64,000 bases of DNA from Pseudomonas abietaniphila (GTDB lineage Bacteria > Pseudomonadota > Gammaproteobacteria > Pseudomonadales > Pseudomonadaceae): assembly GCF_039697315.1 (NCBI RefSeq), contig NZ_CP155619.1, forward strand, positions 5,890,001 through 5,954,000. The letters run 5' to 3'. Every line of letters begins with the position of its first letter. The stretch's first letter is position 1. The position numbers and the translations under genes are program-made. The notes under the pieces are model-generated. The model was given only the letters and a program-made list of their open reading frames with translations. It did not search any database and had not been told where the DNA came from. Positions 1 to 64,000 of the stretch are shown one piece after another.

Positions 1-812
1 TCGAACAGGTTGTAACCCCGAATGATCGGTTTTTTCGCGATCACGTCCAGAATGGGCAGCGGCGTCACGTCGGTGCTGAGGGCTCCATAGATGAATACCG
101 TACCGCCCGGCGTCAGCGCAGAGATCAGTTTGGGGAAGTGTGCGCCGCCGACGGGGTCGAAGATGATCGAGGCGCCTTTACCGTCAGTGATGCTCATCAC
201 CTCGGCGACCAGGTCCTGTTCTTCGGTGGCGATCACGTACTGCGCGCCGGCATCGAGCAATTGCTGACGCTTTTCCCGGGTGCGGGTCAATGCCACCGAG
301 GTCGCGCCCATCATGTTGACCATCTGGATGGTGCCCACCCCAACGCTGCTGGAGGCTGCGTTGATCAGGACCGTGTCGCTCGGCGTGAGCAGGCCGGTCG
401 CGATCAATGCGCCATAGGGCGTTATATAGGGGTTCCAGATGGACACTGCCTCTTCGAATGACAGCGTCGACAGGTGTTTGACCACTGCGTGCGCCGGGGC
501 GAGGACTTCTTCGCCGTACATGCCGTAGTCGTTGAGGGAGAACGATGGGACAGTGCTGACCGCGTCGCCGGGTTTGACGTGGGTCACGTTGGCGCCTACC
601 GCGCTAACGATCCCGGCACTTTCATACCCCAGGCGGGCAGGCAATTTGACAGGCTCGACGTATTCGCCGTGGCGCCACATGGATTCGGCGCGATTAAGGC
701 CGATGGCCTTTACGCGGATCAGAACTTCGTTGTCAGAAGGGACTTGCGCGCCCACTTCTTGATACTGCAACACTTCAGGTGCGCCGTAGCGCTCGAACGT
801 GATGATTCGCAT
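1..812 (-). CDS. Zinc-free MDR-family quinone oxidoreductase / NADPH-dependent dehydrogenase (3' end outside window)
   Basis: Read on the minus strand from an ATG at 810-812, the frame stays open to the window edge, so about 270 N-terminal residues are visible and the C-terminus is missing. It starts MRIITFERYGAPEVLQ and shows the medium-chain dehydrogenase order: a GroES-like fold with GLNRAESMWRHGEY and GYESAGIV, then a Rossmann part with NAASSSVGVGTIQ. The structural-zinc cysteines and catalytic Cys-His of alcohol dehydrogenases are absent, which points to the quinone-oxidoreductase/crotonase-reductase branch using NADPH. An AAGAG stretch about 8 bases upstream can act as ribosome binding site. 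The substrate cannot be told from sequence. Family call is firm, function general. Confidence 0.85.
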   Translation of the reverse strand, partial: MRIITFERYGAPEVLQYQEVGAQVPSDNEVLIRVKAIGLNRAESMWRHGEYVEPVKLPARLGYESAGIVSAVGANVTHVKPGDAVSTVPSFSLNDYGMYGEEVLAPAHAVVKHLSTLSFEEAVSIWNPYITPYGALIATGLLTPSDTVLINAASSSVGVGTIQMVNMMGATSVALTRTREKRQQLLDAGAQYVIATEEQDLVAEVMSITDGKGASIIFDPVGGAHFPKLISALTPGGTVFIYGALSTDVTPLPILDVIAKKPIIRGYNLF

Positions 813-927
813 GAGGATGTGCTCTTGAAGGTGATAAGTGACCCGCTCAAACTCACCGTTCGATGGGGATCTACTTGTTGACCGCCAGAGTAGTGCACAT
901 CCTGTTCAGCAAAAATCGCCCAGACCT

Positions 928-966
928 CCGAACACTCAGGACAAAAGTTCTGCAATGAGTGTTCGG
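928..966 (-). terminator. Perfect 11-bp inverted repeat, possible terminator
   Basis: The arms CCGAACACTCA (928-938) and TGAGTGTTCGG (956-966) are perfectly complementary around a 17-base loop. It lies 16 bases past the stop of the minus-strand gene at 982-1248 and before the start of the MDR gene, so it could end the former transcript. No strict T-run follows directly on the minus strand (an ATTTTT comes about 10 bases later), so an operator or attenuator for the MDR gene is also possible. Confidence 0.4.
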
Positions 967-981
967 GGTCTTAGCGGGCAA

Positions 982-1248
982 TCAGGCCGGCATGGTCCAA
1001 GGCTCGAGGCTGTAACCTTCACCGCTGATTTCCGCACGGGCCTGTTCCAGAACCTGCGCCAGTTGCTTGGGATCGGAGTAAGCGCTGCTTGGAATCTGTT
1101 TGCGACCGATTCGGGTGCTGGTGCGATCGATAACGGTCAGGCTCAGTTCGCCGTTACCGTCTTGTGGGGCCCAGGCCACGCACTGGAAGGGTTCGAAGGC
1201 GTGACCGGCGATCAGCAAGGCATCGTTAAAGCGCAAAGGGGCGTTCAT
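982..1248 (-). CDS. Small conserved hypothetical protein
   Basis: An 88-residue soluble protein beginning MNAPLRFNDALLIAGH, with GAGGA about 6 bases before the ATG. It has no signal peptide, no membrane segment and no recognisable catalytic motif. A central DPKQLAQVLEQARAEI stretch is probably helical. It lies alone between the MDR gene and the divergent AAA+ regulator. Its good ribosome binding site and GC-rich codon use support a real gene. Function unknown. Confidence 0.7.
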   Translation of the reverse strand: MNAPLRFNDALLIAGHAFEPFQCVAWAPQDGNGELSLTVIDRTSTRIGRKQIPSSAYSDPKQLAQVLEQARAEISGEGYSLEPWTMPA

Positions 1249-1637
1249 GGAAAATCCTCAAGTGCCCGTATCAATTCATTCCCCGACGGCGGGCTTCCCG
1301 TTCGGTTGGATACTTGTACTGATGACCTGCGCCGGGGGGTAAGTCACACCGTATTTCGATTTTTTTCTGTTTATTTCGCTTTGCCGCACTTCTTTTATTG
1401 AATCGGCCGCGCTTTTTTACCGCGATTCGGGTGTTTCAGTACTGATCCAATGGCGTGATTACCTCTTTAATGCCTTTTAGGCAGGTTTAAGCACGTTTCG
1501 ATCTTAGGCTTATAGTTAAACGGTCCAAGCGCGTGTCAAAAATTTGCTAATGTAACCACCAGGGTCGCCAAGACACTGTTTCTAAAAATGTTTTTTCTCC
1601 GGAATATTATTTGAATCCTGGCGCCAAGGAATTTCAT
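1249..1637. other. AT-rich divergent intergenic region
   Basis: About 390 bases between the small minus-strand gene and the plus-strand AAA+ regulator. From about 1355 to 1610 it is noticeably AT-richer than the flanking genes, with T-rich runs near 1361 and 1408 and A/T-rich stretches before the regulator start. It should hold the divergent promoters, but no unambiguous -35/-10 pair, operator or RNA gene could be assigned. Confidence 0.5.
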
Positions 1638-2957
1638 ATGCATGAACTGGCATCGATCCGCCGCCTGTTAATTGTCGAACCGTGTGAAGAGTGTCTGCGT
1701 TTGATTCCGGGGCTGCGCATCGCAGGTTGGGAGGTGGACAGCTGCACGCTCGAATCGGCAGCGTCACGCGCGTGTGACGTTGGACTCATCCGTTTGATGC
1801 CTCAGCACTTCGAGCAGCCGCAGCTGATCAAGGAGCTGATCACCCGCAGCAACACGGAATGGATTGCCGTGCTGACCGCCGAGGACTTGCGTCGCGAGTT
1901 GATCGGCGATTTTGTCTGCGAGTGGTTCTTCGACTTCCATACGCTTCCGTTCGATGTCGCCCGGGTTCAAGTCACCCTTGGCCGTGCCTACGGCATGGCG
2001 CGGTTACGCGCGCAGGGTGCCAGTTACGGTAACGGGCCGGAGCATGAATTGCTCGGAGAGAGTCGCCCGATCCGTGAGCTGCGCCGTTTGCTGACCAAGC
2101 TGGCACCCACTGAATCGCCGGTGTTGATTCGGGGCGAAACCGGCACAGGCAAGGAGCTGGTAGCGCGCACGCTGCACCAGCAGTCCCAGCGTCGAAACCA
2201 GCCATTCGTGTCAATCAATTGCAGTGCGGTGGGTGAGCATCAGTTGCAGGCCGAGTTGTTCGGCTACGAAGAAGACGGTTTCAGTGGCGGCCAGCAACGA
2301 AAGACCGGACGCATTGAAGCGGCCAACGGCGGAACTCTGTTCCTCGATGAAATTGGCGACCTGCCGCTTGATGTCCAGGCCAATCTGCTGCGCTTTCTGC
2401 AGGATCGACACCTCGAAATAAACGGTGAGCGCGTGGCGGTGGATGTGCGCATCCTTGCCGCGACCCATGTTGACCTGGAAGCGGCGATTCGCAAGAAACG
2501 CTTCCGTGAGGACCTGTATTACCGGTTGAACGTGCTGCAGGTCGGTACCGCTCCATTGCGCGAGCGGCATGGTGATCTGGCGTTGCTGGCCAATCATTTC
2601 GCGCATTTCTACAGTCAGGAAACCGGTCGGCGGCCCCGAAACTTCAGCCAGGATGCGTTGGTTGCCATGGGCAAACACGACTGGCCGGGGAACGTGCGTG
2701 AACTGGAGAATCGCGTGCGTCGTGGGCTGGTGCTGGCCGAGGGCAGGCAGATCGAGGCGTTTGACCTGGGCTTGCTGGGCGAGGAAGAAATCAGTTCGAG
2801 CATGGGCACGCTGGATGAGTATAAATGCCGAGCCGAACGCCAGGCCCTGTGTGACGTGCTCACGCGTCACAGCGACAACCTCAGCGTGGCGGCCAAGGTG
2901 CTGGGGATTTCGCGTCCAACGTTTTACCGGTTGCTGCACAAACATCAGATTCGATGA
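1638..2957 (+). CDS. VpsR-like AAA+ enhancer-binding transcriptional regulator with altered GAFTGA loop
   Basis: A 439-residue regulator; the ATG at 1638 has AAGGA 7 bases upstream, whereas a TTG at 1611 in the same frame has none. Order: an N-terminal receiver-like domain (about 1-125) of the VpsR type without the usual phospho-acceptor acidic pocket; a sigma54-activator AAA+ domain (about 140-375) with Walker A GETGTGKE (166-173) and Walker B TLFLDEIGDL (D237, E238); and a Fis-type helix-turn-helix at the C-terminus (LSVAAKVLGISRPTFYRLL). The sigma54-contacting loop, normally GAFTGA, reads DGFSGG at 213-218. VpsR of Vibrio cholerae is known to act with sigma70 instead, so sigma54-independent activation is inferred. 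Target genes are not evident from the neighbourhood. Confidence 0.88.
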   Translation: MHELASIRRLLIVEPCEECLRLIPGLRIAGWEVDSCTLESAASRACDVGLIRLMPQHFEQPQLIKELITRSNTEWIAVLTAEDLRRELIGDFVCEWFFDFHTLPFDVARVQVTLGRAYGMARLRAQGASYGNGPEHELLGESRPIRELRRLLTKLAPTESPVLIRGETGTGKELVARTLHQQSQRRNQPFVSINCSAVGEHQLQAELFGYEEDGFSGGQQRKTGRIEAANGGTLFLDEIGDLPLDVQANLLRFLQDRHLEINGERVAVDVRILAATHVDLEAAIRKKRFREDLYYRLNVLQVGTAPLRERHGDLALLANHFAHFYSQETGRRPRNFSQDALVAMGKHDWPGNVRELENRVRRGLVLAEGRQIEAFDLGLLGEEEISSSMGTLDEYKCRAERQALCDVLTRHSDNLSVAAKVLGISRPTFYRLLHKHQIR

Positions 2958-2983
2958 GCGAGCTAACGCCCGCAGGTCCAGGG

Positions 2984-3526
2984 TCAAACACGGGTCTGCG
3001 GACTGCACCCCAATAGTTCTTCCACCGCTTCAACCGCTCGTTCCATGCGGTAGCTCCAACTGCCTTCGATCACTTCGTAACGTTGCCCATGTCGGTGGAG
3101 CCACTCTCGACTGGCGTTGAAGAATGCCTGACGCTCGCTGAGCAGAGGCTGGCAGCGCTGACCGTCGCTCACCCATTCGACGCCGTCGGGCGAGAGCAGC
3201 AGGTGCAGATCGTAGCGCCGGGTCAGCAGTTCCTGTTCAAGCCAAGGCGGGCAGTTTCCGAACAACGTCCGACTCCACAGGATATTGCTCAGCAGATGGG
3301 TGTCGAGGATCAGCAGCTCCGGGGCCCGTGATCGTGCTTCGTCTTCCCGTGCCAACTGTCCGCGAGCGATGACCGGAATGTCCGCATAACAGGTGTCACG
3401 CTGGTCCTGCTCGATGAACTGGCGCACGTACTCACTGACCAACTCGCCGCCAAAGCGCTGCTGAAGGTGTTCGGCCAGCCAGCTTTTGCCGCTCGACTCA
3501 GGCCCTGCCAATACCAGAACGTGCAT
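2984..3526 (-). CDS. NadR-type ATPase / ribosylnicotinamide kinase-like protein
   Basis: A 180-residue P-loop protein with Walker A GPESSGKS at residues 8-15, as in the C-terminal kinase domain of NadR, followed by VSEYVRQFIEQ and LILDTHLLSNILWS, typical of that domain. The N-terminal nicotinamide-nucleotide adenylyltransferase domain and the DNA-binding domain of full NadR are missing, so only phosphorylation of nicotinamide riboside to NMN is predicted. It begins 8 bases after the stop of pnuC, which strongly suggests that NR imported by PnuC is trapped as NMN in the cytoplasm. Its 3' end nearly meets the convergent AAA+ regulator gene. Confidence 0.85.
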   Translation of the reverse strand: MHVLVLAGPESSGKSWLAEHLQQRFGGELVSEYVRQFIEQDQRDTCYADIPVIARGQLAREDEARSRAPELLILDTHLLSNILWSRTLFGNCPPWLEQELLTRRYDLHLLLSPDGVEWVSDGQRCQPLLSERQAFFNASREWLHRHGQRYEVIEGSWSYRMERAVEAVEELLGCSPQTRV

Positions 3527-3534
3527 GCCGGACT

Positions 3535-4098
3535 TCAGCGTGCGAGCGCGGGATCGGCGCGCCAGTCACGCCATCCCTGCACGGCCAGCAACGTGAATAA
3601 CGCGTACAGGGCCGCCGTCAGGTAGAGCGCTTTATAAAGGAACAGCCCGACAAAAATGACATCGAGCACGATCCACAGCGGCCAGCATTGCACGCGTTTC
3701 TGCGCCATCCACACTTGGGCGACGAGGCTGAAGCCGGTCAGTGCCGCATCCAGCCAAGGCTGCGCGGCGTCGGTGAAGTGCGCCATGGCCGCGCCCAATA
3801 CCAGACTCACCGCGGCGCCTGCGGCCAGACTTGATGTCAGGGCGCCGCCGCTCAAGGACGTCACGCGGCGGCCGTCGACAACCTCGCCGCGCCGTGTCCA
3901 CTGCCACCAGCCATACAATTGCAACACGGCGTAGACAACCTGCAGCAGCATGTCCGAATAAAGCTTCACGTCGAAAAAGATCCAGGTGTAGAGCAACACC
4001 ATGACCAGTCCGATCGGCCAGCACCACGGGTTCTGTTTGACTGTCAGCCAGACGGCAATGACACCGAGTGCAGCGGCGAACAGTTCAAGCCCGGACAT
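3535..4098 (-). CDS. pnuC: PnuC nicotinamide riboside transporter
   Basis: A 187-residue membrane protein with about seven hydrophobic segments, starting MSGLELFAAALGVIAVWLTV. It carries the PnuC aromatic motif region LYGWWQWTRRG and a matching aromatic patch in the second half. The ATG at 4098 has AGGAG about 7 bases upstream; an in-frame upstream start would add a charged leader without a ribosome binding site. PnuC proteins carry out facilitated diffusion of nicotinamide riboside and depend on kinase trapping. The kinase gene 8 bases downstream argues against the thiamine (PnuT) and riboflavin (PnuX) subtypes. Confidence 0.9.
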   Translation of the reverse strand: MSGLELFAAALGVIAVWLTVKQNPWCWPIGLVMVLLYTWIFFDVKLYSDMLLQVVYAVLQLYGWWQWTRRGEVVDGRRVTSLSGGALTSSLAAGAAVSLVLGAAMAHFTDAAQPWLDAALTGFSLVAQVWMAQKRVQCWPLWIVLDVIFVGLFLYKALYLTAALYALFTLLAVQGWRDWRADPALAR

Positions 4099-4432
4099 GA
4101 AGACTCCTATGGAAAGGGGAAACGGAGGAAAAAGGCCGACGATTGTAAGCCGTTTGTGAACCCTTGTGGCGTGCCGAGTCAAAGGGACGTGCTTGTGCAT
4201 GGCTCATAGGAAAAAACATCACCGAACCGCCCTTGCGTCAAGGGCTGCGCGCCAATATCCATGCTAGAGCGTTCGCCGCGCAGGTCTGATAGGATCGCGG
4301 CGCTCGCGTGCTTGAGCCCGCAGTCTTGACTGTTCATGCGGTTTTTACATCGGACCGTTTAACGTGCGCTGAACAGTGCTCAAAACATATCAAGAGAGCT
4401 TCGCCACGAGCAGGCTCCATTCTGGGGGAATG
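4099..4432. other. Divergent promoter region between pnuC and uppP
   Basis: About 330 bases holding the divergent promoters. A small hairpin CCCTTG-CGT-CAAGGG lies near 4232-4246. No riboswitch core (TPP, FMN) could be recognised upstream of pnuC, and no further gene is credible here. Confidence 0.5.
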
Positions 4433-5263
4433 ATGGATCTTTGGACCGCCGCACAGGCGTTGATACTTGGGGTTGTAGAAGGATTGACGGAGTTCTTGCC
4501 GATCTCCAGCACCGGCCACCAGATCATTGTGGCCGACTTGATCGGCTTTGGCGGCGAGAGGGCAATGGCGTTCAACATCATCATTCAGCTGGGGGCGATC
4601 CTGGCGGTGATGTGGGAGTTCCGGCGCAAGATTGCCGACGTCGTCACCGGCCTTCCGACGCAGCCGCAGGCGCGTCGTTTCACCCTTAACCTGATCATCG
4701 GCGTGCTTCCGGCCGTTGTGCTCGGCGTGATGTTTTCCGACCTCATCCACCAATACCTGTTCAACCCGATCACCGTAGCGGCCGCATTGGTCATCGGCGG
4801 TTTCATCATGTTGTGGGCCGAGCGCCGCCAGCACGAAGTTCACGCCGAGTCCGTGGACGAGATGACCTGGGCCGATGCGCTTAAAGTGGGTTTTGCCCAG
4901 TGCCTGGCGATGATCCCTGGCACCTCGCGCTCGGGCTCGACCATTATCGGCGGGCTGCTGTTTGGGTTGTCTCGCAAGACAGCCACCGAGTTCTCGTTCT
5001 TTCTGGCGATGCCGACGATGATCGCCGCGTCGCTTTATTCGGGTTACAAGTACCGTCATCTGTTCCAGCCCGATGACTTCGCGGTGTTCGCGGTTGGCTT
5101 CATTACGTCGTTCATCTTCGCGATGATCGCCGTGCGAGCCTTGCTCAAATTCATTGCGACGCACAGTTATGCGGTGTTCGCCTGGTACCGGATCGCCTTC
5201 GGGCTGTTGATTCTGGCGACCTGGGCGTTCGGCTGGGTCGACTGGTCCAATGCGCAGCCGTGA
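4433..5263 (+). CDS. uppP: Undecaprenyl-diphosphatase (bacitracin resistance protein)
   Basis: A 276-residue polytopic inner-membrane enzyme that dephosphorylates undecaprenyl diphosphate so the lipid carrier can be reused for peptidoglycan and O-antigen synthesis. The two family signatures are present: [14 protein letters not shown] near residue 20 and [10 protein letters not shown] near residue 165. Length matches other Pseudomonas UppP/BacA proteins. Two adjacent ATG codons (4430 and 4433) follow a GGGGGA site; the second gives better spacing. It is probably co-transcribed with the DUF1294 gene. Confidence 0.95.
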
Positions 5264-5267
5264 CGTG

Positions 5268-5702
5268 ATGAATCCTCGCGTCCAACCGAATGCTGGAAAG
5301 CGTGCCGAGAAAACCTCCGTGCGCTGGCTCAAGTTCAAACTGTCGGTACTGGTGTTGCTCTGCGCCTTGCCAGCGTATGGGGTGCTGTCGATCGGGTTGC
5401 ACGGTGGCAGCTGGTTGGCAGCGGCGATCTACCCGGTGATGAGCGTGATCGCGTTCGCACTGTATGGTCATGACAAAAAGCGGGCACGCACCCAGGGTCA
5501 GCGCACGCCCGAGAAGCTCTTGCATGCAGCGGAGTTGCTGGGTGGCTGGCCGGGGGCGCTGGTGGCGCAACAGGTTTTTCGGCACAAGACCCGCAAGGTG
5601 TCATACCAGGGCGTGTTCTGGCTGGTGGTTCTGTTGCATGAACTGTTCTGGATCGATCGTGTGCTGTTGGGCGGGAATTTTTTCGCCCGGCATTTTTTCT
5701 GA
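5268..5702 (+). CDS. DUF1294 small membrane protein
   Basis: A 144-residue protein with a basic N-terminus and about three or four membrane segments. It contains the DUF1294 motif YGHDKKRART followed by RTPEKLLHAAELLGGWPGALVAQQVFRHKTRK. The chosen ATG at 5268 lies 5 bases after the uppP stop (TGACGTGATG), suggesting translational coupling; an ATG at 5250 inside uppP would add six residues. DUF1294 has no established activity. In some relatives the domain is fused to cold-shock domains, but no such domain is present here. Confidence 0.85.
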   Translation: MNPRVQPNAGKRAEKTSVRWLKFKLSVLVLLCALPAYGVLSIGLHGGSWLAAAIYPVMSVIAFALYGHDKKRARTQGQRTPEKLLHAAELLGGWPGALVAQQVFRHKTRKVSYQGVFWLVVLLHELFWIDRVLLGGNFFARHFF

Positions 5703-5722
5703 TGCTCGCTGCGCCTGAGGCG

Positions 5723-6067
5723 CTAGAGCTTCAGGGCAACTTGTCGATGTTTGGGCAGTTTGCTCACCACCAACTGGTGCGAGCGGGTCAGGAGGTCACA
5801 TAACTCGTCCCTGGCCATCGCGTAGGGGTGGGCAAGGGTGATCCAGTAGGCGCGCGCCAGATAGGGCGCCGGTCGGATGCCGGGCCGGTCGACATAACCC
5901 AGAAACAGGTCCGGGCCGACTTTGAACGCAAGGTCATTGCCCGCCAGTCCCATGACCGCAAACATCTTGGTTTCTGCGATGGAAAAGACGCGCACGCCGC
6001 CCCATTTGTAATCTTCTCGAGCGCCCGGGAGGCTGAGGCAAAAGGCAGCGACGTCTTCGGTGTCCAT
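5723..6067 (-). CDS. MmcQ/YjbR family protein (DNA-binding fold)
   Basis: A 114-residue protein starting MDTEDVAAFCLSLPGAREDYKWGG, the typical YjbR opening, with later DLFLGYVDRPGIRPAPYLARAYWI and a KLPKHRQ tail. The ATG at 6067 is preceded by AGGAG at about 6 bases. YjbR proteins have a double-wing DNA-binding-like fold but no confirmed role. The gene converges with the DUF1294 gene; a GCGCCT-G-AGGCGC hairpin at 5711-5723 between them may serve as a weak shared terminator. Confidence 0.85.
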   Translation of the reverse strand: MDTEDVAAFCLSLPGAREDYKWGGVRVFSIAETKMFAVMGLAGNDLAFKVGPDLFLGYVDRPGIRPAPYLARAYWITLAHPYAMARDELCDLLTRSHQLVVSKLPKHRQVALKL

Positions 6068-6277
6068 TGGGTTCTCCTGTTGAGGGAAGCGGGATTCCGG
6101 GTCCACGTTTTATCAGAATCGGCGAGCGAATGCCTGCCAGCGAGGAGGTAAGAAGGGGCTTGTTCGAGCGTTTCGATCAAGCCCTGTTTTTTGCCTGAAT
6201 GCTTTTGCTATATACATGAGTGCCAACTGAAGTCGGTTGTAGGGGGCGCCACACGGCGAGAATTCTGGAGAGAAGCA

Positions 6278-7375
6278 ATGCCTCTTACACGACGCGAGAT
6301 TCTCCTCGGCGGCGCGGCGATCTGCGTGCCCGGCGCAGCCAGTGCGACGCTGGGGTTGCGCTGGAGCGGTGGACACATAGACCGCTTTTTTCCTCAGGCC
6401 AGCGCCGCCGAATCGACTCTGCCTGACACCCTCATCGACTCCATTCTGGAGCGTGGCGGTTGGTCCCCGTCAGCGGATGACAACACTCAAGGGGAGACAC
6501 TCAAGACCGATTTCGTGAAGTCAGTGATCCTCGATTATCGAGACAAACCCCAGGAACGAAGCGCGCAGTCGGGTCTTGGCTTGCTGGCCCTGACCCTTAG
6601 CGTTGCACAATGGGGGATCGATGATCCTGACGGCTTGCCCCAAGATCCGGCGCAGAACGACTGGAAGGCGCAGACCAGCCACAACACGGGCAAGCATTTG
6701 ATGAGCTACGGGGTCGGGGGCGTGGGTATCGCCCACCTCGATCAGGGTGACCTGCTCGCCTTCATGCGGTACGTGCTGGAAGCGGGCCTTGTTCCGGATG
6801 ATCACCGGGCCGCTTTCACGCGTCTGACCGTCCCTTCGCTTTATCCCGCCACGCAAGGCGGTGTCTACGGTCAGTTACGCGCGGCAGGCGAATGTGCGCC
6901 GCTGGCGATCGATGTGGATCTGGACGGGGCGGTATTCAAGCATTTCAAGAACTCGCACAACGTTGGCTACTGCCAGAAATACAAGAATCCTTCCCTGACC
7001 TCCCTTGATTGGCAGACCTTCCGCACCTGGATACGCGCGGCGTTGCGGACCAAGGAGGGACAGCGCTGGGTGTTCCGGTTTTGGCTGGAGAAATACTGGG
7101 ACAAGAGCCTTGCCCGCGTTCCGCCAGGGGAGGGGGCTACTGAAGAGTTGCTGATCAACGTGCGCATCCGCAACTCACTGCCAGCGTGCGCCGACAAAGC
7201 GGTGCTCGCGCCTGCGCTGGACGTGAATGCGCGGGTACAGAGAGAACTGGACGAGTACGCCAAGTGCGCACCCAGTGCCTACGATCGCCGGCGAGCGCTG
7301 ATGCTCAGGCCAGTCGTGTTGTACAGGCACTTCACCGGTGCGCCGCCGTTGGGCACGACGCAACAGGCAAAATGA
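6278..7375 (+). CDS. Tat-type exported protein of unknown function
   Basis: A 365-residue protein. The ATG at 6278 has GGAG 7 bases upstream. Its N-terminus, TRREILLGGAAICVPGAASA, is a twin-arginine-type signal with an AxA cleavage site near residue 22, so it should reach the periplasm folded. The mature part has no family I can name; notable stretches are GVGGVGIAHLDQGDL and HNVGYCQKYKNPSL, with several Trp/Tyr residues and few Cys. It lacks lipid attachment and membrane segments. An enzyme acting on a periplasmic polymer is possible but unsupported. It converges with the LysR gene. Confidence 0.75.
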   Translation: MPLTRREILLGGAAICVPGAASATLGLRWSGGHIDRFFPQASAAESTLPDTLIDSILERGGWSPSADDNTQGETLKTDFVKSVILDYRDKPQERSAQSGLGLLALTLSVAQWGIDDPDGLPQDPAQNDWKAQTSHNTGKHLMSYGVGGVGIAHLDQGDLLAFMRYVLEAGLVPDDHRAAFTRLTVPSLYPATQGGVYGQLRAAGECAPLAIDVDLDGAVFKHFKNSHNVGYCQKYKNPSLTSLDWQTFRTWIRAALRTKEGQRWVFRFWLEKYWDKSLARVPPGEGATEELLINVRIRNSLPACADKAVLAPALDVNARVQRELDEYAKCAPSAYDRRRALMLRPVVLYRHFTGAPPLGTTQQAK

Positions 7376-7385
7376 TCGGGTCGTT

Positions 7386-8294
7386 TTACACGCCGCCTAC
7401 CGAGTGGGCGGTGAACTCCGCCGCGACGTGGTCGATCCATGCACGCACCGCCGGCAGCGTGCCACGCCGCTGGGTGTAGGCGGCTTGAAGATTGCCGCTC
7501 GGCATCGACCAGTCCGGCAGCAAGCGCACCAGGGTCCCGTCCGAGAGCGCATCATGGCAGTTCATCATGGGCAGCATCGTCATGCCCAGTCCGGCTAAAG
7601 CGGCAGCCTTGCGGATCGGGAAGTCGTCGATGGCCAGGCGTGGCTCAAGGATCACTTCCTGGCGTCGGCCGTCCTGGTGCACCAATTGGTAGTGCACCTT
7701 GCGATCAGCCTCTATCGCGCCGAGCACCGGTAACTGATACAGGTCGTCCGGTGTGTGGATGTGTTTGTCGGCCATCAATGCGGGAGACGCGACCAGCACC
7801 GCCTTAGCCGGGGCCAGGTGACGAACGATCAGGCTCGGGTCTTCGTCGCCGACGTCGCGCACACGCAGCGCAACATCGATGCCTTCATTGACAAGGTCGA
7901 CCCGACGATTCACCAGCAACAGCTCAAGCTGAACCTGCGGGTAATGGGCCAGAAATTCCGAGACCACGCCGCTCAGGTTCCAGTGCGTCATGCCGACCGG
8001 ACACGACACGCGCAGGCGACCTCGGGGTTCGGCCGAAAGCGTGGCGACGGCCTCATCCGCCATCTCGGCTTCCAGCAGCATCGCCTGGCAGTGCTGCAGG
8101 TAGCGCTCGCCGACGGCGGTGAGCGCCAGTTTGCGCGTGGTCCGCTGCAGAAGGCTGGCATTGAGCCGTGTCTCCAGTTCAGCGATCCGCCGTGACAGCC
8201 GTGACTTGGGAATGCCCAGCGCGCGCCCGGCAGCCGCGAAGCCGCCGCACTCCACCACTTTGGCGAAATAGTAAAGATCGTTGAGGTCTTGCAT
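7386..8294 (-). CDS. LysR-family transcriptional regulator
   Basis: A 302-residue LTTR beginning MQDLNDLYYFAKVVECGG with the winged helix-turn-helix in residues about 5-64 (AAAGRALGIPKSRLSRRIAELE) and a periplasmic-binding-like effector domain from about 90 (GRLRVSCPVGMTHWNLS). It is divergent from azoR with 128 bases between start codons, the usual LTTR layout, so it very likely controls azoR and itself. The effector is probably a quinone or electrophile, by analogy with other LysR/azoreductase pairs; that is inference. Confidence 0.9.
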   Translation of the reverse strand: MQDLNDLYYFAKVVECGGFAAAGRALGIPKSRLSRRIAELETRLNASLLQRTTRKLALTAVGERYLQHCQAMLLEAEMADEAVATLSAEPRGRLRVSCPVGMTHWNLSGVVSEFLAHYPQVQLELLLVNRRVDLVNEGIDVALRVRDVGDEDPSLIVRHLAPAKAVLVASPALMADKHIHTPDDLYQLPVLGAIEADRKVHYQLVHQDGRRQEVILEPRLAIDDFPIRKAAALAGLGMTMLPMMNCHDALSDGTLVRLLPDWSMPSGNLQAAYTQRRGTLPAVRAWIDHVAAEFTAHSVGGV

Positions 8295-8386
8295 CTTGTT
8301 CTCGATTGTCCTGCTGATGGGACAAACTATCGCATTTTTGCCGACTAATCAGCCATTCGCTTCCGGGGTAGGATTATCGCCACTTG

Positions 8387-8402
8387 ATCGCCAAGCGGCG
8401 AT
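8387..8402. promoter_or_regulatory. Palindrome upstream of azoR, candidate LysR operator
   Basis: ATCGCC-AAGC-GGCGAT is a perfect 6-bp inverted repeat 21 bases before the azoR ATG. A further ATCGCC copy lies at 8376-8381, so the motif recurs at about 11-base (one helical turn) spacing. This fits binding by the divergent LysR protein, but no experiment is implied. Confidence 0.4.
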
Positions 8403-8422
8403 TCTCACTTGGGAAGCACGTT

Positions 8423-9028
8423 ATGAAACTTTTGCACATCGATTCCAGCATCCTTGGCGATCACTCCGCTTCGCGCCAACTGAGCCGCAGCGTCGTTCAG
8501 TCGTTCACCGCCACACAACCGGACACCCAAGTGGTTTACCGCGACCTGGCCAACGATGCGCTGAGCCACTTCTCCGGCGCTACCCTGGCTGCAGCCGGTA
8601 CGCCAGCCGAAGGCCGTGACGCGGCACAGAAGCTGGAAGTGGAAACCAACGAAGCCACGTTGGAAGAATTCCTGTCGTCCGACGTTGTAGTCATCGGCGC
8701 ACCAATGTACAACTTCACCATTCCTAGCCAACTGAAGGCATGGATCGACCGTATCACCGTTGCCGGTCGCACGTTCCGTTACACCGAAACCGGTCCGGAA
8801 GGTCTGTGCAAAGGCAAGAAAGTCGTGATCGTTTCCACCGCAGGCGGTTTGCATCAAGGTCAGCCGACCAGCGTCGGTCACGAAGACCTGCTCAAAGTGC
8901 TGTTCGGTTTCATCGGCGTGACCGACCTGCAGTTCGTGTTCGCCCACGGCCTGGCCTACGGTGACGAGCCGCGCGCCAATGCCATGACCGCTGCACAGAA
9001 ACACATCGAAGAAACGCTGTTCGCCTGA
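8423..9028 (+). CDS. azoR: FMN-dependent NADH-azoreductase
   Basis: A 201-residue flavodoxin-fold enzyme reducing quinones and azo compounds with NADH in two-electron steps. It starts [21 protein letters not shown], the phosphate-binding loop for FMN, and has the conserved [19 protein letters not shown] and STAGGLHQG segments. The ATG at 8423 has GGAAG about 8 bases upstream; an earlier in-frame ATG would start inside the operator region. Transcribed away from the LysR regulator and followed by a strong terminator, so it is a single-gene unit. Confidence 0.93.
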
Positions 9029-9098
9029 TTGCCGATGTGAGCGCTAATAAGCGGTAAGCGCTCTTCGCAACCCGCAGCACGCGCTCTTCGAACGAGCT

Positions 9099-9148
9099 AA
9101 AAGCCCCATCGCCCAAGGCCCCACGCCGACAGGTGAAGGGGCTTTTTT
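9099..9148 (+). terminator. Rho-independent terminator of azoR
   Basis: AAAAGCCCC (9099-9107) pairs with GGGGCTTTT (9138-9146), inside a run of six T residues (9143-9148), 70 bases after the azoR stop. Confidence 0.8.
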
Positions 9149-9448
9149 CGTTTTCGCGCGGGTTAAAGCACCGCGTTCAGCCAGGCGACAGCCTTTGCGA
9201 TTTCTTTGCGCGTAAGCTTTTGCGTATCGCAGTAAAATTGCCGCAGATTCGGCCACTGCTTTCTTTGATTCGGCCAACGCCCTTTAATTTTCTGAGCTTG
9301 GCCCGCCTTGTGCACTATTGATCTAAGAACCTTTCTGAATGTTATCGATACTGATGTGTCAGATGGCTACAGACAGCGTTTTACAAGGACCTCAGGCCAC
9401 AGGCGTCTGAATTGGAAAGCGCGGATTGATAAGGTGAGGGGCATTGCA
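9149..9448. other. Intergenic region before the exported hydrolase
   Basis: About 300 bases of moderate AT content. A GATTCGGCCA decamer occurs twice (near 9245 and 9270). It should contain the promoter of the downstream hydrolase; no clear promoter, RNA or coding sequence was identified. Confidence 0.4.
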
Positions 9449-10489
9449 ATGATGCGTCTTTGTGCAGTGATGGTAATTAGCCTGTTCGGTAGCCTGCTTT
9501 CGGTGCAGGCCAGTGAGCTGGAGACCTGGAGCGTAGGCTTTCACGAGCTGACGTTCCTTGATCCGCTGGATTCACGGCCTATGCACGCCTACGCTTTTTA
9601 TCCCTCGACCGACGAAGAAAAGGTCACCCGCGTCCAGGGTTATCCCATCGAGGCGACCGAAGACGCCAAAATCGCCATGGGGCGCTTTCCGCTGCTGATG
9701 CTGTCCCATGGCAACACCGGTACACCGCTGGCGCAGCACGACCTGGCGACATCATTGGCTCGCAAGGGCTTTGTCGTGGTCGCCGTATTCCATCCCGGCG
9801 ATAACTACCTCGATCACAGTCGCCTCGGTAGCCTGAGCAACCTGTACGGGCGACCGCTGCAAATCTCAGAGGCCATCAGCGCGGCGTTGCTCGATCCGAT
9901 GCTTTCTCCGTACATCAGTGCTCGACGAGTCGGCGTGATCGGCTATTCGGCGGGTGGGGAAACGGCGTTGATTCTGGCAGGCGCGCAGCCCGATCTGCAG
10001 CGTTTGCGTCATTACTGCACGCAACGCCCTCAGGACCGCGATGCCTGCAAGACGCAGGGCGAACTGCTGGCCGATCGTGACGATCTGCACGCGCAAGCCG
10101 ACCCTCGCGTTGGTGCGCTGATGCTGATGGCGCCGCTGGGCTTGATGTTTGGCCGCCATACCCTGGCGGACGTTCATGTGCCGGTGCTGCTGTACAGCGG
10201 CGACGGGGATGAACTGCTGGCCATCGACAAGAACGCTGAGGCGCTGGCACGCAAGCTGCCTGAGGTGTCGGATTTCAAACTGCTGGCCGGTGCCGGGCAC
10301 TTTGTTTTCATGGCGCCATGCGATGACGAACAACGTGCCACGCAGCCGGTGTTGTGCACTGATGCCATTGGCGTCGACCGTGAAGACATTCACCGTAACC
10401 TGAGCAGCGAGGCGGTGCGGTTTTTTGGGACCGCGTTAGGCACGCCGATCAGTACGGCTGGCATGCAGACGGCGGTGCATCGTCAGTAA
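9449..10489 (+). CDS. Exported alpha/beta hydrolase (dienelactone-hydrolase / PAF-acetylhydrolase-like)
   Basis: A 346-residue protein with a Sec signal peptide (MMRLCAVMVISLFGSLLSVQA, about 21 residues). Catalytic elements: oxyanion-loop SHGNTG (86-91), nucleophile elbow GYSAG with Ser167, acidic residue in SGDGDELL (D252/D254) and His284 in GAGHFVF. The start is one of two adjacent ATGs (9449, 9452) behind AAGGTGAGGGG. The insertion CTQRPQDRDACKTQGELL holds two cysteines likely to form a periplasmic disulfide. Ester substrate unknown. Expressed alone. Confidence 0.85.
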   Translation: MMRLCAVMVISLFGSLLSVQASELETWSVGFHELTFLDPLDSRPMHAYAFYPSTDEEKVTRVQGYPIEATEDAKIAMGRFPLLMLSHGNTGTPLAQHDLATSLARKGFVVVAVFHPGDNYLDHSRLGSLSNLYGRPLQISEAISAALLDPMLSPYISARRVGVIGYSAGGETALILAGAQPDLQRLRHYCTQRPQDRDACKTQGELLADRDDLHAQADPRVGALMLMAPLGLMFGRHTLADVHVPVLLYSGDGDELLAIDKNAEALARKLPEVSDFKLLAGAGHFVFMAPCDDEQRATQPVLCTDAIGVDREDIHRNLSSEAVRFFGTALGTPISTAGMQTAVHRQ

Positions 10490-10898
10490 GTCCCGCTGAT
10501 GTAGAGTGTGCATTTCCACTGTCTGGAGTGATGCTGAGAGTTTGGTTTGTCCTAACGTACAAACTGTTCCGCCTTCGGCGGGTTACTTGAAAAGACACCA
10601 AGTCACCAAGTGTCCTGGCTCCTGGTTAGGCCCGACTTCGTCGGGTACCCGCACTCCGACGACGCTCCGTGGGCCCGCGCCGAACGGACATCCCTATCCT
10701 GACGGCGCTCTCGCGGCATCCATGCCGCTCGACCCACTCCGCGCCGTCTGCGTTTGGCCTGCACCCAAGTCGCGTTTTGTGGTGTTTGGCCTGCTGCGGT
10801 ATGAAGATCAAAAGCCACGGCGCGCTTTGCGCCAATTGCTCGCAGGCCGAGTGCTGATCGCTACAGGCCCGAACGGAAAACCTCTTGAGACTGATCGA
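10490..10898. repeat. Non-coding segment resembling a dispersed Pseudomonas intergenic element
   Basis: About 410 bases with no credible gene. It holds two compact TTC-loop hairpins, CCGCC-TTC-GGCGG at 10569-10581 and CCCGAC-TTC-GTCGGG at 10631-10645, flanking AAAGACACCAAGTCACCAAG-like direct repeats (CACCAAG twice, near 10597). Open frames on both strands are biased in composition and look like translated non-coding DNA. From memory this type of sequence recurs between genes in Pseudomonas genomes; I could not verify copy number here. Confidence 0.4.
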
Positions 10899-11768
10899 TC
10901 AATGCCCCGACCGAATCACTTTCCCGCGCCGTTCGGCGATTTGACGGGCTTGGCCGTCGCGCTGTTTGCCGGTACGGGCTTCGCTGATCAGCGCAGGAAT
11001 CAGGGGGCCTTCGGGGAGGTTCTTCCAGAATCGCGTCGGGAGGTGGCCTTGCATGACTTTGGGGTTCAGCCGTGCAGGGTTAAAGATGTGGCTGTAATAG
11101 GTCAGCCACAATTCGCCGTGAGGGTCGTCGGCGTTGCGCGCCAGTGACTGCCATGCGGCGGGGCACTGGCGCTTGTGGATCAAGCGCTCGCCGTCATAGA
11201 ACACGCCATCCTTGGGCGTCGCAATCATCCAGCGGTGTTTGCCCATTCGCCCGACGAAGTGCTGGCTGGCGCTGTGCAGAATATCGTGGGCAGGCTCATG
11301 CCAGGCCACGTACTCGGGCAGCTTTTGTGTCTCCAGCAGCGCAGCCTTGACCTCCAGGTCTTTGCCAACGTTGCAGGGCGGCAAGGCGATAAAGCGCAGG
11401 AAGGCATGCAGGTGATGGGCCTCGCGACTGACTTGTTTGAGCCGACGGTGCACTTCGCTGCCCAGTTTGTCGCCCGCCAGCATGGCCGTCCGGTCGCCAT
11501 GACTCACTCGCCACAACACTTCATACAGCAGACTCCAGCGCTGATCACCGCAATACTGCGCGGCGTTTTGCAGCAACTCCAGCAGCTCGAGCGGGACTCT
11601 TGCCTGGAACGGTCCGTTGTGTGGCGGGTAGTGGTCGTCGCTGGCGAACAGGTCGGCGTCTTCCTTCACGCTCCAGCTCACTTGATCCGGGTCGATCTGA
11701 TGACTCAACAGCCAGCGGGCTTGCTGGCGCCAGGTGTCGAACAGGTCGTCGCAATCAAGAATGATCAT
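10899..11768 (-). CDS. TIGR03915 / DUF4130 putative DNA-repair protein
   Basis: A 289-residue soluble protein of the family that is either a separate partner of the TIGR03916 radical SAM protein or fused to UdgX-type uracil-DNA glycosylases. Recognisable parts are VSREAHHLHAFLRFIAL, HEPAHDILHSASQHFVGRMG and the C-terminal LPTRFWKNLPEGPLIPALISEA. The ATG at 11768 overlaps the stop of the radical SAM gene (ATGA), so the two are translationally coupled; a GTG at 11774 would add two residues. A role in DNA lesion processing is inferred from the family and the SOS box upstream of the partner; no biochemical activity is established that I know of. Confidence 0.88.
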   Translation of the reverse strand: MIILDCDDLFDTWRQQARWLLSHQIDPDQVSWSVKEDADLFASDDHYPPHNGPFQARVPLELLELLQNAAQYCGDQRWSLLYEVLWRVSHGDRTAMLAGDKLGSEVHRRLKQVSREAHHLHAFLRFIALPPCNVGKDLEVKAALLETQKLPEYVAWHEPAHDILHSASQHFVGRMGKHRWMIATPKDGVFYDGERLIHKRQCPAAWQSLARNADDPHGELWLTYYSHIFNPARLNPKVMQGHLPTRFWKNLPEGPLIPALISEARTGKQRDGQARQIAERRGKVIRSGH

Positions 11769-12985
11769 GCCCACAGCGCCATTTGCTGAGGTTGCGGGCG
11801 GTTACGCAATTGCTCACGCAACGCGATGCTGGACGTGTCTGCCTGGCGCGGGTGGTAATCGCTGGTGATGATGAACGGCCTGGCTTTCGCCAACACGCAG
11901 CGCAAGCGCGTCAGGTCCTCGTACCGGATGCGACGCTGACGCCGCAGTTCGACCAGTCGCTTGGTCGTGCGAATACCGATGCCAGGGATTCGGGCGATCA
12001 TGGCGGGCTCGGCGCGGTTCAGGTCGAGGGGAAAGACATCCCGGTGTTCGAGCGCCCAAGCCAGTTTCGGGTCGATGTCCAGCGCCAGATGCCCGGGGCC
12101 GTCCAGCAGTTCCTTGGCGTTGTAGCCATAACTGCGCAGCAGGAAGTCGGCCTGGTACAGCCGGTGCTCGCGTAACAGCGGCGGTGCAGCCAGCGGCACG
12201 CTCTTCGGGCTGTTGGGAATCGGGCTGAACGCCGAGTAATACACCCGCTTGAGACGGAAGTCGCCATAAAGGGATTCGGCGGTGTGCAGCAGCGTGCTGT
12301 CGTCCGTTTCATCGGCGCCGACGATCATCTGGGTGCTTTGCCCAGCGGGGGTGAAACGCGGCGCTTTCGGCTCGTTCAGCACGGTCTGCTGCCCGGTGTA
12401 GATGGTCTGCATCGCCTGCTTGATCGAGCCCATTTCCTTTTCCGGCGCCAGGGTTTGCAGACCGAGTTGGGTCGGCAGTTCAATGTTGACGCTCAGGCGA
12501 TCGGCATAACGCCCGGCTTCTTCGATGAGTGCAGGGTCGGCTTCGGGAATGGTCTTGAGGTGAATGTAGCCGCGGAATTCGTGTTCCTCGCGCAGCAGCT
12601 TCGCCACCCTCACCAGTTGCTCCATGGTGTAGTCCGCCGAGCGGATGATGCCGGAGCTCAGGAACAGGCCGCTGACGCAGTTGCGACGATAGAAGTCCAG
12701 GGTCAGCGTCACGACTTCTTCCGGGGTGAATCGTGCACGGGGGACGTCGCTGGAGCGGCGATTGATGCAGTATTGGCAGTCGTACAGGCAGAAGTTGGTG
12801 AGCAGGATCTTCAGCAGCGAGACGCAGCGACCGTCGGGGGTATAGCTGTGGCAAATGCCCATGCCGTTGGTAGAGCCGATGCCGGACTTGCCCTCGGAAC
12901 TGCGCTTGGGTGCGGCACTGCTGGCGCAGGAAGCGTCGTACTTGGCCGCATCAGCGAGGATGCTCAGCTTGTCGATCAGCTGCAT
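11765..12985 (-). CDS. TIGR03916 putative DNA modification/repair radical SAM protein
   Basis: A 406-residue radical SAM enzyme. The [4Fe-4S]-binding cysteines are C66, C70 and C73 in CLYDCQYC, the standard CxxxCxxC. The barrel follows (LFLSSGIIRSADYTMEQL, IHLKTIPEAD), and near residue 330-350 there is a helix-hairpin-helix DNA-binding motif, IARIPGIGIRTTKRLVEL. The combination of radical chemistry and HhH suggests action on DNA. First gene of a two-gene operon with the DUF4130 partner, and its promoter carries a perfect LexA-type box just upstream, so induction by DNA damage is expected. Confidence 0.92.
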   Translation of the reverse strand: MQLIDKLSILADAAKYDASCASSAAPKRSSEGKSGIGSTNGMGICHSYTPDGRCVSLLKILLTNFCLYDCQYCINRRSSDVPRARFTPEEVVTLTLDFYRRNCVSGLFLSSGIIRSADYTMEQLVRVAKLLREEHEFRGYIHLKTIPEADPALIEEAGRYADRLSVNIELPTQLGLQTLAPEKEMGSIKQAMQTIYTGQQTVLNEPKAPRFTPAGQSTQMIVGADETDDSTLLHTAESLYGDFRLKRVYYSAFSPIPNSPKSVPLAAPPLLREHRLYQADFLLRSYGYNAKELLDGPGHLALDIDPKLAWALEHRDVFPLDLNRAEPAMIARIPGIGIRTTKRLVELRRQRRIRYEDLTRLRCVLAKARPFIITSDYHPRQADTSSIALREQLRNRPQPQQMALWA

Positions 12986-12992
12986 GGGAATT

Positions 12993-13022
12993 CTCGATAC
13001 TGTTTTTATGTACAGTATCGAG
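12993..13022 (-). promoter_or_regulatory. LexA/SOS box upstream of the radical SAM gene
   Basis: A CTGT-N8-ACAG core at 13000-13015 matches the LexA consensus exactly, and the palindrome extends outward to 11-bp arms CTCGATACTGT (12993-13003) and ACAGTATCGAG (13012-13022). It ends only 7 bases before the ATG of the minus-strand radical SAM gene, so bound LexA would block transcription start or early elongation. Confidence 0.85.
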
Positions 13023-13107
13023 ATGTTGCGTAATGGACAAGGCCTGAATGAATGGATAAGCGTCGCGGGTTACACCCGTGCAAGGGATAACCCATCCTGT
13101 CTCGCGC

Positions 13108-13755
13108 TTAGCTGATGCGCTGGACCAGATCCTTGAGTTCGCCGAAATTCTTCACCCGGTGAAAGTTGGTGTGGTTCAGGAATTCAGAGAAATCAGTGTC
13201 ATGGCCATAACCGGCCACCTGCGCACCGGCACCTAGACCTGCCTGAACACCCGGCACGCTGTCTTCGACCAGCAGGCACTCTTCGGGCTTCAGGCCGAGC
13301 AAGTCGGCGGCGTGTTCGATGAGGATCGGAGAGGGCTTCCAGGCGTCCACTTCGTAGGCGCTGACAATCAATCCGTGGAAGACGTCCAGCAGGCCCACGG
13401 TGCTCAGGCAGGTTTCGATTTTGCTGCGCGGCCCGTTGGACGCCACGCATTTGGGCAGTGACAGCCCTCGGACAAATTCCACGGCGCCCGGCATTTCTTC
13501 AAGGCGTTCCTGCAGCAAGGGCAGGGTGCGCGCTCTGAAAGTGTTGACGATTTCGATGTTCGGCAGCCACGGGTAATCGCGGCACAACCCTTCCATGCAC
13601 AGTGCGAACTGCACACCGCGAAAGCGCTCCAGTACGTGTTCGAGGCTCAACGAAACCTGATGTTCTTCCAGTATGTCGCGCAGAAGCCCGGCAGCGAGGC
13701 GTTCGCTGTCCACCAGGGTTCCGTCGCAGTCAAAAATGACGCCGGCAATGTTCAA
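13108..13755 (-). CDS. HAD-superfamily (subfamily IA) phosphatase
   Basis: A 215-residue haloacid-dehalogenase hydrolase with motif I FDCDGTLVDSE (nucleophile D9), motif II in CVASNGPRSK, the catalytic lysine in AWKPSP and motif III LVEDSVPGVQAG. A helical cap lies between residues about 15 and 85. Start: a TTG at 13755 with GGGAGA 7 bases upstream; an upstream in-frame ATG (near 13805) has no such site. Substrate is probably a small phosphorylated metabolite. A small CGGGT-TAC-ACCCG hairpin at 13066-13078 follows the gene and may aid termination. Confidence 0.85.
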   Translation of the reverse strand: MNIAGVIFDCDGTLVDSERLAAGLLRDILEEHQVSLSLEHVLERFRGVQFALCMEGLCRDYPWLPNIEIVNTFRARTLPLLQERLEEMPGAVEFVRGLSLPKCVASNGPRSKIETCLSTVGLLDVFHGLIVSAYEVDAWKPSPILIEHAADLLGLKPEECLLVEDSVPGVQAGLGAGAQVAGYGHDTDFSEFLNHTNFHRVKNFGELKDLVQRIS

Positions 13756-13903
13756 ACAGGATTCTCCCGAGTTGCGTGATCGTGTTTGGGGCGGTTCGAC
13801 CGGCATTATCCAGAAAAGTTGAGAAAGGGATGTGAAGACTGACCTACGGTCGGGGTAAGCGCGCCGAACGAGGAGGTCGTCCGGCACGCCGATGACGCGC
13901 AGA

Positions 13904-14857
13904 TTAAAGCTGAACGGGGGTGACGAGTGAACCGTCGGCGAAGTACGCGCTGACGTTGGCGAACACCAGATCGGCCATCGCCTGCCGGGTTTCGTAGGTG
14001 CCGCTGCCGATGTGCGGCGTCAGCACCACGCTGTCCAGCGACATCAGTTCGGCAGGCACATTCGGCTCGTCTTCAAACACGTCGAGGCCCGCGCCGGCAA
14101 TCTCCGATTCCAGCAACGACGCCACCAGGGCTTTTTCGTCGACCACCGAACCGCGTGCCACGTTGATCAGGTATGACTTCGGCCCCAGGGCCTTGAGCAC
14201 GTCACGGTTGATCAGATGCTGGGTGTCGGGACCGCCCGGCACGATGACGATCAGGTAGTCCGACGCCCGGGCCAGTTCCTGCAAGTCTGCATAGTGGGTG
14301 TAAGACACATCAGCGTACGGTTGGCCGCGTCGGAAGTACGCAATGTTCATCTCGAACGCTGCTGCCCGTTTGGCGATGGTCTTGCCGATCTTGCCCAGGC
14401 CGACGATGCCGCAGGTTTTGCCGCACAGGTCGTTGCCCAACGGAAATTTACCCGTGGGCCACTGGCCCGCGCGCACGAAACGTTCGGCCTGGCTGATGCG
14501 CCGCGAAACGCACAGCATCAGGGCCATGGCCGTTTCGGCAACGGCGTTATTCAGCACGTCGGGCGTATTGCTCAGCTGGATGCCACGGCGGGCCAGGTAG
14601 GCCGTGTCGACGGCGTCGTAGCCGACACCGAAGCTGTTGACGACTTGCAGGTTCGGCAAACGGTCCAGCAGGGCGTTGTCGGTGCCGTATACGCCGCTGG
14701 TGATCACGCCGCGGACCTTGTCGCCGTGCTCGGCGGCCCAGGCGTCGAGGTCCTTTATTTCCCAGCGATTGTGGACGGTGAAATCGCGGTCCAGGTTCTG
14801 CGTCAACGCCGCATGCATCGGCCCCCAGACCAGTACGTCGGCTTTCTTGTCGCTCAT
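13904..14857 (-). CDS. D-2-hydroxyacid dehydrogenase (glyoxylate/hydroxypyruvate reductase-like)
   Basis: A 317-residue NAD(P)-dependent dehydrogenase. It has the Rossmann motif GIVGLGKIGKTIAKR and the catalytic Arg (NVARGSVVDE), Glu (DVFEDEP) and His (LTPHIGSGT). The ATG at 14857 has an ideal GGAGGA 6 bases upstream. It lies 76 bases after the sodium:solute symporter on the same strand, suggesting an operon that imports an organic acid and reduces or oxidises it. The exact substrate (glyoxylate, hydroxypyruvate or another 2-keto acid) is not shown. Confidence 0.9.
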   Translation of the reverse strand: MSDKKADVLVWGPMHAALTQNLDRDFTVHNRWEIKDLDAWAAEHGDKVRGVITSGVYGTDNALLDRLPNLQVVNSFGVGYDAVDTAYLARRGIQLSNTPDVLNNAVAETAMALMLCVSRRISQAERFVRAGQWPTGKFPLGNDLCGKTCGIVGLGKIGKTIAKRAAAFEMNIAYFRRGQPYADVSYTHYADLQELARASDYLIVIVPGGPDTQHLINRDVLKALGPKSYLINVARGSVVDEKALVASLLESEIAGAGLDVFEDEPNVPAELMSLDSVVLTPHIGSGTYETRQAMADLVFANVSAYFADGSLVTPVQL

Positions 14858-14933
14858 GTTTCCTCCTTGCGGCGCGGCGTCGATCAGTCGAGGCCACGCC
14901 TTTCTGTACACAGCTTTCACTGACGAAATCGCT

Positions 14934-16337
14934 TCAGCCGTTCTTGTTTAACACAGGTTGTGCTTCTGAACGCCCGGTTTTGAGCAGTTCGGCGATGGCC
15001 ATGGTGACCATGGGTGCGAACAGCGCGAAGTACGAGCTGTCGATGCCGTACGGGTTGCCCGCCAAGAACCAGCCGATGGTCGAAAACACTGACAGAATCA
15101 CGCCGGCCAGTGCGCCACGGCCGGTGCCGAATTTCGGCGCGTAGAAACACATCAGCACGATCACCGCGAGGGTGGCGCGCAGGGCTTTACCCAGAAAAGC
15201 GATCAACAGGATCTTGTCGGCGTACAGCGCCAGAATCAGCGGCAGGAAACCGATGACGATGATGGCCAGACGAATGAAGATCACCGACTTGCGGTCATTA
15301 TTTTCCTTGTTGAAGAAGGGGTCGTAGAAGTCCTTCATCGCCAGCGTGGCAGAGGCCAGGGTGTTGGCCGAAATGCCGCCGAACAGCGCACCGGCCAGAC
15401 CGATGACCACCAGGCTCGCCGAAAAAGTCGGCATGTGGGCGATGAGCACGGGAAATGCGTCGATGGACTTGATGCCCGGGTAAAGGTAGGCGCTGCACAT
15501 CCCGATGCCCGCCGCCATCAGGCCGAAGGGGATCATCAGCGATGAGACATAAAAGCACGCGCGTTTGGCGGTTTTCTCGTCCTTGGTGCTGACCAGCGCT
15601 TGGATCACATATTGGGTCGCGAAGATCGAACCGATACCGCCGATCATCCAGGCAAAGATCTGGCCCCAGCCCACGCCCGTGAAGTCGAACATGGTCGCAG
15701 GCAGTCTGGCTTGCATGGCGCCGATGCCGCCCGTGGCGTTCAGGGCGAACGCCAGCGCGAGCACAATGCCGATGTACTTGATGACCGCGTGCACGAAGTT
15801 GGTGTAGACCACCGACCGCATGCCACCGACGCTGACGTAGAACACCGTGATGACCCCGACCAGCAGAATCGCCAGGGTCTTGTCGATGTTCAATACCGCC
15901 GCCAGCACGGCGCCGCCACTGGCGTACAGCGCCACCGACACGATGCTCAGGGCGCAGATGGTCAGCACGGACGCTGCGTAGCGTGTGCCTTGGCCGTAGT
16001 TCTGCGCGAGGATGCCGGAGATGGTGTTGAGGCCGGTGTCACGGTATTTCTTGGCCAGCACCAATGCCAACAGCAAGAAGCCCAGTGACAAGGCAACCAG
16101 GTTCCAGGCAGCGGAGATGCCGGCCTCGAAGCCTTTCTGTGCGGTGCCAATGCTCACCGAGCTGCCGATGAACTCCGACAGCAACAGCGCGCCGATCAGG
16201 AAGGGGGGGAAACTGCGTCCACCGCCGGTGAATCCGTCACTGCTCTTGGCGTGTTTACGCACGCTGTAGCCGATGTAGGACATGACAACGAAGTAGCCTG
16301 CGGTCAGGCAAAGGATGATTGTTATTCTTGGGTCCAT
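14934..16337 (-). CDS. Sodium:solute symporter (SSS family)
   Basis: A 467-residue inner-membrane transporter with about 12-13 membrane segments starting MDPRITIILCLTAGYFVVMSYIGYSV. SSS features include SSDGFTGGGRSFPPFLIGALLLSEFIG and the GISANTLASATLAMKDFYDPF region of the sodium-binding fold. GGAGAGAAC sits just before the ATG. Co-directional with the 2-hydroxyacid dehydrogenase, so uptake of a small carboxylate is a reasonable inference, but pantothenate, proline or polyol substrates cannot be excluded. Confidence 0.9.
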   Translation of the reverse strand: MDPRITIILCLTAGYFVVMSYIGYSVRKHAKSSDGFTGGGRSFPPFLIGALLLSEFIGSSVSIGTAQKGFEAGISAAWNLVALSLGFLLLALVLAKKYRDTGLNTISGILAQNYGQGTRYAASVLTICALSIVSVALYASGGAVLAAVLNIDKTLAILLVGVITVFYVSVGGMRSVVYTNFVHAVIKYIGIVLALAFALNATGGIGAMQARLPATMFDFTGVGWGQIFAWMIGGIGSIFATQYVIQALVSTKDEKTAKRACFYVSSLMIPFGLMAAGIGMCSAYLYPGIKSIDAFPVLIAHMPTFSASLVVIGLAGALFGGISANTLASATLAMKDFYDPFFNKENNDRKSVIFIRLAIIVIGFLPLILALYADKILLIAFLGKALRATLAVIVLMCFYAPKFGTGRGALAGVILSVFSTIGWFLAGNPYGIDSSYFALFAPMVTMAIAELLKTGRSEAQPVLNKNG

Positions 16338-16856
16338 GTTCTCTCCGTCCCCAGGTGACAGGGCGCGTGGTCGGGTGAGTCGAGCGGGTGTGGAATGTGT
16401 CCAAGCGCCTGTTGTTGTCAGACGACGTGGCGAGTTTCGGGCGCAGGTCTGGCGCAGGCCTTGCTGTGCCGGAGCATGCTATTGCGAATGTCGGGCGGGG
16501 CTGGAAGGGGAGAAGTCGGACGAAGAAGCCGAGCAAACGGCGGGTGCAGGGCGGAAGCGTGTGTGTATTTTCATTGTTATTAGAGGCTCGTGATCAACGT
16601 TGGAAGGCAACTCAATACGAAGCGACCGTTATACGTCATCGTACAACGTAGGGCAATCGTACGCCTGTGAGTGCGCTAATCAAGAGCCATTGATCTGTGC
16701 GCGCAAAGACGCAAGACGTCAGCGGACGCGTTATTGAAAATCTTTCTGGGGTCTAGGCCTGATCCGCGGGGATTCGCGTGCTCACGAGTGCGGTGAGTCA
16801 GCGCTTCTCTCCTGACTGGAATCACCGCCGTCGTAAGCACGCTGCCTCTGTGTGAC
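16338..16856. other. Intergenic region upstream of the symporter operon
   Basis: About 520 bases without a convincing gene; open frames here have neither ribosome binding sites nor recognisable domains. It contains the palindrome at 16628-16647 and should include the symporter promoter, and the 3' untranslated end of the isochorismatase-like gene. Confidence 0.5.
16628..16647. promoter_or_regulatory. Imperfect palindrome, candidate GntR-type operator
   Basis: GTTATACG and CGTACAAC pair at 7 of 8 positions around a TCAT centre. The GTA/TAC-rich half-sites resemble operators of FadR-type GntR regulators. It lies about 290 bases before the symporter ATG; no GntR gene is adjacent. Tentative. Confidence 0.35.
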
Positions 16857-17408
16857 TTATTGTCCGTTCAAGAGTGATTCAGTCGACATCACCTCGGCGT
16901 ACGCAAACCCAAGCGCCGACATGAACGCCGCATGCACCTGAGCGGCCGGCACGGTGGTGCCATTGAACTCAAGGTCACGGCTGGCACAGGCATCGTGGAT
17001 GACCCTGACCTTGTAGCCCATGTCTGCCGCTGCACGGGTGGTGGCGTCGATGCACATGTGGCTCATGGAACCGATCACCACCAATTCCTCGACACCTTCC
17101 TTGTCCAGCAGCGCTTTCAGACCGGTTTCCCGGAAGGAATTGGGGAAGTGCTTGAGGATTACCGACTCCTCCCCTTGGTTGATCACCCTGGGGTGCAGCT
17201 TCGCGCCTTCGGAATTCGGGGTGAAAAACGGCGCATCTTCGCGGGTGAACTCGTGACGGATGTGAACCACCAGGCCGTTGCTGTCCCGTGTTGCCTGAAT
17301 GATCTTCGCCGCGTTGTCGGCGGCGGCATCGGCACCGACCAGAGGCCATTTGCCGCCAGGGAAGTAGTCGTTCTGGATATCGACTACGATGAGCGCTGAT
17401 TTGGACAT
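16857..17408 (-). CDS. Isochorismatase-like cysteine hydrolase
   Basis: A 183-residue enzyme with the Asp-Lys-Cys catalytic triad of nicotinamidase/isochorismatase-fold amidohydrolases: D10 in VVDIQNDYF, K86 in ILKHFPNSF and C119 in SHMCIDATTR. The ATG at 17408 follows GAGGA at about 7 bases. It is divergent from a GlxA-type AraC regulator with 103 bases between, a common pairing in which the regulator controls the hydrolase. The substrate is probably an amide or N-carbamoyl compound; true isochorismatase activity is unlikely since no siderophore genes are near. Confidence 0.88.
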   Translation of the reverse strand: MSKSALIVVDIQNDYFPGGKWPLVGADAAADNAAKIIQATRDSNGLVVHIRHEFTREDAPFFTPNSEGAKLHPRVINQGEESVILKHFPNSFRETGLKALLDKEGVEELVVIGSMSHMCIDATTRAAADMGYKVRVIHDACASRDLEFNGTTVPAAQVHAAFMSALGFAYAEVMSTESLLNGQ

Positions 17409-17511
17409 GTCTGCTTCCTCGGTTGGGATGGAATGGATGTGGGACCAGTATCGACCCTGCGCCGCGATGCGAGGATTGGCGACACCGACATTTGACGAGG
17501 GAAAACTGACA

Positions 17512-18513
17512 ATGAACGTTGAAAGGGCAGTCGCCGACATCGGCCTGCTGATTTATCCCGGCTCACAGACGGCGGCGATTCATGGACTGACCGACTTGTT
17601 CGAAGTTGCCAACCGCATGGCCGATGAGCATGCCTCTGCACAACTGCCCCATTTGCGCGTCAGCCATTGGCAGGTCGATACGCAGTGTGAGCCTCAGCGA
17701 GTGTTCAGCAGTTCGTGGAGCGGGCAGAGCGGTCCGCTGGCTGCGGTGCTGATTCCGCCCTCGCTGATGGGTTTGCCCGACACTGAGGCAATGGAAGGGC
17801 TGTCGCGTTGGGTCAAGGCGCAGCACGCCGCAGGCGCCACCATCGGCACCGTCTGCCTCGGTGCTTTCGTGCTGGCGCAGACCGGGTTGCTCGATGGGCG
17901 TGCGGCCACCACGCACTGGACGCAGGCCAAGCCGTTGAGCGAACGTTTTCCCAGGATCAACGTGCATGCCGACAAACCGATCATCGACGATGGCGACATT
18001 ATTACCACGGCGGGGCTGATGGCCTGGTCGGAACTGGGATTGCGTGTGGTTGACCGTTTTCTGGGGCCCAGCATCGCCACGGCGACCGCTCGTTTTCTGG
18101 TGATCGAACACAGCGACAGCGCACAACAGTGCGGCAGCAACTTCGCGCCGATTCTCGGTCATGGCGACGCCGCCATCCTGAGCGTTCAGCACTGGCTGCA
18201 AAGCACCGGGGCGCTAGAGGTTTCACTCGCAGAGATGGCACAGCGCGCCGGGCTGGAAGAGCGCACCTTTCTGCGGCGGTTTCGTGCCGCCACCGGCTTG
18301 AAGCCGACTGAGTACTGTCAGCACGTGCGGGTGGGCAAAGCCCGCGAAATGCTCGAATTCACCAACGGGACGGTGGATCACATCGCCTGGACCGTGGGTT
18401 ACCAGGACCCGGCGGCCTTCCGCTCGACGTTCAAGAAAATCACCGGGCTTGCGCCCAGCGAATACCGGAACAAATTTGGTGTCGGTACGCCGGTGGTGAC
18501 GGCGCGTGGCTGA
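17512..18513 (+). CDS. GlxA-family AraC-type transcriptional regulator
   Basis: A 333-residue protein with an N-terminal DJ-1/PfpI (class I amidotransferase-like) sensor domain (about 8-195), keeping the nucleophile-elbow cysteine in GTVCLGAF, and a C-terminal AraC helix-turn-helix pair (about 230-325: LAEMAQRAGLEERTFLRRFRAATG and VGYQDPAAFRSTFKKITGLAPSEYR). Start at 17512 (MNVERAVADIGLLIYPG) behind GAGGGAAAA; the frame extends upstream without a good site. Likely regulates the divergent cysteine hydrolase. Confidence 0.88.
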   Translation: MNVERAVADIGLLIYPGSQTAAIHGLTDLFEVANRMADEHASAQLPHLRVSHWQVDTQCEPQRVFSSSWSGQSGPLAAVLIPPSLMGLPDTEAMEGLSRWVKAQHAAGATIGTVCLGAFVLAQTGLLDGRAATTHWTQAKPLSERFPRINVHADKPIIDDGDIITTAGLMAWSELGLRVVDRFLGPSIATATARFLVIEHSDSAQQCGSNFAPILGHGDAAILSVQHWLQSTGALEVSLAEMAQRAGLEERTFLRRFRAATGLKPTEYCQHVRVGKAREMLEFTNGTVDHIAWTVGYQDPAAFRSTFKKITGLAPSEYRNKFGVGTPVVTARG

Positions 18514-18576
18514 CACATGAGTCACTCGATTCCCGACGTTGTCCAACCCGGCAACTCACCTTGCGAAGGAGCGGCC

Positions 18577-19701
18577 ATGCCTGCGAACGGATTCACGCGC
18601 CACGCCACGGCGTTTATCACGGTCACCCTGCTGGCGTTGCTCGCCGGTTGCGGCACCCAGCGTGGCCAGACGTCACCGCCGCCCCCTCCGGACCTGGTGC
18701 GCAGTGAGATCGTGCGGCTGTTGCCGGCGGGCGTGGCAGACCGTCAGGGATGGGCGACGGACATCTACACCGCGTTTGAAACGCAGAAAATCGATCCCAC
18801 CGTCGAGAACCTCTGTTCAGCGGTGGCGGTGACCGAGCAGGAATCGAATTTTCAGGTCGACCCGGCCGTGCCGGGGATGGGCAAGATCGCTCAGGACGAA
18901 ATCGATCGCCGGGCAAGCAAGGCGCACATTCCCAACCTGCTGGTGCGCAGCGCGCTGGACATCCGCTCGCCCACCGGCAAGACCTATAACGAGCGATTGA
19001 ACGCCGCGCGCACCGAAAAAGACCTCAGCGCGATTTTTGACGATTTCATCGGCATGGTGCCGCTTGGGCGGACGCTGTTCGGGAACTTCAATCCGGTGCA
19101 CACGGCCGGACCGATGCAAGTCAGCATCGACTTCGCCGAGCGTCAGGCGCAGGGTTATCCGTACCCGGTTGACGGCTCGATCCGACATGAGGTGTTCAGT
19201 CGTCGCGGCGGGATGTACTTCGGTATCGCCCACCTGTTGGGGTATCCGGTCAGCTATGACAAACCGATTTACCGTTTTGCCGATTTCAATGCCGGCTGGT
19301 ACGCCAGCCGCAATGCAGCGTTTCAAAGCGCGCTGGCGCGTGTGTCGGGCAAGCGCCTGGCGTTGGATGGCGACCTGATCAGCTACGGTTTTGGGCCGTC
19401 ATTGGGCCAGACCGAGTTGGCCGTTCGCAGCTTGCACACGCAACTGGGCATGCGCAATCCGACGATTCGCAGCCAGCTGGAGAAGGGCGAGACCCTCGCG
19501 TTCGAGGACACCGATCTCTATAAACAGGTGTTCGCCCTGGCGGACAAGGCAGCAGGCAAACCGCTGCCGCGAGCCATTTTGCCGGGTATCGTGCTGGAAA
19601 GTCCGAAGATCACCCGCAAGCTGACCACGGCCTGGTTTGCCCAGCGCGTTGAAGAGCGCCGAGTGCGCTGCATGACGCGGGCTTCGGGGAAGCTCAAGTA
19701 G
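18577..19701 (+). CDS. DUF1615 lipoprotein
   Basis: A 374-residue protein with a lipoprotein signal: hydrophobic TAFITVTLLALLAGC, lipobox LAGC near residue 26, followed by a proline-rich linker. The body is the DUF1615 domain (TVENLCSAVAVTEQESNF, GPMQVSIDFAERQA, RRGGMYFGIAHLLGYP), whose ES and G(P)MQ motifs recall lytic transglycosylases; that relation is suggestive only. AAGGAG lies about 6 bases before the ATG at 18577. Predicted to be outer-membrane anchored. Confidence 0.85.
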   Translation: MPANGFTRHATAFITVTLLALLAGCGTQRGQTSPPPPPDLVRSEIVRLLPAGVADRQGWATDIYTAFETQKIDPTVENLCSAVAVTEQESNFQVDPAVPGMGKIAQDEIDRRASKAHIPNLLVRSALDIRSPTGKTYNERLNAARTEKDLSAIFDDFIGMVPLGRTLFGNFNPVHTAGPMQVSIDFAERQAQGYPYPVDGSIRHEVFSRRGGMYFGIAHLLGYPVSYDKPIYRFADFNAGWYASRNAAFQSALARVSGKRLALDGDLISYGFGPSLGQTELAVRSLHTQLGMRNPTIRSQLEKGETLAFEDTDLYKQVFALADKAAGKPLPRAILPGIVLESPKITRKLTTAWFAQRVEERRVRCMTRASGKLK

Positions 19702-19824
19702 CGGCAGTCGTCATTGGCTCGACGATCCACACGACCGCTGGTCCAAATCTCGGCACCCCTTGGCGATGCGCTTCTCGAAACTGTAATTGCCCTGCACATC
19801 AGGGCCTTTACAGCAGAGGTGCCT

Positions 19825-20046
19825 ATGCCAGTCGATTCTGAATTCCCCACCAGCGTCCCGCCCGTTACTCCTACGTCTCCCGCTGAAGCCGATCTGGATC
19901 CGGATGCCATGGATGACGAGGACTTTCGCGAAGAACAGCAACGCGAGGAAGACAAGCAGCAGCGCCCGGTCGACTGGGACGAGCCGCCTTCGGCAGACGT
20001 GCCGCCCGTAGACGAACCCACACCGCTTTCCGATGACTTGCGCTAG
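19825..20046 (+). CDS. Small acidic, proline-rich hypothetical protein
   Basis: A 73-residue protein from ATG 19825 (MPVDSEFPTSVPP) with AGAGG 5 bases upstream. The middle is very acidic (DPDAMDDEDFREEQQREEDK) and the ends are Pro-rich, so it is probably disordered. No known domain. A strong terminator follows, which supports it as a true transcription unit end. Confidence 0.6.
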   Translation: MPVDSEFPTSVPPVTPTSPAEADLDPDAMDDEDFREEQQREEDKQQRPVDWDEPPSADVPPVDEPTPLSDDLR

Positions 20047-20063
20047 CACAATACCGTCGGGCT

Positions 20064-20100
20064 GCCGGAGCGGGGTCAATGCCCTGTCTTCGGCTTTTTT
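20064..20100 (+). terminator. Rho-independent terminator
   Basis: GCCGGAG (20064-20070) pairs with CTTCGGC (20088-20094) with one G-T pair, and the inner GGG/CCC extends the stem; six T residues follow (20095-20100). It closes the small acidic protein gene. Confidence 0.7.
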
Positions 20101-20129
20101 GAGTCCGCATTTTCAAGGAGCCACTGGTT

Positions 20130-20693
20130 TTGAGTCTTGACCCCGTTAGTCCCTCCATCATTACGAGCAGCACCGGTGGCCCGTCCGTTCCGGATACACA
20201 AGCGGCCGAAGCGTTGTTGTTCGGTTCCCCCAAGGACCGCCTGGATTTCTACCGCAAAGAAATCCAGTACGAAACCGCCATTCTCTCCAACCGCACCAAC
20301 GCCTATCTGTCTGCCCAGTCGTTTCTGGTGATCGCATTCGCCTCGTCGATGGCCAACCTCAACCCGGAGTGGGGCAAGTTGTTCACGTTGGTGGTGCCGC
20401 CTTTTCTGACGTTGTTGGGTCTGATCAGCTCGATGCACGCCTGGCCGGGCATTCGTGCAGCGTACGAGATCATCGACCACTGGCACTTCAAACAAAGCCA
20501 GTTGTTGCACAGCCAGCCTGCGATGGGGCTCGCCTATGACGATTCCCCCTTGTTCTGTGAGCATGAATCCAGCGAGAAGGGTTATCGCAAGTCGTTGTTG
20601 TTTTCCATGCGTACGCCTTGGTTGTTCAGCGTGTTCTGGTTCCTGCTCGGCGCATTCTCCATTTATGCGCAAACCACCGACATGGCCTTTTGA
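20130..20693 (+). CDS. Hypothetical inner-membrane protein
   Basis: A 187-residue protein starting at a TTG (20130), supported by AAGGAG 9 bases upstream; no ATG in frame has a comparable site. A soluble N-terminus with LDFYRKEIQYETAILSNRTNAYLSAQS is followed by two hydrophobic segments (about 60-80 and 85-105), a polar segment, and a C-terminal hydrophobic segment (SVFWFLLGAFSIYAQ). The helix-TM-TM layout resembles small SLATT-type membrane proteins, but I cannot assign a family. Confidence 0.65.
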   Translation: MSLDPVSPSIITSSTGGPSVPDTQAAEALLFGSPKDRLDFYRKEIQYETAILSNRTNAYLSAQSFLVIAFASSMANLNPEWGKLFTLVVPPFLTLLGLISSMHAWPGIRAAYEIIDHWHFKQSQLLHSQPAMGLAYDDSPLFCEHESSEKGYRKSLLFSMRTPWLFSVFWFLLGAFSIYAQTTDMAF

Positions 20694-20866
20694 GTCAGCC
20701 CGTCGATGCAGCAGATGTGCGTAGCGTCCACACGGGAAGTGTGATTCAGCGCACATCGATGTCACGCTGGGCGCGAGGCATTCGAAGCCGTGACTACACT
20801 GGTTTATCGGTCTGGTATCAGGCGGGCAAGCGGGTGCCCGGCTTCAATTGACATGGAGGTGGTGAA

Positions 20867-21142
20867 ATGCTGTTTACCCCTGAATTGCGCAGGACCCTGG
20901 AAAGTGCGTTCCTGCCCCTGGCCTGTGAGTGCACGCTCATGCCGGGCGGTGCGCTGATGGTGAAAATCTTCGAGCCCCAGACCGGCACCGTGGCGATGCT
21001 GGTCGAAAACGTGTCCATTGCCAATGTGACGACCATGCGTGGGGTCGCAGAGCTGGTGGCCGAACTGCGTTACGACTTGCGAACCTGTGTCACGCCGTTT
21101 GGTTCGACCCCTGCCTTCTTCGCGGCCTCTCGCGGTGCATGA
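20867..21142 (+). CDS. DUF1652 protein
   Basis: A 91-residue protein starting MLFTPELRRTLESAFLPLACECTL, typical of the DUF1652 family that is almost confined to Pseudomonas. GGAGGTGG precedes the ATG by 5 bases. Function is unknown; the central MVKIFEPQTGTVAMLVENV strand-rich part suggests a small alpha/beta domain. It precedes the stressosome operon with a 266-base gap that must contain the operon promoter (no clear consensus found there). Confidence 0.85.
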   Translation: MLFTPELRRTLESAFLPLACECTLMPGGALMVKIFEPQTGTVAMLVENVSIANVTTMRGVAELVAELRYDLRTCVTPFGSTPAFFAASRGA

Positions 21143-21408
21143 AGCCTACCAGTACCGGTTCGAAGCGCCCCTGCGTAAATTATCTACACTTTCGACGGAA
21201 CCTTTGTCGAGCGGTGATGTTATCTTGACACCAAAGGTAGGCGGAGGTATTTCGTCTCCATCGTTTGGCGTTAAAAAGCGCTTTGCATTTAACAGGTTAG
21301 GGAATGCCTCTCGGAACGGAGAGACTGTCTGACCGGTTTTCTTGTGCCCGCCGTCGCCGAATCACCACCGTATCGAAACGGCGTATACAACATTCAGGAG
21401 CCAACCCT

Positions 21409-22263
21409 ATGGCAGTACTGCAGCAAACCACCGTCGACGCTCTCCGCCGTGCCGAAGCCCAGTTGTCCGAGCGCTGGCTGGCGGACCTTGAAGCCAGCGG
21501 CGCCACGCGCAATCTGAAGACCGAAGACCTGCATCAGCAGGCATCGGAGTTTCTGCATTTGCTCACCGCCGTGCTGGAAAAGGGTGGTTCGCACAGCATC
21601 ACGACCGCTGAATGGGACGAGACGCGGCAGTTTCTGGAAAAGCTCTCTCATCAGCGGGCATTGGCCGGACAGGACTCGCAGCAGACCGCTCATTTTATCT
21701 TCGCGCTCAAAGGCGCGGTGTTTGCGCTGTTGCAACACACGTACAGCGAGCAGCCTGCGTTGCTCGCCGAACAGCTCTGGGAAATCTCCCAGTTGCTGGA
21801 CACCTTGGGCATGCACACCATCCGCACCTTTCAGAAATCCCGCGAATCGGTGATCAAGCGTCAGCAGGAAGAACTGCTGGAGCTGTCTACGCCCGTGGTC
21901 AAACTGTGGGACGGCGTGCTTGCCCTGCCGATGATTGGCACCCTTGACTCCCAGCGCACGCAAGTGGTGATGGAGTCCCTGCTGCAACGGATCGTCGACA
22001 CCGGCTCGGAAATCGCGATTATCGACATCACCGGCGTGCCGACCGTCGATACGCTGGTCGCCCAGCACCTTCTCAAGACCGTCACCGCGATCCGCCTCAT
22101 GGGCGCCGACTGCATTATCAGCGGCGTGCGTCCGCAGATCGCGCAGACCATTGTTCATCTGGGGCTGGACCTCCAGGGTGTCGTGACCAAAGCCAACCTG
22201 GCCGACGCGCTGGCGCTGGCACTGCGCCGTCTGGGTCTGACGGTCTCCAAGGCTGCGGTATAA
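21409..22263 (+). CDS. rsbR: RsbR-type stressosome sensor protein
   Basis: A 284-residue stressosome scaffold/sensor: an N-terminal RsbRD-type helical sensor domain (about 1-155) and a C-terminal STAS domain (about 160-280). Both expected phosphorylation sites for RsbT are present: T161 in ELSTPVVKLWDGVL and T215 in TGVPTVDTLVAQHL, equivalent to T171 and T205 of B. subtilis RsbRA. CAGGAG sits 8 bases before the ATG. First gene of a tight operon; RsbR and RsbS would form the large icosahedral complex that sequesters RsbT. The signal sensed is unknown. Confidence 0.9.
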   Translation: MAVLQQTTVDALRRAEAQLSERWLADLEASGATRNLKTEDLHQQASEFLHLLTAVLEKGGSHSITTAEWDETRQFLEKLSHQRALAGQDSQQTAHFIFALKGAVFALLQHTYSEQPALLAEQLWEISQLLDTLGMHTIRTFQKSRESVIKRQQEELLELSTPVVKLWDGVLALPMIGTLDSQRTQVVMESLLQRIVDTGSEIAIIDITGVPTVDTLVAQHLLKTVTAIRLMGADCIISGVRPQIAQTIVHLGLDLQGVVTKANLADALALALRRLGLTVSKAAV

Positions 22264-22267
22264 GGCC

Positions 22268-22630
22268 ATGGAGCGCATTCCAATCCTGCAAATGGGCGAC
22301 TTTCTGCTGGTCACCATTCAAGTCGACATGCATGACCAGCTCGCGCTGACGCTGCAGGACGACTTGTCCGAGCGGATCAGCCGAACGTCGGCACGGGGCG
22401 TACTGATCGATATCTCGGCACTGGACATGGTCGACTCGTTCATCGGTCGCATGATCGGCATGATTTCGGGCCTGTCGCGCATCATGGATGCCGAGACCGT
22501 TCTGGTCGGCATGCAGCCTGCCGTCGCGATCACGCTGGTGGAGTTGGGCATGACGCTGCCAGGCGTCAGCACTGCGCTGAATGTCGAGCGAGGCATGACG
22601 CTGTTGCGTGAGCGGGCCTATTCCCGATGA
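22268..22630 (+). CDS. rsbS: RsbS-type STAS stressosome core protein
   Basis: A 120-residue single STAS domain. The RsbT-phosphorylated serine is conserved at S57 in ALDMVDSFIGRMIGMISGLS, equivalent to S59 of B. subtilis RsbS. It starts 4 bases after rsbR and its stop overlaps the rsbT start (ATGA), so stoichiometric production is expected. Role: scaffold that holds RsbT until phosphorylated. Confidence 0.92.
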   Translation: MERIPILQMGDFLLVTIQVDMHDQLALTLQDDLSERISRTSARGVLIDISALDMVDSFIGRMIGMISGLSRIMDAETVLVGMQPAVAITLVELGMTLPGVSTALNVERGMTLLRERAYSR

Positions 22631-23031
22631 ACGTGCGCAGCAGCGGCACCCAAGGCATTCATATAGAGCAGGATGTGGTGCTGGCACGGCAGCTGGCGCG
22701 CAAACTGTCGCAAGAGTGTGGCATGCGTCTGATCGACCTGACCAAGCTGGTGACGGCGGTCAGCGAACTGGCGCGGAACACCATGACCTACGGCCGTGGC
22801 GGCGACATGGACTGGCAAATCATCGAGGACGGCGCCCGTACTGGTTTACGCCTGACGTTTCGAGACGAAGGCCCCGGGATTCCCGACCTGAAGCTGGCGA
22901 TGACCGACGGCTGGACGTCTGGCGGCGGATTGGGACTGGGCCTGACCGGGGCCAAGCGGCTGGTCGACGATTTCGAACTGGAAACGGCGCCCGGCGCGGG
23001 CACGCGAGTGACGATCTGCAAATGGACCTGA
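22627..23031 (+). CDS. rsbT: RsbT serine/threonine switch kinase
   Basis: A 134-residue GHKL kinase with the N box ELARNTMTYGRGG, the G1 box DEGPGIPD and the glycine-rich GGGLGLGLTGAKRL. RsbT phosphorylates RsbS and RsbR and, once released, activates a downstream partner. In Bacillus this is the phosphatase RsbU; no rsbU, rsbV, rsbW or sigB gene follows here, so the partner must differ. Overlaps rsbS by 4 and the next gene by 10 bases. Confidence 0.92.
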   Translation: MNVRSSGTQGIHIEQDVVLARQLARKLSQECGMRLIDLTKLVTAVSELARNTMTYGRGGDMDWQIIEDGARTGLRLTFRDEGPGIPDLKLAMTDGWTSGGGLGLGLTGAKRLVDDFELETAPGAGTRVTICKWT

Positions 23032-24035
23032 GATTGCACAGTAGCCTGACGCACGTGCTGCCGATCGAAGACAGCAGTCAGGTAGGGTTTGCCCGAAGGG
23101 CCGCGCAGAGACTCGCAGAGCAGTCGGGGTTCGATGACACGGACGCCGGTCGCGTGGCTTTGGTGGTCACTGAACTCGCCAGCAATATCCTCAAGCATGC
23201 CAGCAATGGTGAACTGCACCTGCGTGTGCTGCCGGGAAGTCCGCTGGGTATCGAGGTCATTGCCATTGATCGCGGTCAGGGTTTCGATCTGCAGGATTGC
23301 ATGGCCGACGGGTTTTCCACGCGCGGCACGCAGGGCATCGGGCTGGGCTCAATGTTGCGTCAGGCGCAGGTATTCGACGTGCATACTGACACCAGCGGTA
23401 CCGTGCTGCTGACGCGATTTTATCCCCGTCATTCTGCGGTCAGGGACCTGCGCGTGGGCGTGACCCAACATTCACTGCACGGCGATCCGGCCTGTGGCGA
23501 CGCTTGGGAACTGGCAATCAAGGGTTCGCACGTGAGCATCCTGATGATTGACGGCCTTGGCCATGGCCCGGAAGCCGAAGACGCGGCAAAAGCCGGCGCC
23601 ACCGCGTTCAATCGTGAGCCCTTTGCCGACCCGGGCGTATTGCTCGAAGAAATTCACCACGACATGCGCGGGACGCGCGGCGGCGCGGTCGCGGTGGCGC
23701 AATTCAATGGCGAGCAGGACCAATTGCGCTTTATCGGCATCGGGAACATCGGCGCCACGTTGATCACCGAGGACAAACCGCGAGGCCTGGTGTCACACCC
23801 CGGCATCGTCGGCCTGCAGTACCGCAAGGTTCCGGTGGTGGACCACGTTGATTGCACCGGGAAGTTGTTGATCCTGTACAGCGACGGTCTGCAATCTCGA
23901 TGGAATCTTCGCGACTATCCAGGTCTGATGTACCGACACCCGGCGATTATCGCGGCCGTGCTGCATCGCGATTTTAGCCGGGGCAGGGATGACGTGACGG
24001 TACTGGTGATTGTTCTGGAGACGTTTGATGACTGA
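23022..24035 (+). CDS. Fused RsbW-like ATPase and RsbX/SpoIIE-type PP2C phosphatase
   Basis: A 337-residue two-domain protein. The N-terminal half (about 1-135) is a HATPase_c-type domain with ELASNILKHASNGEL, DRGQGFDLQD and GTQGIGLGSMLRQA. The C-terminal half (about 145-335) is a PP2C-like phosphatase of the RsbX/SpoIIE group, with DGLGHGPEAEDAA and the metal-binding end GRDDVTVLVIVL. In a stressosome setting it would dephosphorylate RsbR/RsbS to reset the complex, while the ATPase half might bind or phosphorylate a partner. Start ATG 23022 lies inside the rsbT end and its stop overlaps the next gene by 8 bases. Confidence 0.87.
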   Translation: MDLRLHSSLTHVLPIEDSSQVGFARRAAQRLAEQSGFDDTDAGRVALVVTELASNILKHASNGELHLRVLPGSPLGIEVIAIDRGQGFDLQDCMADGFSTRGTQGIGLGSMLRQAQVFDVHTDTSGTVLLTRFYPRHSAVRDLRVGVTQHSLHGDPACGDAWELAIKGSHVSILMIDGLGHGPEAEDAAKAGATAFNREPFADPGVLLEEIHHDMRGTRGGAVAVAQFNGEQDQLRFIGIGNIGATLITEDKPRGLVSHPGIVGLQYRKVPVVDHVDCTGKLLILYSDGLQSRWNLRDYPGLMYRHPAIIAAVLHRDFSRGRDDVTVLVIVLETFDD

Positions 24036-24903
24036 CAACGCTGTCGACGGTGCCCCTGAGGCGTGCGCGGAGCTTTTGCAACTGCGAGAGGAGGCGGCAG
24101 CGCTGCGTGCCGAGCTTGATGAAACCAATCAGGGGGTTCTGGCGCTCTATGCCGAACTCGACATGCAGGCAGATCAGTTGCGTCAGGCGTCGGATCTGAA
24201 AAGCCGGTTTCTCTCGTACATGAGCCATGAGTTTCGAACGCCGCTGGGTTCGATTCTGAGTATCGCCAGCCTGCTGACGGATGAGCTGGACGGCCCGCTC
24301 AGTCCGGAGCAACACAAGCAGGTTGCGTTCGTCCGGACTGCCGCTCGCGAGCTCAGCGACATGGTCGATGACCTGCTCGATCTGGCGAAGATCGAGGCGG
24401 GGCGCATCAGTATTTCGGCCGCGTGGTTCGACATGCTCGACCTGTTTTCGGCCTTGCGCGGCATGTTCCGACCGATTGTCGACACCTCGGCGGTGGACCT
24501 GATTTTCGAAGAGCCGATGGGGCTGCCCCGGCTTTACACCGATGACAAGAAACTCGCGCAGATCCTGCGCAACTTCATCTCCAACTCCTTGAAATTCACC
24601 CAGCGCGGCGAGGTCCGTATCTCCGCCCGGCTGGAAGGTGAACATGAAGTGCGTTTCGCCGTCACGGACACCGGCATTGGCATTCCTGCCGAGCTTCACG
24701 GCGCCCTGTTCGAAGACTTCGCGCAAGTCGACTCCCCGTTGCAAAAGCGCCTTCGGGGCACCGGGTTGGGGTTGTCGCTGTGTAAACGATTCGCCGAGCT
24801 GCTGGGTGGTCGGGTTGGCCTGGAAAGCCAGCCTGGCGTCGGCTCGACGTTCTTTGTGGTCATCCCGTTGGCGTTGGCGCAGGAGCACGTTGATGAAAGC
24901 TGA
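24028..24903 (+). CDS. Soluble sensor histidine kinase
   Basis: A 291-residue kinase without membrane segments: an N-terminal coiled coil (about 10-60), a HisKA domain with phospho-accepting H67 in YMSHEFRTPLGSI, and HATPase_c with NFISNSLKFT, DTGIGIP and GTGLGLSLCKRF. No sensor domain precedes the coiled coil, so input probably comes by protein contact, plausibly from RsbT or the fused ATPase/phosphatase encoded just upstream. Overlaps both neighbours. Confidence 0.9.
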   Translation: MTDNAVDGAPEACAELLQLREEAAALRAELDETNQGVLALYAELDMQADQLRQASDLKSRFLSYMSHEFRTPLGSILSIASLLTDELDGPLSPEQHKQVAFVRTAARELSDMVDDLLDLAKIEAGRISISAAWFDMLDLFSALRGMFRPIVDTSAVDLIFEEPMGLPRLYTDDKKLAQILRNFISNSLKFTQRGEVRISARLEGEHEVRFAVTDTGIGIPAELHGALFEDFAQVDSPLQKRLRGTGLGLSLCKRFAELLGGRVGLESQPGVGSTFFVVIPLALAQEHVDES

Positions 24904-26833
24904 AACCCGGTTGCTGATCGTCGACGACAACGCCGCGACGCGTTACGCGCTGCGTCGGCGAATGGAGCGCCATGGGTTCACAGTGCTGGAAGCGGGAACC
25001 GGTACCGAAGGGCTCAACCTGATCGCCGAGCAGATCCCGGACGCCTTGATTCTCGACGTCAACCTGCCGGACATGAGTGGCTTCGACATCGTCCGCCAGT
25101 TACGCGCCGAGCCGCGTACGGCGTTGCTGCCAGTGGTACACGTGTCGGCGGCGTCGATCCAGACCGGCGATATCGTCACGGGCCTTGAGGCGGGCGCCGA
25201 TGCCTACCTCGTGCATCCCGTGGACGCCGACGTGTTGCTGGCAACCCTTCGAACGCTGCTGCGTGTACGCGACACCGAATTTGCCCTGCGCGAAAGCGAG
25301 AACCGTTTCCGCGAGATCTTCGTCAATGTCTCGGCGCCGATTGCCGTCATGGACGGTCATCTCAAGGTCCATGAATGCAACCACGCGTTCGCGCGTCTGA
25401 TTGCACAAAGTTTTACCGAACAGTCCGTACTCAAGTGTTTTGCAGATGAGCAAGACTCCGTCATCGCCGGTCTGCGCGAGGCACTCGTCTCGGGAGAGCG
25501 CTGGAAGGGCTCACTGAGCATGCTGGTCGAAGGAGACCTGCGGGAAACGGAATGGCAGGTCTCGCCGTACCGTGCGACCGAATTAAGCCTAGTGTTCATC
25601 GAGGACCTCACCGAACACCGGCGCCGCGAACAATCCCATCTGCAACAACTGGACTCGGTCAACAACCAGTTGGCGCACGAGGTCGCGGAGCGTGCAAGAA
25701 CCGAGCAACAGTTGCTTCAGGCGCAGAAAATGGATGCGCTCGGCCAGCTTACGGGCGGCATCGCGCACGATTTCAACAACCTGTTGACCGGTATCGTCAC
25801 GGGTCTTGAACTGATCAAGAAACGCACCGAAGACGGGCGGCCCGAAAAAGTCCTGGCCTACGCCGATGCAGCGCTGGCCTCGGCCAGGAGTGCGGCGACG
25901 CTGACCCATCGATTGTTGGCATTCGCACGTCAGCAACCGCTGGATACACGTCCCATCGACGTGAATCAGAATGTCCGCTCTCTGGAGGACCTGATCAGAC
26001 GAACCGTGGGCAAGCGCATCGGACTGACGCTTGAGCTGACCTCTCGCAGCGCGGTGGCGATGGTTGATTCCGGCCAGCTGGAGAGCTCAGTGCTGAACCT
26101 GGTCATCAACGCGCGTGACGCGCTGCCGCAAGGCGGTAACATCTGGATCAGCACGTACGAGGCCTATTCCCAGGGGAATTCACGCCTGGAAGACGGCCCG
26201 TACATTGCGTTGACGGTTCGAGACGACGGAGCGGGCATCGAGCACCACCTGATCGACAAAGTGTTCGACCCGTTCTTCACCACCAAACCGATCGGGGAAG
26301 GCACGGGCCTTGGGCTTTCCACCATTTACGGTTTTGCGCGCCAGACTGGCGGAGACGTGCACGTGCGCAGTGTCGTGGGGCACGGTACGGAAGTCACCTT
26401 GATGTTACCGGCTGCTGTCGATCAGACGGCAGTGCCGCCAGAACTGCCGGACAGTGTCGAACTTGGCGCGGGCGAGCATGTCCTTATTGTCGAGGACACA
26501 GCGTCTGTGCGCATGTTCGTCAATGAAATCCTGACCGACGCTGGCTACCGCTGCACGCAGGCCGGTGACGTGTCGACAGCGCTGTCGATGGCAGAGCATG
26601 ACCCGTCAATCGATCTGTTGCTGACCGACGTCGGCATGCCGATGATGAACGGTCGGGAGCTGGCGCAACGCGTGCGTGTCTGGCGACCGGAGGTGCCGGT
26701 GCTGTTCATGACCGGTTACGCTGAAAATGCCCTTAACCGACAGCACTTTCTTGGGGAAGGCATGGACATGATCACCAAGCCGTTTCAAATGGTTGAATTC
26801 CTCAATAAGGTGAGGAAGATGCTGGATGGCTGA
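24893..26833 (+). CDS. Hybrid histidine kinase (REC-PAS-HK-REC)
   Basis: A 646-residue protein beginning MKAETRLLIVDDNAATRYAL. Order: receiver with D55 (about 5-120), PAS (about 135-255), coiled coil, HisKA with H292 in GGIAHDFNNLLTGI, HATPase_c (NLVINARDALPQGG, DDGAGI, GTGLGLSTIYGF) and C-terminal receiver with D579 (LLLTDVGMP). The first receiver is a likely target of the upstream kinase, giving a multi-step relay. It starts within the last 11 bases of the previous gene. No DNA-binding output is encoded in the operon. Confidence 0.92.
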   Translation: MKAETRLLIVDDNAATRYALRRRMERHGFTVLEAGTGTEGLNLIAEQIPDALILDVNLPDMSGFDIVRQLRAEPRTALLPVVHVSAASIQTGDIVTGLEAGADAYLVHPVDADVLLATLRTLLRVRDTEFALRESENRFREIFVNVSAPIAVMDGHLKVHECNHAFARLIAQSFTEQSVLKCFADEQDSVIAGLREALVSGERWKGSLSMLVEGDLRETEWQVSPYRATELSLVFIEDLTEHRRREQSHLQQLDSVNNQLAHEVAERARTEQQLLQAQKMDALGQLTGGIAHDFNNLLTGIVTGLELIKKRTEDGRPEKVLAYADAALASARSAATLTHRLLAFARQQPLDTRPIDVNQNVRSLEDLIRRTVGKRIGLTLELTSRSAVAMVDSGQLESSVLNLVINARDALPQGGNIWISTYEAYSQGNSRLEDGPYIALTVRDDGAGIEHHLIDKVFDPFFTTKPIGEGTGLGLSTIYGFARQTGGDVHVRSVVGHGTEVTLMLPAAVDQTAVPPELPDSVELGAGEHVLIVEDTASVRMFVNEILTDAGYRCTQAGDVSTALSMAEHDPSIDLLLTDVGMPMMNGRELAQRVRVWRPEVPVLFMTGYAENALNRQHFLGEGMDMITKPFQMVEFLNKVRKMLDG

Positions 26834-26979
26834 CCCGTCAACCGGACATCCAGCGCAAGATGTACATATGGACGCGTAACATTTGTTAATCTGCGCGCCA
26901 ATTCATTCGGTGCCAGCCATCGGGCACACACCTTCGGCGATTGTTTGCGAGACTCGCGGAAGGTGAAGGAGATCTAGTT

Positions 26980-29235
26980 TTGACCCTCAGCCAGGAACTT
27001 CACCAGAGCGCGATCGACAATTGCGCCCGTGAACCGATCAAGATTCCAGGCAGTATTCAGCCTCAAGGCTTTTTGCTGGTGATCGATGAGGCGACGATGA
27101 CAATCGGTCAGGTCAGCGCCAACGTCGGCCGTTGGCTGGGGCTGGAACCCGAGACGCTCATCGGTGCGCCACTGACGCGGGTGTTCGACGACTGCCAGGA
27201 TCTGCTGGCCCGGCTGGCCGCGCTGCCAGAGGAAGACCAGAACCCCTTTCATGTGGGCGATGTGCGCTTTCTTGAAGGCAGTCGTGCAGGTTTGCCAACG
27301 GCGATGATGGTTCATCGGCACGATCAGGTGTTGATTGCCGAGTTCGAGCCTTCCAGCGACATGACGACGGCCTACGGCAACGTCTACCCGCTGATGCGCA
27401 CGTTCATCAGTCAGATGGAAGAGTCCGAAAGCATCGACGCGCTGTGCCAGCGCTCGGTGTCGGAAGTCAAACGCATCACCGGTTTTGGCCGGGTGAAGTC
27501 CTACCGCTTCGACGCCGAGGGCAATGGCCGGGTAAACGCCGAGATCGCCGACGCTGACTATCCGAATTATCTGGGTCTCAGTTTCCCGGCCTCCGATATC
27601 CCCTCGCAGGCGAGGGCGCTTTATCTGGCGAACCGCATTCGTGTCATCGAGGATGCGAACTATCAGCCGTCGCCCCTGATCCCGGCCAACAACCCGGTCA
27701 CCGGCGCCCCGCTGGACCTGAGCTTCGCAACCCTGCGCAGCGTATCGCCCGTGCATTTGCAGTACATGCGCAACATGCAGACCCTCGCCTCGATGTCGAT
27801 CTCCATCGTCGTGCGCGGGCAGTTATGGGGGTTGATTTCCTGTCACCACGCGACGCCTCGCTCCGTGAGTTTCCAGACCCGTACCGCCTGTGAGCTGCTG
27901 GGCAGCGTCCTGTCCCTGCAGATCGAAACCAAGGAGGCGCAGGCCAAAACCGAACGCATGCTCAGCTTGCGTCGGCAAATCGTACAGATGCTTGCCGCGA
28001 TGGCGGATCTGGACAGCGTGACCGGTGGCCTGCGCTCGATGCCTGAGGTGCTGCTGGCCTTCGTCGAGGCCACCGGTGCTGCGGTGATCTCAGACTCGAC
28101 GCTGGATGTGTACGGCGAAACCCCCGACCGGGAACAGATTGAGGCGCTGACCCGATGGCTCAGCCAGCGGGATACGCACGAGGTGTTCCAATCCGATAAC
28201 GTCGGCCGTGACATTCCCGAGTTACCCCGGTTGAGCCAGTCGGTCAGCGGGGTGCTGGCCATGGCGATTTCCGAGCTGCATTCCAATTACATCATCTGGT
28301 TCCGCCCCGAGCAGACCCGGGTCGTGGACTGGGCCGGTGAACCGGAGAAGGTTATCACCGACAGCGGTTCCCTCAGCCCGCGTCATAGCTTTGCACGGTG
28401 GCGGGAAACCGTCCGCGGTTTTTCCCGGCCGTGGGACGAACTGGACACCGAGGGCGTGGTGGAATTACGCGCAGCGGTGTTGGGTATCGTGCTGCGCAAG
28501 GCGGAGGAAATGGCCTCCCTGGCTGAGGAGCTGAAGAAATCGAACAAGGAACTCGAAGCCTTCTCCTACAGCGTGTCCCATGACCTGCGTGCGCCGTTGC
28601 GGCATATCGCCGGTTACGCCGAACTGTTGGGGGATATCGAGGGCAGCAAGCTGTCCGCCCGTGGGGTGCGTTTCCTGGAGAACATCGGCGAGTCGGCGCG
28701 GTTCGCTGGCACGCTGGTGGATAATCTGCTGAGCTTCTCGCAGATGGGGCGCTCGGCCATGCGGTACTCGCAGGTCGATCTGAACGCCATGGTCGATGCC
28801 ATCCGTAAGGAAATGCAGCCTGATTATGAAAGCCGCGACTTGCAATGGTCGATTCCCGAACCGTTGCCAGTGGTGATCGCCGACGCCGCATTTTTGCATC
28901 TGGCCATGCGCAACCTGTTGTCCAATGCCATCAAGTACACCCGCAATCAGGCGGCTGCCGTGATCGAGATCGGCAGCTACGAGGAGGACGGCCAGGTGGT
29001 GGTGTACATCCGCGACAACGGTGTGGGCTTCGACATGGAATACGCGGGCAAACTGTTCGGCGTATTCCAGCGTCTGCACCGCATGGAGGAATTCGAAGGC
29101 ACCGGCATCGGGCTTGCCAGCGTGCGCCGTATCATCGAGCGGCACGACGGTTCGGTTTGGGCAAACAGCCAGTTAGGGCAAGGAGCCACTTTTTACTTTG
29201 CGCTGCCAAAGCGCAGTCTCAGCGTAACCCTTTGA
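26980..29235 (+). CDS. bphP: Bacteriophytochrome photoreceptor histidine kinase
   Basis: A 751-residue red/far-red sensor with PAS-GAF-PHY-HisKA-HATPase architecture. The biliverdin-attaching cysteine is C15 in AIDNCAREPIKIPGSIQPQG; the GAF has ASDIPSQARALY and the PHY tongue has PRHSF. H534 in FSYSVSHDLRAPLRHI is the phospho-acceptor. Start is a TTG at 26980 with AAGGAG 8 bases upstream; the only in-frame upstream candidates lack a site. The PAS motif has IQPQG rather than the usual IQPHG. No heme oxygenase (bphO) gene lies nearby, so biliverdin must come from elsewhere. Followed after 19 bases by an Rcp1-like response regulator. Confidence 0.93.
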   Translation: MTLSQELHQSAIDNCAREPIKIPGSIQPQGFLLVIDEATMTIGQVSANVGRWLGLEPETLIGAPLTRVFDDCQDLLARLAALPEEDQNPFHVGDVRFLEGSRAGLPTAMMVHRHDQVLIAEFEPSSDMTTAYGNVYPLMRTFISQMEESESIDALCQRSVSEVKRITGFGRVKSYRFDAEGNGRVNAEIADADYPNYLGLSFPASDIPSQARALYLANRIRVIEDANYQPSPLIPANNPVTGAPLDLSFATLRSVSPVHLQYMRNMQTLASMSISIVVRGQLWGLISCHHATPRSVSFQTRTACELLGSVLSLQIETKEAQAKTERMLSLRRQIVQMLAAMADLDSVTGGLRSMPEVLLAFVEATGAAVISDSTLDVYGETPDREQIEALTRWLSQRDTHEVFQSDNVGRDIPELPRLSQSVSGVLAMAISELHSNYIIWFRPEQTRVVDWAGEPEKVITDSGSLSPRHSFARWRETVRGFSRPWDELDTEGVVELRAAVLGIVLRKAEEMASLAEELKKSNKELEAFSYSVSHDLRAPLRHIAGYAELLGDIEGSKLSARGVRFLENIGESARFAGTLVDNLLSFSQMGRSAMRYSQVDLNAMVDAIRKEMQPDYESRDLQWSIPEPLPVVIADAAFLHLAMRNLLSNAIKYTRNQAAAVIEIGSYEEDGQVVVYIRDNGVGFDMEYAGKLFGVFQRLHRMEEFEGTGIGLASVRRIIERHDGSVWANSQLGQGATFYFALPKRSLSVTL

Positions 29236-29254
29236 GTGTCCGAGGAGACGCCCA

Positions 29255-29716
29255 ATGTTAAAACCCATTCTGCTGGTTGAAGACAATCCCAACGATCTCG
29301 AGCTGACACTGGTCGCTCTTGAACGTAGCCAGTTGGCCAACGAAGTGATCGTGTTGCGAGACGGCGTCGAAGCGCTGGATTATCTCTTCCGGCGAAATCA
29401 GTACCAGGACCGTGTCGCGGGTAACCCGGCGGTGCTGTTGCTCGACCTGAAACTGCCCAGGCTGGATGGCCTTGAAGTCCTCAAGGCGATTCGCGAAAGC
29501 GACGAACTGCGCAGCATCCCTGTGGTGATGCTGACGTCCTCCCGTGAAGAACCCGATTTGCAACGCGCGTATTCGTTGGGAGTGAACGCTTACGTCGTCA
29601 AACCGGTCGAATTCAAGGAATTCGTCTCGGCAATCTCCGATCTCGGGGTTTTCTGGGCCGTTCTCAACGAGCCGCCGCCAGGCTCCCTGCGACTGGCACG
29701 CCGCCCGGGCTCTTGA
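29255..29716 (+). CDS. Rcp1-like single-domain response regulator (phytochrome partner)
   Basis: A 153-residue receiver of the Rcp1/BphR type: MLKPILLVEDNPNDLELTLVAL, phospho-acceptor D64 in LLLDLKLPRLDG, switch Thr in VMLTSSREE, and the lysine in YVVKPVEFKEF. The NPNDLEL acidic-pocket form and the long loop before the aspartate are typical of phytochrome partners. The 19-base spacing from bphP and a CGAGGAGA ribosome binding site support co-translation. No output domain. Confidence 0.93.
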   Translation: MLKPILLVEDNPNDLELTLVALERSQLANEVIVLRDGVEALDYLFRRNQYQDRVAGNPAVLLLDLKLPRLDGLEVLKAIRESDELRSIPVVMLTSSREEPDLQRAYSLGVNAYVVKPVEFKEFVSAISDLGVFWAVLNEPPPGSLRLARRPGS

Positions 29717-29794
29717 TTCGAGCGCTGATCCGGTCTGTGCTGTCCTGCTTTGTGCTGGCGGCGCGGGCCTTCATGAAATGAACGACGACTATTC

Positions 29795-32188
29795 ATGCCG
29801 CTATCGCTGCTCAAATTGCTTCTGGTTGAAGACAGTCCGCATGATGCCGAACTGACGCTGCTCACGCTGGAAAACAGTGGGCTCAAAATAGACGCCACCC
29901 TGGTCTACAACCATCAGGACGTGGAACGAGAGCTGCTTGCTCAGCATTTCGATCTGATTCTCAGTGACTACCTGCTGCCCGGGTCTTCTGGTCCCGAGGT
30001 GCTCAATTGCGCATTGCGCCTCGCGCCCCATATCCCGTTCATCTTCCTTTCCGGGATTTTTGGCGAACAGCATGCCGTCGAGATGATGCGCATGGGCGCC
30101 ATCGATTATGTCCTCAAGCAAAACCTGAAGATGCTGCCCAAGGCCGTCGTCCGTGCAGTCTCCGAAGTGCGCGAGCGGGAAAAGCGCCAGCGCGCCGAAG
30201 AGACGCTGCAAGATGCCGAGGTGCGCGCGCAGCTGGCCATCGAAGCGGCCGACATGGGTGTCTGGACCTACGATCCCGCGACCGACACGCTGCTGTGGGA
30301 TGAGCGCTGCAAGACCCTTTATGGGTTGCCCGCCGATGCGCAGGTCAGCATGGCGTTCATGTTTGCGCGCTGCCATCCAGATGACCGTGATCTGCTACAG
30401 CGCAAGGTCGCCGCGGCGCTTGCGGGCGACACCGGCTTTCAGATCGAACACCGGTTGCTCGTGGAGGGCGATGAGGAGCGTTGGGTGTTCTCTAATGGCC
30501 GTTCTCTCTTCGAAGATGGCAAATGTGTGCGCTTCACCGGCGTCATGCAGGACATCAGCGAGCGCAAGCAGGCCACGCAGGCATTGCATCAACTCAACGA
30601 AATTCTGGGCGAGCGTGTCGTGCAGCGCACCCGTGAACGTGACCGTACCTGGGAGCTCTCCCGGGAGTTGCTGGGCGTGTTCAGTTTCGATCTGACACCC
30701 ATTGCGCTCAACCCGGCCTGGGAAGCGACGCTGGGCTGGACGCGCGCCGATTTCAACGACCACAGCCTGGGCGAATTGATTCATCTGGACGATCTGGACG
30801 CCACCCTGCGCGAGACAGCCAGTGTCGCCAAAGGCAATGTCAGCACGCGTTTCGTCAATCGCATGCGCCACGCCGAAGGCGGGTATCGCTGGTTGTCCTG
30901 GACCCTCGTGCCGGACGAAGGACTGATGTATGCCGCCGTTCGCGACATCACCAGCGAGCGTGCGGTGGTCGATGAGTTGGCGGCCACCAACAAGCGTTTG
31001 CGTGACCAGATCCGCGAGCGTGAACGGGTCGAAGCGGCGCTCCAGCAGATGCAACGCCTGGAAGTGGTCGGGCAGCTCACGGCAGGGGTCGCCCACGACT
31101 TCAATAACTTGCTGACGGTGATCCTTACCAGCGCGAACTTTCTGGGTCGAGACCTGGAAAAAGGCGTGCTCACCAAGTCGCCGCAGCGCTTGCAGAACAT
31201 CCGCGAAGCCGGCGAGCGTGGCGCCAAGCTGACCAGCCAGTTGCTGTCGTTCTCACGCCGGCAGCGTCTGGAGCCGGTCGCGCTGAACCTCAATGACACC
31301 ATTGGCGGCATGCGCGAATTACTGGGCCGTGCGCTGGGTGGCAGCGTTTGGGTCGAAACGGAACTGGCTGAGGATCTGTGGAACGCGTTGGTCGATCCGA
31401 CCCAGACCGAAATGATCATCCTCAATCTGGCGATCAACGCCCGCGACGCCATGGCGCAAGGCGGACAGCTGCACCTGAGCACCGGCAACGAAATCGTCTA
31501 TCGCCTGCCGCAACGGCCTGAAGACCCGGACCCCGGCGCTTACGTGGTGCTCTCGGTGACCGACACCGGTTGCGGCATGAGCGAAGAAGTGCTGGCCAAG
31601 GCGTTCGAGCCTTTCTTCACCACCAAGGAAGTGGGGAAGGGGTCAGGCCTGGGGTTGGCGCAGGTTTTCGGTTTTGCCAAGCAATCCGGGGGTGGCGTAA
31701 GCATCGAAACCGCCGAGAATGCCGGCACGACCATCAAGGTGTATCTGCCCAGCATCGCCCGGTCTCCAACGCCGGCGGTCACTGCCTCCCACACGCCCGG
31801 CTACACGGACGCTGACGCGTTACACCGGACCATTCTGTTGGTGGACGACGACCCGGATGTGCGCGCGGTGACCTCAGCGATGCTCAGCTCGTTGGGTTAC
31901 TCGGTGGTCGAAGCCGAGAACGGCAATGAAGCGTTGAAAAAGATCGATCCCGGCATCGATTTGGTGCTCACCGACTTCGCCATGCCAAACATGACCGGTG
32001 CCGAGCTGGCCGAAATCGTCCGGCGCGATTACCCGGGATTGCCCGTCATGTTCATCACCGGCTTTGCGGATATCGACATCCTCGAGGTCGATCAGCAACT
32101 GATCGTGCAGAAACCGTACAAGGAAGAAGAGCTGGCCAGGAAGCTGGCGAACGTATTGACGAAGACGGGTGCAGGCGTCGCATCTTAG
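29795..32188 (+). CDS. Hybrid histidine kinase (REC-PAS-PAS-HK-REC)
   Basis: A 797-residue soluble hybrid kinase. Order: receiver with D58 (LILSDYLLPG), PAS (about 150-265, with a PAC end in GVMQDISERKQA), coiled coil, second PAS (about 295-400), HisKA with H434 in GVAHDFNNLLTVI, HATPase_c (NLAINARDAMAQGG, DTGCGMS, GSGLGLAQVFGF) and receiver with D727 (LVLTDFAMPN). Located 78 bases after the Rcp1-like gene, likely in the same unit. The domain layout parallels the hybrid encoded at 24893-26833. A repeat array begins right after its stop. Confidence 0.92.
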   Translation: MPLSLLKLLLVEDSPHDAELTLLTLENSGLKIDATLVYNHQDVERELLAQHFDLILSDYLLPGSSGPEVLNCALRLAPHIPFIFLSGIFGEQHAVEMMRMGAIDYVLKQNLKMLPKAVVRAVSEVREREKRQRAEETLQDAEVRAQLAIEAADMGVWTYDPATDTLLWDERCKTLYGLPADAQVSMAFMFARCHPDDRDLLQRKVAAALAGDTGFQIEHRLLVEGDEERWVFSNGRSLFEDGKCVRFTGVMQDISERKQATQALHQLNEILGERVVQRTRERDRTWELSRELLGVFSFDLTPIALNPAWEATLGWTRADFNDHSLGELIHLDDLDATLRETASVAKGNVSTRFVNRMRHAEGGYRWLSWTLVPDEGLMYAAVRDITSERAVVDELAATNKRLRDQIRERERVEAALQQMQRLEVVGQLTAGVAHDFNNLLTVILTSANFLGRDLEKGVLTKSPQRLQNIREAGERGAKLTSQLLSFSRRQRLEPVALNLNDTIGGMRELLGRALGGSVWVETELAEDLWNALVDPTQTEMIILNLAINARDAMAQGGQLHLSTGNEIVYRLPQRPEDPDPGAYVVLSVTDTGCGMSEEVLAKAFEPFFTTKEVGKGSGLGLAQVFGFAKQSGGGVSIETAENAGTTIKVYLPSIARSPTPAVTASHTPGYTDADALHRTILLVDDDPDVRAVTSAMLSSLGYSVVEAENGNEALKKIDPGIDLVLTDFAMPNMTGAELAEIVRRDYPGLPVMFITGFADIDILEVDQQLIVQKPYKEEELARKLANVLTKTGAGVAS

Positions 32189-32216
32189 GTGCAGCGACAC
32201 AGGGCTGCCAACGGTC

Positions 32217-33655
32217 CGATGTCCGCCGCGAAGCATGCGGCCACCGCGATACCTGTGGGAGACGTCCGAGGTTACGAGGGTATGGGCCGCAATTCGGACG
32301 AAAGCGGTGTCTCGGTCACAGACGATGTCACTGTCCCACCGCATTCGCCACTGTCGTAACCTCCAGCAGCTCCCACAGGTCTTTGGGCCGTCATGACACC
32401 TTGGCCTGACCAGTCTGTGCGGGAGACTTCCAGCTGTTTGATGCGTGCCACAGCGCGTGGATGCAACGCGATTCCTGTAGGAGACGTCCGAGGTTACGAG
32501 GGTATGGGCCGCAATTCGGACGAATGCGGGGTGTCGGTCATCGACGATGTCACTGTCCCACCGCATTCGCCACTGTCGTAACCTCCAGCAGCTCCCACAG
32601 GTCTTTGGGCAGTCATGACACCTTGGCCTGACCGATCGGGCGGGAGACTTCCAGCTGTTTGATGCGTGCCATAGAGCTTGGATGCAACACAATACTCTTG
32701 GCAACTTCCAGCGGTTTGATATCCGCCGCGAAGCATGCGGCCACCGCGATACCTGTGGGAGACGTCCGAGGTTACGAGGGCAGCGAAAGCGTTGTGTCGG
32801 TCACCGACGATGTCACTGTCCCACCGCATTCGCCACTGTCGTAACCTCCAGCAGCTCCCACAGGTCTTTGGGCCGTCATGACACCTTGGCCTGACCAGCC
32901 TGTGCGGAGACTTCCAACCGTTTGATGCGTGCCGCCAAGCTTGGGTGCAACGCGATACTCATGGCAACTTCCAGCGGTTTGAGGTGTGCGTGCGAAGCAT
33001 GCGGCCACCGCGATACCTGTGGGAGACGTCCGAGGTGACGAGGGTATGGGCCGCATTTCGGACGAATGTGGGGTGTCGGTCACCGACGATGTACCTGTCC
33101 CACCGCGTTCGCCACTGTCGTAACCTCCAGCAGCTCCCACAGGTCTTTGGGCCGTCATGACACCTTGGCCTGACCAGCCTGTGCGGAGACTTCCAGCCGT
33201 TTGATGCGTGCCACAGAGCTTGGATGCAACACAATACTCTTGGCAACTTCCAGCGGTTTGATCTCCGCCGCGAAGCATGCGGCCACCGCGATACCTGTGG
33301 GAGACGTCCGAGGTTACGAGGGCAGCGAAAGCGGTGTGTCGGTCACCGACGATGTACCTGTCCCACCGCATTCGCCACTGTCGTAACCTCCAGCAGCTCC
33401 CACAGGTCTTTGGGCAGTCATGACACCTTGGCCTGCCCGATCGGGCGGGAAACTTCCAGCTGTTTGACGCGTGCCATAGAGCTTGGTTTCAACGCGATAC
33501 TCTTGGCAACTTCCAGCGGTTTGATCTCCGCCGCGAAGCATGCGGCCACCGCGATACCTGTGGGAGACGTCCGAGGTTACGAGGGCAGCGAAAGCGGTGT
33601 GTCGGTCACCGACGATGTACCAGTTCCACCGTATTCGCCATGGTCATAAACGCCA
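32217..33655. repeat. Tandem array of about 270-bp units in a 542-bp dimeric higher-order repeat
   Basis: The anchor GACGTCCGAGG occurs six times, at 32261, 32483, 32761, 33025, 33303 and 33566, giving steps of 222, 278, 264, 278 and 263 bases. Alternate units are most alike (one form has TATGGGCCGCA..TTCGGACGAAT, the other CAGCGAAAGCG), so the true repeat is a 541-542-base dimer. Each unit carries two nested inverted repeats: ACCTGTGGGAG with CTCCCACAGGT and GAGGTTACGA with TCGTAACCTC, in copy one spanning 32251-32380. The first copy has an internal deletion and the sixth is truncated and diverged. The ACCTGTGGGAG arm resembles the REP sequences of this genome. Open frames across the array shift phase and are not credible genes. 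Confidence 0.92.
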
Positions 33656-33673
33656 ACAGCTTGCCGACCTTCC

Positions 33674-34015
33674 TCAATCATCCCGCGTCAGCACTTCCAG
33701 CAGTTCGATCTCGAACGTGAGGTCTGAATGCGGTTTGATGTGCGCGCCCATCGAGCGTTCGCCGTAGGCCAGGAGCGACGGCACCCACAGTTTGCGTTTG
33801 CCGCCAACTTTCATGCCCATGATGCCGATGTCCCATCCCTTGATCACGCGACCGGTTCCGATCACGCACTGGAAGGGTTTGCCTCGGTCCCAGGACGAAT
33901 CGAACACGGTGCCGTCTTCCAGTGTGCCGGTGTATTGAGTGGTGATCAACGCGCCCTTGACCGCCGCTTTGCCGGTGCCTTCCAGCAGGTCGATGATCTG
34001 TAATTCGTCGTTCAT
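33674..34015 (-). CDS. FKBP-type peptidyl-prolyl cis-trans isomerase
   Basis: A 113-residue single FKBP domain with GALITTQYTGTLEDGTVFDSS, the IGTGRVIKGWDIGIMGMKVGG active-site strand and PSLLAYGERSMG; the hydrophobic pocket residues (Tyr, Phe, Ile, Trp, Tyr) are kept. No signal peptide, so cytoplasmic. It lies directly after the repeat array, which reaches within about 20 bases of its stop. Confidence 0.93.
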   Translation of the reverse strand: MNDELQIIDLLEGTGKAAVKGALITTQYTGTLEDGTVFDSSWDRGKPFQCVIGTGRVIKGWDIGIMGMKVGGKRKLWVPSLLAYGERSMGAHIKPHSDLTFEIELLEVLTRDD

Positions 34016-34105
34016 GGCTAAATCCGTGACAGCGTGAGAGGGCTGGCGACGATGCTAAAGCCGCTCGCCCTGACTGGCAATCCTTGTCCCAGCAACGCCT
34101 ATCCA

Positions 34106-34132
34106 CTGTGGGAGCGAATTCATTCGCGAGAC
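34106..34132 (+). repeat. Single REP palindrome
   Basis: CTGTGGGAGCGAATT followed by CATTCGCGAGAC; the GCGAAT/ATTCGC arms form a short palindrome. The same element occurs at 48505 (in a pair). Confidence 0.75.
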
Positions 34133-34180
34133 GAGCGTTCATTCACTGCACCGCCATCGCTTGATGCGTTTCCAAGAATG

Positions 34181-34218
34181 AAAAAACGGCGCGTCCTCTG
34201 CAGGCCGCGCCGTTTTTT
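34181..34218. terminator. Bidirectional rho-independent terminator
   Basis: AAAAAACGGCGCG (34181-34193) pairs perfectly with CGCGCCGTTTTTT (34206-34218), 13 bp with a 12-base loop; T-runs exist on both strands. It lies 23 bases after the stop of the aldehyde dehydrogenase gene on the minus strand. Confidence 0.88.
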
Positions 34219-34241
34219 CGTTTCAGCGGATCACGACTTCA

Positions 34242-35825
34242 TCATGCGATGACGTCGCTGCTCCACTCGCCGTTCACCAGGCGCTTGAGGCCGAGCGGGT
34301 TGGCGTTTTGCAGGGCGGCCGGCAGCAGGCTGTCCGGGTAGTTCTGGTAGCAGACCGGACGCAGGAAGCGATCGATCGCCAGCGTGCCGACAGAGGTGCC
34401 CCGTGCATCGGAGGTCGCCGGGTATGGGCCACCGTGAACCATGGCGTCAGAAACTTCGACCCCGGTTGGGTAGCCGTTGACCAGAATGCGGCCCACTTTC
34501 TCTTCCAGCACCGGAACCAGCCACTGGTATTTCTGCAGGTCGGCGGTTTCACCGATCAGGGTGGCTGTCAGTTGACCACGCAGGGCCTGCAAAGCGGCTT
34601 TCAGTTCAGCGTCGTCAGCCACTTCGATCAGCAGCGTGGTCGGGCCGAAAACTTCTTCCTGCAACAGTTCGTCATCGTTGAGCAGCATGCTGACGTCCGC
34701 CTTGAACAGCTGAGCCTGCGCCTGACGACCTTCTTGCGGCTTGCCCGCCAGGTGAGTGACGCTCGGGTGCGCCATCAGCTTCTGAACGCCTTTGCTGTAG
34801 CTGCGCAGACCGCCTTCGTTGAGCATGGTCTGCGGCGCCTGGCCACCCATGTGCTCTTGAAGCTGTTCGGTGAATGCGGTCAGGGCAGGGGAGCGAATGC
34901 CGATCACCACGCCCGGGTTGGTGCAGAACTGGCCGGCGCCCATGACCACCGAAGCCGCGAGTTCACCCGCGATGGCAGCGCCACGGGCCGACAGTGCGCC
35001 TGGCAGCAGGACAACCGGGTTGATGCTGGACATTTCGGCGAAGACCGGAATCGGCTCAGGACGCGCAGCGGCCAGTTTGCACAGGGCGTCGCCGCCGTGC
35101 AGCGAACCGGTGAAGCCTACGGCCTTGATGGCCGGATGCTTGACGAGGCCTTCACCCACGCCGCTGCCGAAGATCATGTTGAACACGCCTTTGGGCATGC
35201 CAGTTTTCTCAGCAGCGCGAACGATGGCCTGGCCGACCAAATCCGCGGTCGCCATGTGGCCGCTGTGCGCCTTGACCACGACCGGGCAACCGGCGGCCAG
35301 GGCTGAAGCGGTGTCGCCACCGGCGGTGGAGAACGCCAGCGGGAAATTGCTGGCACCGAACACGGCAATCGGGCCGACGCCGATGCGCTGCTGACGCAGG
35401 TCAACGCGCGGCAGCGGCTTGCGATCAGGCAGTGCCAGGTCGATACGAGCGCCCAGGAAGTCGCCACGACGCAGGATTTTTGCGAACAGGCGCATCTGAC
35501 CGCTGGTACGGCCGCGTTCACCCTGGATACGACCGGCCGGCAGCGCGGTTTCCTGGCAAACGAGGGCAACGAAGTCATCACCCAGTGCGTCGAGTTCGTC
35601 GGCGATGGCGTCCAGGAACTCCGCGCGGCGCGCCGGGCTCAGGTGGCGGAATTCAGCAAAGGCTTCTTTTGCAGCCAGGGCTGCGGCGTCGATTTCGCCG
35701 TCAGTGGCTTGGTGAAAGGTGTAGGGCAGGGCTTCGCCAGTGGTGGCATCGAGGCTCTTGTGGCGTGCTTCGCCGAGGCCGCTGCGGGCGCCGCCGATAA
35801 AGTTCTGACCGAGAACGGTAGGCAT
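34242..35825 (-). CDS. Aldehyde dehydrogenase, alpha-ketoglutaric semialdehyde dehydrogenase type
   Basis: A 527-residue NAD(P)-dependent ALDH of the 2,5-dioxovalerate branch. Features: GASNFPLAFSTAGGDTASALAAGCPVVVKAH (cofactor binding), GFTGSLHGG, catalytic Glu in FAEMSSINPVVL and nucleophile Cys in MGAGQFCTNPG, with LQEEVFGPTTLL near the end. This branch oxidises ketoglutarate semialdehyde to 2-oxoglutarate at the end of pentose, glucarate or hydroxyproline degradation. ACAGGAG lies 7 bases before the ATG. No dehydratase gene is adjacent, so the parent pathway is not shown. Confidence 0.9.
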   Translation of the reverse strand: MPTVLGQNFIGGARSGLGEARHKSLDATTGEALPYTFHQATDGEIDAAALAAKEAFAEFRHLSPARRAEFLDAIADELDALGDDFVALVCQETALPAGRIQGERGRTSGQMRLFAKILRRGDFLGARIDLALPDRKPLPRVDLRQQRIGVGPIAVFGASNFPLAFSTAGGDTASALAAGCPVVVKAHSGHMATADLVGQAIVRAAEKTGMPKGVFNMIFGSGVGEGLVKHPAIKAVGFTGSLHGGDALCKLAAARPEPIPVFAEMSSINPVVLLPGALSARGAAIAGELAASVVMGAGQFCTNPGVVIGIRSPALTAFTEQLQEHMGGQAPQTMLNEGGLRSYSKGVQKLMAHPSVTHLAGKPQEGRQAQAQLFKADVSMLLNDDELLQEEVFGPTTLLIEVADDAELKAALQALRGQLTATLIGETADLQKYQWLVPVLEEKVGRILVNGYPTGVEVSDAMVHGGPYPATSDARGTSVGTLAIDRFLRPVCYQNYPDSLLPAALQNANPLGLKRLVNGEWSSDVIA

Positions 35826-36002
35826 CTGCTTCTCCTGTTATTTTTGGGTCGAAACGATCAGGCGAGGCGCCTGACAGGGAATCTCTGGACGTGCATGAAG
35901 CAAAGCGACAATAACCCAAGGGTTATCGAAAGTTGACAGACATCATACAACTGCATCTTTTTGCCCGCAAGGCGCGGATCGTCCGGGAAACCGCGGCCAG
36001 CA

Positions 36003-36033
36003 ATGTGGGAGCGAGCTTGCTCGCGAAGCGGCC
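36003..36033 (+). repeat. Single REP palindrome
   Basis: GTGGGAGCGAGCTTGCTCGCGAA-type element; GCGAGC and GCTCGC form the arms. It lies in the 257-base gap between the aldehyde dehydrogenase and the Gfo/Idh/MocA gene, which has no other visible feature. Confidence 0.8.
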
Positions 36034-36082
36034 TTCAAACAGGTTGCTCCCCGCGCAAGCGCGCTCCATCGGACGCGTATGC

Positions 36083-37189
36083 TTACGCGTTAGGCTCGTC
36101 GGTATTGATATAAGGCGGCACCTTGGCCAGCGGCAGGCGGCGTGCCTGCTCGATGCCGATGCCCGGACGTTCAGGCAGTGGTTCCAGCTTCTGTGGCTTA
36201 CCCGTGATCAACGCACGCTCGACGGCCTCGACCACGCGGACATCGCGCCAGCCTTCGTCACCATCGGGCTCCGGTTCGCGGTTTTGCAGGATGCAGTCGG
36301 AGAAATACTGCGTCTCTCCACCAAACTGATCGACGACCGGGTGGCTGTGCTCGGTGGTGGTGCCATCAATGATCGCGCGGTAGGTGATCGCCACGCCTTT
36401 GCCAAAGCCGAAGCACGGCGACGCCTCGAACTCACCTTGCGTGCCGATCAACTGGAAACGTTGGCTGGACGGCAAGCTGTAGCTGACGGTAAACGTTGCC
36501 AGGCGTTCTTCGGCAAAACGCAGGGTGACGTTGACTGTGTCGAAGGTGTTGATCTCACGGCCCGGCGTCTTGATGCCCACCGCGTGCACTTCCAGCGGCT
36601 CGGCAGCGAACAGATTGCGCACGGCGTTGATCGGGTAAGGTCCCATGTCGGCGACCGGGCCAGCGTCGAATCCACTCTGCATGCGGTGATTGGCAGGGTC
36701 GGTTGTCTGCGCGAACGTTGCAGTGAACAGCCGTGGGTCGCCGATATCGCCAGCCCTGACGCGACTGATCATCTCCACCGTGCCCGGCTCAAAGTGCAAA
36801 CGGTAGGCGACCATCAGTTTTGCGCCCGAGCGTTTGGCGGCTTCGGCAATTGCCAGGCAGTCTTCCTCGTTGCTCGCCATCGGTTTTTCCAACAGCACAT
36901 GGATGCCGGCTTCCAGCGCAGGCACGGCGAATTCCCGATGACGAAAATTCGGCGTTGCCAGATATATCGCGTCGATCTCACCCGACGTCAGCAGTGTTTG
37001 AAACTCGTCGTAGTGATAACTCTTGAGGTCATACAGCGCGGCCAGTTCGTCGGCTTTCACCGGGTCGCCGGTGACCAGCGCAGTCATCACCGAGTTGTCG
37101 GTCTGTTCCAGTCCGGGCATGAACGCCCCTTGGGAAATCCAGCCCCCGGCGACCACCGCATAGCGAACCTTGCCGTTTGAGTCAGGCAT
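36083..37189 (-). CDS. Gfo/Idh/MocA family oxidoreductase
   Basis: A 368-residue NAD(P)-dependent oxidoreductase: N-terminal Rossmann domain opening AVVAGGWISQGAFMPGLE, with the family signature EKP in LLEKPMASNEEDC, and a C-terminal alpha/beta domain (GPVADMGPYPINAVRNLFA). AAGGAGG stands about 10 bases before the ATG at 37189. The family acts on sugars, inositol and related compounds; the substrate cannot be inferred, though its position beside the semialdehyde dehydrogenase suggests sugar catabolism. It is 257 bases from that gene with a REP between. Confidence 0.87.
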   Translation of the reverse strand: MPDSNGKVRYAVVAGGWISQGAFMPGLEQTDNSVMTALVTGDPVKADELAALYDLKSYHYDEFQTLLTSGEIDAIYLATPNFRHREFAVPALEAGIHVLLEKPMASNEEDCLAIAEAAKRSGAKLMVAYRLHFEPGTVEMISRVRAGDIGDPRLFTATFAQTTDPANHRMQSGFDAGPVADMGPYPINAVRNLFAAEPLEVHAVGIKTPGREINTFDTVNVTLRFAEERLATFTVSYSLPSSQRFQLIGTQGEFEASPCFGFGKGVAITYRAIIDGTTTEHSHPVVDQFGGETQYFSDCILQNREPEPDGDEGWRDVRVVEAVERALITGKPQKLEPLPERPGIGIEQARRLPLAKVPPYINTDEPNA

Positions 37190-37379
37190 GTGAAAAGCCT
37201 CCTTTATTCAGCGGACGAAGTGTCCGGCGCCTCTGTAGTCGGCAGGCGAGCGCGGCGGAAGTTCCCTTTCACCGCGTATCGTCGGGAAATGGCTACCCGA
37301 CCTTTCCAGTGATTGGCTATTGGGAGCCGTGGCGTGCGGCGCTTAAGCTTGCGATCTGTCTTTGACAACGAGCGTCGCC

Positions 37380-37832
37380 ATGCGCACCCCGATAGACCGT
37401 CCTCGCCTCGACTACCCCTCGGTTTCGCCGGTTGCGATCAAGGCCATGCAAACGCTTGAGCAGGCGGTGAATCGGCTGCCCCTTGAACCGTCGCTGGCAG
37501 CCTTGGTCAAGTTGCGTGTGTCGCAGCTTAATGGTTGTGCCTGGTCGGTGGACCGTTATACCCACGAAGCGAGCTTGCAAGGCGAATCGGAACGCAAGCT
37601 TTACGCGGTGGCCGTCTGGCGCGAATCGCCCTTGTTCAGCGAACGGGAGCAGGCGGCATTCGGCTGGACCGAAAGCGTCACCCGCATCGCCGACAGCCAT
37701 GCTCCGGATCAAGATTACGCCTGGCTGTCGGCGCACTTCAGTGAAAGTGAGCGGGTTGATCTGACGCTGCTGATTTCGACGGTCAACAGCTGGAACCGAT
37801 TGAGGATCAGTTTCGGGCAAGGCGTGGAGTGA
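37380..37832 (+). CDS. AhpD/carboxymuconolactone-decarboxylase-like protein with degenerate active site
   Basis: A 150-residue CMD-fold protein (RLDYPSVSPVAIKAMQTLEQAV, LVKLRVSQLNGCAWSVDRYTHEA). In catalytic AhpD-like proteins the site is CxxC followed by a His; here only C53 remains, with S56 and Y60 in place of the second Cys and the His. Peroxidase/disulfide chemistry is therefore doubtful. The ATG at 37380 is preferred; a TTG at 37362 would add six residues. It is convergent with the MocR gene and has a paralogue with an intact site at 39506. Confidence 0.82.
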   Translation: MRTPIDRPRLDYPSVSPVAIKAMQTLEQAVNRLPLEPSLAALVKLRVSQLNGCAWSVDRYTHEASLQGESERKLYAVAVWRESPLFSEREQAAFGWTESVTRIADSHAPDQDYAWLSAHFSESERVDLTLLISTVNSWNRLRISFGQGVE

Positions 37833-37857
37833 CGACACGCTGACAAGAAAGGCTTGC

Positions 37858-39291
37858 TCAAGTGATCTGAATCAGCAGATCCCGCAGCCGATCCAGCGCC
37901 GGGTCGATGTCCAGCGTTTCGATCGCGCCAAATCCAAGAATCAGCCCGTCGCGTGGCGTGGCGTCGGCAAAGAAGCCTGTCAGCGGATACAGCCCGATTT
38001 CGACCTTGCGCGCCAGTTCGACCAACAGCGGCAAATTGACCGGCACCTTGAACATCACCGCCATGTGAAACCCGGCGGTCGACGGAATCACTTCCATCCA
38101 CGGTGAGAGATCCCCGGCAAACCGGGCCAGGATGCGTTCGCGACGGCCGGCGTAAATGGAGTGGCAGCGGCGAATGTGTTTGTTCAACAGGCCTTCGCCG
38201 ATGAACTTCGTCAACGCCCATTGCGGCAATGTGCAGGTGTGCCAGTCCGTCAGTTGCTTGGCCTTGATGACCGCTTCGAGAATGGCCTCCGGTAGCACGG
38301 CATAACCGAGTCGCAATTCGGGCAGCAAGGTTTTGGAGAAGGTGCCGACATAGGCAACGACACCCAGCTGATCCATGCTTTGCAGGGAATCGGTCGGGCG
38401 GCCTTCGTAGCGAAACTCGCTGTCGTAGTCGTCTTCGATGATGATCGCGCCGATCCGGTTGGCTTTCTCCAGCAAAGCCTCACGACGTGCCACGCTCATG
38501 GGCATGCCCAGCGGCATCTGGTGCGACGGCGTGACGTAGATGACATGGGCGTTTTCAGGAATCTGCTCAACGACAATGCCTTCGCTGTCCACCGGGACGC
38601 TGACCACCTCGGCGCCTTGCGCCGCGAACAGTTGGCGCGCCGGTGTGTAACCGGGGTCTTCCATGGCGACGGTGCAACCCGGTTCGAGCAACACCCTGGC
38701 GATCAAGTCGAGCGCCTGTTGCGCGCCGTTGCACACCACAATGTCATCGGCCGTGCATTTCACACCACGGGCAAACGCAATGTGCCCCGCGATGGCACTG
38801 CGCAACGGCGGCAAGCCTTCTGGTTGGCTGTAAAAGCCACGGGCCTGAGACATCTGGCGCAACGCGTATTGCGTGCAGCGTCGCCACTCATCATGGGGAA
38901 ACTGAGTCTTGGCGGTCGCGCCGCCGATGAAGTCGCAACGCAGCGTGCCTTCCAGCGTGGGGTGCCGCAGCGGCAGCGAGATGTCCTGCCATTTCTTTAC
39001 CCGCGTGGCGCTGGCCAGTTCCGAGGTGGTCTGTCGGCGCTGCGTCGGCGCATTCAGTGCGTTGACGAACGTGCCGCTGCCAATTTTGCCGACCAGGTAA
39101 TTCTCGTAGGTGAGACGGCCGTAAGTGTCCGAAATGGTCTTGCGCGAAAGGCCCAGTTGCGCAGCGAGCAGCCGGCTGGGCGGTAACTGAACGCCCGCTC
39201 CCAGGCGACCTGATTCGATGTTGTCGCGCAGTTGCTCATACAGCTGGTTCGCCAGGTCTTTGCGGCCTTGAATGACGATATGAAGTTCCAC
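37858..39291 (-). CDS. MocR/PdxR-type GntR regulator with aminotransferase domain
   Basis: A 477-residue regulator: N-terminal GntR winged helix (about 8-75: QLYEQLRDNIESGRLGAGVQLPPSRLLAAQLGLSRKTISD contains the helix-turn-helix) and a C-terminal fold-type I aminotransferase domain that binds PLP through the lysine in GTFSKTLLPELRLGY; NGAQQALDLIARVL and EDDYDSEFRY are also conserved. Start is GTG at 39291 with GGGAG 7 bases upstream. The two AhpD-like genes lie on either side; the divergent one (39506) is the likely regulated target. Confidence 0.9.
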   Translation of the reverse strand: MELHIVIQGRKDLANQLYEQLRDNIESGRLGAGVQLPPSRLLAAQLGLSRKTISDTYGRLTYENYLVGKIGSGTFVNALNAPTQRRQTTSELASATRVKKWQDISLPLRHPTLEGTLRCDFIGGATAKTQFPHDEWRRCTQYALRQMSQARGFYSQPEGLPPLRSAIAGHIAFARGVKCTADDIVVCNGAQQALDLIARVLLEPGCTVAMEDPGYTPARQLFAAQGAEVVSVPVDSEGIVVEQIPENAHVIYVTPSHQMPLGMPMSVARREALLEKANRIGAIIIEDDYDSEFRYEGRPTDSLQSMDQLGVVAYVGTFSKTLLPELRLGYAVLPEAILEAVIKAKQLTDWHTCTLPQWALTKFIGEGLLNKHIRRCHSIYAGRRERILARFAGDLSPWMEVIPSTAGFHMAVMFKVPVNLPLLVELARKVEIGLYPLTGFFADATPRDGLILGFGAIETLDIDPALDRLRDLLIQIT

Positions 39292-39505
39292 GAACGGCTC
39301 CCGAACGAGATGAGCTACGTTGGCCCACGATCTGGAATTCTAGTCAGCGGCCATCAAATCGGTATAGCTACGCAGTCAAAAATTCGAGGATTGGTCTCCT
39401 GTGCGCCGGGCATTGGTCAGGCGAAAACAGCCGGGATTGGCTGTCGCGTGGATCAGGTCAGGTCGTTAACGTGAACGCTCCGCACACCCGAACGAAGGGC
39501 GCCTC

Positions 39506-39946
39506 GTGAAACCTCGCCTGGATTACTACACCGCATCGCCCGAGGCACTCAAGGCCATCATGTTGCTGGAAGCGGCCAACTTCGACTTGTGTGTTGAAAA
39601 GCGTCTGATGGAGTTGATCAAGCTTCGGGTGTCGCAACTCAACGACTGCGCATTCTGTGCCGACATGCATGCCACGGAAGCGCGCAAGAACGGCGAAAGC
39701 CCGCGCCGTCTGCACAGTCTCGTGGTGTGGCAGGCTTCCAGTCTGTTCACCGAGCGTGAACGTGCGGCGCTGGCGTGGTGCGACGCGGTGACGTTGCTGG
39801 ATCAGCCCTGCGTGTCGGATGCGTTGTATGAGCAACTCTGCGCGCAGTTCACCGAGCGCGAGGTGGTCGACTTGACGGTGGGCATCGCGACGATCAACTG
39901 CTGGAATCGGATTGCCGTCAGTTTTCGCAAGCAGCCAGCGTTGTAG
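39506..39946 (+). CDS. AhpD-like alkylhydroperoxidase / carboxymuconolactone decarboxylase family protein
   Basis: A 146-residue CMD-fold protein with a complete AhpD-type active site: C48 and C51 in NDCAFCADMH, and H55. Start is GTG at 39506 with AAGG about 9 bases before; the protein opens MKPRLDYYTASPEALKAIMLLEAA, closely parallel to its paralogue at 37380. Divergent from the MocR regulator with a 214-base promoter region. Probably a cytoplasmic thiol peroxidase-like protein, physiological substrate unknown. Confidence 0.87.
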   Translation: MKPRLDYYTASPEALKAIMLLEAANFDLCVEKRLMELIKLRVSQLNDCAFCADMHATEARKNGESPRRLHSLVVWQASSLFTERERAALAWCDAVTLLDQPCVSDALYEQLCAQFTEREVVDLTVGIATINCWNRIAVSFRKQPAL

Positions 39947-40089
39947 GCGTTGATGTTGGGGGGCGTGGATCGGTCGATAATCCTGACTGTTCCGACAACC
40001 CGGGCATCGGCAAAATCACTCAATCCCGCTATCCTGCGCGCTGTTTTTTTAGATCGCCCCCACACAACAGCTTTCGACGGATATCAACC

Positions 40090-40737
40090 ATGGAGTTCAC
40101 CAGCGGCTTTTTGCTGAGCCTTTCCCTGTGCCTGGACATCGGCGTCGCCAACATCGCAATGATCACGCTCGCCATGCAGCGCGGGTATCTGCAAGGGTTC
40201 TGGCTGGGGCTGGGGACCTGCTTTGGCGATCTGTTTTACGCGATTCTGGCGCTGGCCGGGATGACGGTGCTGCTGCAATACGAGTGGGTGCGGTGGGCGC
40301 TGTGGATTGGCGGTTCGGTGTTGTTGATCGGCTTCGCCGTGAAGATGGTGATGTCGGCAATGAGCAGTCACAGCGGGCTGGCGATGGCGGGTGACGTCGA
40401 CAATCGTTCAGGGCTCAGGGAGTTTTCACGAGGTGTGTTCCTGGCGGTGTCTTCGCCAACCGCGATCCTGTGGTTTGCCGCAGTGGGCGGCACGTTGATC
40501 TCTCGGGCGGGGGGACATGGCAGCCTGAGCACGGCGTTGTTTCTGTCCGGGTTTTTCAGTGCGGGTGTGGCGTGGTGTGTGTTCATCTGTTTTGCGGCCA
40601 GTCATGGCGGGCGTCTGCTGGGTGACAAGCTGCTGAAGGTGTCCTATTGGGTGTCGGCTGCGATTTTCTGTTATTTCGCGGTTTATGTGATTTTTTCGGG
40701 GTATCAGGAGTTCATCGTTAACGCCGCGCGATATTGA
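40090..40737 (+). CDS. LysE-family amino-acid exporter
   Basis: A 215-residue inner-membrane protein with six hydrophobic segments. It has the LysE-type start (SGFLLSLSLCLDIGVANIAMITLAMQRGY, with GLGTCFGDLFYA) and the conserved REFSRGVFLAVSSPTAILWFAAVGG segment. The family exports amino acids and homoserine lactone-like molecules; substrate not predictable. The gene ends about 60 bases before the second repeat array. Confidence 0.88.
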   Translation: MEFTSGFLLSLSLCLDIGVANIAMITLAMQRGYLQGFWLGLGTCFGDLFYAILALAGMTVLLQYEWVRWALWIGGSVLLIGFAVKMVMSAMSSHSGLAMAGDVDNRSGLREFSRGVFLAVSSPTAILWFAAVGGTLISRAGGHGSLSTALFLSGFFSAGVAWCVFICFAASHGGRLLGDKLLKVSYWVSAAIFCYFAVYVIFSGYQEFIVNAARY

Positions 40738-40794
40738 GGTTGGGCTTTTTTCATGTGGTTTGGGCATGCTTGTGAGTGGGGTGGGTCAGGGGCA

Positions 40795-41990
40795 TGCCGA
40801 GTATCAGGCGTTACCGAGTCGCCTGGTTTTGCTACCGCTGCGCGGTAGATCGCGGGCAAGCGCGCTCCTACACGGATTGCAGCAGCCTTGATTCGTGCAT
40901 CGGTTTCCCGGAATCCACTTTCAGTTGTAGGAGCGTGGCTTGTCCCGCGATCTGCCGGGAACCGGCAGCAAGACCCGTGCACGCTGGGTGTCAGGCCTGA
41001 TCGGGTCGCCTGGTTTTGCTACCGCTGCGCGGTAGATCGCGGGACAAGCCACGCTCCTACAGGATTTGCGCCATTTGGTCGTGCGTCAATCGTCTGCATG
41101 CCGCTCTCAACGGTATGAGCGACCGGGGCAGTGTTCCACCTTGCCTGCGATCTGCCGGGAACCGGCAGCAAGACCTGTGCATGCTGGGTGTCAGGCCTGA
41201 TCGGGTCGCCTGGTTTTACTACCGCTGCGCGCTAGATCGCGGGCAAGCGCGCTCCTACACGGATTGCAGCAGCCTTGATTCGTGCATCGGTTTCCCGGAA
41301 TCCACTTTCAGTTGTAGGAGCGTGGCTTGTCCCGCGATCTGCCGGGAACCGGCAGCGAGATCTGCGCATGCTGGGTGTCAGGCCTGATCGGGTCGCCTGG
41401 TTTTGCTACCGCTGCGCGGTAGATCGCGGGACAAGCCACGCTCCTACAGGATTTGCGCCATTTGGTCGTGCGTCAATCGTCTGCATTCCGCTCTCAACTG
41501 TATGAGCGACCGGGGCAGCGTTCCACCTTGCCCGCGATCTGCCGGGAACCGGCAGCAAGACCTGTGCATGCTGGGTGTCAGGCCTGATCGGGTCGCCTGG
41601 TTTTACTACCGCTGCGCGCTAGATCGCGGGCAAGCGCGCTCCTACACGGATTGCAGCAGCCTTGATTCGTGCATCAGTTTCCCGCAATCCACTTTCAGGT
41701 GTAGGAGCGTGGCTTGTCCCGCGATCTGCCGGGAACCGGCAGCAAGACCTGTGCATGCGAAGTGTCAGGCATTAACGAGTCGCCTGGTTTTGCTACCGCT
41801 ACGCGGTAGATCGCGGGACAAGCCACGCTCCTACAGGATTTGAGCATTTGATCGTGCATCAATTGTCTGCATGCCGCTCTCAACTGTATGAGCGACCGGG
41901 GCAGCGTTCCACCTTGCCCGCGATCTGCCGGGAACCGGCAATAAGACCTGTGCATGCGAAGTACCTGGCATTACCGGGTCACCCCATCCC
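40795..41990. repeat. Tandem REP-containing array with a 387-bp dimeric repeat
   Basis: The anchor TCGCCTGGTTTT recurs at 40819, 41006, 41206, 41393, 41593 and 41780, steps of 187, 200, 187, 200 and 187 bases, so the repeat is a 387-base dimer present about three times. The 187-base unit runs from an inverted REP (AGATCGCGGGCAAGCGCGCT then CCTAC) to a direct REP (TGTAGGAGCGTGGCTTGTCC then CGCGAT); the 200-base unit has AGATCGCGGGACAAGCCACG at its start and a degraded REP at its end. Every unit has a CTGCCGG-GAA-CCGGCAG hairpin and a TACCG-CTGCG-CGGTA-type hairpin. Frames that run through the array are not credible proteins. The remaining 150 bases before treS show nothing clear. Confidence 0.92.
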
Positions 41991-42146
41991 CGCAGGCAAC
42001 CCCACCATTTCCGTTCTTCATGCAACGTTTACGTCTATCAACGCTCATAGACATAGCAACGGCGTAGACAGGATCGTCCCGATCGCGCGTACAAGCGCCT
42101 GGGGCGACCTCTCCAAACCCCCTTTGAAGACGGAACCCTGGACCCT

Positions 42147-44216
42147 ATGACCACACCGGACAAGCAGTACGTGGAATGGCTGGTTGAGCAGTCGATGCTC
42201 AACGCCGCAAAGCAACGCGCCAAACTCTATGGTGGCCAGGGCCGCCTATGGCAAAGGCCTTATGCATTGGCCCGGCCGCGAGATGCTTCAGCCATTGCAT
42301 CGGTGTGGTTCACTGCGTATCCGGCATCGATCATCACGCGTGAAGGCGGTTCGGTGCTGGAGGCGCTGGGCGATGAAACGTTGTGGCACGCCTTGTCCGA
42401 AATCGGCATTCAGGGCATCCACAACGGGCCGCTCAAGGCTTCCGGTGGGCTGAAGGGCCGTGAGCGTACGCCGAGCATTGATGGCAACTTCGACCGCATC
42501 AGTTTCGAAGTGGATGATGAACTGGGCACCGATGCGCAATTCCTCAACCTGAGCCGTATCGCTGCCGCGCACAACGCGGTGATCGTCGATGATGTGATTC
42601 CGTCTCACACCGGCAAGGGGGCGGACTTCCGGCTGGCCGAACTCGCCTACGAGGAATACCCGGGCCTTTATCACATGGTCGAAATCAAGGAAGAGGACTG
42701 GCCGCTGTTGCCCGACGTCCCCGAAGGGCGTGACGCAATCAACCTGCCGCCCGCGACCGTCGATGCGTTGCGTGACAAGCATTACATCGTCGGTCAGTTA
42801 CAGCGGGTGATTTTCTTCGAACCGGGCGTCAAAGAGACCGACTGGAGCACCACGCCCGTGATCACTGGCGTGGACGGCAAGGCGCGGCGCTGGGTGTATC
42901 TGCATTACTTCAAGGAAGGTCAGCCTTCTTTGAACTGGCTGGACCCCAGTTTCGCTGCCCAGCAGATGATCATTGGCGACGCGTTGCATGCCATCGACGT
43001 GATGGGCGCGCGGGTGCTGCGTCTGGATGCCAACGGCTTCCTGGGCGTTGAGCGCAAGGCCGAAGGCACTGCCTGGTCAGAAAGTCATCCGCTGTCGATT
43101 ACCGGTAACCAGCTGCTTGCAGGCGCGATTCGCAAGGCAGGTGGCTTCAGCTTCCAGGAGCTGAACCTGACCATCGACGACATCGCCGCCATGTCTCACG
43201 GCGGTGCTGACCTGTCTTATGACTTCATCACCCGTCCGGCTTATCAGCATGCGTTGCTGACGGGCAGAACCGAGTTCCTGCGCCTGATGCTGCGCCAGGT
43301 GCACGAGTTCGGCATTGACCCGGCGTCGCTGATTCACGCGCTGCAGAACCATGACGAGCTGACCCTGGAGCTGGTGCACTTCTGGACCTTGCACGCCCAC
43401 GACCAGTACCTCTACATGGGGCAGACCTTCCCGGGCAACATTTTGCGTGAGCACATCCGTGAAGAGATGTACGAGCGTCTCGCGGGCGAGCATGCGCCGT
43501 ATAACCTCAAGTTCGTCACCAACGGGGTTTCCTGCACCACGGCCAGCATCATTACCGCAGCGCTGGGCATCCGGGATCTGGACGGCATCACGGCGGCGGA
43601 CATCGACACGATCAAACACATCCATCTGCTGTTGGTGATGTTCAACGCGATGCAGCCGGGTGTGTTCGCGTTGTCGGGCTGGGACCTCGTCGGCGCCTTG
43701 CCGCTGCCTGCTGAGCAAGTCGCGCATTTGATGGGCGACGGCGACACCCGCTGGATTCACCGTGGCGCTTACGACCTGGTAGACATGGACCCTGACGCCG
43801 ACGTCTCGACGGGCGGCATGCCCCGGGCCAGGACGCTGTACGGCAGCCTCGTGGAGCAGTTGCAAAGCCCGGATTCCTTCGCCTCGCAGCTGAAGAAAAT
43901 CCTCGCCGTGCGCCGCGCCTACGACATCGCTGCCAGCCGACAGATCCTGATTCCGGATGTTGAGCATCCAGGGCTTCTGATCATGGTGCACGAACTGCCC
44001 GCCGGGAAAGGCACCCAGATCACCGCGCTCAATTTCAGCCCTGAAGCCATCGTTGAAACCCTGCACCTGCCCGGCATTGCCCCAGGCCCGGTGGTCGAAA
44101 TCATCAACGAGCGGGTCGAAGGCGATTTGACGGAGGAGGGCGAGTTCACCATCACCCTCGACGCTTATGAAGGTCTGGCATTGCGGGTGGTGAGCATGGT
44201 CTCGCCGATGATGTAG
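42147..44216 (+). CDS. treS: Trehalose synthase (maltose alpha-D-glucosyltransferase, GH13)
   Basis: A 689-residue GH13 enzyme interconverting maltose and trehalose; the length equals that of P. stutzeri TreS as I recall it, and the N-terminus ([30 protein letters not shown]) is of that type. Conserved regions: DDVIPSH (region I), RLDANGF with nucleophile D294, FQELN with acid/base E338, and QNHDEL with D403. The C-terminal beta domain ends at about 689. Cytoplasmic; trehalose is an osmoprotectant in Pseudomonas. It is followed after 2 bases by an MFS gene. It differs from the actinobacterial TreS family, and no maltokinase domain is fused. Confidence 0.92.
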
Positions 44217-44218
44217 TC

Positions 44219-45358
44219 ATGCAACCCGTGAAGGCACCGACGCTTATTCACCTCTGGAGTTACCGCCTGACGTTCCTGCTCTCCGGCATGTCGTTGGGCG
44301 CCTGGGCGCCGCTGGTGCCGTTTGCCCGAGAGCGCGCCGGGCTTGAGGAAGCTCAGCTCGGGTTGTTGCTGTTGTGCTTCGGCCTAGGGTCCATGCTGGC
44401 AATGCCCATCGCGGGCGCGCTGACGACTCGCAAGGGCTGCCGGTTCGTGTCGTTGATAGGGGGTGCGCTGATTTGCAGCATGTTGCCGCTGCTGGCCACT
44501 CTTTCATCATTCTCGGCATTGGCAGTGGCGTTGGCGCTGTTCGGTGCGGGGTTGGGCAGTATTGATGTCGCGATGAACGTGCAGGGATTGATGGTGGAAC
44601 GCGATCATGGTCGTCCGCTGATGTCCGGTTTTCATGGATTGTTCAGTCTGGGCGGGATTGCCAGCGCGCTGTTGATGAGCGTCTTGCTGTGGGGCGGTGC
44701 GTCGCCGCTGCTCGCCGTTTCGGTTGTCGTGGCGATGGTTGGCGGACTGCTGCTCTGGCACGCCCGGCATTTGCTGCCGTATGGCGCCGACGATCCCGCC
44801 GCACCTTTCGCCAGGCCGTCCGCCAAGGTGCTGGCGGTAGGCGTGCTTTGTTTCATTGCGCTGTTGGTCGAGGGCGCGGTGCTCGACTGGAGTGCCGTGT
44901 TCCTCAACCGGGCCCATCAGATTGATCTGTCGGTGGCCGGCAGCGCCTACGCGGTGTTCTCCCTGACCATGGCCGCCGGGCGATTCTCTGGCGACGCGCT
45001 CAGGAAACGGTTTGGCGCAGTGTCGCTGTTGATCGGCGGTGGTGTGCTGGTCATGGTCGGTTTTGCCATGGCGGTGCTGTTGCAACCGTGGCCGCTCTTC
45101 CTGCTGGGCTTTGCGTTGATCGGACTCGGGCTGGCGAACGCCTTCCCCGTTTACTGCTCTGTGGTCGGCGCGCAGACCTCGATGCCGGCCGGGCTGGCGA
45201 TCGCGGTCATCACCGGCATCGGTTACTGCGGCATCTTGCTGGGACCCGCCCTGATCGGTTTCGTCGCTCACCTCATCGGGCTTCGAGACGCGCTGTTGTG
45301 TGTCGGCATTCTGATGGCAGCGCAGGTCCTCAGCGCACGCAGGATCACCCGACCCTGA
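44219..45358 (+). CDS. MFS transporter
   Basis: A 379-residue protein with 12 membrane segments. It opens LWSYRLTFLLSGMSLGAWAPLVPFARERAGLEEAQLGLLLL and has the cytoplasmic-loop stretch AGALTTRKGCRF and, in the middle, ERDHGRPLMSGFHGLFSLGG. This is of the FucP/YbjJ-like sugar or drug group. The ATG is 2 bases after the treS stop, so the two are co-translated; a role in moving a sugar related to trehalose metabolism is plausible but unproven. Confidence 0.88.
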   Translation: MQPVKAPTLIHLWSYRLTFLLSGMSLGAWAPLVPFARERAGLEEAQLGLLLLCFGLGSMLAMPIAGALTTRKGCRFVSLIGGALICSMLPLLATLSSFSALAVALALFGAGLGSIDVAMNVQGLMVERDHGRPLMSGFHGLFSLGGIASALLMSVLLWGGASPLLAVSVVVAMVGGLLLWHARHLLPYGADDPAAPFARPSAKVLAVGVLCFIALLVEGAVLDWSAVFLNRAHQIDLSVAGSAYAVFSLTMAAGRFSGDALRKRFGAVSLLIGGGVLVMVGFAMAVLLQPWPLFLLGFALIGLGLANAFPVYCSVVGAQTSMPAGLAIAVITGIGYCGILLGPALIGFVAHLIGLRDALLCVGILMAAQVLSARRITRP

Positions 45359-45373
45359 TCCCACTATTGCTTT

Positions 45374-45394
45374 GATCAATGTTCAACATTGATC
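45374..45394. promoter_or_regulatory. Perfect 21-base palindrome before the lipoprotein gene
   Basis: GATCAATGTT-C-AACATTGATC: two perfect 10-bp arms with a single central base, 15 bases after the MFS stop and 76 before the lipoprotein ATG. With no loop it suits a dimeric repressor site better than a terminator; there is no T-run. The cognate protein is unknown. Confidence 0.6.
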
Positions 45395-45470
45395 GGCTCA
45401 AGTTCTGCTTTTTTCTCCAGAGGCTCAGCATGGCGGCACGCCTACTGAGCCTCCCCCTGGAGAACGTCTG

Positions 45471-46127
45471 ATGAATCTTCGAATCGCTGCCCTGTTTGCA
45501 CTGGTCGCCGCCCTGGCCGGTTGTGCCGTTCCTGGCGCTCCGCGTTATTCCGATGTGCCTGAAGGGCCGTTTCGAGCTTCTGCGGTCACCTCCAGCGTAG
45601 CGCTCAAGCATACCCAGACCGTTGGGGTGATTTTCACTGAGAACACCGTGGCCAATCTGGCTTACATGGCGCGTTACAACGCCACGGCGCAAGACGGTCT
45701 GGCCGCCAAACTGACTGACAGTCGCATCACTGAGGCCTACGTGAACAGCTCGGACCCTGAGCTGGCGATCAACTGGTTCGCCCAGTCGCTGGAGAAACAG
45801 TTCGCGACCGTGGATTTCTACGAGAACCTCGACGACGTCCTGGCCGCCCGGCCTGATGTGATCGTGCTGCTCGACACCCGTAGCAAGCTGGTGACCGAGC
45901 GCAGTTCTGACGTTCAGGCAAGCATCTCTGCCGAGTTTTTCGACGGCGATTTCAAGTTCATCGGCAAGGCTGAAGGCAGCGATGCCAAGTCGATGTCGCC
46001 GATCTGGAGCCACACCAAACGTGCTCCCGAAATTGCCGCCGACATCAATCAACAGCGTCAGGTGCAGATCAATGCGTTGCAGAAGTTCGATGCGTCGCTG
46101 GATTCGCTGATCAAGGCTGAGTCCTGA
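45471..46127 (+). CDS. Hypothetical lipoprotein
   Basis: A 218-residue protein with a lipoprotein signal (MNLRIAALFALVAALAGC, lipobox LAGC, lipidated C18). The body has SVALKHTQTVGVIFTEN, ELAINWFAQSLEKQF and a RPDVIVLLDTRSKLV strand, the pattern of periplasmic LpoB/LptE-like alpha-beta folds; family not recognised. CTGGAG lies 8 bases upstream of the ATG. A REP pair follows it. Confidence 0.78.
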   Translation: MNLRIAALFALVAALAGCAVPGAPRYSDVPEGPFRASAVTSSVALKHTQTVGVIFTENTVANLAYMARYNATAQDGLAAKLTDSRITEAYVNSSDPELAINWFAQSLEKQFATVDFYENLDDVLAARPDVIVLLDTRSKLVTERSSDVQASISAEFFDGDFKFIGKAEGSDAKSMSPIWSHTKRAPEIAADINQQRQVQINALQKFDASLDSLIKAES

Positions 46128-46144
46128 TTCTGGACAAATCCACG

Positions 46145-46236
46145 ACAGGAGTGCGCTTGCCCGCGATTGCGGTGGTCCTTTGACTGATTTGTCACAGGAC
46201 CCATCGTGACCGCGGGCAATCGCGCTGCTACAGGTC
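46145..46236. repeat. REP pair in inverted orientation (REPIN)
   Basis: A GCGCTTGCCCGCGATTGCGG-type element at about 46150-46175 faces an inverted copy GCGGGCAATCGCGC at about 46211-46226, with the flanking CAGGAG / CTACAGG. It lies between the lipoprotein and selD. Confidence 0.7.
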
Positions 46237-46320
46237 TATGCAGGTCCCGACCATCCAGCCGAACCACCAACGCGCCCCGGCTCTGGTAGACTTCAGCGCC
46301 TTGAATCCAAGGGGCTTCCC

Positions 46321-47355
46321 ATGAACGACACCGTTCGTCTTACCCAATACAGTCACGGCGCCGGGTGCGGCTGCAAGATTTCGCCCAAAGTCCTGGAAAC
46401 CATTCTCGCCGGCAGCGGCGCGCAGAATCTCGATCCGCGTCTGTGGGTCGGCAACGCCTCCCGCGACGATGCTGCGGTCTACGCCATCGATGACGAAAAG
46501 GGCGTGGTTTCCACCACCGACTTCTTCATGCCCATCGTCGACGACCCGTTCGATTTCGGCCGTATCGCGGCCACCAACGCCATCAGCGACATCTACGCCA
46601 TGGGCGGCGACCCGCTGATGGCGATCGCCATTCTCGGCTGGCCGGTCAACGTGCTGGCGCCCGAAATCGCCCGTGAAGTGATCCGGGGCGGCCGCGCAGT
46701 GTGTGACGCCGCAGGTATTCCGCTGGCAGGCGGTCATTCCATTGACGCACCCGAACCGATCTTTGGCCTGGCGGTCACCGGCCTTGTCGAAAAGCGCTTC
46801 ATGAAGCGTAACGACACCGCGACCGTGGGCTGCAAGCTGTTCCTGACCAAGCCTTTGGGCATCGGCATCCTCACGACTGCCGAGAAGAAAGGCCTGTTGC
46901 GTGACGAAGACGTGGGTCTGGCCCGCGACGTCATGTGCACCCTGAACAAGCCCGGCAGCCGCTTTTCCAGGCTGGCAGGCGTCACCGCCATGACGGACGT
47001 CACTGGTTTCGGTTTGTTGGGGCATCTGGTGGAAATGGCCGATGGCAGTCAGCTCACCGCACGCCTGAATGCCGCCGCCGTGCCGCGCCTGGGCAGCGTC
47101 GATTTCTACATCGAACAGGACTGCATTCCTGGCGGCACGCACCGCAATTACGACAGCTACGGCGAACGCATCGGCACGCTGACCGAGGCACAGAAATTGT
47201 TGCTCTGTGACCCGCAAACCAGCGGTGGTCTGTTGATCGCGGTCGAGCCGTCCGGGGAAGCCGCGTTCCTGGCCATGGCCGACGAGCTGGGCTTGAACCT
47301 GTCGCCGATTGGCGAACTGGTTGAGCGACAGCGGCTCGCCGTCGAGGTGTCTTGA
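46321..47355 (+). CDS. selD: Selenide, water dikinase (selenophosphate synthetase)
   Basis: A 344-residue enzyme making selenophosphate from selenide and ATP. N-terminus [20 protein letters not shown] contains the catalytic Cys (C16, E. coli C17) and Lys19; this is the Cys form, no in-frame TGA at that point. Other marks: [24 protein letters not shown] and [10 protein letters not shown]. The stop overlaps the selU start by one base. Together they supply selenouridine in tRNA; no selA/selB/selC is visible in this window. Confidence 0.96.
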
Positions 47356-48455
47356 TGCGCGACAACAGCGCCCACTTTCGCGACATCTTTCTCCACGACA
47401 TTCCGATGATGGACGTGCGTGCCCCGGTGGAATTCACCAAGGGCGCGTTTCCGGGTGTGATCAACCTGCCGCTGATGAACGATGTCGAGCGGCAGAAGGT
47501 CGGTACCAGCTACAAGCAGGACGGACAGCAGGCGGCCATCGAACTCGGCCACAAACTGGTGTCGGGTGAGCTCAAGCAGGCACGCATCGAGGCCTGGGCG
47601 GCCTTTGCCCACGAGCACCCGGAAGGCTTTTTGTACTGTTTTCGGGGTGGACTGCGTTCGCAGATCACCCAGCAATGGCTGAAGACCGAGGCGGGCATTC
47701 AATACCCGCGCATCATCGGCGGCTATAAGGCCATGCGTAATTTCCTGATCGGGGTCACGGAGCAAGCCGTCGCCGAGTGTGATTTCGTGTTGATCGGCGG
47801 CCTGACCGGGACCGGCAAGACCGAAGTGCTGCAGCAACTGGACAACGCGCTGGACCTGGAAGGCCTCGCCAACCATCGTGGCTCGAGCTTCGGCAAACAC
47901 GCGACGCCGCAGCCGGGGCAGATCGATTTCGAAAACCAGTTGTCGATCGACATTCTGAAAAAGCGCGCCAAGCACCTGCATCAGTTCGTGATCGAGGATG
48001 AAGGCCGGATCGTCGGCAGTCGCGCAGTGCCGCTAGAGCTGTACCGGACCATGCAGGCTGCGCCGTTGGTGTGGCTGGAAGACAGCTTCGAGGGGCGGGT
48101 CGAGCGGATTCTCAAGGATTATGTGATCGACCTGTGCGCCGAGTTCATTGAGGTCCAAGGCGTCGAGACAGGATTTGCAGGGTACGCCGAACGCTTGAAG
48201 CAAAGCCTGTCGAGCATCGTGCGGCGCCTGGGCGGAGAGCGTTATCAGCGTCTGTCTGCGATTATGGACAGTGCGCTGGAAGAGCAGGAACGCAGCGGCG
48301 ACGTCGATCAGCACCGGGCCTGGATCAGCGCCATGCTGAGCGAATACTACGACCCGATGTACGTCCATCAGCGCGACAGCAAGAATGCACGCATCGAATT
48401 TGCCGGTGATCAGGCGGCGGTGGTTGAGTATTTAAGACACAGAACGGCTCGGTAA
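47355..48455 (+). CDS. selU: tRNA 2-selenouridine synthase
   Basis: A 366-residue protein (also called mnmH/ybbB) that converts 2-thiouridine at tRNA wobble positions to 2-selenouridine via geranylated intermediates. N-terminal rhodanese domain with catalytic C95 in YCFRGGLRS and a C-terminal P-loop domain with GLTGTGKT (149-156). The start ATG shares one base with the selD stop (TGATG), typical coupling. A REP pair follows. Confidence 0.95.
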
Positions 48456-48504
48456 ACCTGCCGATCTGTAAGGTGGTCGAGGTTGCTGCTGGGTGATGAT
48501 ATGT

Positions 48505-48598
48505 CCTGTGGGAGCGAATTCATTCGCGAGAGGCCAGTACAGTCGACGCCCTTCTGTCGCATGAAACACCGCATCGCGAATGAATTCGCTCCCACAGT
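48505..48598. repeat. REP pair in inverted orientation (REPIN)
   Basis: CCTGTGGGAGCGAATT-CATTCGCGAG at 48505-48530 faces the inverted copy ATCGCGAATG-AATTCGCTCC at 48573-48592, followed by CACAG. Between them are about 40 unrelated bases. It occupies the gap between the convergent selU and DUF318 permease genes. Confidence 0.85.
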
Positions 48599-48677
48599 CT
48601 GGATGGCGTGTCACCGCAGGACCTGTGTCAGCCCCCCGCGTTCAAAGGCAACGGGAGCACAGGTTCTGCGTACCGCC

Positions 48678-49733
48678 TTATAACACCGCAGCCCCGATCA
48701 AGCTGCTGACGACGCCCACTACCATGGTCAGCACGCCCACGGTCACCAGCACCTTGCTGTCGAAGGATTTGCGCAGCATCAGCAGCGACGGCAGGCTCAC
48801 GCTCGGCAGGGTCATGAGCAACGCCACAGCCGGCGCGGTGCCCAGACCGAGGGTCATCAGCGTCTGCACGATCGGGATTTCGGCGGCCGTCGGGATCACG
48901 AACAGCGTGCCGACGATGGCCAGCGGCACCAGCCACAGCAGGCTGTTGCCCATGGCGCCATCCACATGCGGGAACAGCCAGACGCGTGCAGCACCCAAAA
49001 TCAGCACCGCCACGACGTAGATCGGGATCGTGGTCCAGAACAGCTGCCAGAGGGTTTTGCCCCAACGGCTCAGCAGGCTGCCTTGCTCCGGCGCTTCCGC
49101 TTCAACCACGGCTTCCACGGCTTGTTCCGGCAATGCTTCGGGTCGTGAGATACGCTGGGCAACCAGCGAAACGCCGACTACCAGGACAATGCCCGCCACC
49201 AGACGCAACGCGGTGAAACCCCAGCCCAGAACGAAACCCATGAACACCAGCGTTGCCGGGTTGAGGACCGGATTGGCGATCCAGAACGCCAGTGCGGCGC
49301 CCACTGACACATTCTGCTTGCGCAGGCCCGCCGCGACGGGCGCTGCGCAGCAGCTGCACATCATGCCGGGCAGGGCGAACAGGCCGCCACGCACGGTAGA
49401 GCCCAAGCCCGCACGACCGAACATGCGCAGCAGCCAGTCACGCGGGATCAGCACTTGCAGCAGCGAACCGAGGATCACCGCCAGCACGGCCGCTTTCCAG
49501 ATCGCCAGGAAATACACCTGAGCGTATGCCAGCGCAGCGGCCCACGGGTTCGCGGGGTTGTCATTGATGATCGAGCCGCCAATGTTATGCGTATCGGCGG
49601 CGACGAAGGACTTCAGGTAATACGGCGACCATTTGACATAGTACAGACCGATGGCGGCCACCAGCAGAAACACCAGAGGTTTCCACCAGAAAGACCAGCC
49701 ACGGCGTTCAGTGGCGAGCGGGAGTGTGGACAT
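48678..49733 (-). CDS. DUF318 (PF03773) permease, ArsP-like
   Basis: A 351-residue inner-membrane protein with about 8-10 membrane segments in two halves joined by an acidic loop (EQAVEAVVEAEAPEQGS). It has a cysteine-rich motif, GMMCSCCAAPVAAGLRKQ, followed by ALAFWIANPVLNPATL; the related (TP)xCSC motif in ArsP permeases takes part in organoarsenical efflux. Metal or metalloid transport is inferred; no ArsR gene is adjacent. Start at 49733 (MSTLPLATERRGW); a longer frame upstream has no support. The ribosome binding site is weak. Confidence 0.82.
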   Translation of the reverse strand: MSTLPLATERRGWSFWWKPLVFLLVAAIGLYYVKWSPYYLKSFVAADTHNIGGSIINDNPANPWAAALAYAQVYFLAIWKAAVLAVILGSLLQVLIPRDWLLRMFGRAGLGSTVRGGLFALPGMMCSCCAAPVAAGLRKQNVSVGAALAFWIANPVLNPATLVFMGFVLGWGFTALRLVAGIVLVVGVSLVAQRISRPEALPEQAVEAVVEAEAPEQGSLLSRWGKTLWQLFWTTIPIYVVAVLILGAARVWLFPHVDGAMGNSLLWLVPLAIVGTLFVIPTAAEIPIVQTLMTLGLGTAPAVALLMTLPSVSLPSLLMLRKSFDSKVLVTVGVLTMVVGVVSSLIGAAVL

Positions 49734-49885
49734 GAGGGGCACCGGGGCAAGAAAACAGGGGCGCGATGATACGCTTTCGCAAACCAGTGTAGTAGGTGTT
49801 GCAACGTGTGTCGGGCGCGCGCGGGTCGTTCTCTGAAGCGTTCTGCGCAGCTGAGGCCACCGCTCACAAACCACGCCGGGCTGCG

Positions 49886-51484
49886 TCACCCCCCAAACAC
49901 CAGCCCCGACGCCTTCAACAGCTCTCGCGTATACACCTGCTGGGGATTGGCAAAAATTTGCCGCGACGGCCCTTGCTCGACCACCTTGCCGTCCTTGATC
50001 ACGATCAGGTCGTGGGCCAGGGCATGGACCACGGCCAGGTCATGGCTGATGAACAGGTACGTGAGGCCGTGGCGGATCTGCAAATCCCCCAGCAGCGCGA
50101 CAATCTGCTTCTGCACCGTGCGATCCAGTGCCGAGGTTGGTTCGTCCAGCAGAATCAGGTCAGGCTCCAGCACCAGCGCTCGTGCGATGGAAATGCGCTG
50201 GCGTTGACCGCCGGAGAACTCATGGGGATAGCGATGACGCGTGTCCGGATCCAGACCGACTTCGCGCAATACCCGAATGACCGTTTGCTCCCGCGCCTGC
50301 GGCGTGCCGATGCCGTGGGTCAACAACCCTTCGGCGATGATCTGTTGCACGGTCATCCTCGGACTGAGGCTGCCGAACGGGTCTTGAAACACCACCTGCA
50401 AGCGCTTGCGCAGAGGGCGCATCCGGTCCTGGCTGTGCAGGCTCAGTTCCTTATTGCCGAAGCGGATGCCGCCCTCGGAATCGACCAGCCGCAAGATCGC
50501 TTGCCCGAGTGTGGATTTCCCCGAGCCCGATTCGCCGACGATCCCCAGCGTCTTGCCCTTGAGCAGCTCGAAACTGACCCCGTCCACCGCCTTGATGTAC
50601 TGCCGCTGGCGGCTGAACAGGGGCTTGGGCAGGGGAAACCAGACTTTCAGTTCATCCACCGACAGCAGCGTTTGCGAATGCACGCTGGGCACGGGCTCGC
50701 CGTCCGGCTCGGCATTGATCAGCAAGCGGCTGTATGCATGTTGCGGGTGACTGAACAGGGTGTGACAGTCGGCTTCTTCGACGATTTCGCCGGCACGCAT
50801 CACGCAGACCCGCTGTGCGATGCGCCTGACCAGATTGAGGTCGTGGCTGATCAGCAGCAACGACATCCCCAGCCGCGCCTGCAACGATTTCAGCAGCTCC
50901 AGGATCTTTACCTGCACGGTCACGTCCAGCGCGGTGGTGGGCTCGTCCGCAATCAGCAGGTCGGGTTCGTTGGCCAGCGCCATGGCAATCATCACCCGTT
51001 GCCGTTGACCTCCGGACAGCTGATGGGGATAGGCTTTGAGGCGGTGCTGAGGGTTGTGGATGCCGACCAGCGCCAGCAGTTCCAAGGTGCGCGCACGTGC
51101 CGCGTTGCCTTTGAGGCCCTTATGCATCGCCAGGATTTCGCCGATCTGCTTTTCCACGGTGTGCAGCGGGTTGAGTGAGCTCATCGGCTCCTGAAAGATC
51201 ATGGCGATCCGGTTGCCGCGCAGGCCGCGTAGCTGGCTGTCGCTGGCATGCACCAGATCGAGGCCGTTGTAGCAGATGTTTCCTTGCGTGGTGACGGTCT
51301 TCTTGGGCAGCAGGCGCAGGATCGAGTGCGCCGTCACCGATTTGCCCGACCCCGACTCGCCTACCAGCGCCAGGCATTCCCCCCGGCGGATCGACAGGTC
51401 GATGCCGTGGACCACCTCGGTGCCATTGAAGGCTACGCGCAGCTTGCGGATCTCGATCAGGCTCTCATGTTTGGCGTCGTTCAC
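49886..51484 (-). CDS. yejF: Peptide ABC transporter ATPase, YejF type (two fused nucleotide-binding domains)
   Basis: A 532-residue ATPase containing two complete ABC domains. The first has GESGSGKS at 42-49, LSGGQRQR and ADEPTTALD; the second has GESGSGKST near 330, FSGGQRQR and DEPTSALD. It powers the YejB/YejE permease. Start is GTG at 51484 with GAGG about 9 bases upstream. Last gene of the tonB-exbBD-receptor-yejABEF cluster, 9 bases after yejE. Confidence 0.93.
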
Positions 51485-51493
51485 AGTCGCACC

Positions 51494-52516
51494 TCAGGTT
51501 CGGGGATCGAAAGCGTCACGGCAGGCTTCGCCGATGAACACCAAGAGGGAAAGAATCAGCGCCAGCGAACAGAATGCTGTCAGGCCCAACCACGGCGCCT
51601 GCAAATTGCGCTTGGCCTGGCCAATCAGTTCGCCCAGCGACGCGCTGCCTGCGGGCATGCCGAAGCCCAGGAAGTCCAGCGCGGTCAGGGTTGCAATGGC
51701 CCCGGTGACGATGAAGGGCAGGTAGGTGAGGGTGCTGGTCATCGCGTTGGGCAGGATGTGGCGCAGCAGCAGCGCGCTGTCGGTCAGCCCCAGCGCGCGA
51801 GCGGCTTTGACGTACTCCAGATTGCGCCCGCGCAGGCATTCGGCGCGCACGACATCGACCAGTGCCAGCCAGGAGAACAGCGCCATGATGCCCAACAACC
51901 ACCAGAAGCTCGGCTCGACGAAACCGGACAGAATGATCAGCAGGTACAGCACGGGCAATCCCGACCAGATTTCCTGCAGGCGCTGGCCGAACAAGTCCGC
52001 CATCCCGCCGTAATAGCCTTGAATCGCCCCGGCGAACACGCCGATCACCGTGCTGATGGCGGTCAGCAGCAAGGCAAACAGAATGGATACCCGTGTGCCG
52101 AACAGAACCCGCGCCATGACATCCCGTGCCTGATCGTCGGTGCCCAGCCAGTTGCGTGCGCTCGGTGGGCTGGGCGAGGGCGCCTTGAGGTCATAGTTGA
52201 TGGTGTCGTAGCTGAACGGGATGGGCGCCCAGAGCATCCATCCACCTTGCGATTCAATCAGGTTGCGCACGTAATCGCTGGCGTAATCCGGCTCGAAGGG
52301 CAGTTCGCCGCCGAAGTCGGTTTCCACGTACTGATGCAGTGTCGGGTAATACAGGTGGCCCTTGTAACTGACAATCAGGGGCCGGTCGTTGGCAATCAGC
52401 TCGCCGCACAGGCATATCAGCAGCAAGGCAACGAAGATCCACAGGGACCACCAGCCACGCCGATTGGCCCTGAAATGCGCCATTCGGCGTTGGCTCTGCG
52501 GTGAAAATTCGAACAT
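51494..52516 (-). CDS. yejE: Peptide ABC transporter permease, YejE type
   Basis: A 340-residue permease with about six membrane segments. It starts with FRANRRGWWSLWIFVALLLICLCGE, has a long periplasmic loop (residues about 50-125) and the EAA-type cytoplasmic loop VVRAECLRGRNLEYVKAARALGL. Its start overlaps the yejB stop (ATGA). In E. coli the YejABEF system imports microcin C and peptides. Confidence 0.93.
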   Translation of the reverse strand: MFEFSPQSQRRMAHFRANRRGWWSLWIFVALLLICLCGELIANDRPLIVSYKGHLYYPTLHQYVETDFGGELPFEPDYASDYVRNLIESQGGWMLWAPIPFSYDTINYDLKAPSPSPPSARNWLGTDDQARDVMARVLFGTRVSILFALLLTAISTVIGVFAGAIQGYYGGMADLFGQRLQEIWSGLPVLYLLIILSGFVEPSFWWLLGIMALFSWLALVDVVRAECLRGRNLEYVKAARALGLTDSALLLRHILPNAMTSTLTYLPFIVTGAIATLTALDFLGFGMPAGSASLGELIGQAKRNLQAPWLGLTAFCSLALILSLLVFIGEACRDAFDPRT

Positions 52517-53586
52517 CAGGCGCTCCTCGCGGAAAAGTCGATGCGCGGGTCGACCAGGGTGTAGCAGAGGTCGCCCACCAGCTTGATCAGCAGGCCGAAC
52601 AGGGTGAACAGGAACAACGTGCCGAACACCACCGGGTAGTCACGGGACACGGCGGCCTCGTAGCTCATGCGACCGATGCCATCCAGGCCGAAGATGGTTT
52701 CGATCAACAGGGAGCCAGCGAAAAACACCTCGATCAACGCCTGGGGAATCCCGGCCACCACCAGCAGCATGGCGTTGCGGAACACATGCCCGTACAACAC
52801 CCGGTTTTCGCTCAGGCCTTTGGCCCGTGCGGTGACCACGTACTGGCGGCTGATCTCGTTGAGGAAGCTGTTTTTGGTGAGGATGGTCAGGGTGGCGAAC
52901 CCGCCAATCACCAGGGCACTGACCGGCAAGACCAGGTGCCGCAGGTAGTCGCGCAGCTTGCCGAAGGTCGAGAGGCTGTCGAAGTCGTCCGACACCAACC
53001 CTTGCGCCGGAAACCAGCTCAGGTAACTGCCGCCGGCGAACACCACGATGAGCAGGATCGCGAACAGAAATGCCGGAATGGCGTAGCCGATGATGATCAT
53101 CGTGCTGCTCCAGACGTCGAACCGGCTGCCGTGGTGCACGGCCTTGCGGATGCCCAACGGAATCGAGATCAGGTAGGTGATCAGCGTCGCCCACAGGCCC
53201 AGCGACAGGGTCACCGGCAGTTTCTGGGCAATCAGGCCAGTCACCGTCGCGCCGCGAAAGAAGCTGCTGCCAAAGTCCAGCTGCGCATAGTGGGTCAGCA
53301 TCAGCCAGAGGCGCTCGTGCATCGGTTGGTCGAAGCCGTATTGGTGCTTGATTGCCTCCACCAGCGCCGGATCCAGACCTTGCGAGCTGCGGCTGACACT
53401 GCCGCTTGCAGCGACTTCACCACCGCCCCCGCCAATCCCGGCGTGCGTGCTCAAGCCCTGGACCCGCGCGATGGCCTGTTCCACCGGGCCGCCGGGCGCT
53501 GCCTGCACGATGAGAAAATTGACCACCAGAATGCAGAGCAACGTTGGAATGATCAGCAACAGGCGACGCATTGCGTAAGCCAGCAT
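52516..53586 (-). CDS. yejB: Peptide ABC transporter permease, YejB type
   Basis: A 356-residue permease starting [27 protein letters not shown], typical of DppB/YejB. A long periplasmic loop includes a [13 protein letters not shown] stretch, unusually Gly-rich. The EAA loop reads [30 protein letters not shown]. The ATG at 53586 is 1 base after the yejA stop, so the genes are coupled. Confidence 0.93.
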
Positions 53587-53587
53587 C

Positions 53588-55525
53588 TCAGCGCCCCTCG
53601 TTCTGAGCGGTGGACGGGTTCGGCGCACTGGTCTGCGGTGCCAGGCGCGCGGCCATTTCCTGATTGGTCAGCGCGGTCGGGCTGACCTGCCACCAACTGT
53701 CCAGGCCCACGTCATAGATCGGCTCAACCTTTGGCCTGCCGAATCGGTTGGCAAACACCACGGGCGTGCCTTGGGAGTAATAATTCGGAATCATGTAGAA
53801 ACCCCACAGCAGCACCCGGTCCAGTGCGCGGGCGTAATGCAGCATGTCGTTGCGGCTGTTGGCGGTCACCAGCCCGTCGATGAGCGTGTCCACGGCCGGG
53901 TTGCGCAGCACCATGGCGTTGGAACTGCCGACCTGCCGCGCGCTCTGTGAGCCAAACAGGTTGTACAGCTCGCGACCGGGCGAGAGGATCGGATTGCCAT
54001 TGTTGGGCAGCGTGACCACGATCATGTCGTAGTCCCGGGCGTTGAGACGGTTCATGTATTGCGCCGAATCGACGAGGCGAAAGTTCAGGGTGATACCGAT
54101 CTGCGCCAGCACCCGCTTGTAGGGCAACACCAGACGATCGAACCCGCCCTGGCCGTCAAGAAAGGTGAATTCCAGCGGCTGACCCGCAGCGTTCACCAGG
54201 CGGTTGTTTTGCGGATGCCAGCCAGCCTCGGCCAGCAACTTCAGCGCCTGCAATTGCTTGTCACGGATGTAGCCGCTGCCGTCAGTTTTCGGGGCCTGCC
54301 AGACCTGGCTGAACACTTCGTCCGGTATCTGCCCGCGCAGCGGTTCGAGGATGCTCAGCTCTTGCGCGTCTGGCAGCGCGGTGGCCGCCATCTCGCTTTT
54401 GGGGAAATAGGTCTGCTCACGCACATAGAAGTTGCGCATGATCTGGCGGTTGACCCACTCGAAATCCCAGAGCATGGCCAGCGCTTCACGCACGCGGCGG
54501 TCTTGAAACATCGGTTTGTCAAGGTTGAACACGAAGCCTTGCCCGGCAACCGGGCGCCGTTTGGCCAGGATGGTTTTTTGCAGGCGGCCGTCCAGCAGGG
54601 TGGGCGCGGTGTAGCCCACCACGTAACCGGAGGATGAAAATTCACGGTTGTAATCGAAGCTGCCCGCCTGAACCAGCTGCCGGGCGACGTCGGTGTCGCC
54701 ATAGAAATTCACGGTCAGGGTGTCGAAGTTGTACAGCCCGCGGCTGACCGGCAAGTCCTTGGCCCACCAGTCTTTGACGCGCTGAAAACTCACGCTGCGC
54801 CCGGCATCGACTCGGGACACACGGTACGGCCCGCTGCCCAAGGGCGGCTCGAAACCGCCGCCCTTGGTGAAGTCGCGGGTCTTCCACCAGTGCTCGGGAA
54901 GAATGCGCATGCTCGCAAGGTCCAGCGCCAACGTACGGTTGAGGTTGTTCTTGAAGTCGAAACGAATCTGTCCGGGCGCCTCGATCACCACGTCCTTGAC
55001 GTCGCCGTATAACGGCCGGTAACTGAAGCTGCCTTGAGTGATCAGGGTCTGGTAGGTGTAACGCACGTCCTCGGCGGTGATCGGTGTCCCGTCATCGAAG
55101 CGCGCGTTGGGGTTCAAATAGAAGCGTACCCACAGGTTGCCGGGGTCGCGTTCAAGCTTTTCCGCGACCAGTCCGTAAACGGTGTAAGGCTCATCGAGTG
55201 AGCGATAGGCCAGTGGCGCGTAGACCCACGTGTCGATCTGGCTCACGGAAATCCCCTGATCCACATAGGGCGTCAGGTAGTTGTACTGGCCGATCTCCTC
55301 GGCCGCGCGGCTCATCGATCCGCCCTTGGGCGCGTAAGGGTCGACGTAATCGAAATGCTGGAAGTCGGCCGGGTACTTGGGCGGTTCGCCGTACACGGTC
55401 AAGGCATGCACGGGGGCGGCAATCGCCATCGGCACCCCGGACAGCAGCGAGATGAAAAACACCGCGGTGTAGAGCAGTGCGATGCCGGGCAGCAGGCGTC
55501 GCAACGAAAGAGGGGAGGCGCACAT
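53588..55525 (-). CDS. yejA: Periplasmic peptide-binding protein, YejA type
   Basis: A 645-residue extracellular solute-binding protein (family 5). Sec signal sequence about 1-41 ([21 protein letters not shown], cleaved after PVHA-like site). The mature N-terminus has [30 protein letters not shown] and then [30 protein letters not shown], family 5 marks. AAGGA lies about 11 bases upstream of the ATG at 55525. It presents ligand to YejBEF. Preceded by a terminator-like hairpin, so its expression relative to the receptor may be tuned. Confidence 0.92.
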
Positions 55526-55571
55526 GTTTGGACAATCCTTGGTTTGCTGATCGACGCACTTCAGGCGCTGA

Positions 55572-55620
55572 GAAAAAATCCCCCGGCCGGGGAAGGTGGA
55601 CGAAACCTGAAAGCCGGGGG
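55572..55620 (-). terminator. Terminator-like hairpin between receptor and yejA
   Basis: On the minus strand CCCCCGGC (complement of 55613-55620) pairs with GCCGGGGG (complement of 55580-55587) and is followed by ATTTTTTC (55579-55572). It lies 57 bases after the receptor stop and 47 before the yejA ATG. No promoter fits in the remaining space, so partial readthrough seems needed for yejABEF expression. Confidence 0.65.
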
Positions 55621-55638
55621 CGCGATTTCGCAGAAGTA

Positions 55639-55670
55639 CCCTGACGCGCCGGAGCATGAGCGCGTCAGGG
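55639..55670 (-). promoter_or_regulatory. Perfect 11-bp hairpin after the receptor gene
   Basis: CCCTGACGCGC (55639-55649) and GCGCGTCAGGG (55660-55670) pair perfectly with a 10-base loop, 8 bases after the receptor stop. No T-run. Possibly protects the 3' end of the receptor message. Confidence 0.6.
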
Positions 55671-55677
55671 GTCAGGC

Positions 55678-58413
55678 TTAGAAGTGGTAATTCATACGTG
55701 CGAACAACGTGCGGCCCAATGGATCGGTGTAGCGTGGGTCGTAGCCCGTCTGGAAGTTGTCGGTCTGGTTGGAGAACGGCGGGTTGCGGTCAAACATGTT
55801 CTTCATACCGACATCGATATCCAGCGCCTTGTCGAAGGTGTAGCCCGCCGACATGTCCCATACCGAATAAGATGCAACGCGGGAGTTGGTGGTTCGGTCC
55901 TGATCGTAGTAACCCGTGGTGAACCGGTTAGTGATCGAAGCGCGATACGGCCCCAAGTTCCAGGTTCCAACGAGGTTGTGTTTCCAGCGCGCCGAGACGC
56001 CGGTTCCCTGGTAGTCGCCTACGCGGTCGATGTACGCGCCGCCGATGGTTTCCTGATAGTCGTAACGATCAACGTAAGTGCCTTGCAGGTTCGCGCCAAA
56101 TTGACCGTAAGGGGTGTTCGGGAACAGGTAGTCAAGGCTGACGTCCACGCCATTGGTTTTGACTTTGCCCAGGTTCGCCAAGCCAGTAATGATGTGGTCG
56201 ATCGAGCCGTCGGCTGCGCGCACAATACGATCGGCGTACAGGTCTGGATTTTCGAACACTGAAGATTCCGGAAACTCTTCGATCTGGTTGGCGATCTTGA
56301 CCCACCAAAAGTCCAGGCCAACTGACAGGTTGCGCACCGGTTGGTAGACGAAACCAAACGTAACGTTGCGGGCTGTTTCCGGTTGCAGGTCCTGATTACC
56401 ACCCGTGCGGTTGTAGAACTGCAACCCGCAGTCACGGCCCGAGTTGCCGCCAGGCTGGACCACGCCGCCGGTACACAAGCGCGGATCGTCATACTTGCCA
56501 ACGCTGTAGGTGGTGTAGTTTGGGTTGTTGAGTTCGTACAGAGACGGAGCCCTGAAGCCTTCGCTGTAAGCGCCACGGACCACCAGTTCCTTGAACGGCT
56601 GGAAGCGGAAGGAGTATTTCGGGTTGGTGGTGCTGCCGAAGTCGCTGTATTTATCGTGACGGACGGCCGCCGACAGTTCGAGGCTGTCCAGCACTGGCAC
56701 ATTCAGTTCGGCGTATTGCGCCTGAATGCTGCGGTCACCCGAGACGCTTGAGTCGGGATCGACGCCCAGGCTGTCCAGATCGCCGGCGAAGTCTTCGATG
56801 GTCTGGTGGAACTTCTCTTTACGGTATTCGCCACCCAAGGCAATCCCGGCCTCACCGGCGCCGAACCAGTTACCGATTTCGCGGCTGACGCGACCGTCCA
56901 GCGCACTGACGCGCCCGACTGAGGTGCTGTAAGCGCCGTGGTACTGATTCGCATCGATGTACGCCTGACCTTCCGGCGTTTGCGGGCCAAAGGGGTTCAG
57001 AATACCGTTGAGAATGCCATTGGTCAGAGCCGAGTCGCTGGCAAAACCGCCGGTTACGCTGTTGACGACTTTGCTCTGGTTGTACGACGCGCCGACGTTG
57101 TAATCCCAACCCGACACGTTGCCATCGAATGTCAGCAGCAAGCGTTGGGCAGTGTTTTGGTCCTTTTGCTCGCGGTCTCCTGCGGCGGTTTCACGCCAGC
57201 GGATGTCTACCGGATCGTTGGGATCGAGGGTGAAGTTGTTCGGCAGCGGGGTAATGCCGTTGCCGGGATAGAAGGGCGAAGTATTCGGCACGCTGATGCC
57301 GGTCAGTGGTTGTGGGGCGATGGTGGTGGCGTTGTTGTTGCGCGCCCAGAAGTACTCAAGGCTGACATTATGGTCGTCCGCCAATTTGCCGGTGGCCTTT
57401 CCGAAAAACGATGTTTTCTCGGTCTGCGGGATCAGGTCGATGGAATTTCGGGTGCTGTAGTTGCAGTTGCCTTGGCCTGCAATCAGGTTCGGGCCGTTAC
57501 AGTTGCTGGCAGACAACGGGTTGGTGCTCGGGCCGCCGTTCTGACTGTAGTTGGCCGGGAACGGGGTCGGTGAGGTCGAATCCAGCCCTCGGCCAGGTAC
57601 GTAGTCCTTGGCGAACGTACGGTCATTGGCGTCCAGATTTTGCTGGGTCGCGTAGTTGAACACGCCCATGACGTTGAACCGGTCTTGCTCCAGATCGCCA
57701 AAGCCCCAGCTGCCGCTCATGTCTTTGGTGCCGCCGCCACCGCTGGCGTCGGCCATGCTGCCACCCAGTTCCAGGTTGCCCTCAGTCAGGGATTTTTTGG
57801 TGATGAAGTTGATCACGCCGCCAATGGCGTCCGTGCCGTAGAGGGCCGAGGCGCCGTCCCGCAACACTTCGACACGGTCGATGGCGGCAAAGGGAATGGT
57901 GTTCAGGTCGACGGCGCCACCTTGAGAGTGTGTGCCGGACATCGAGTTGTTGGCCAGACGGCGGCCGTTGAGCAGGATCAACGTCTTGTTCGCACCGATG
58001 CCACGCATATCTGCAAACGACGCGCCGCCCGTCGCACTGCCAATCGAGCCGGCGGCGTTATCGATGGAGTTACTGCCGGTAATGCGCGAAATGATCTCGG
58101 CCGTCGTGGTGACGCCCTGCTTCTTCAGGTCTTCGGTGCGCATGATGGTGATCGGCACAGCGGTTTCAGCATCCACCCGGCGAATCGCCGACCCCGTGAC
58201 TTCAACCCGCTTGAGCTGAGTGGTCGCGGGCACTGCGGCGGCAGCCGGAACGGCGGCCTCGCTGGCTGGTGCTGCCTCTACGGAGGTATCGGTGCTGTCC
58301 GCCGCGTGTGCCGAACTCATGCCCACGGCCAGGGCGCAGATCAATGCGCGCGGGTGCCGTCGTACTGCAACAACAAGAGGCTTGAGGGTAAAACCAGGAA
58401 AACTCATCAGCAT
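55678..58413 (-). CDS. TonB-dependent outer-membrane receptor
   Basis: A 911-residue receptor. A Sec signal ends near VGMSSAHAADS; an Ala/Pro-rich stretch and QLKRVEVTGSAIRRV (likely TonB-box region) follow; then the plug (VPITIMRTEDLKKQGVTTTAEIISRI, LILLNGRRLA, DRVEVLRDGASALYGTDAIGGVINFITKK) and a 22-strand barrel with a terminal phenylalanine (MNYHF). It belongs to the Caulobacter/Xanthomonas-like receptors of carbohydrates and peptides rather than classic siderophore receptors, an impression from motifs. Encoded between its own exbBD/tonB and yejABEF, so a peptide-type ligand is inferred. Start ATG 58413 or 58407; ribosome binding site is weak. Confidence 0.9.
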   Translation of the reverse strand: MLMSFPGFTLKPLVVAVRRHPRALICALAVGMSSAHAADSTDTSVEAAPASEAAVPAAAAVPATTQLKRVEVTGSAIRRVDAETAVPITIMRTEDLKKQGVTTTAEIISRITGSNSIDNAAGSIGSATGGASFADMRGIGANKTLILLNGRRLANNSMSGTHSQGGAVDLNTIPFAAIDRVEVLRDGASALYGTDAIGGVINFITKKSLTEGNLELGGSMADASGGGGTKDMSGSWGFGDLEQDRFNVMGVFNYATQQNLDANDRTFAKDYVPGRGLDSTSPTPFPANYSQNGGPSTNPLSASNCNGPNLIAGQGNCNYSTRNSIDLIPQTEKTSFFGKATGKLADDHNVSLEYFWARNNNATTIAPQPLTGISVPNTSPFYPGNGITPLPNNFTLDPNDPVDIRWRETAAGDREQKDQNTAQRLLLTFDGNVSGWDYNVGASYNQSKVVNSVTGGFASDSALTNGILNGILNPFGPQTPEGQAYIDANQYHGAYSTSVGRVSALDGRVSREIGNWFGAGEAGIALGGEYRKEKFHQTIEDFAGDLDSLGVDPDSSVSGDRSIQAQYAELNVPVLDSLELSAAVRHDKYSDFGSTTNPKYSFRFQPFKELVVRGAYSEGFRAPSLYELNNPNYTTYSVGKYDDPRLCTGGVVQPGGNSGRDCGLQFYNRTGGNQDLQPETARNVTFGFVYQPVRNLSVGLDFWWVKIANQIEEFPESSVFENPDLYADRIVRAADGSIDHIITGLANLGKVKTNGVDVSLDYLFPNTPYGQFGANLQGTYVDRYDYQETIGGAYIDRVGDYQGTGVSARWKHNLVGTWNLGPYRASITNRFTTGYYDQDRTTNSRVASYSVWDMSAGYTFDKALDIDVGMKNMFDRNPPFSNQTDNFQTGYDPRYTDPLGRTLFARMNYHF

Positions 58414-58570
58414 GGTAATTTCCGACTTATTCCAGATGTTATTGAAATGGCCTTGTGAGCCCTCGTTGCTCCGACGCGGTTGTGGCGGTCGGGAAATCCA
58501 CTTTTCAAGCAAGCCGCTCCCCTCCATGGCAAAACCACGGACGGCCGTTACATCGGGAGTTGGGTGTGCA

Positions 58571-58591
58571 GGGCTGCGTTCGGCGCAGCCC
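58571..58591 (-). promoter_or_regulatory. Intercistronic hairpin between exbD and the receptor gene
   Basis: GGGCTGCG-TTCGG-CGCAGCCC, 8-bp perfect arms, 20 bases after the exbD stop, in a 197-base gap. No T-run follows on the minus strand. May stabilise the upstream mRNA or attenuate. Confidence 0.55.
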
Positions 58592-58610
58592 TCAGTTCAT
58601 GGCGCGTTGA

Positions 58611-59012
58611 TCATTTGGAGGTCATCACGGAAATCTTCGTGATCCCCGAGCGCTCGATCGACGCCATGGCCTTGGCCACCTGGCCATAGTTGACGCTGGT
58701 GTCCGCCTGCAATTGCACGCGCACCTCAGGGTCCTTGGCCTTGACGTCCTTCAGGCTGATCTCCAGTGACTCCGGGGCGATCTCGGACTTGGCGAGGTAG
58801 AACTTGCCGTCCTGATCGACGCTGACCACCACCGGGTCCTTCTTCTCGGCGGGCGCCACGGCGTCGGTTTTCGGCAGGTTGACCTTGATCGCGTTGGTCA
58901 TCAGCGGCGCGGTGACGATGAACACCACCAGCAGCACGAGCATCACGTCCACCAGCGGCGTGACGTTCATTTCGCTGAGCACTTCATCGCTGTCTTGAGT
59001 GGAGAACGACAT
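58611..59012 (-). CDS. exbD: ExbD/TolR-family biopolymer transport protein
   Basis: A 133-residue protein with one N-terminal membrane helix containing the essential aspartate (D22 in PLVDVMLVLLVVFIV) and a periplasmic domain ending VMTSK. Part of the proton-driven ExbB-ExbD-TonB energiser. Its start overlaps the exbB stop (ATGA). Confidence 0.94.
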   Translation of the reverse strand: MSFSTQDSDEVLSEMNVTPLVDVMLVLLVVFIVTAPLMTNAIKVNLPKTDAVAPAEKKDPVVVSVDQDGKFYLAKSEIAPESLEISLKDVKAKDPEVRVQLQADTSVNYGQVAKAMASIERSGITKISVMTSK

Positions 59013-59719
59013 CAGCTCGCCTCCCGCACAGTCTGGCTGTGTTTGCTGGCAATCGGCTGCCGGTTGACGGCGAAGGCGCTGCGTTGGGCGAGGGCGTCGA
59101 AGTCGTGGGCGAAATCATCCATGTCAGCCACGGCCAGCTTCAGGCGACGCAGGAAGAAGTTGTAAATCAGCACCGCGGGTACCGCGACGGCGATGCCGAC
59201 GCCGGTGGCAATCAGCGCATGGCCGATGGGACCCGCCACGGTTTCCAGGCTAGCCGAACCGCTGGCACCGATGCTTTGCAGCGCTTCCATGATCCCCCAG
59301 ACCGTGCCGAACAGACCGATGAAAGGCGCGGTGCTGCCGATACTGGCAAGGATCGCCTGGCCGGCTTCCAGCGAGCGGCGCTCCTTCTGGATCTGCTGGC
59401 GCAGGTTGCGTTCCAGACGGTCCGAGCGGTTGATGGTGTGGGCCAGTTGCTGAGTGGTGCGCGGTGATTCGTCGACCGCCATGGCCTCGAACCCGCTGTT
59501 GGCAATGCGCGCCAGCGAGCCTGGGTACTGAGTGGCATGCTCGGCAGCAGTCAGCAGATCCGGTGCTGTCCAGAAGGCCTTGGTGAACTGTTTGTTCTGG
59601 GTTTTCAATTTCAGGTACTGGGCGGATTTGATCAGCAGCAGTCCCCAGCTCAACACTGAAAACACCACCAGTGCCCAAAGCACGCCAGGGACAATCATGG
59701 AAGAGAGCGATTCGTTCAT
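59012..59719 (-). CDS. exbB: ExbB/TolQ-family proton channel protein
   Basis: A 235-residue MotA/TolQ/ExbB protein with three membrane segments (VPGVLWALVVFSVLSWGLLL; IGSTAPFIGLFGTVWGIMEAL; IGHALIATGVGIAVAVPAVLIYNFFL). The signature GLFGTVWGIM and the third segment with Thr are conserved. Forms the pentameric motor with ExbD. Located 50 bases after tonB on the same transcript. Confidence 0.94.
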   Translation of the reverse strand: MNESLSSMIVPGVLWALVVFSVLSWGLLLIKSAQYLKLKTQNKQFTKAFWTAPDLLTAAEHATQYPGSLARIANSGFEAMAVDESPRTTQQLAHTINRSDRLERNLRQQIQKERRSLEAGQAILASIGSTAPFIGLFGTVWGIMEALQSIGASGSASLETVAGPIGHALIATGVGIAVAVPAVLIYNFFLRRLKLAVADMDDFAHDFDALAQRSAFAVNRQPIASKHSQTVREAS

Positions 59720-59769
59720 GGTTACACCTCACCAGCTATATAAGGGTTGTCAGTCGTTTGCCTGCCGGG

Positions 59770-60597
59770 TCATTCCGGCAACTTGAAATCGATGGTCTGG
59801 GTCGCGAAGCCTTCAATTGGTGTGTCGCCGCGCTTGGCCGGAATGAACTTCCAGTTGCGCACCGTCTCCACCGCCGCGTCGTCCAGAACCTGTTTGCCGC
59901 TGGACTTGGTCACCTCGACACTGCCTGCGCGCCCGTTGGGCAGCACCTTGATGCGCAGAATCACGCGACCTTCCATACCTTTACGCAGCGCCGCGCCGGG
60001 GTATTCCGGTGGCGGGTTGCCGAGGCTGGCCAGCCCTGAAATCGCTGCCGACTCCTTGACCGGTGCCGCGGGCGCAGCCGGTGCAGCAGGCGCGGGCGTC
60101 GGTGACGGAGCGGGTGGCGCTGGCGTACTCGGTGCTGCGGGCACTGGCGGTGCGGGCGGCGCGGGCTTCTTCACCGGCTCCGGTTTTTTCACCGGTTTGG
60201 GCTTTTCCACCTTGGGCTTTTCGACCGGCTTGGGCGGCGGCTTGACCGCGTCCGGATCTTCCACCGGTTGCTCCGGTTCAGGTGGCGGCGGGGGTGGTGG
60301 CGGCGGCGGAGGTTCGGGGGGCGGAGGCTCCGGTGCCGGCGGTGTTGGACTAGTCAGCTCGACGGTCATCTCGGGCACTTGCGGCGCAACTTCCGGAACA
60401 TCGGCTTTTGCTGTTTGTATGGCCCACCAGATGGCCCCGTGAATAAGGACCGAGGCGGCAATCAATAACACCACCTGTGGCCTGTTCAATCCGCCAGGGC
60501 GTGAAGTGTTTTCCTTGAAAGGTACACTCGGCCAGACCCCGGAAGTGTCATCCGGAGACGGATCGGGCAAGGCTTTCATTTTTACCGCGTCGTTCAT
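59770..60597 (-). CDS. tonB: TonB energy-transducing protein
   Basis: A 275-residue TonB with a single inner-membrane anchor (about 41-61, VVLLIAASVLIHGAIWWAI, including the conserved His53), a very Pro-rich periplasmic spacer with Pro-Pro and Lys-Pro repeats (about 85-185), and the C-terminal TonB domain with PEYPGAALRKGMEGRVILRI. GAGGGAG lies 6 bases before the ATG. First gene of the cluster; a private TonB for the adjacent receptor is likely. Confidence 0.93.
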   Translation of the reverse strand: MNDAVKMKALPDPSPDDTSGVWPSVPFKENTSRPGGLNRPQVVLLIAASVLIHGAIWWAIQTAKADVPEVAPQVPEMTVELTSPTPPAPEPPPPEPPPPPPPPPPPEPEQPVEDPDAVKPPPKPVEKPKVEKPKPVKKPEPVKKPAPPAPPVPAAPSTPAPPAPSPTPAPAAPAAPAAPVKESAAISGLASLGNPPPEYPGAALRKGMEGRVILRIKVLPNGRAGSVEVTKSSGKQVLDDAAVETVRNWKFIPAKRGDTPIEGFATQTIDFKLPE

Positions 60598-61833
60598 TAA
60601 AGCTCCCTCGGGTCATTGAAGGGCAATAAGGTTCCGTTCAAACATTTCGTGAATGTTCGAATCCTTGGTGCGTGCACTTTCGTGAGGCGCAAAACACCCG
60701 TAAGCGGACAAAAGTGCGTCAGCTCTTTATCGGAAGAGAGGGTGCAGTGTGGGTTATGGAGACGACATTGATATTCCCTGGTTTCTTGTTGTGTACATGG
60801 ATGTACGTTGCTGTGTCGAACTGCCTACAGAGGATTAATAGCAACCGCTATGCCAGCAAAGCGCTCTGCGGCGAGGTTTTCGACGCATTCTGTGCAGATG
60901 TCGCATTCCTGTAACTTTTTATCGAATCACCGGTTAACGTATTTACGTACACGGGTGAACCATTGGGACCAATGTTAAATTGGGCGCGAGTCTGCCCGAT
61001 GAGCGTGGCGAATAACGTTCGCGAGAGCCCATGATTAAATGAACGGCCGGCGGTGCACCAAACTCGTTAATCGAGATTCGAATTGGTGCGTGATGGTTTA
61101 AATGTACATGGCTAATGTCCTGATTAAAGATGACTGTAGGGTCACTTACTTGTCGGGTGCCCTTTTTAAGGGCGAGCAATAGCGTCCATCGGCAAGTGAT
61201 GGCTATTTAATATTCTTACTGTTTTCTATACGGGAATGTCCCGTTTATATAATTTCTTGTTGTCAGGTCGTTAGTGTCTTTTCCATCATCAAGTGCTGGA
61301 GTCGAATATCACGATTAACCGAAAGCAAAAATAAAAAGAAGCGCACGCGTGGGCACGCGAGACCTCAGGAATTGTGAGTAGTAAAAATCAGACGCTAAAC
61401 AAGGACGCTTTGACGACGAGGCGACAGAACGGCGGCGTAGTGACCAAGGCGGCTTGAAGCGGAGCAGCGGGCACCGAGGGAAACGGCAGGGGTGTGGCGG
61501 GACACGGCTGAAGACAGCAGGGACAGGTCAGACACGAATCGAATTCCTTATCGACGGACGACAAACTGCTGGTTTGCGTCCTGCACTGTTAATGGACAGG
61601 GTGCTGTCCGTTTCCTGCACGTTGGTGCGTGTTGCGCACCGATTGGCAGCGTAGACTCACGGCTTTGTGGGGCGTTTGGGTCCGTTGGTGGTACTGACGT
61701 TCCACTTTTGAAATACCTTGAAAGAAATGTGCCAAAAAGCTGTCTTTCTGTAACATTTTTGATGCGGCGGCCGATTGACAGCACCCTCGGCTGCATCGAC
61801 TGCCGATGTTTCCTGAATCCTGAGAGGGTTTTG
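60598..61833. other. 1.2-kb AT-rich divergent intergenic region
   Basis: The longest gap in the window outside repeats, between tonB (minus) and the DUF2817 gene (plus). From about 60600 to 61400 the sequence is clearly AT-richer than flanking genes. Besides the palindrome at 60637 it holds several small hairpins: GCACCAA/TTGGTGC (61055-61089) enclosing CTCG/CGAG, GCCCTT-TTT-AAGGGC (61159-61173) and ACGGGA-ATG-TCCCGT (61230-61244). Short open frames at 60672-60914 and 60943-61179 lack ribosome binding sites. A small RNA or remnant of lost genes is possible; nothing definite. Confidence 0.55.
60637..60661. promoter_or_regulatory. Palindromic candidate operator upstream of tonB
   Basis: AACATT (60641-60646) and AATGTT (60652-60657) flank a TCGTG centre, and outer TTC (60637-60639) and GAA (60659-60661) extend the dyad with one mismatch. 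It lies 40-64 bases before the tonB ATG. It does not match a Fur box (GATAAT repeats). The 5-base centre and 9-base half-sites suit a dimeric repressor. Confidence 0.55.
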
Positions 61834-62943
61834 ATGAGCCAGTTTTTTCCTGAACGCCCCGGTTATCGCCAACTGCGTGAACGTTTTCTGAAGGCTGCGA
61901 ACGATGTGGGCGCGACCTTGAATGAATACCCGCATCCGCTCCGAGGGCCCTTTGGCGAAACGCTGTTCACTGATGTGGCCTGGATCGGTGCACCGGATGC
62001 CCGCAAGGTGCTGGTGGCGTTAAGTGGCACACATGGCGTGGAGGGATATTACGGTTCCGACTGTCAGAGTCGCTGGCTTGAGGGTTTGAAGGGCCGCACG
62101 CTGCCTGAAGGCGTGGCGGTGCTGATGATTCACCTGATCAACCCGTGGGGCACGGCGTGGGTGCGCCGCGTTAACGAAGACAATCTTGACCAGAACCGCA
62201 ATTACCTGGATTTCAGCCAACCGTTGCCCGACAACCGTGCCTACCACGATGTGCATGCCTTTTATAGCTGCGAGCAACTGCGCGGGCCGCAGCGTGATCA
62301 GGTCGATGCGCTGTTCAACGCCGCTGTCGCCGAGCGCGGCTGGTCAGGCTTGATGTCGGTGGTGGAAGCCGGGCAATACGCGTTCGCTGACGGGCTGTTC
62401 TACGGCGGAACGGGGCCGAGCTGGTCGAACCGGACGCTGCGCGCCATCGTCGAAAAACACCTGAACGGCGTCGAGGTGGCGGCCTGCTTCGACCTCCACA
62501 CCGGGGCGGGGGATTACGGTCATCCGATGCTGATGAGCATCGTGGAATCTGCCTACCCTGCGCTGGCCGATGCCCAGGCGCTGTTCGGGCCGTGGTTGTT
62601 CACCCTCATCACCGGGGCCAACAAGGTCAGTGAAACCGGTGTGGCAGCGACCTCGACGGGGTACACCTCGCAGATGCTGCTTGACGCGTTGCCGGGTGTG
62701 CACCTGATGCCGTTCGTCATCGAGTGCGGCACATATCCCGGCGCGACCGTGCACGGGCATTTGCGTGACGATCACTGGCTGCACCTTCACGGCGACCCTC
62801 TGGACGAAACGGGCCGCGCGATCAAGCAAGGGTTGCTGGAGCAGTTTTACCCGGCCGACCCGGACTGGCAGGAAGTGGTGTGGGTGAGGACGCGGCAGAT
62901 CTGGGAGAGGGCATTGGCGGCGTTGCCGGGCATCGCACGCTGA
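61834..62943 (+). CDS. DUF2817 family M14-type metallopeptidase-like protein
   Basis: A 369-residue cytoplasmic protein (no signal peptide) of the zinc carboxypeptidase clan. Zinc ligands are visible: H67 and E70 in SGTHGVEGYYG and H222 in CFDLHTGAGDYG. Start ATG 61834 (MSQFFPERPGYRQLRERF) with GAGAGG 7 bases before; the frame runs far upstream without other candidates. DUF2817 is annotated as an M14 deacylase/carboxypeptidase relative. Divergent from the TonB/Yej cluster, so it could process an imported peptide-like compound, which is inference. Confidence 0.87.
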   Translation: MSQFFPERPGYRQLRERFLKAANDVGATLNEYPHPLRGPFGETLFTDVAWIGAPDARKVLVALSGTHGVEGYYGSDCQSRWLEGLKGRTLPEGVAVLMIHLINPWGTAWVRRVNEDNLDQNRNYLDFSQPLPDNRAYHDVHAFYSCEQLRGPQRDQVDALFNAAVAERGWSGLMSVVEAGQYAFADGLFYGGTGPSWSNRTLRAIVEKHLNGVEVAACFDLHTGAGDYGHPMLMSIVESAYPALADAQALFGPWLFTLITGANKVSETGVAATSTGYTSQMLLDALPGVHLMPFVIECGTYPGATVHGHLRDDHWLHLHGDPLDETGRAIKQGLLEQFYPADPDWQEVVWVRTRQIWERALAALPGIAR

Positions 62944-62988
62944 AACACCTGTAGGCGCGCGCTTGATCTGGGTGAATGTCCGCTCCGC

Positions 62989-63840
62989 TCAGGGCAGCCC
63001 GTCAACGAGGCGTTGGGTCAGCGCTGGCAATAACACCTCGCACGATGCCTCGATTTTCAGGTCCAGCAGGTCATCCGCCCGGGTTTTGCCCAGGTTGATC
63101 GCGATCAGTGGCTTGCCCTGATCGGCGACAGCGCGGCACAAACGAAACGCCGAATACGCCATCAACGACGAGCCGACCACCAGCAGCCCTTCGGCCTGTT
63201 CGACGCGGGCCATGGCTTTGGCGGCGGTGGGCGGTGCGACGTTTTCGCCGAAAAACACCACGTCCGGCTTCATCCGCTCGCCCCCGCAGTGAGGGCAGTG
63301 CGGGACCTGGAAGCGTTCTTCAAAGGCCGGCTCAAGAAGCGTGTCGCCGTCAGGCGCCTGAATGGCGTCGATACCGGCGAGGTAGGGATTCTGCTCCATC
63401 AGCGTCAGTTGAATCACGTCACGCTCAGTGCGCTGGCGACAGTCCAGACACAGCACCCAGTGCAGGCTGCCGTGCAGTTCGACGACGTCATGGCTGCCTG
63501 CCTGATCGTGCAGCGTGTCGACGTTCTGGGTGATGACACCGCTGATGATGCCGTGGCGCTGCAGGCTGGCCAGCGCTTCGTGCGCGGCGTTAGGTTGCGC
63601 GGCACGCACCCGTGGCCAACCAAGCATGGCCCGCGCCCAATAGCGACGACGGGCTTCGGGGGCGTTGAGGAATTCCTGAAACATCATCGGTTGGCGACCG
63701 CGACGCACGCCGTCGCTGTCGCGATAGTCAGGGATACCGGAGGAGGTGCTGATGCCCGCGCCTGTCAGGGCGACGAATGAACGGTCGTTCATCCAGTGCA
63801 GCAGGGATTCGACGTCGGCGTGGGCAGGTGTATCGAACAT
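62989..63840 (-). CDS. Sir2-family NAD-dependent protein deacylase
   Basis: A 283-residue sirtuin: NAD-binding TGAGISTSSGIPDYR, TQNVDTLHDQAGS, catalytic H123 in VELHGSL, and zinc cysteines C131/C134 and C182/C185 (CLDC, CPHC). Residues after the Rossmann elements (GSSLMAYSAFRLC) resemble the SIRT4-like class II. Start at 63840 with GAGGA 8 bases before; an upstream frame lacks support. Consumes NAD to remove lysine acyl groups. Convergent with the DUF2817 gene. Confidence 0.93.
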   Translation of the reverse strand: MFDTPAHADVESLLHWMNDRSFVALTGAGISTSSGIPDYRDSDGVRRGRQPMMFQEFLNAPEARRRYWARAMLGWPRVRAAQPNAAHEALASLQRHGIISGVITQNVDTLHDQAGSHDVVELHGSLHWVLCLDCRQRTERDVIQLTLMEQNPYLAGIDAIQAPDGDTLLEPAFEERFQVPHCPHCGGERMKPDVVFFGENVAPPTAAKAMARVEQAEGLLVVGSSLMAYSAFRLCRAVADQGKPLIAINLGKTRADDLLDLKIEASCEVLLPALTQRLVDGLP

Positions 63841-63943
63841 GCACAGGTCCTCGTGAAGGCGGCGGTGGGCCGATACTAAACGAGGTGATGCAAATGTGCT
63901 TGGTGCAATGTCGCGCTGCATGCGGTTGTTCGAATGGCCGTGC

Positions 63944-63972
63944 CCCTGTGGGAGCGAGCTTGCTCGCGAAGG
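63944..63972 (+). repeat. Single REP palindrome at window end
   Basis: CCCTGTGGGAGCGAGCTTGC followed by TCGCGAAGG; same element as at 36003. The rest of the 160 bases to the window edge shows no feature. Confidence 0.8.
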
Positions 63973-64000
63973 CACCGGTTCAGTGAAGTTGAAGTCGACT

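Follow-up and report, generated by a model that had tools for sequence, protein, structure and literature searches.

Several peptide antibiotics enter through YejABEF and Npp transporters, and the outer-membrane step for large peptides is often obscure. To our knowledge, the known YejABEF and Npp systems carry no receptor and no TonB motor in their operon. According to the excerpted text of PMC10128002, S. meliloti YejA was crystallized with short peptides, and a Tn-seq experiment with phazolicin could not pinpoint the outer-membrane route. Another protein of the YejA family, MbnE, binds methanobactin, as stated in the excerpt of PMC7558416.

Here we report on a locus of Pseudomonas abietaniphila in which genes of the YejABEF type are accompanied by a TonB-dependent receptor and a TonB motor. 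The analysis concerns a stretch of 64 000 nucleotides (the window), positions 5890001–5954000 of a genome of 6.55 Mb represented by one contig.

Organization of the gene cluster

The open reading frames of the window, checked with Pfam and NCBIfam, include eight consecutive genes on the minus strand, in the order tonB-exbB-exbD-receptor-yejA-yejB-yejE-yejF (table 1). A preliminary description of this DNA had recognized the eight genes, their order and their strand, all of which hold, and had delimited the cluster as 49886..60661; the end at 60661 falls inside the untranslated leader of tonB. Start positions were taken from start codons common to relatives, those of the receptor, yejA, yejB and DUF2817 genes being approximate. 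The receptor start was thereby moved from 58527 to about 58413 and the yejA start from 55657 to about 55525; the others were set at 60597 for tonB, which has an in-frame stop upstream of its ATG, about 53586 for yejB and about 61834 for the DUF2817 gene.

Table 1. Features of the cassette and its neighbour, in positions of the window.
Feature	Position	Strand	Description
DUF2817 gene	61834..62943	+	adjacent in the P. graminis clade; not a core part
tonB leader RNA	60595..60664	-	hairpin 1 (covarying) and predicted hairpin 2, whose pairing would cover the ribosome-binding site and the bases immediately ahead of the start codon
tonB	59770..60597	-	275 aa, Pro-rich, TonB_C domain; conserved leader in front
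exbB	59012..59719	-	235 aa, proton channel; MotA_ExbB
exbD	58611..59012	-	133 aa; ExbD domain
Conserved untranslated stretch before the receptor	58411..58534	-	sequence conservation
TonB-dependent receptor	55678..58413	-	911 aa, plug and barrel; apparently exchanged allele from ~58180 to ~55634
Terminator-like GC hairpin and T run, receptor-yejA gap	about 55579..55596	-	terminator scan; relatives by eye
yejA	53588..55525	-	periplasmic binding protein, SBP_bac_5, YejA/MbnE type
yejB permease	52516..53586	-	BPD_transp_1
yejE permease	51494..52516	-	BPD_transp_1
yejF double ABC ATPase	49886..51484	-	Pfam; best NCBIfam model YejF

The genes had been described as mostly overlapping or 1–50 bases apart. 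This is true of five of the seven junctions (50 bases, an overlap of 1, 1 base, an overlap of 1 and 9 bases), but about 197 bases separate exbD from the receptor gene and about 152 the receptor gene from yejA. The case for the terminator-like hairpin in the latter gap comes from its presence in many of the 21 aligned relatives (by eye); it is missing at loci L036 and L109, and its place is taken by a long inverted repeat at four koreensis-type loci. Over the whole scan, terminator-like sites show no excess (14 versus 12.5 in shuffled sequences). The hairpin before yejA and the gaps of about 150–200 bases argue against one simple transcript, and the cassette may be expressed from more than one.

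Assignment of the eight proteins

YejB and YejE pass the NCBIfam models of the microcin C permeases (519 bits against a cut-off of 445, and 485 against 439, respectively). The best NCBIfam model for YejF is YejF itself, yet the score remains below the cut-off (729 versus 834 bits), an observation that counts against reading the set as an importer. The TonB_C, ExbB and ExbD domains stand side by side, all above the Pfam cut-off. With NCBIfam, the TonB C-terminal model is passed and the full-length TonB, ExbB and ExbD equivalogs stay below cut-off; for the exbB and exbD products the TolQ and TolR models, themselves below cut-off, outscore those of ExbB and ExbD. The receptor consists of a plug (PF07715) and a beta-barrel (PF00593), and Pfam detects no N-terminal signalling domain; a FecR query had no match within positions 38001–64000 of the window. 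Lacking both the signalling domain and an adjacent FecR, it is not a FecA-type signalling receptor. The cassette holds one yejA, which sets it apart from NppA1A2BCD with its two YejA-like proteins.

The best PDB matches of YejA are YejA proteins (E ~1e-115, query residues 83–657), and MbnE (5icq) is also among them (E 1e-109). Many TonB-dependent receptors take metal complexes. The cassette could accordingly be read as taking up a methanobactin-like peptide metallophore that other organisms produce, with the receptor and YejA binding the metal–peptide complex; in the excerpt of PMC7558416, MbnT is indeed described as a TonB-dependent transporter paired with MbnE. We regard this reading as unlikely. 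E. coli-type YejA slightly outscores MbnE (391 versus 371 bits), and in the loci examined the cassette has no recurrent metal gene as a neighbour, an ArsP-type permease being found there in the graminis clade only. Nor was a convincing Fur or Zur site found before tonB in the window and 16 relatives by a scan that is weak, as in its control a Fur match equalled by at most 4 of 100 shuffles was obtained for only two of ten other receptor genes in this genome.

Cohesion and distribution of the cassette

A receptor scan with one genome per species gave 564 receptor-like loci, and among the best 80 of these there are 32 Pseudomonas loci with the layout that we call type A (receptor identity 66–95%). 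The eight genes are present in order at 28 of the 32; the other four (L046, L049, L051 and L070) are interrupted by contig ends, and in three of the 28 (L034, L043 and L073) a contig end lies inside or near tonB. In a second set, which is not wholly additional to the first (L163 and L030 are probably the same genome), the eight genes are in order at all 15 loci, the receptor being broken at one of them (L158). Of 149 Pseudomonas genomes, the type-A receptor, an ExbB with at least 86% identity and the tonB leader were each detected in 25, the set of genomes being identical for all three; the receptor is intact in 24 of them and in two pieces in one. The eight genes are thus co-conserved, and the opposite outcome, which the preliminary description had named as fatal to its reading, did not occur. 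The cassette is a real unit, beyond what chance adjacency would give.

Among the matches listed, the closest relative of the receptor is that of Pseudomonas sp. LS-2 (L029), with 95–96% identity. The receptor was also found in three P. aeruginosa plasmid records, two of which were examined and carry the cassette; their tonB is annotated, and is too diverged for detection by tblastn. The flanking genes change from lineage to lineage: SIR2-DUF2817 in the graminis clade, DNA polymerase II/GST/DUF1615 in the koreensis-type genomes, and TldD-TldE-ABC exporter in P. asuensis and the two P. aeruginosa plasmids. The patchy distribution, the plasmid copies and the changing flanks suggest that the cassette has spread horizontally.

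A second form, type B, with receptor-yejABEF and no tonB-exbBD, was found at ten loci among the same best 80 of 564. FecR was matched at all ten and a second, upstream receptor at nine (Pfam was examined at L058). The type-B receptor (64–66% identity) is present in 14 of the 149 genomes, ten of which also have type A, and has no match in the genome of the window. This genome encodes a yejABEF that lacks a receptor (6170514) and, at 4928516 (L173), a set that resembles Npp and has two yejA genes. It also contains 11 plug-domain genes, six TonB_C matches and six ExbB/TolQ/MotA-type matches, so that the motor of the cassette is one of several.

Outside Pseudomonas, a YejB/E-like permease is encoded nearby at 19 of 39 receptor loci, against a chance expectation of about 2% (derived from six YejB-like matches in 6.55 Mb, a baseline of one genome); the 19 are not independent cases, because many of the 39 loci are from Oxalobacteraceae sharing one locus. 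The receptor has exbB/exbD nearby at six of the 39, and both the permease and exbB/exbD at four, from Acinetobacter, Salinicola and two Collimonas. In Salinicola the parts are rearranged, yejBEF and an M3 oligopeptidase gene being followed by tonB-exbBD-receptor and an M13 peptidase gene; yejA was not detected at this locus. The two Salinicola peptidases and the permeases of the relatives lend modest support to a peptide ligand.

These loci also bear on whether tonB-exbBD-receptor and yejABEF are simply two independent units that travel together. The type-B loci and the receptor-less yejABEF of the same genome would fit such ordinary adjacency, as would the terminator-like hairpin and the long gap before yejA. 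However, the eight genes stay together at 28 of the 32 type-A loci while the flanks change, type B keeps the receptor beside yejA, and Salinicola, apart from the undetected yejA, keeps the parts in another order. Two independent units are in our view a distinctly unlikely explanation.

Neighbouring genes

The preliminary description also suggested that the divergent DUF2817 gene encodes a peptidase acting on the cargo, and proposed a search for co-occurrence. This gene adjoins the cassette at five of the 32 type-A loci among the best 80 of 564 (some of these loci being short) and in one of six same-genus relatives that have the cassette. It is found in 12 of 35 same-genus relatives, four of six with the cassette and eight of 29 without it. 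A general role for DUF2817 is not borne out by these counts, and the gene was discarded as a core part, being a neighbour in the P. graminis clade only; the downstream ArsP-type permease gene, likewise a neighbour in one clade only, is not supported as a ninth member of the operon. At eight other DUF2817 loci neither the cassette nor SIR2 adjoins; one of them has a yejF-like ATPase match of 30%. A PDB sequence search with the DUF2817 protein, which may be a peptidase judging from an M14-like motif, found nothing up to E 1.

Among the loci tested, P. asuensis and the two P. aeruginosa plasmids have an additional TldD/TldE pair and an ABC exporter next to the cassette, and P. saxonica has the ABC exporter alone. 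Small open reading frames at the TldD/TldE loci were listed by script, and none that could be a hidden precursor peptide was seen by eye to be common to them. TldD was dropped as a general partner, since the Oxalobacteraceae matches fit the housekeeping yhdP-tldD neighbourhood (Pfam at one locus, L080). In some lineages peptidase genes adjoin the cassette; they differ from one lineage to the next and none is core, which counts against the explanation preferred below.

Apparent exchange of the receptor

Compared with Pseudomonas sp. NFR16 (L048), the receptor of the window has 74% identity and the other seven genes 88–99%; compared with L029, the receptor has 96%. DNA identity drops past the signal-peptide region, near 58181, and recovers near 55634. 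The window and L029 group with P. quercus and two further genomes when the tree is built from the receptor (support 95), whereas the tree of six other genes places them within the graminis clade (support 100). Both trees resist the opposite grouping: a receptor tree constrained to keep the graminis clade whole is rejected (AU test, p = 4.9e-5), as is a tree of the six other genes constrained to unite the window and L029 with P. quercus and the two further genomes (p = 2e-80), the groups having been picked after the identities were known. From these conflicting signals, the receptor alone appears to have been replaced in the window and one relative. The two natural alleles are material for mapping its specificity.

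Such a replacement, and the broken receptor of genome G119, would fit an escape from toxins or phages if the cassette were mainly an entry route for peptide antibiotics that is kept for another benefit. Carriage of phazolicin by YejABEF and NppA1A2BCD, as given in the excerpt of PMC10128002, agrees with this. However, the cases number only one swap and one broken copy, and letting in a poison would not by itself preserve the cassette, so that the benefit would still be needed. We consider this explanation very unlikely.

Conserved leaders of tonB and the receptor gene

The leader of tonB comprises 70 bases up to and including the start codon. It contains hairpin 1 and a nearly invariant part, TTATTGCCCTTC...GAGGGAGC..TAATG, which RNAalifold predicts can fold as hairpin 2 over the ribosome-binding site. 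Hairpin 1 has two-sided changes at five of its seven pairs (27 sequences), and the covariation count of the whole leader structure was reached by none of 500 shuffles (slid controls, 0–3). An alignment of 40 distinct sequences to the model, which is biased toward that model, shows two-sided changes at six of 17 pairs (slid controls, 1–4). A few lineages account for the two-sided changes. Hairpin 2 is almost invariant and is neither backed nor contradicted by covariation. The best single folds of ten sequences include hairpin 1 in nine and hairpin 2 in six. For the leader as a whole, the fold is not better than that of many shuffled sequences (z −0.8 to −1.8), and hairpin 2 alone has a z of −2.5.

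The leader motif occurs once per genome in 25 of the 149 genomes, always before the cassette tonB; two of the 25 copies run into a contig end past the start, and the filters were strict enough for weak copies to be missed. No Rfam match was obtained up to E 1. The leader was not found at any of eight diverged loci (P. asuensis, 5P_3.1_Bac2, two P. aeruginosa plasmids, Salinicola, Acinetobacter and two of type B), which counts against the explanation preferred below.

Other readings of the leader were rejected. As part of a longer TonB or as a coding upstream open reading frame it would be frame-shifted in four of 33 sequences, and ten of the 33, including the window, have no in-frame start past the last stop; a sigma-54 promoter would have the wrong spacing (by eye). 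In the region of codons 4–6 of tonB, a GTA valine codon is seen in 31 of the 33 sequences (by eye), and GTA accounts for 5.7% of the valine codons in the cassette genes. An alternative pairing of the leader with these codons is possible; AT-rich early codons are common anyway.

The stretch before the receptor gene is also conserved: 16 sequences are identical at 49 of its 124 positions, counted in the window. It shows no covarying or stable consensus structure and no Rfam match. Its core, GGGGAKCGGCTTGC, has 79 matches in 66 of the 149 genomes, compared with about 17 for the backward control. Twenty-five of the 79 are at the receptor, one per cassette genome. Seventeen of the other 54 were examined; none is accompanied by the rest of the leader, and several lie in one conserved gene.

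Proposed function and comparison with known systems

We conclude that the cassette probably imports a peptide-like ligand, as a self-contained system that has spread horizontally. Transport would be directed inward: the receptor would bring the ligand across the outer membrane, powered by its own TonB–ExbB–ExbD, YejA would capture it and YejBEF would move it to the cytoplasm. Peptidases of the host genome, different in each lineage, may then process it, and the receptor would be the exchangeable part that sets specificity. The leader hairpin may hold down translation of tonB until some signal opens the leader. The self-contained trans-envelope importer envisaged at the outset thus agrees with the co-conservation of the eight genes. 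A peptide-like cargo also appears the likeliest, judging from the YejA family and from relatives that stand beside peptidases or peptide-type ABC importers. More tentatively, the two private leaders could gate the synthesis of the motor and the receptor of this mobile importer, perhaps in response to the ligand, and lineages could retarget it by swapping the mature receptor; we see this extension as possible rather than probable.

The pairing of a receptor and a motor with YejABEF offers a direct genetic handle on the outer-membrane step, and the leaders may represent a new kind of control of TonB systems. In the titles and beginnings of abstracts of open-licence PMC text, we found no description of the arrangement tonB-exbBD-receptor-yejABEF.

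The cassette resembles YejABEF and NppA1A2BCD in its YejA-family binding protein, two permeases and fused double ATPase; the set that is like NppA1A2BCD in having two YejA-like genes is a separate locus (4928516) of the same genome. With MbnT–MbnE it shares a TonB-dependent receptor paired with a periplasmic protein of the YejA family, to which the cassette adds a full inner-membrane importer and a private TonB–ExbBD. In the FourU thermometer of chuA, a hairpin hides the ribosome-binding site. The FourU leaders of the haem receptor genes chuA and its kin act on translation, according to the excerpts of PMC3660397 and PMC9002310. The predicted role of the cassette leader is similar, as a leader RNA on a gene of outer-membrane uptake, but this leader stands before tonB, includes another hairpin that covaries and lacks an Rfam match. 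RagAB/SusCD of Bacteroidota carry out TonB-dependent uptake of oligopeptides; they belong to an unrelated lineage, and none of the eight cassette genes is SusD-like (Pfam). The parts and the logic of the cassette are already known; their combination, its cohesion, the private leaders and the apparent receptor swap appear to be new.

Variation of the cassette in other genomes

The organization of the receptor genes varies among relatives of the tonB-exbB-exbD-receptor-yejABEF cassette. In P. asuensis, a diverged second receptor lies between the receptor and yejA; its plug and barrel lie in separate ORFs, and the gene may be either broken or split. At locus L158 (genome G119), the cassette receptor itself is split over two frames by breakage, and the other seven genes match with their order kept.

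Toxin-like RES-domain genes occur near some of these loci. P. saxonica has one paired with an Xre gene; in type-B loci, which carry receptor-yejABEF without tonB-exbBD, a RES ORF separates two receptors. On the P. aeruginosa plasmids (L026 and L028), an ABC exporter and peptidases of TldD/TldE type lie upstream of the cassette, an RND pump and a GNAT gene lie downstream, and mercury-resistance genes are close by. The A. baumannii record (L027) is probably a chromosome despite its plasmid label, because it is 4.09 Mb long; its receptor is flanked on one side by three SBP-type genes and a peptide ABC transporter, and on the other by tonB-exbB-exbD-exbD.

Positions of the features discussed
Locus	Position	Feature
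L056 (P. asuensis)	12871-15567	second receptor
L052 (P. saxonica)	3476-4635	Xre/RES pair
L058 (type B)	9277-9780	RES-domain ORF
Window	58411-58534	untranslated stretch 5' of receptor
Window	60670-61830	gap, tonB leader to DUF2817 start
L172 (around genome position 6170514)	4905-10444	receptor-less yejABEF

Non-coding stretches and another transporter in P. abietaniphila

The untranslated stretch preceding the receptor is strongly conserved; consensus structure prediction returned no structure for it. Conservation is poor in the gap of about 1.2 kb that separates the tonB leader from the start of the DUF2817 gene.

Elsewhere in the same genome, another yejABEF, 61–78% identical to that of the window, has no adjoining receptor and resembles the type-B transporter.
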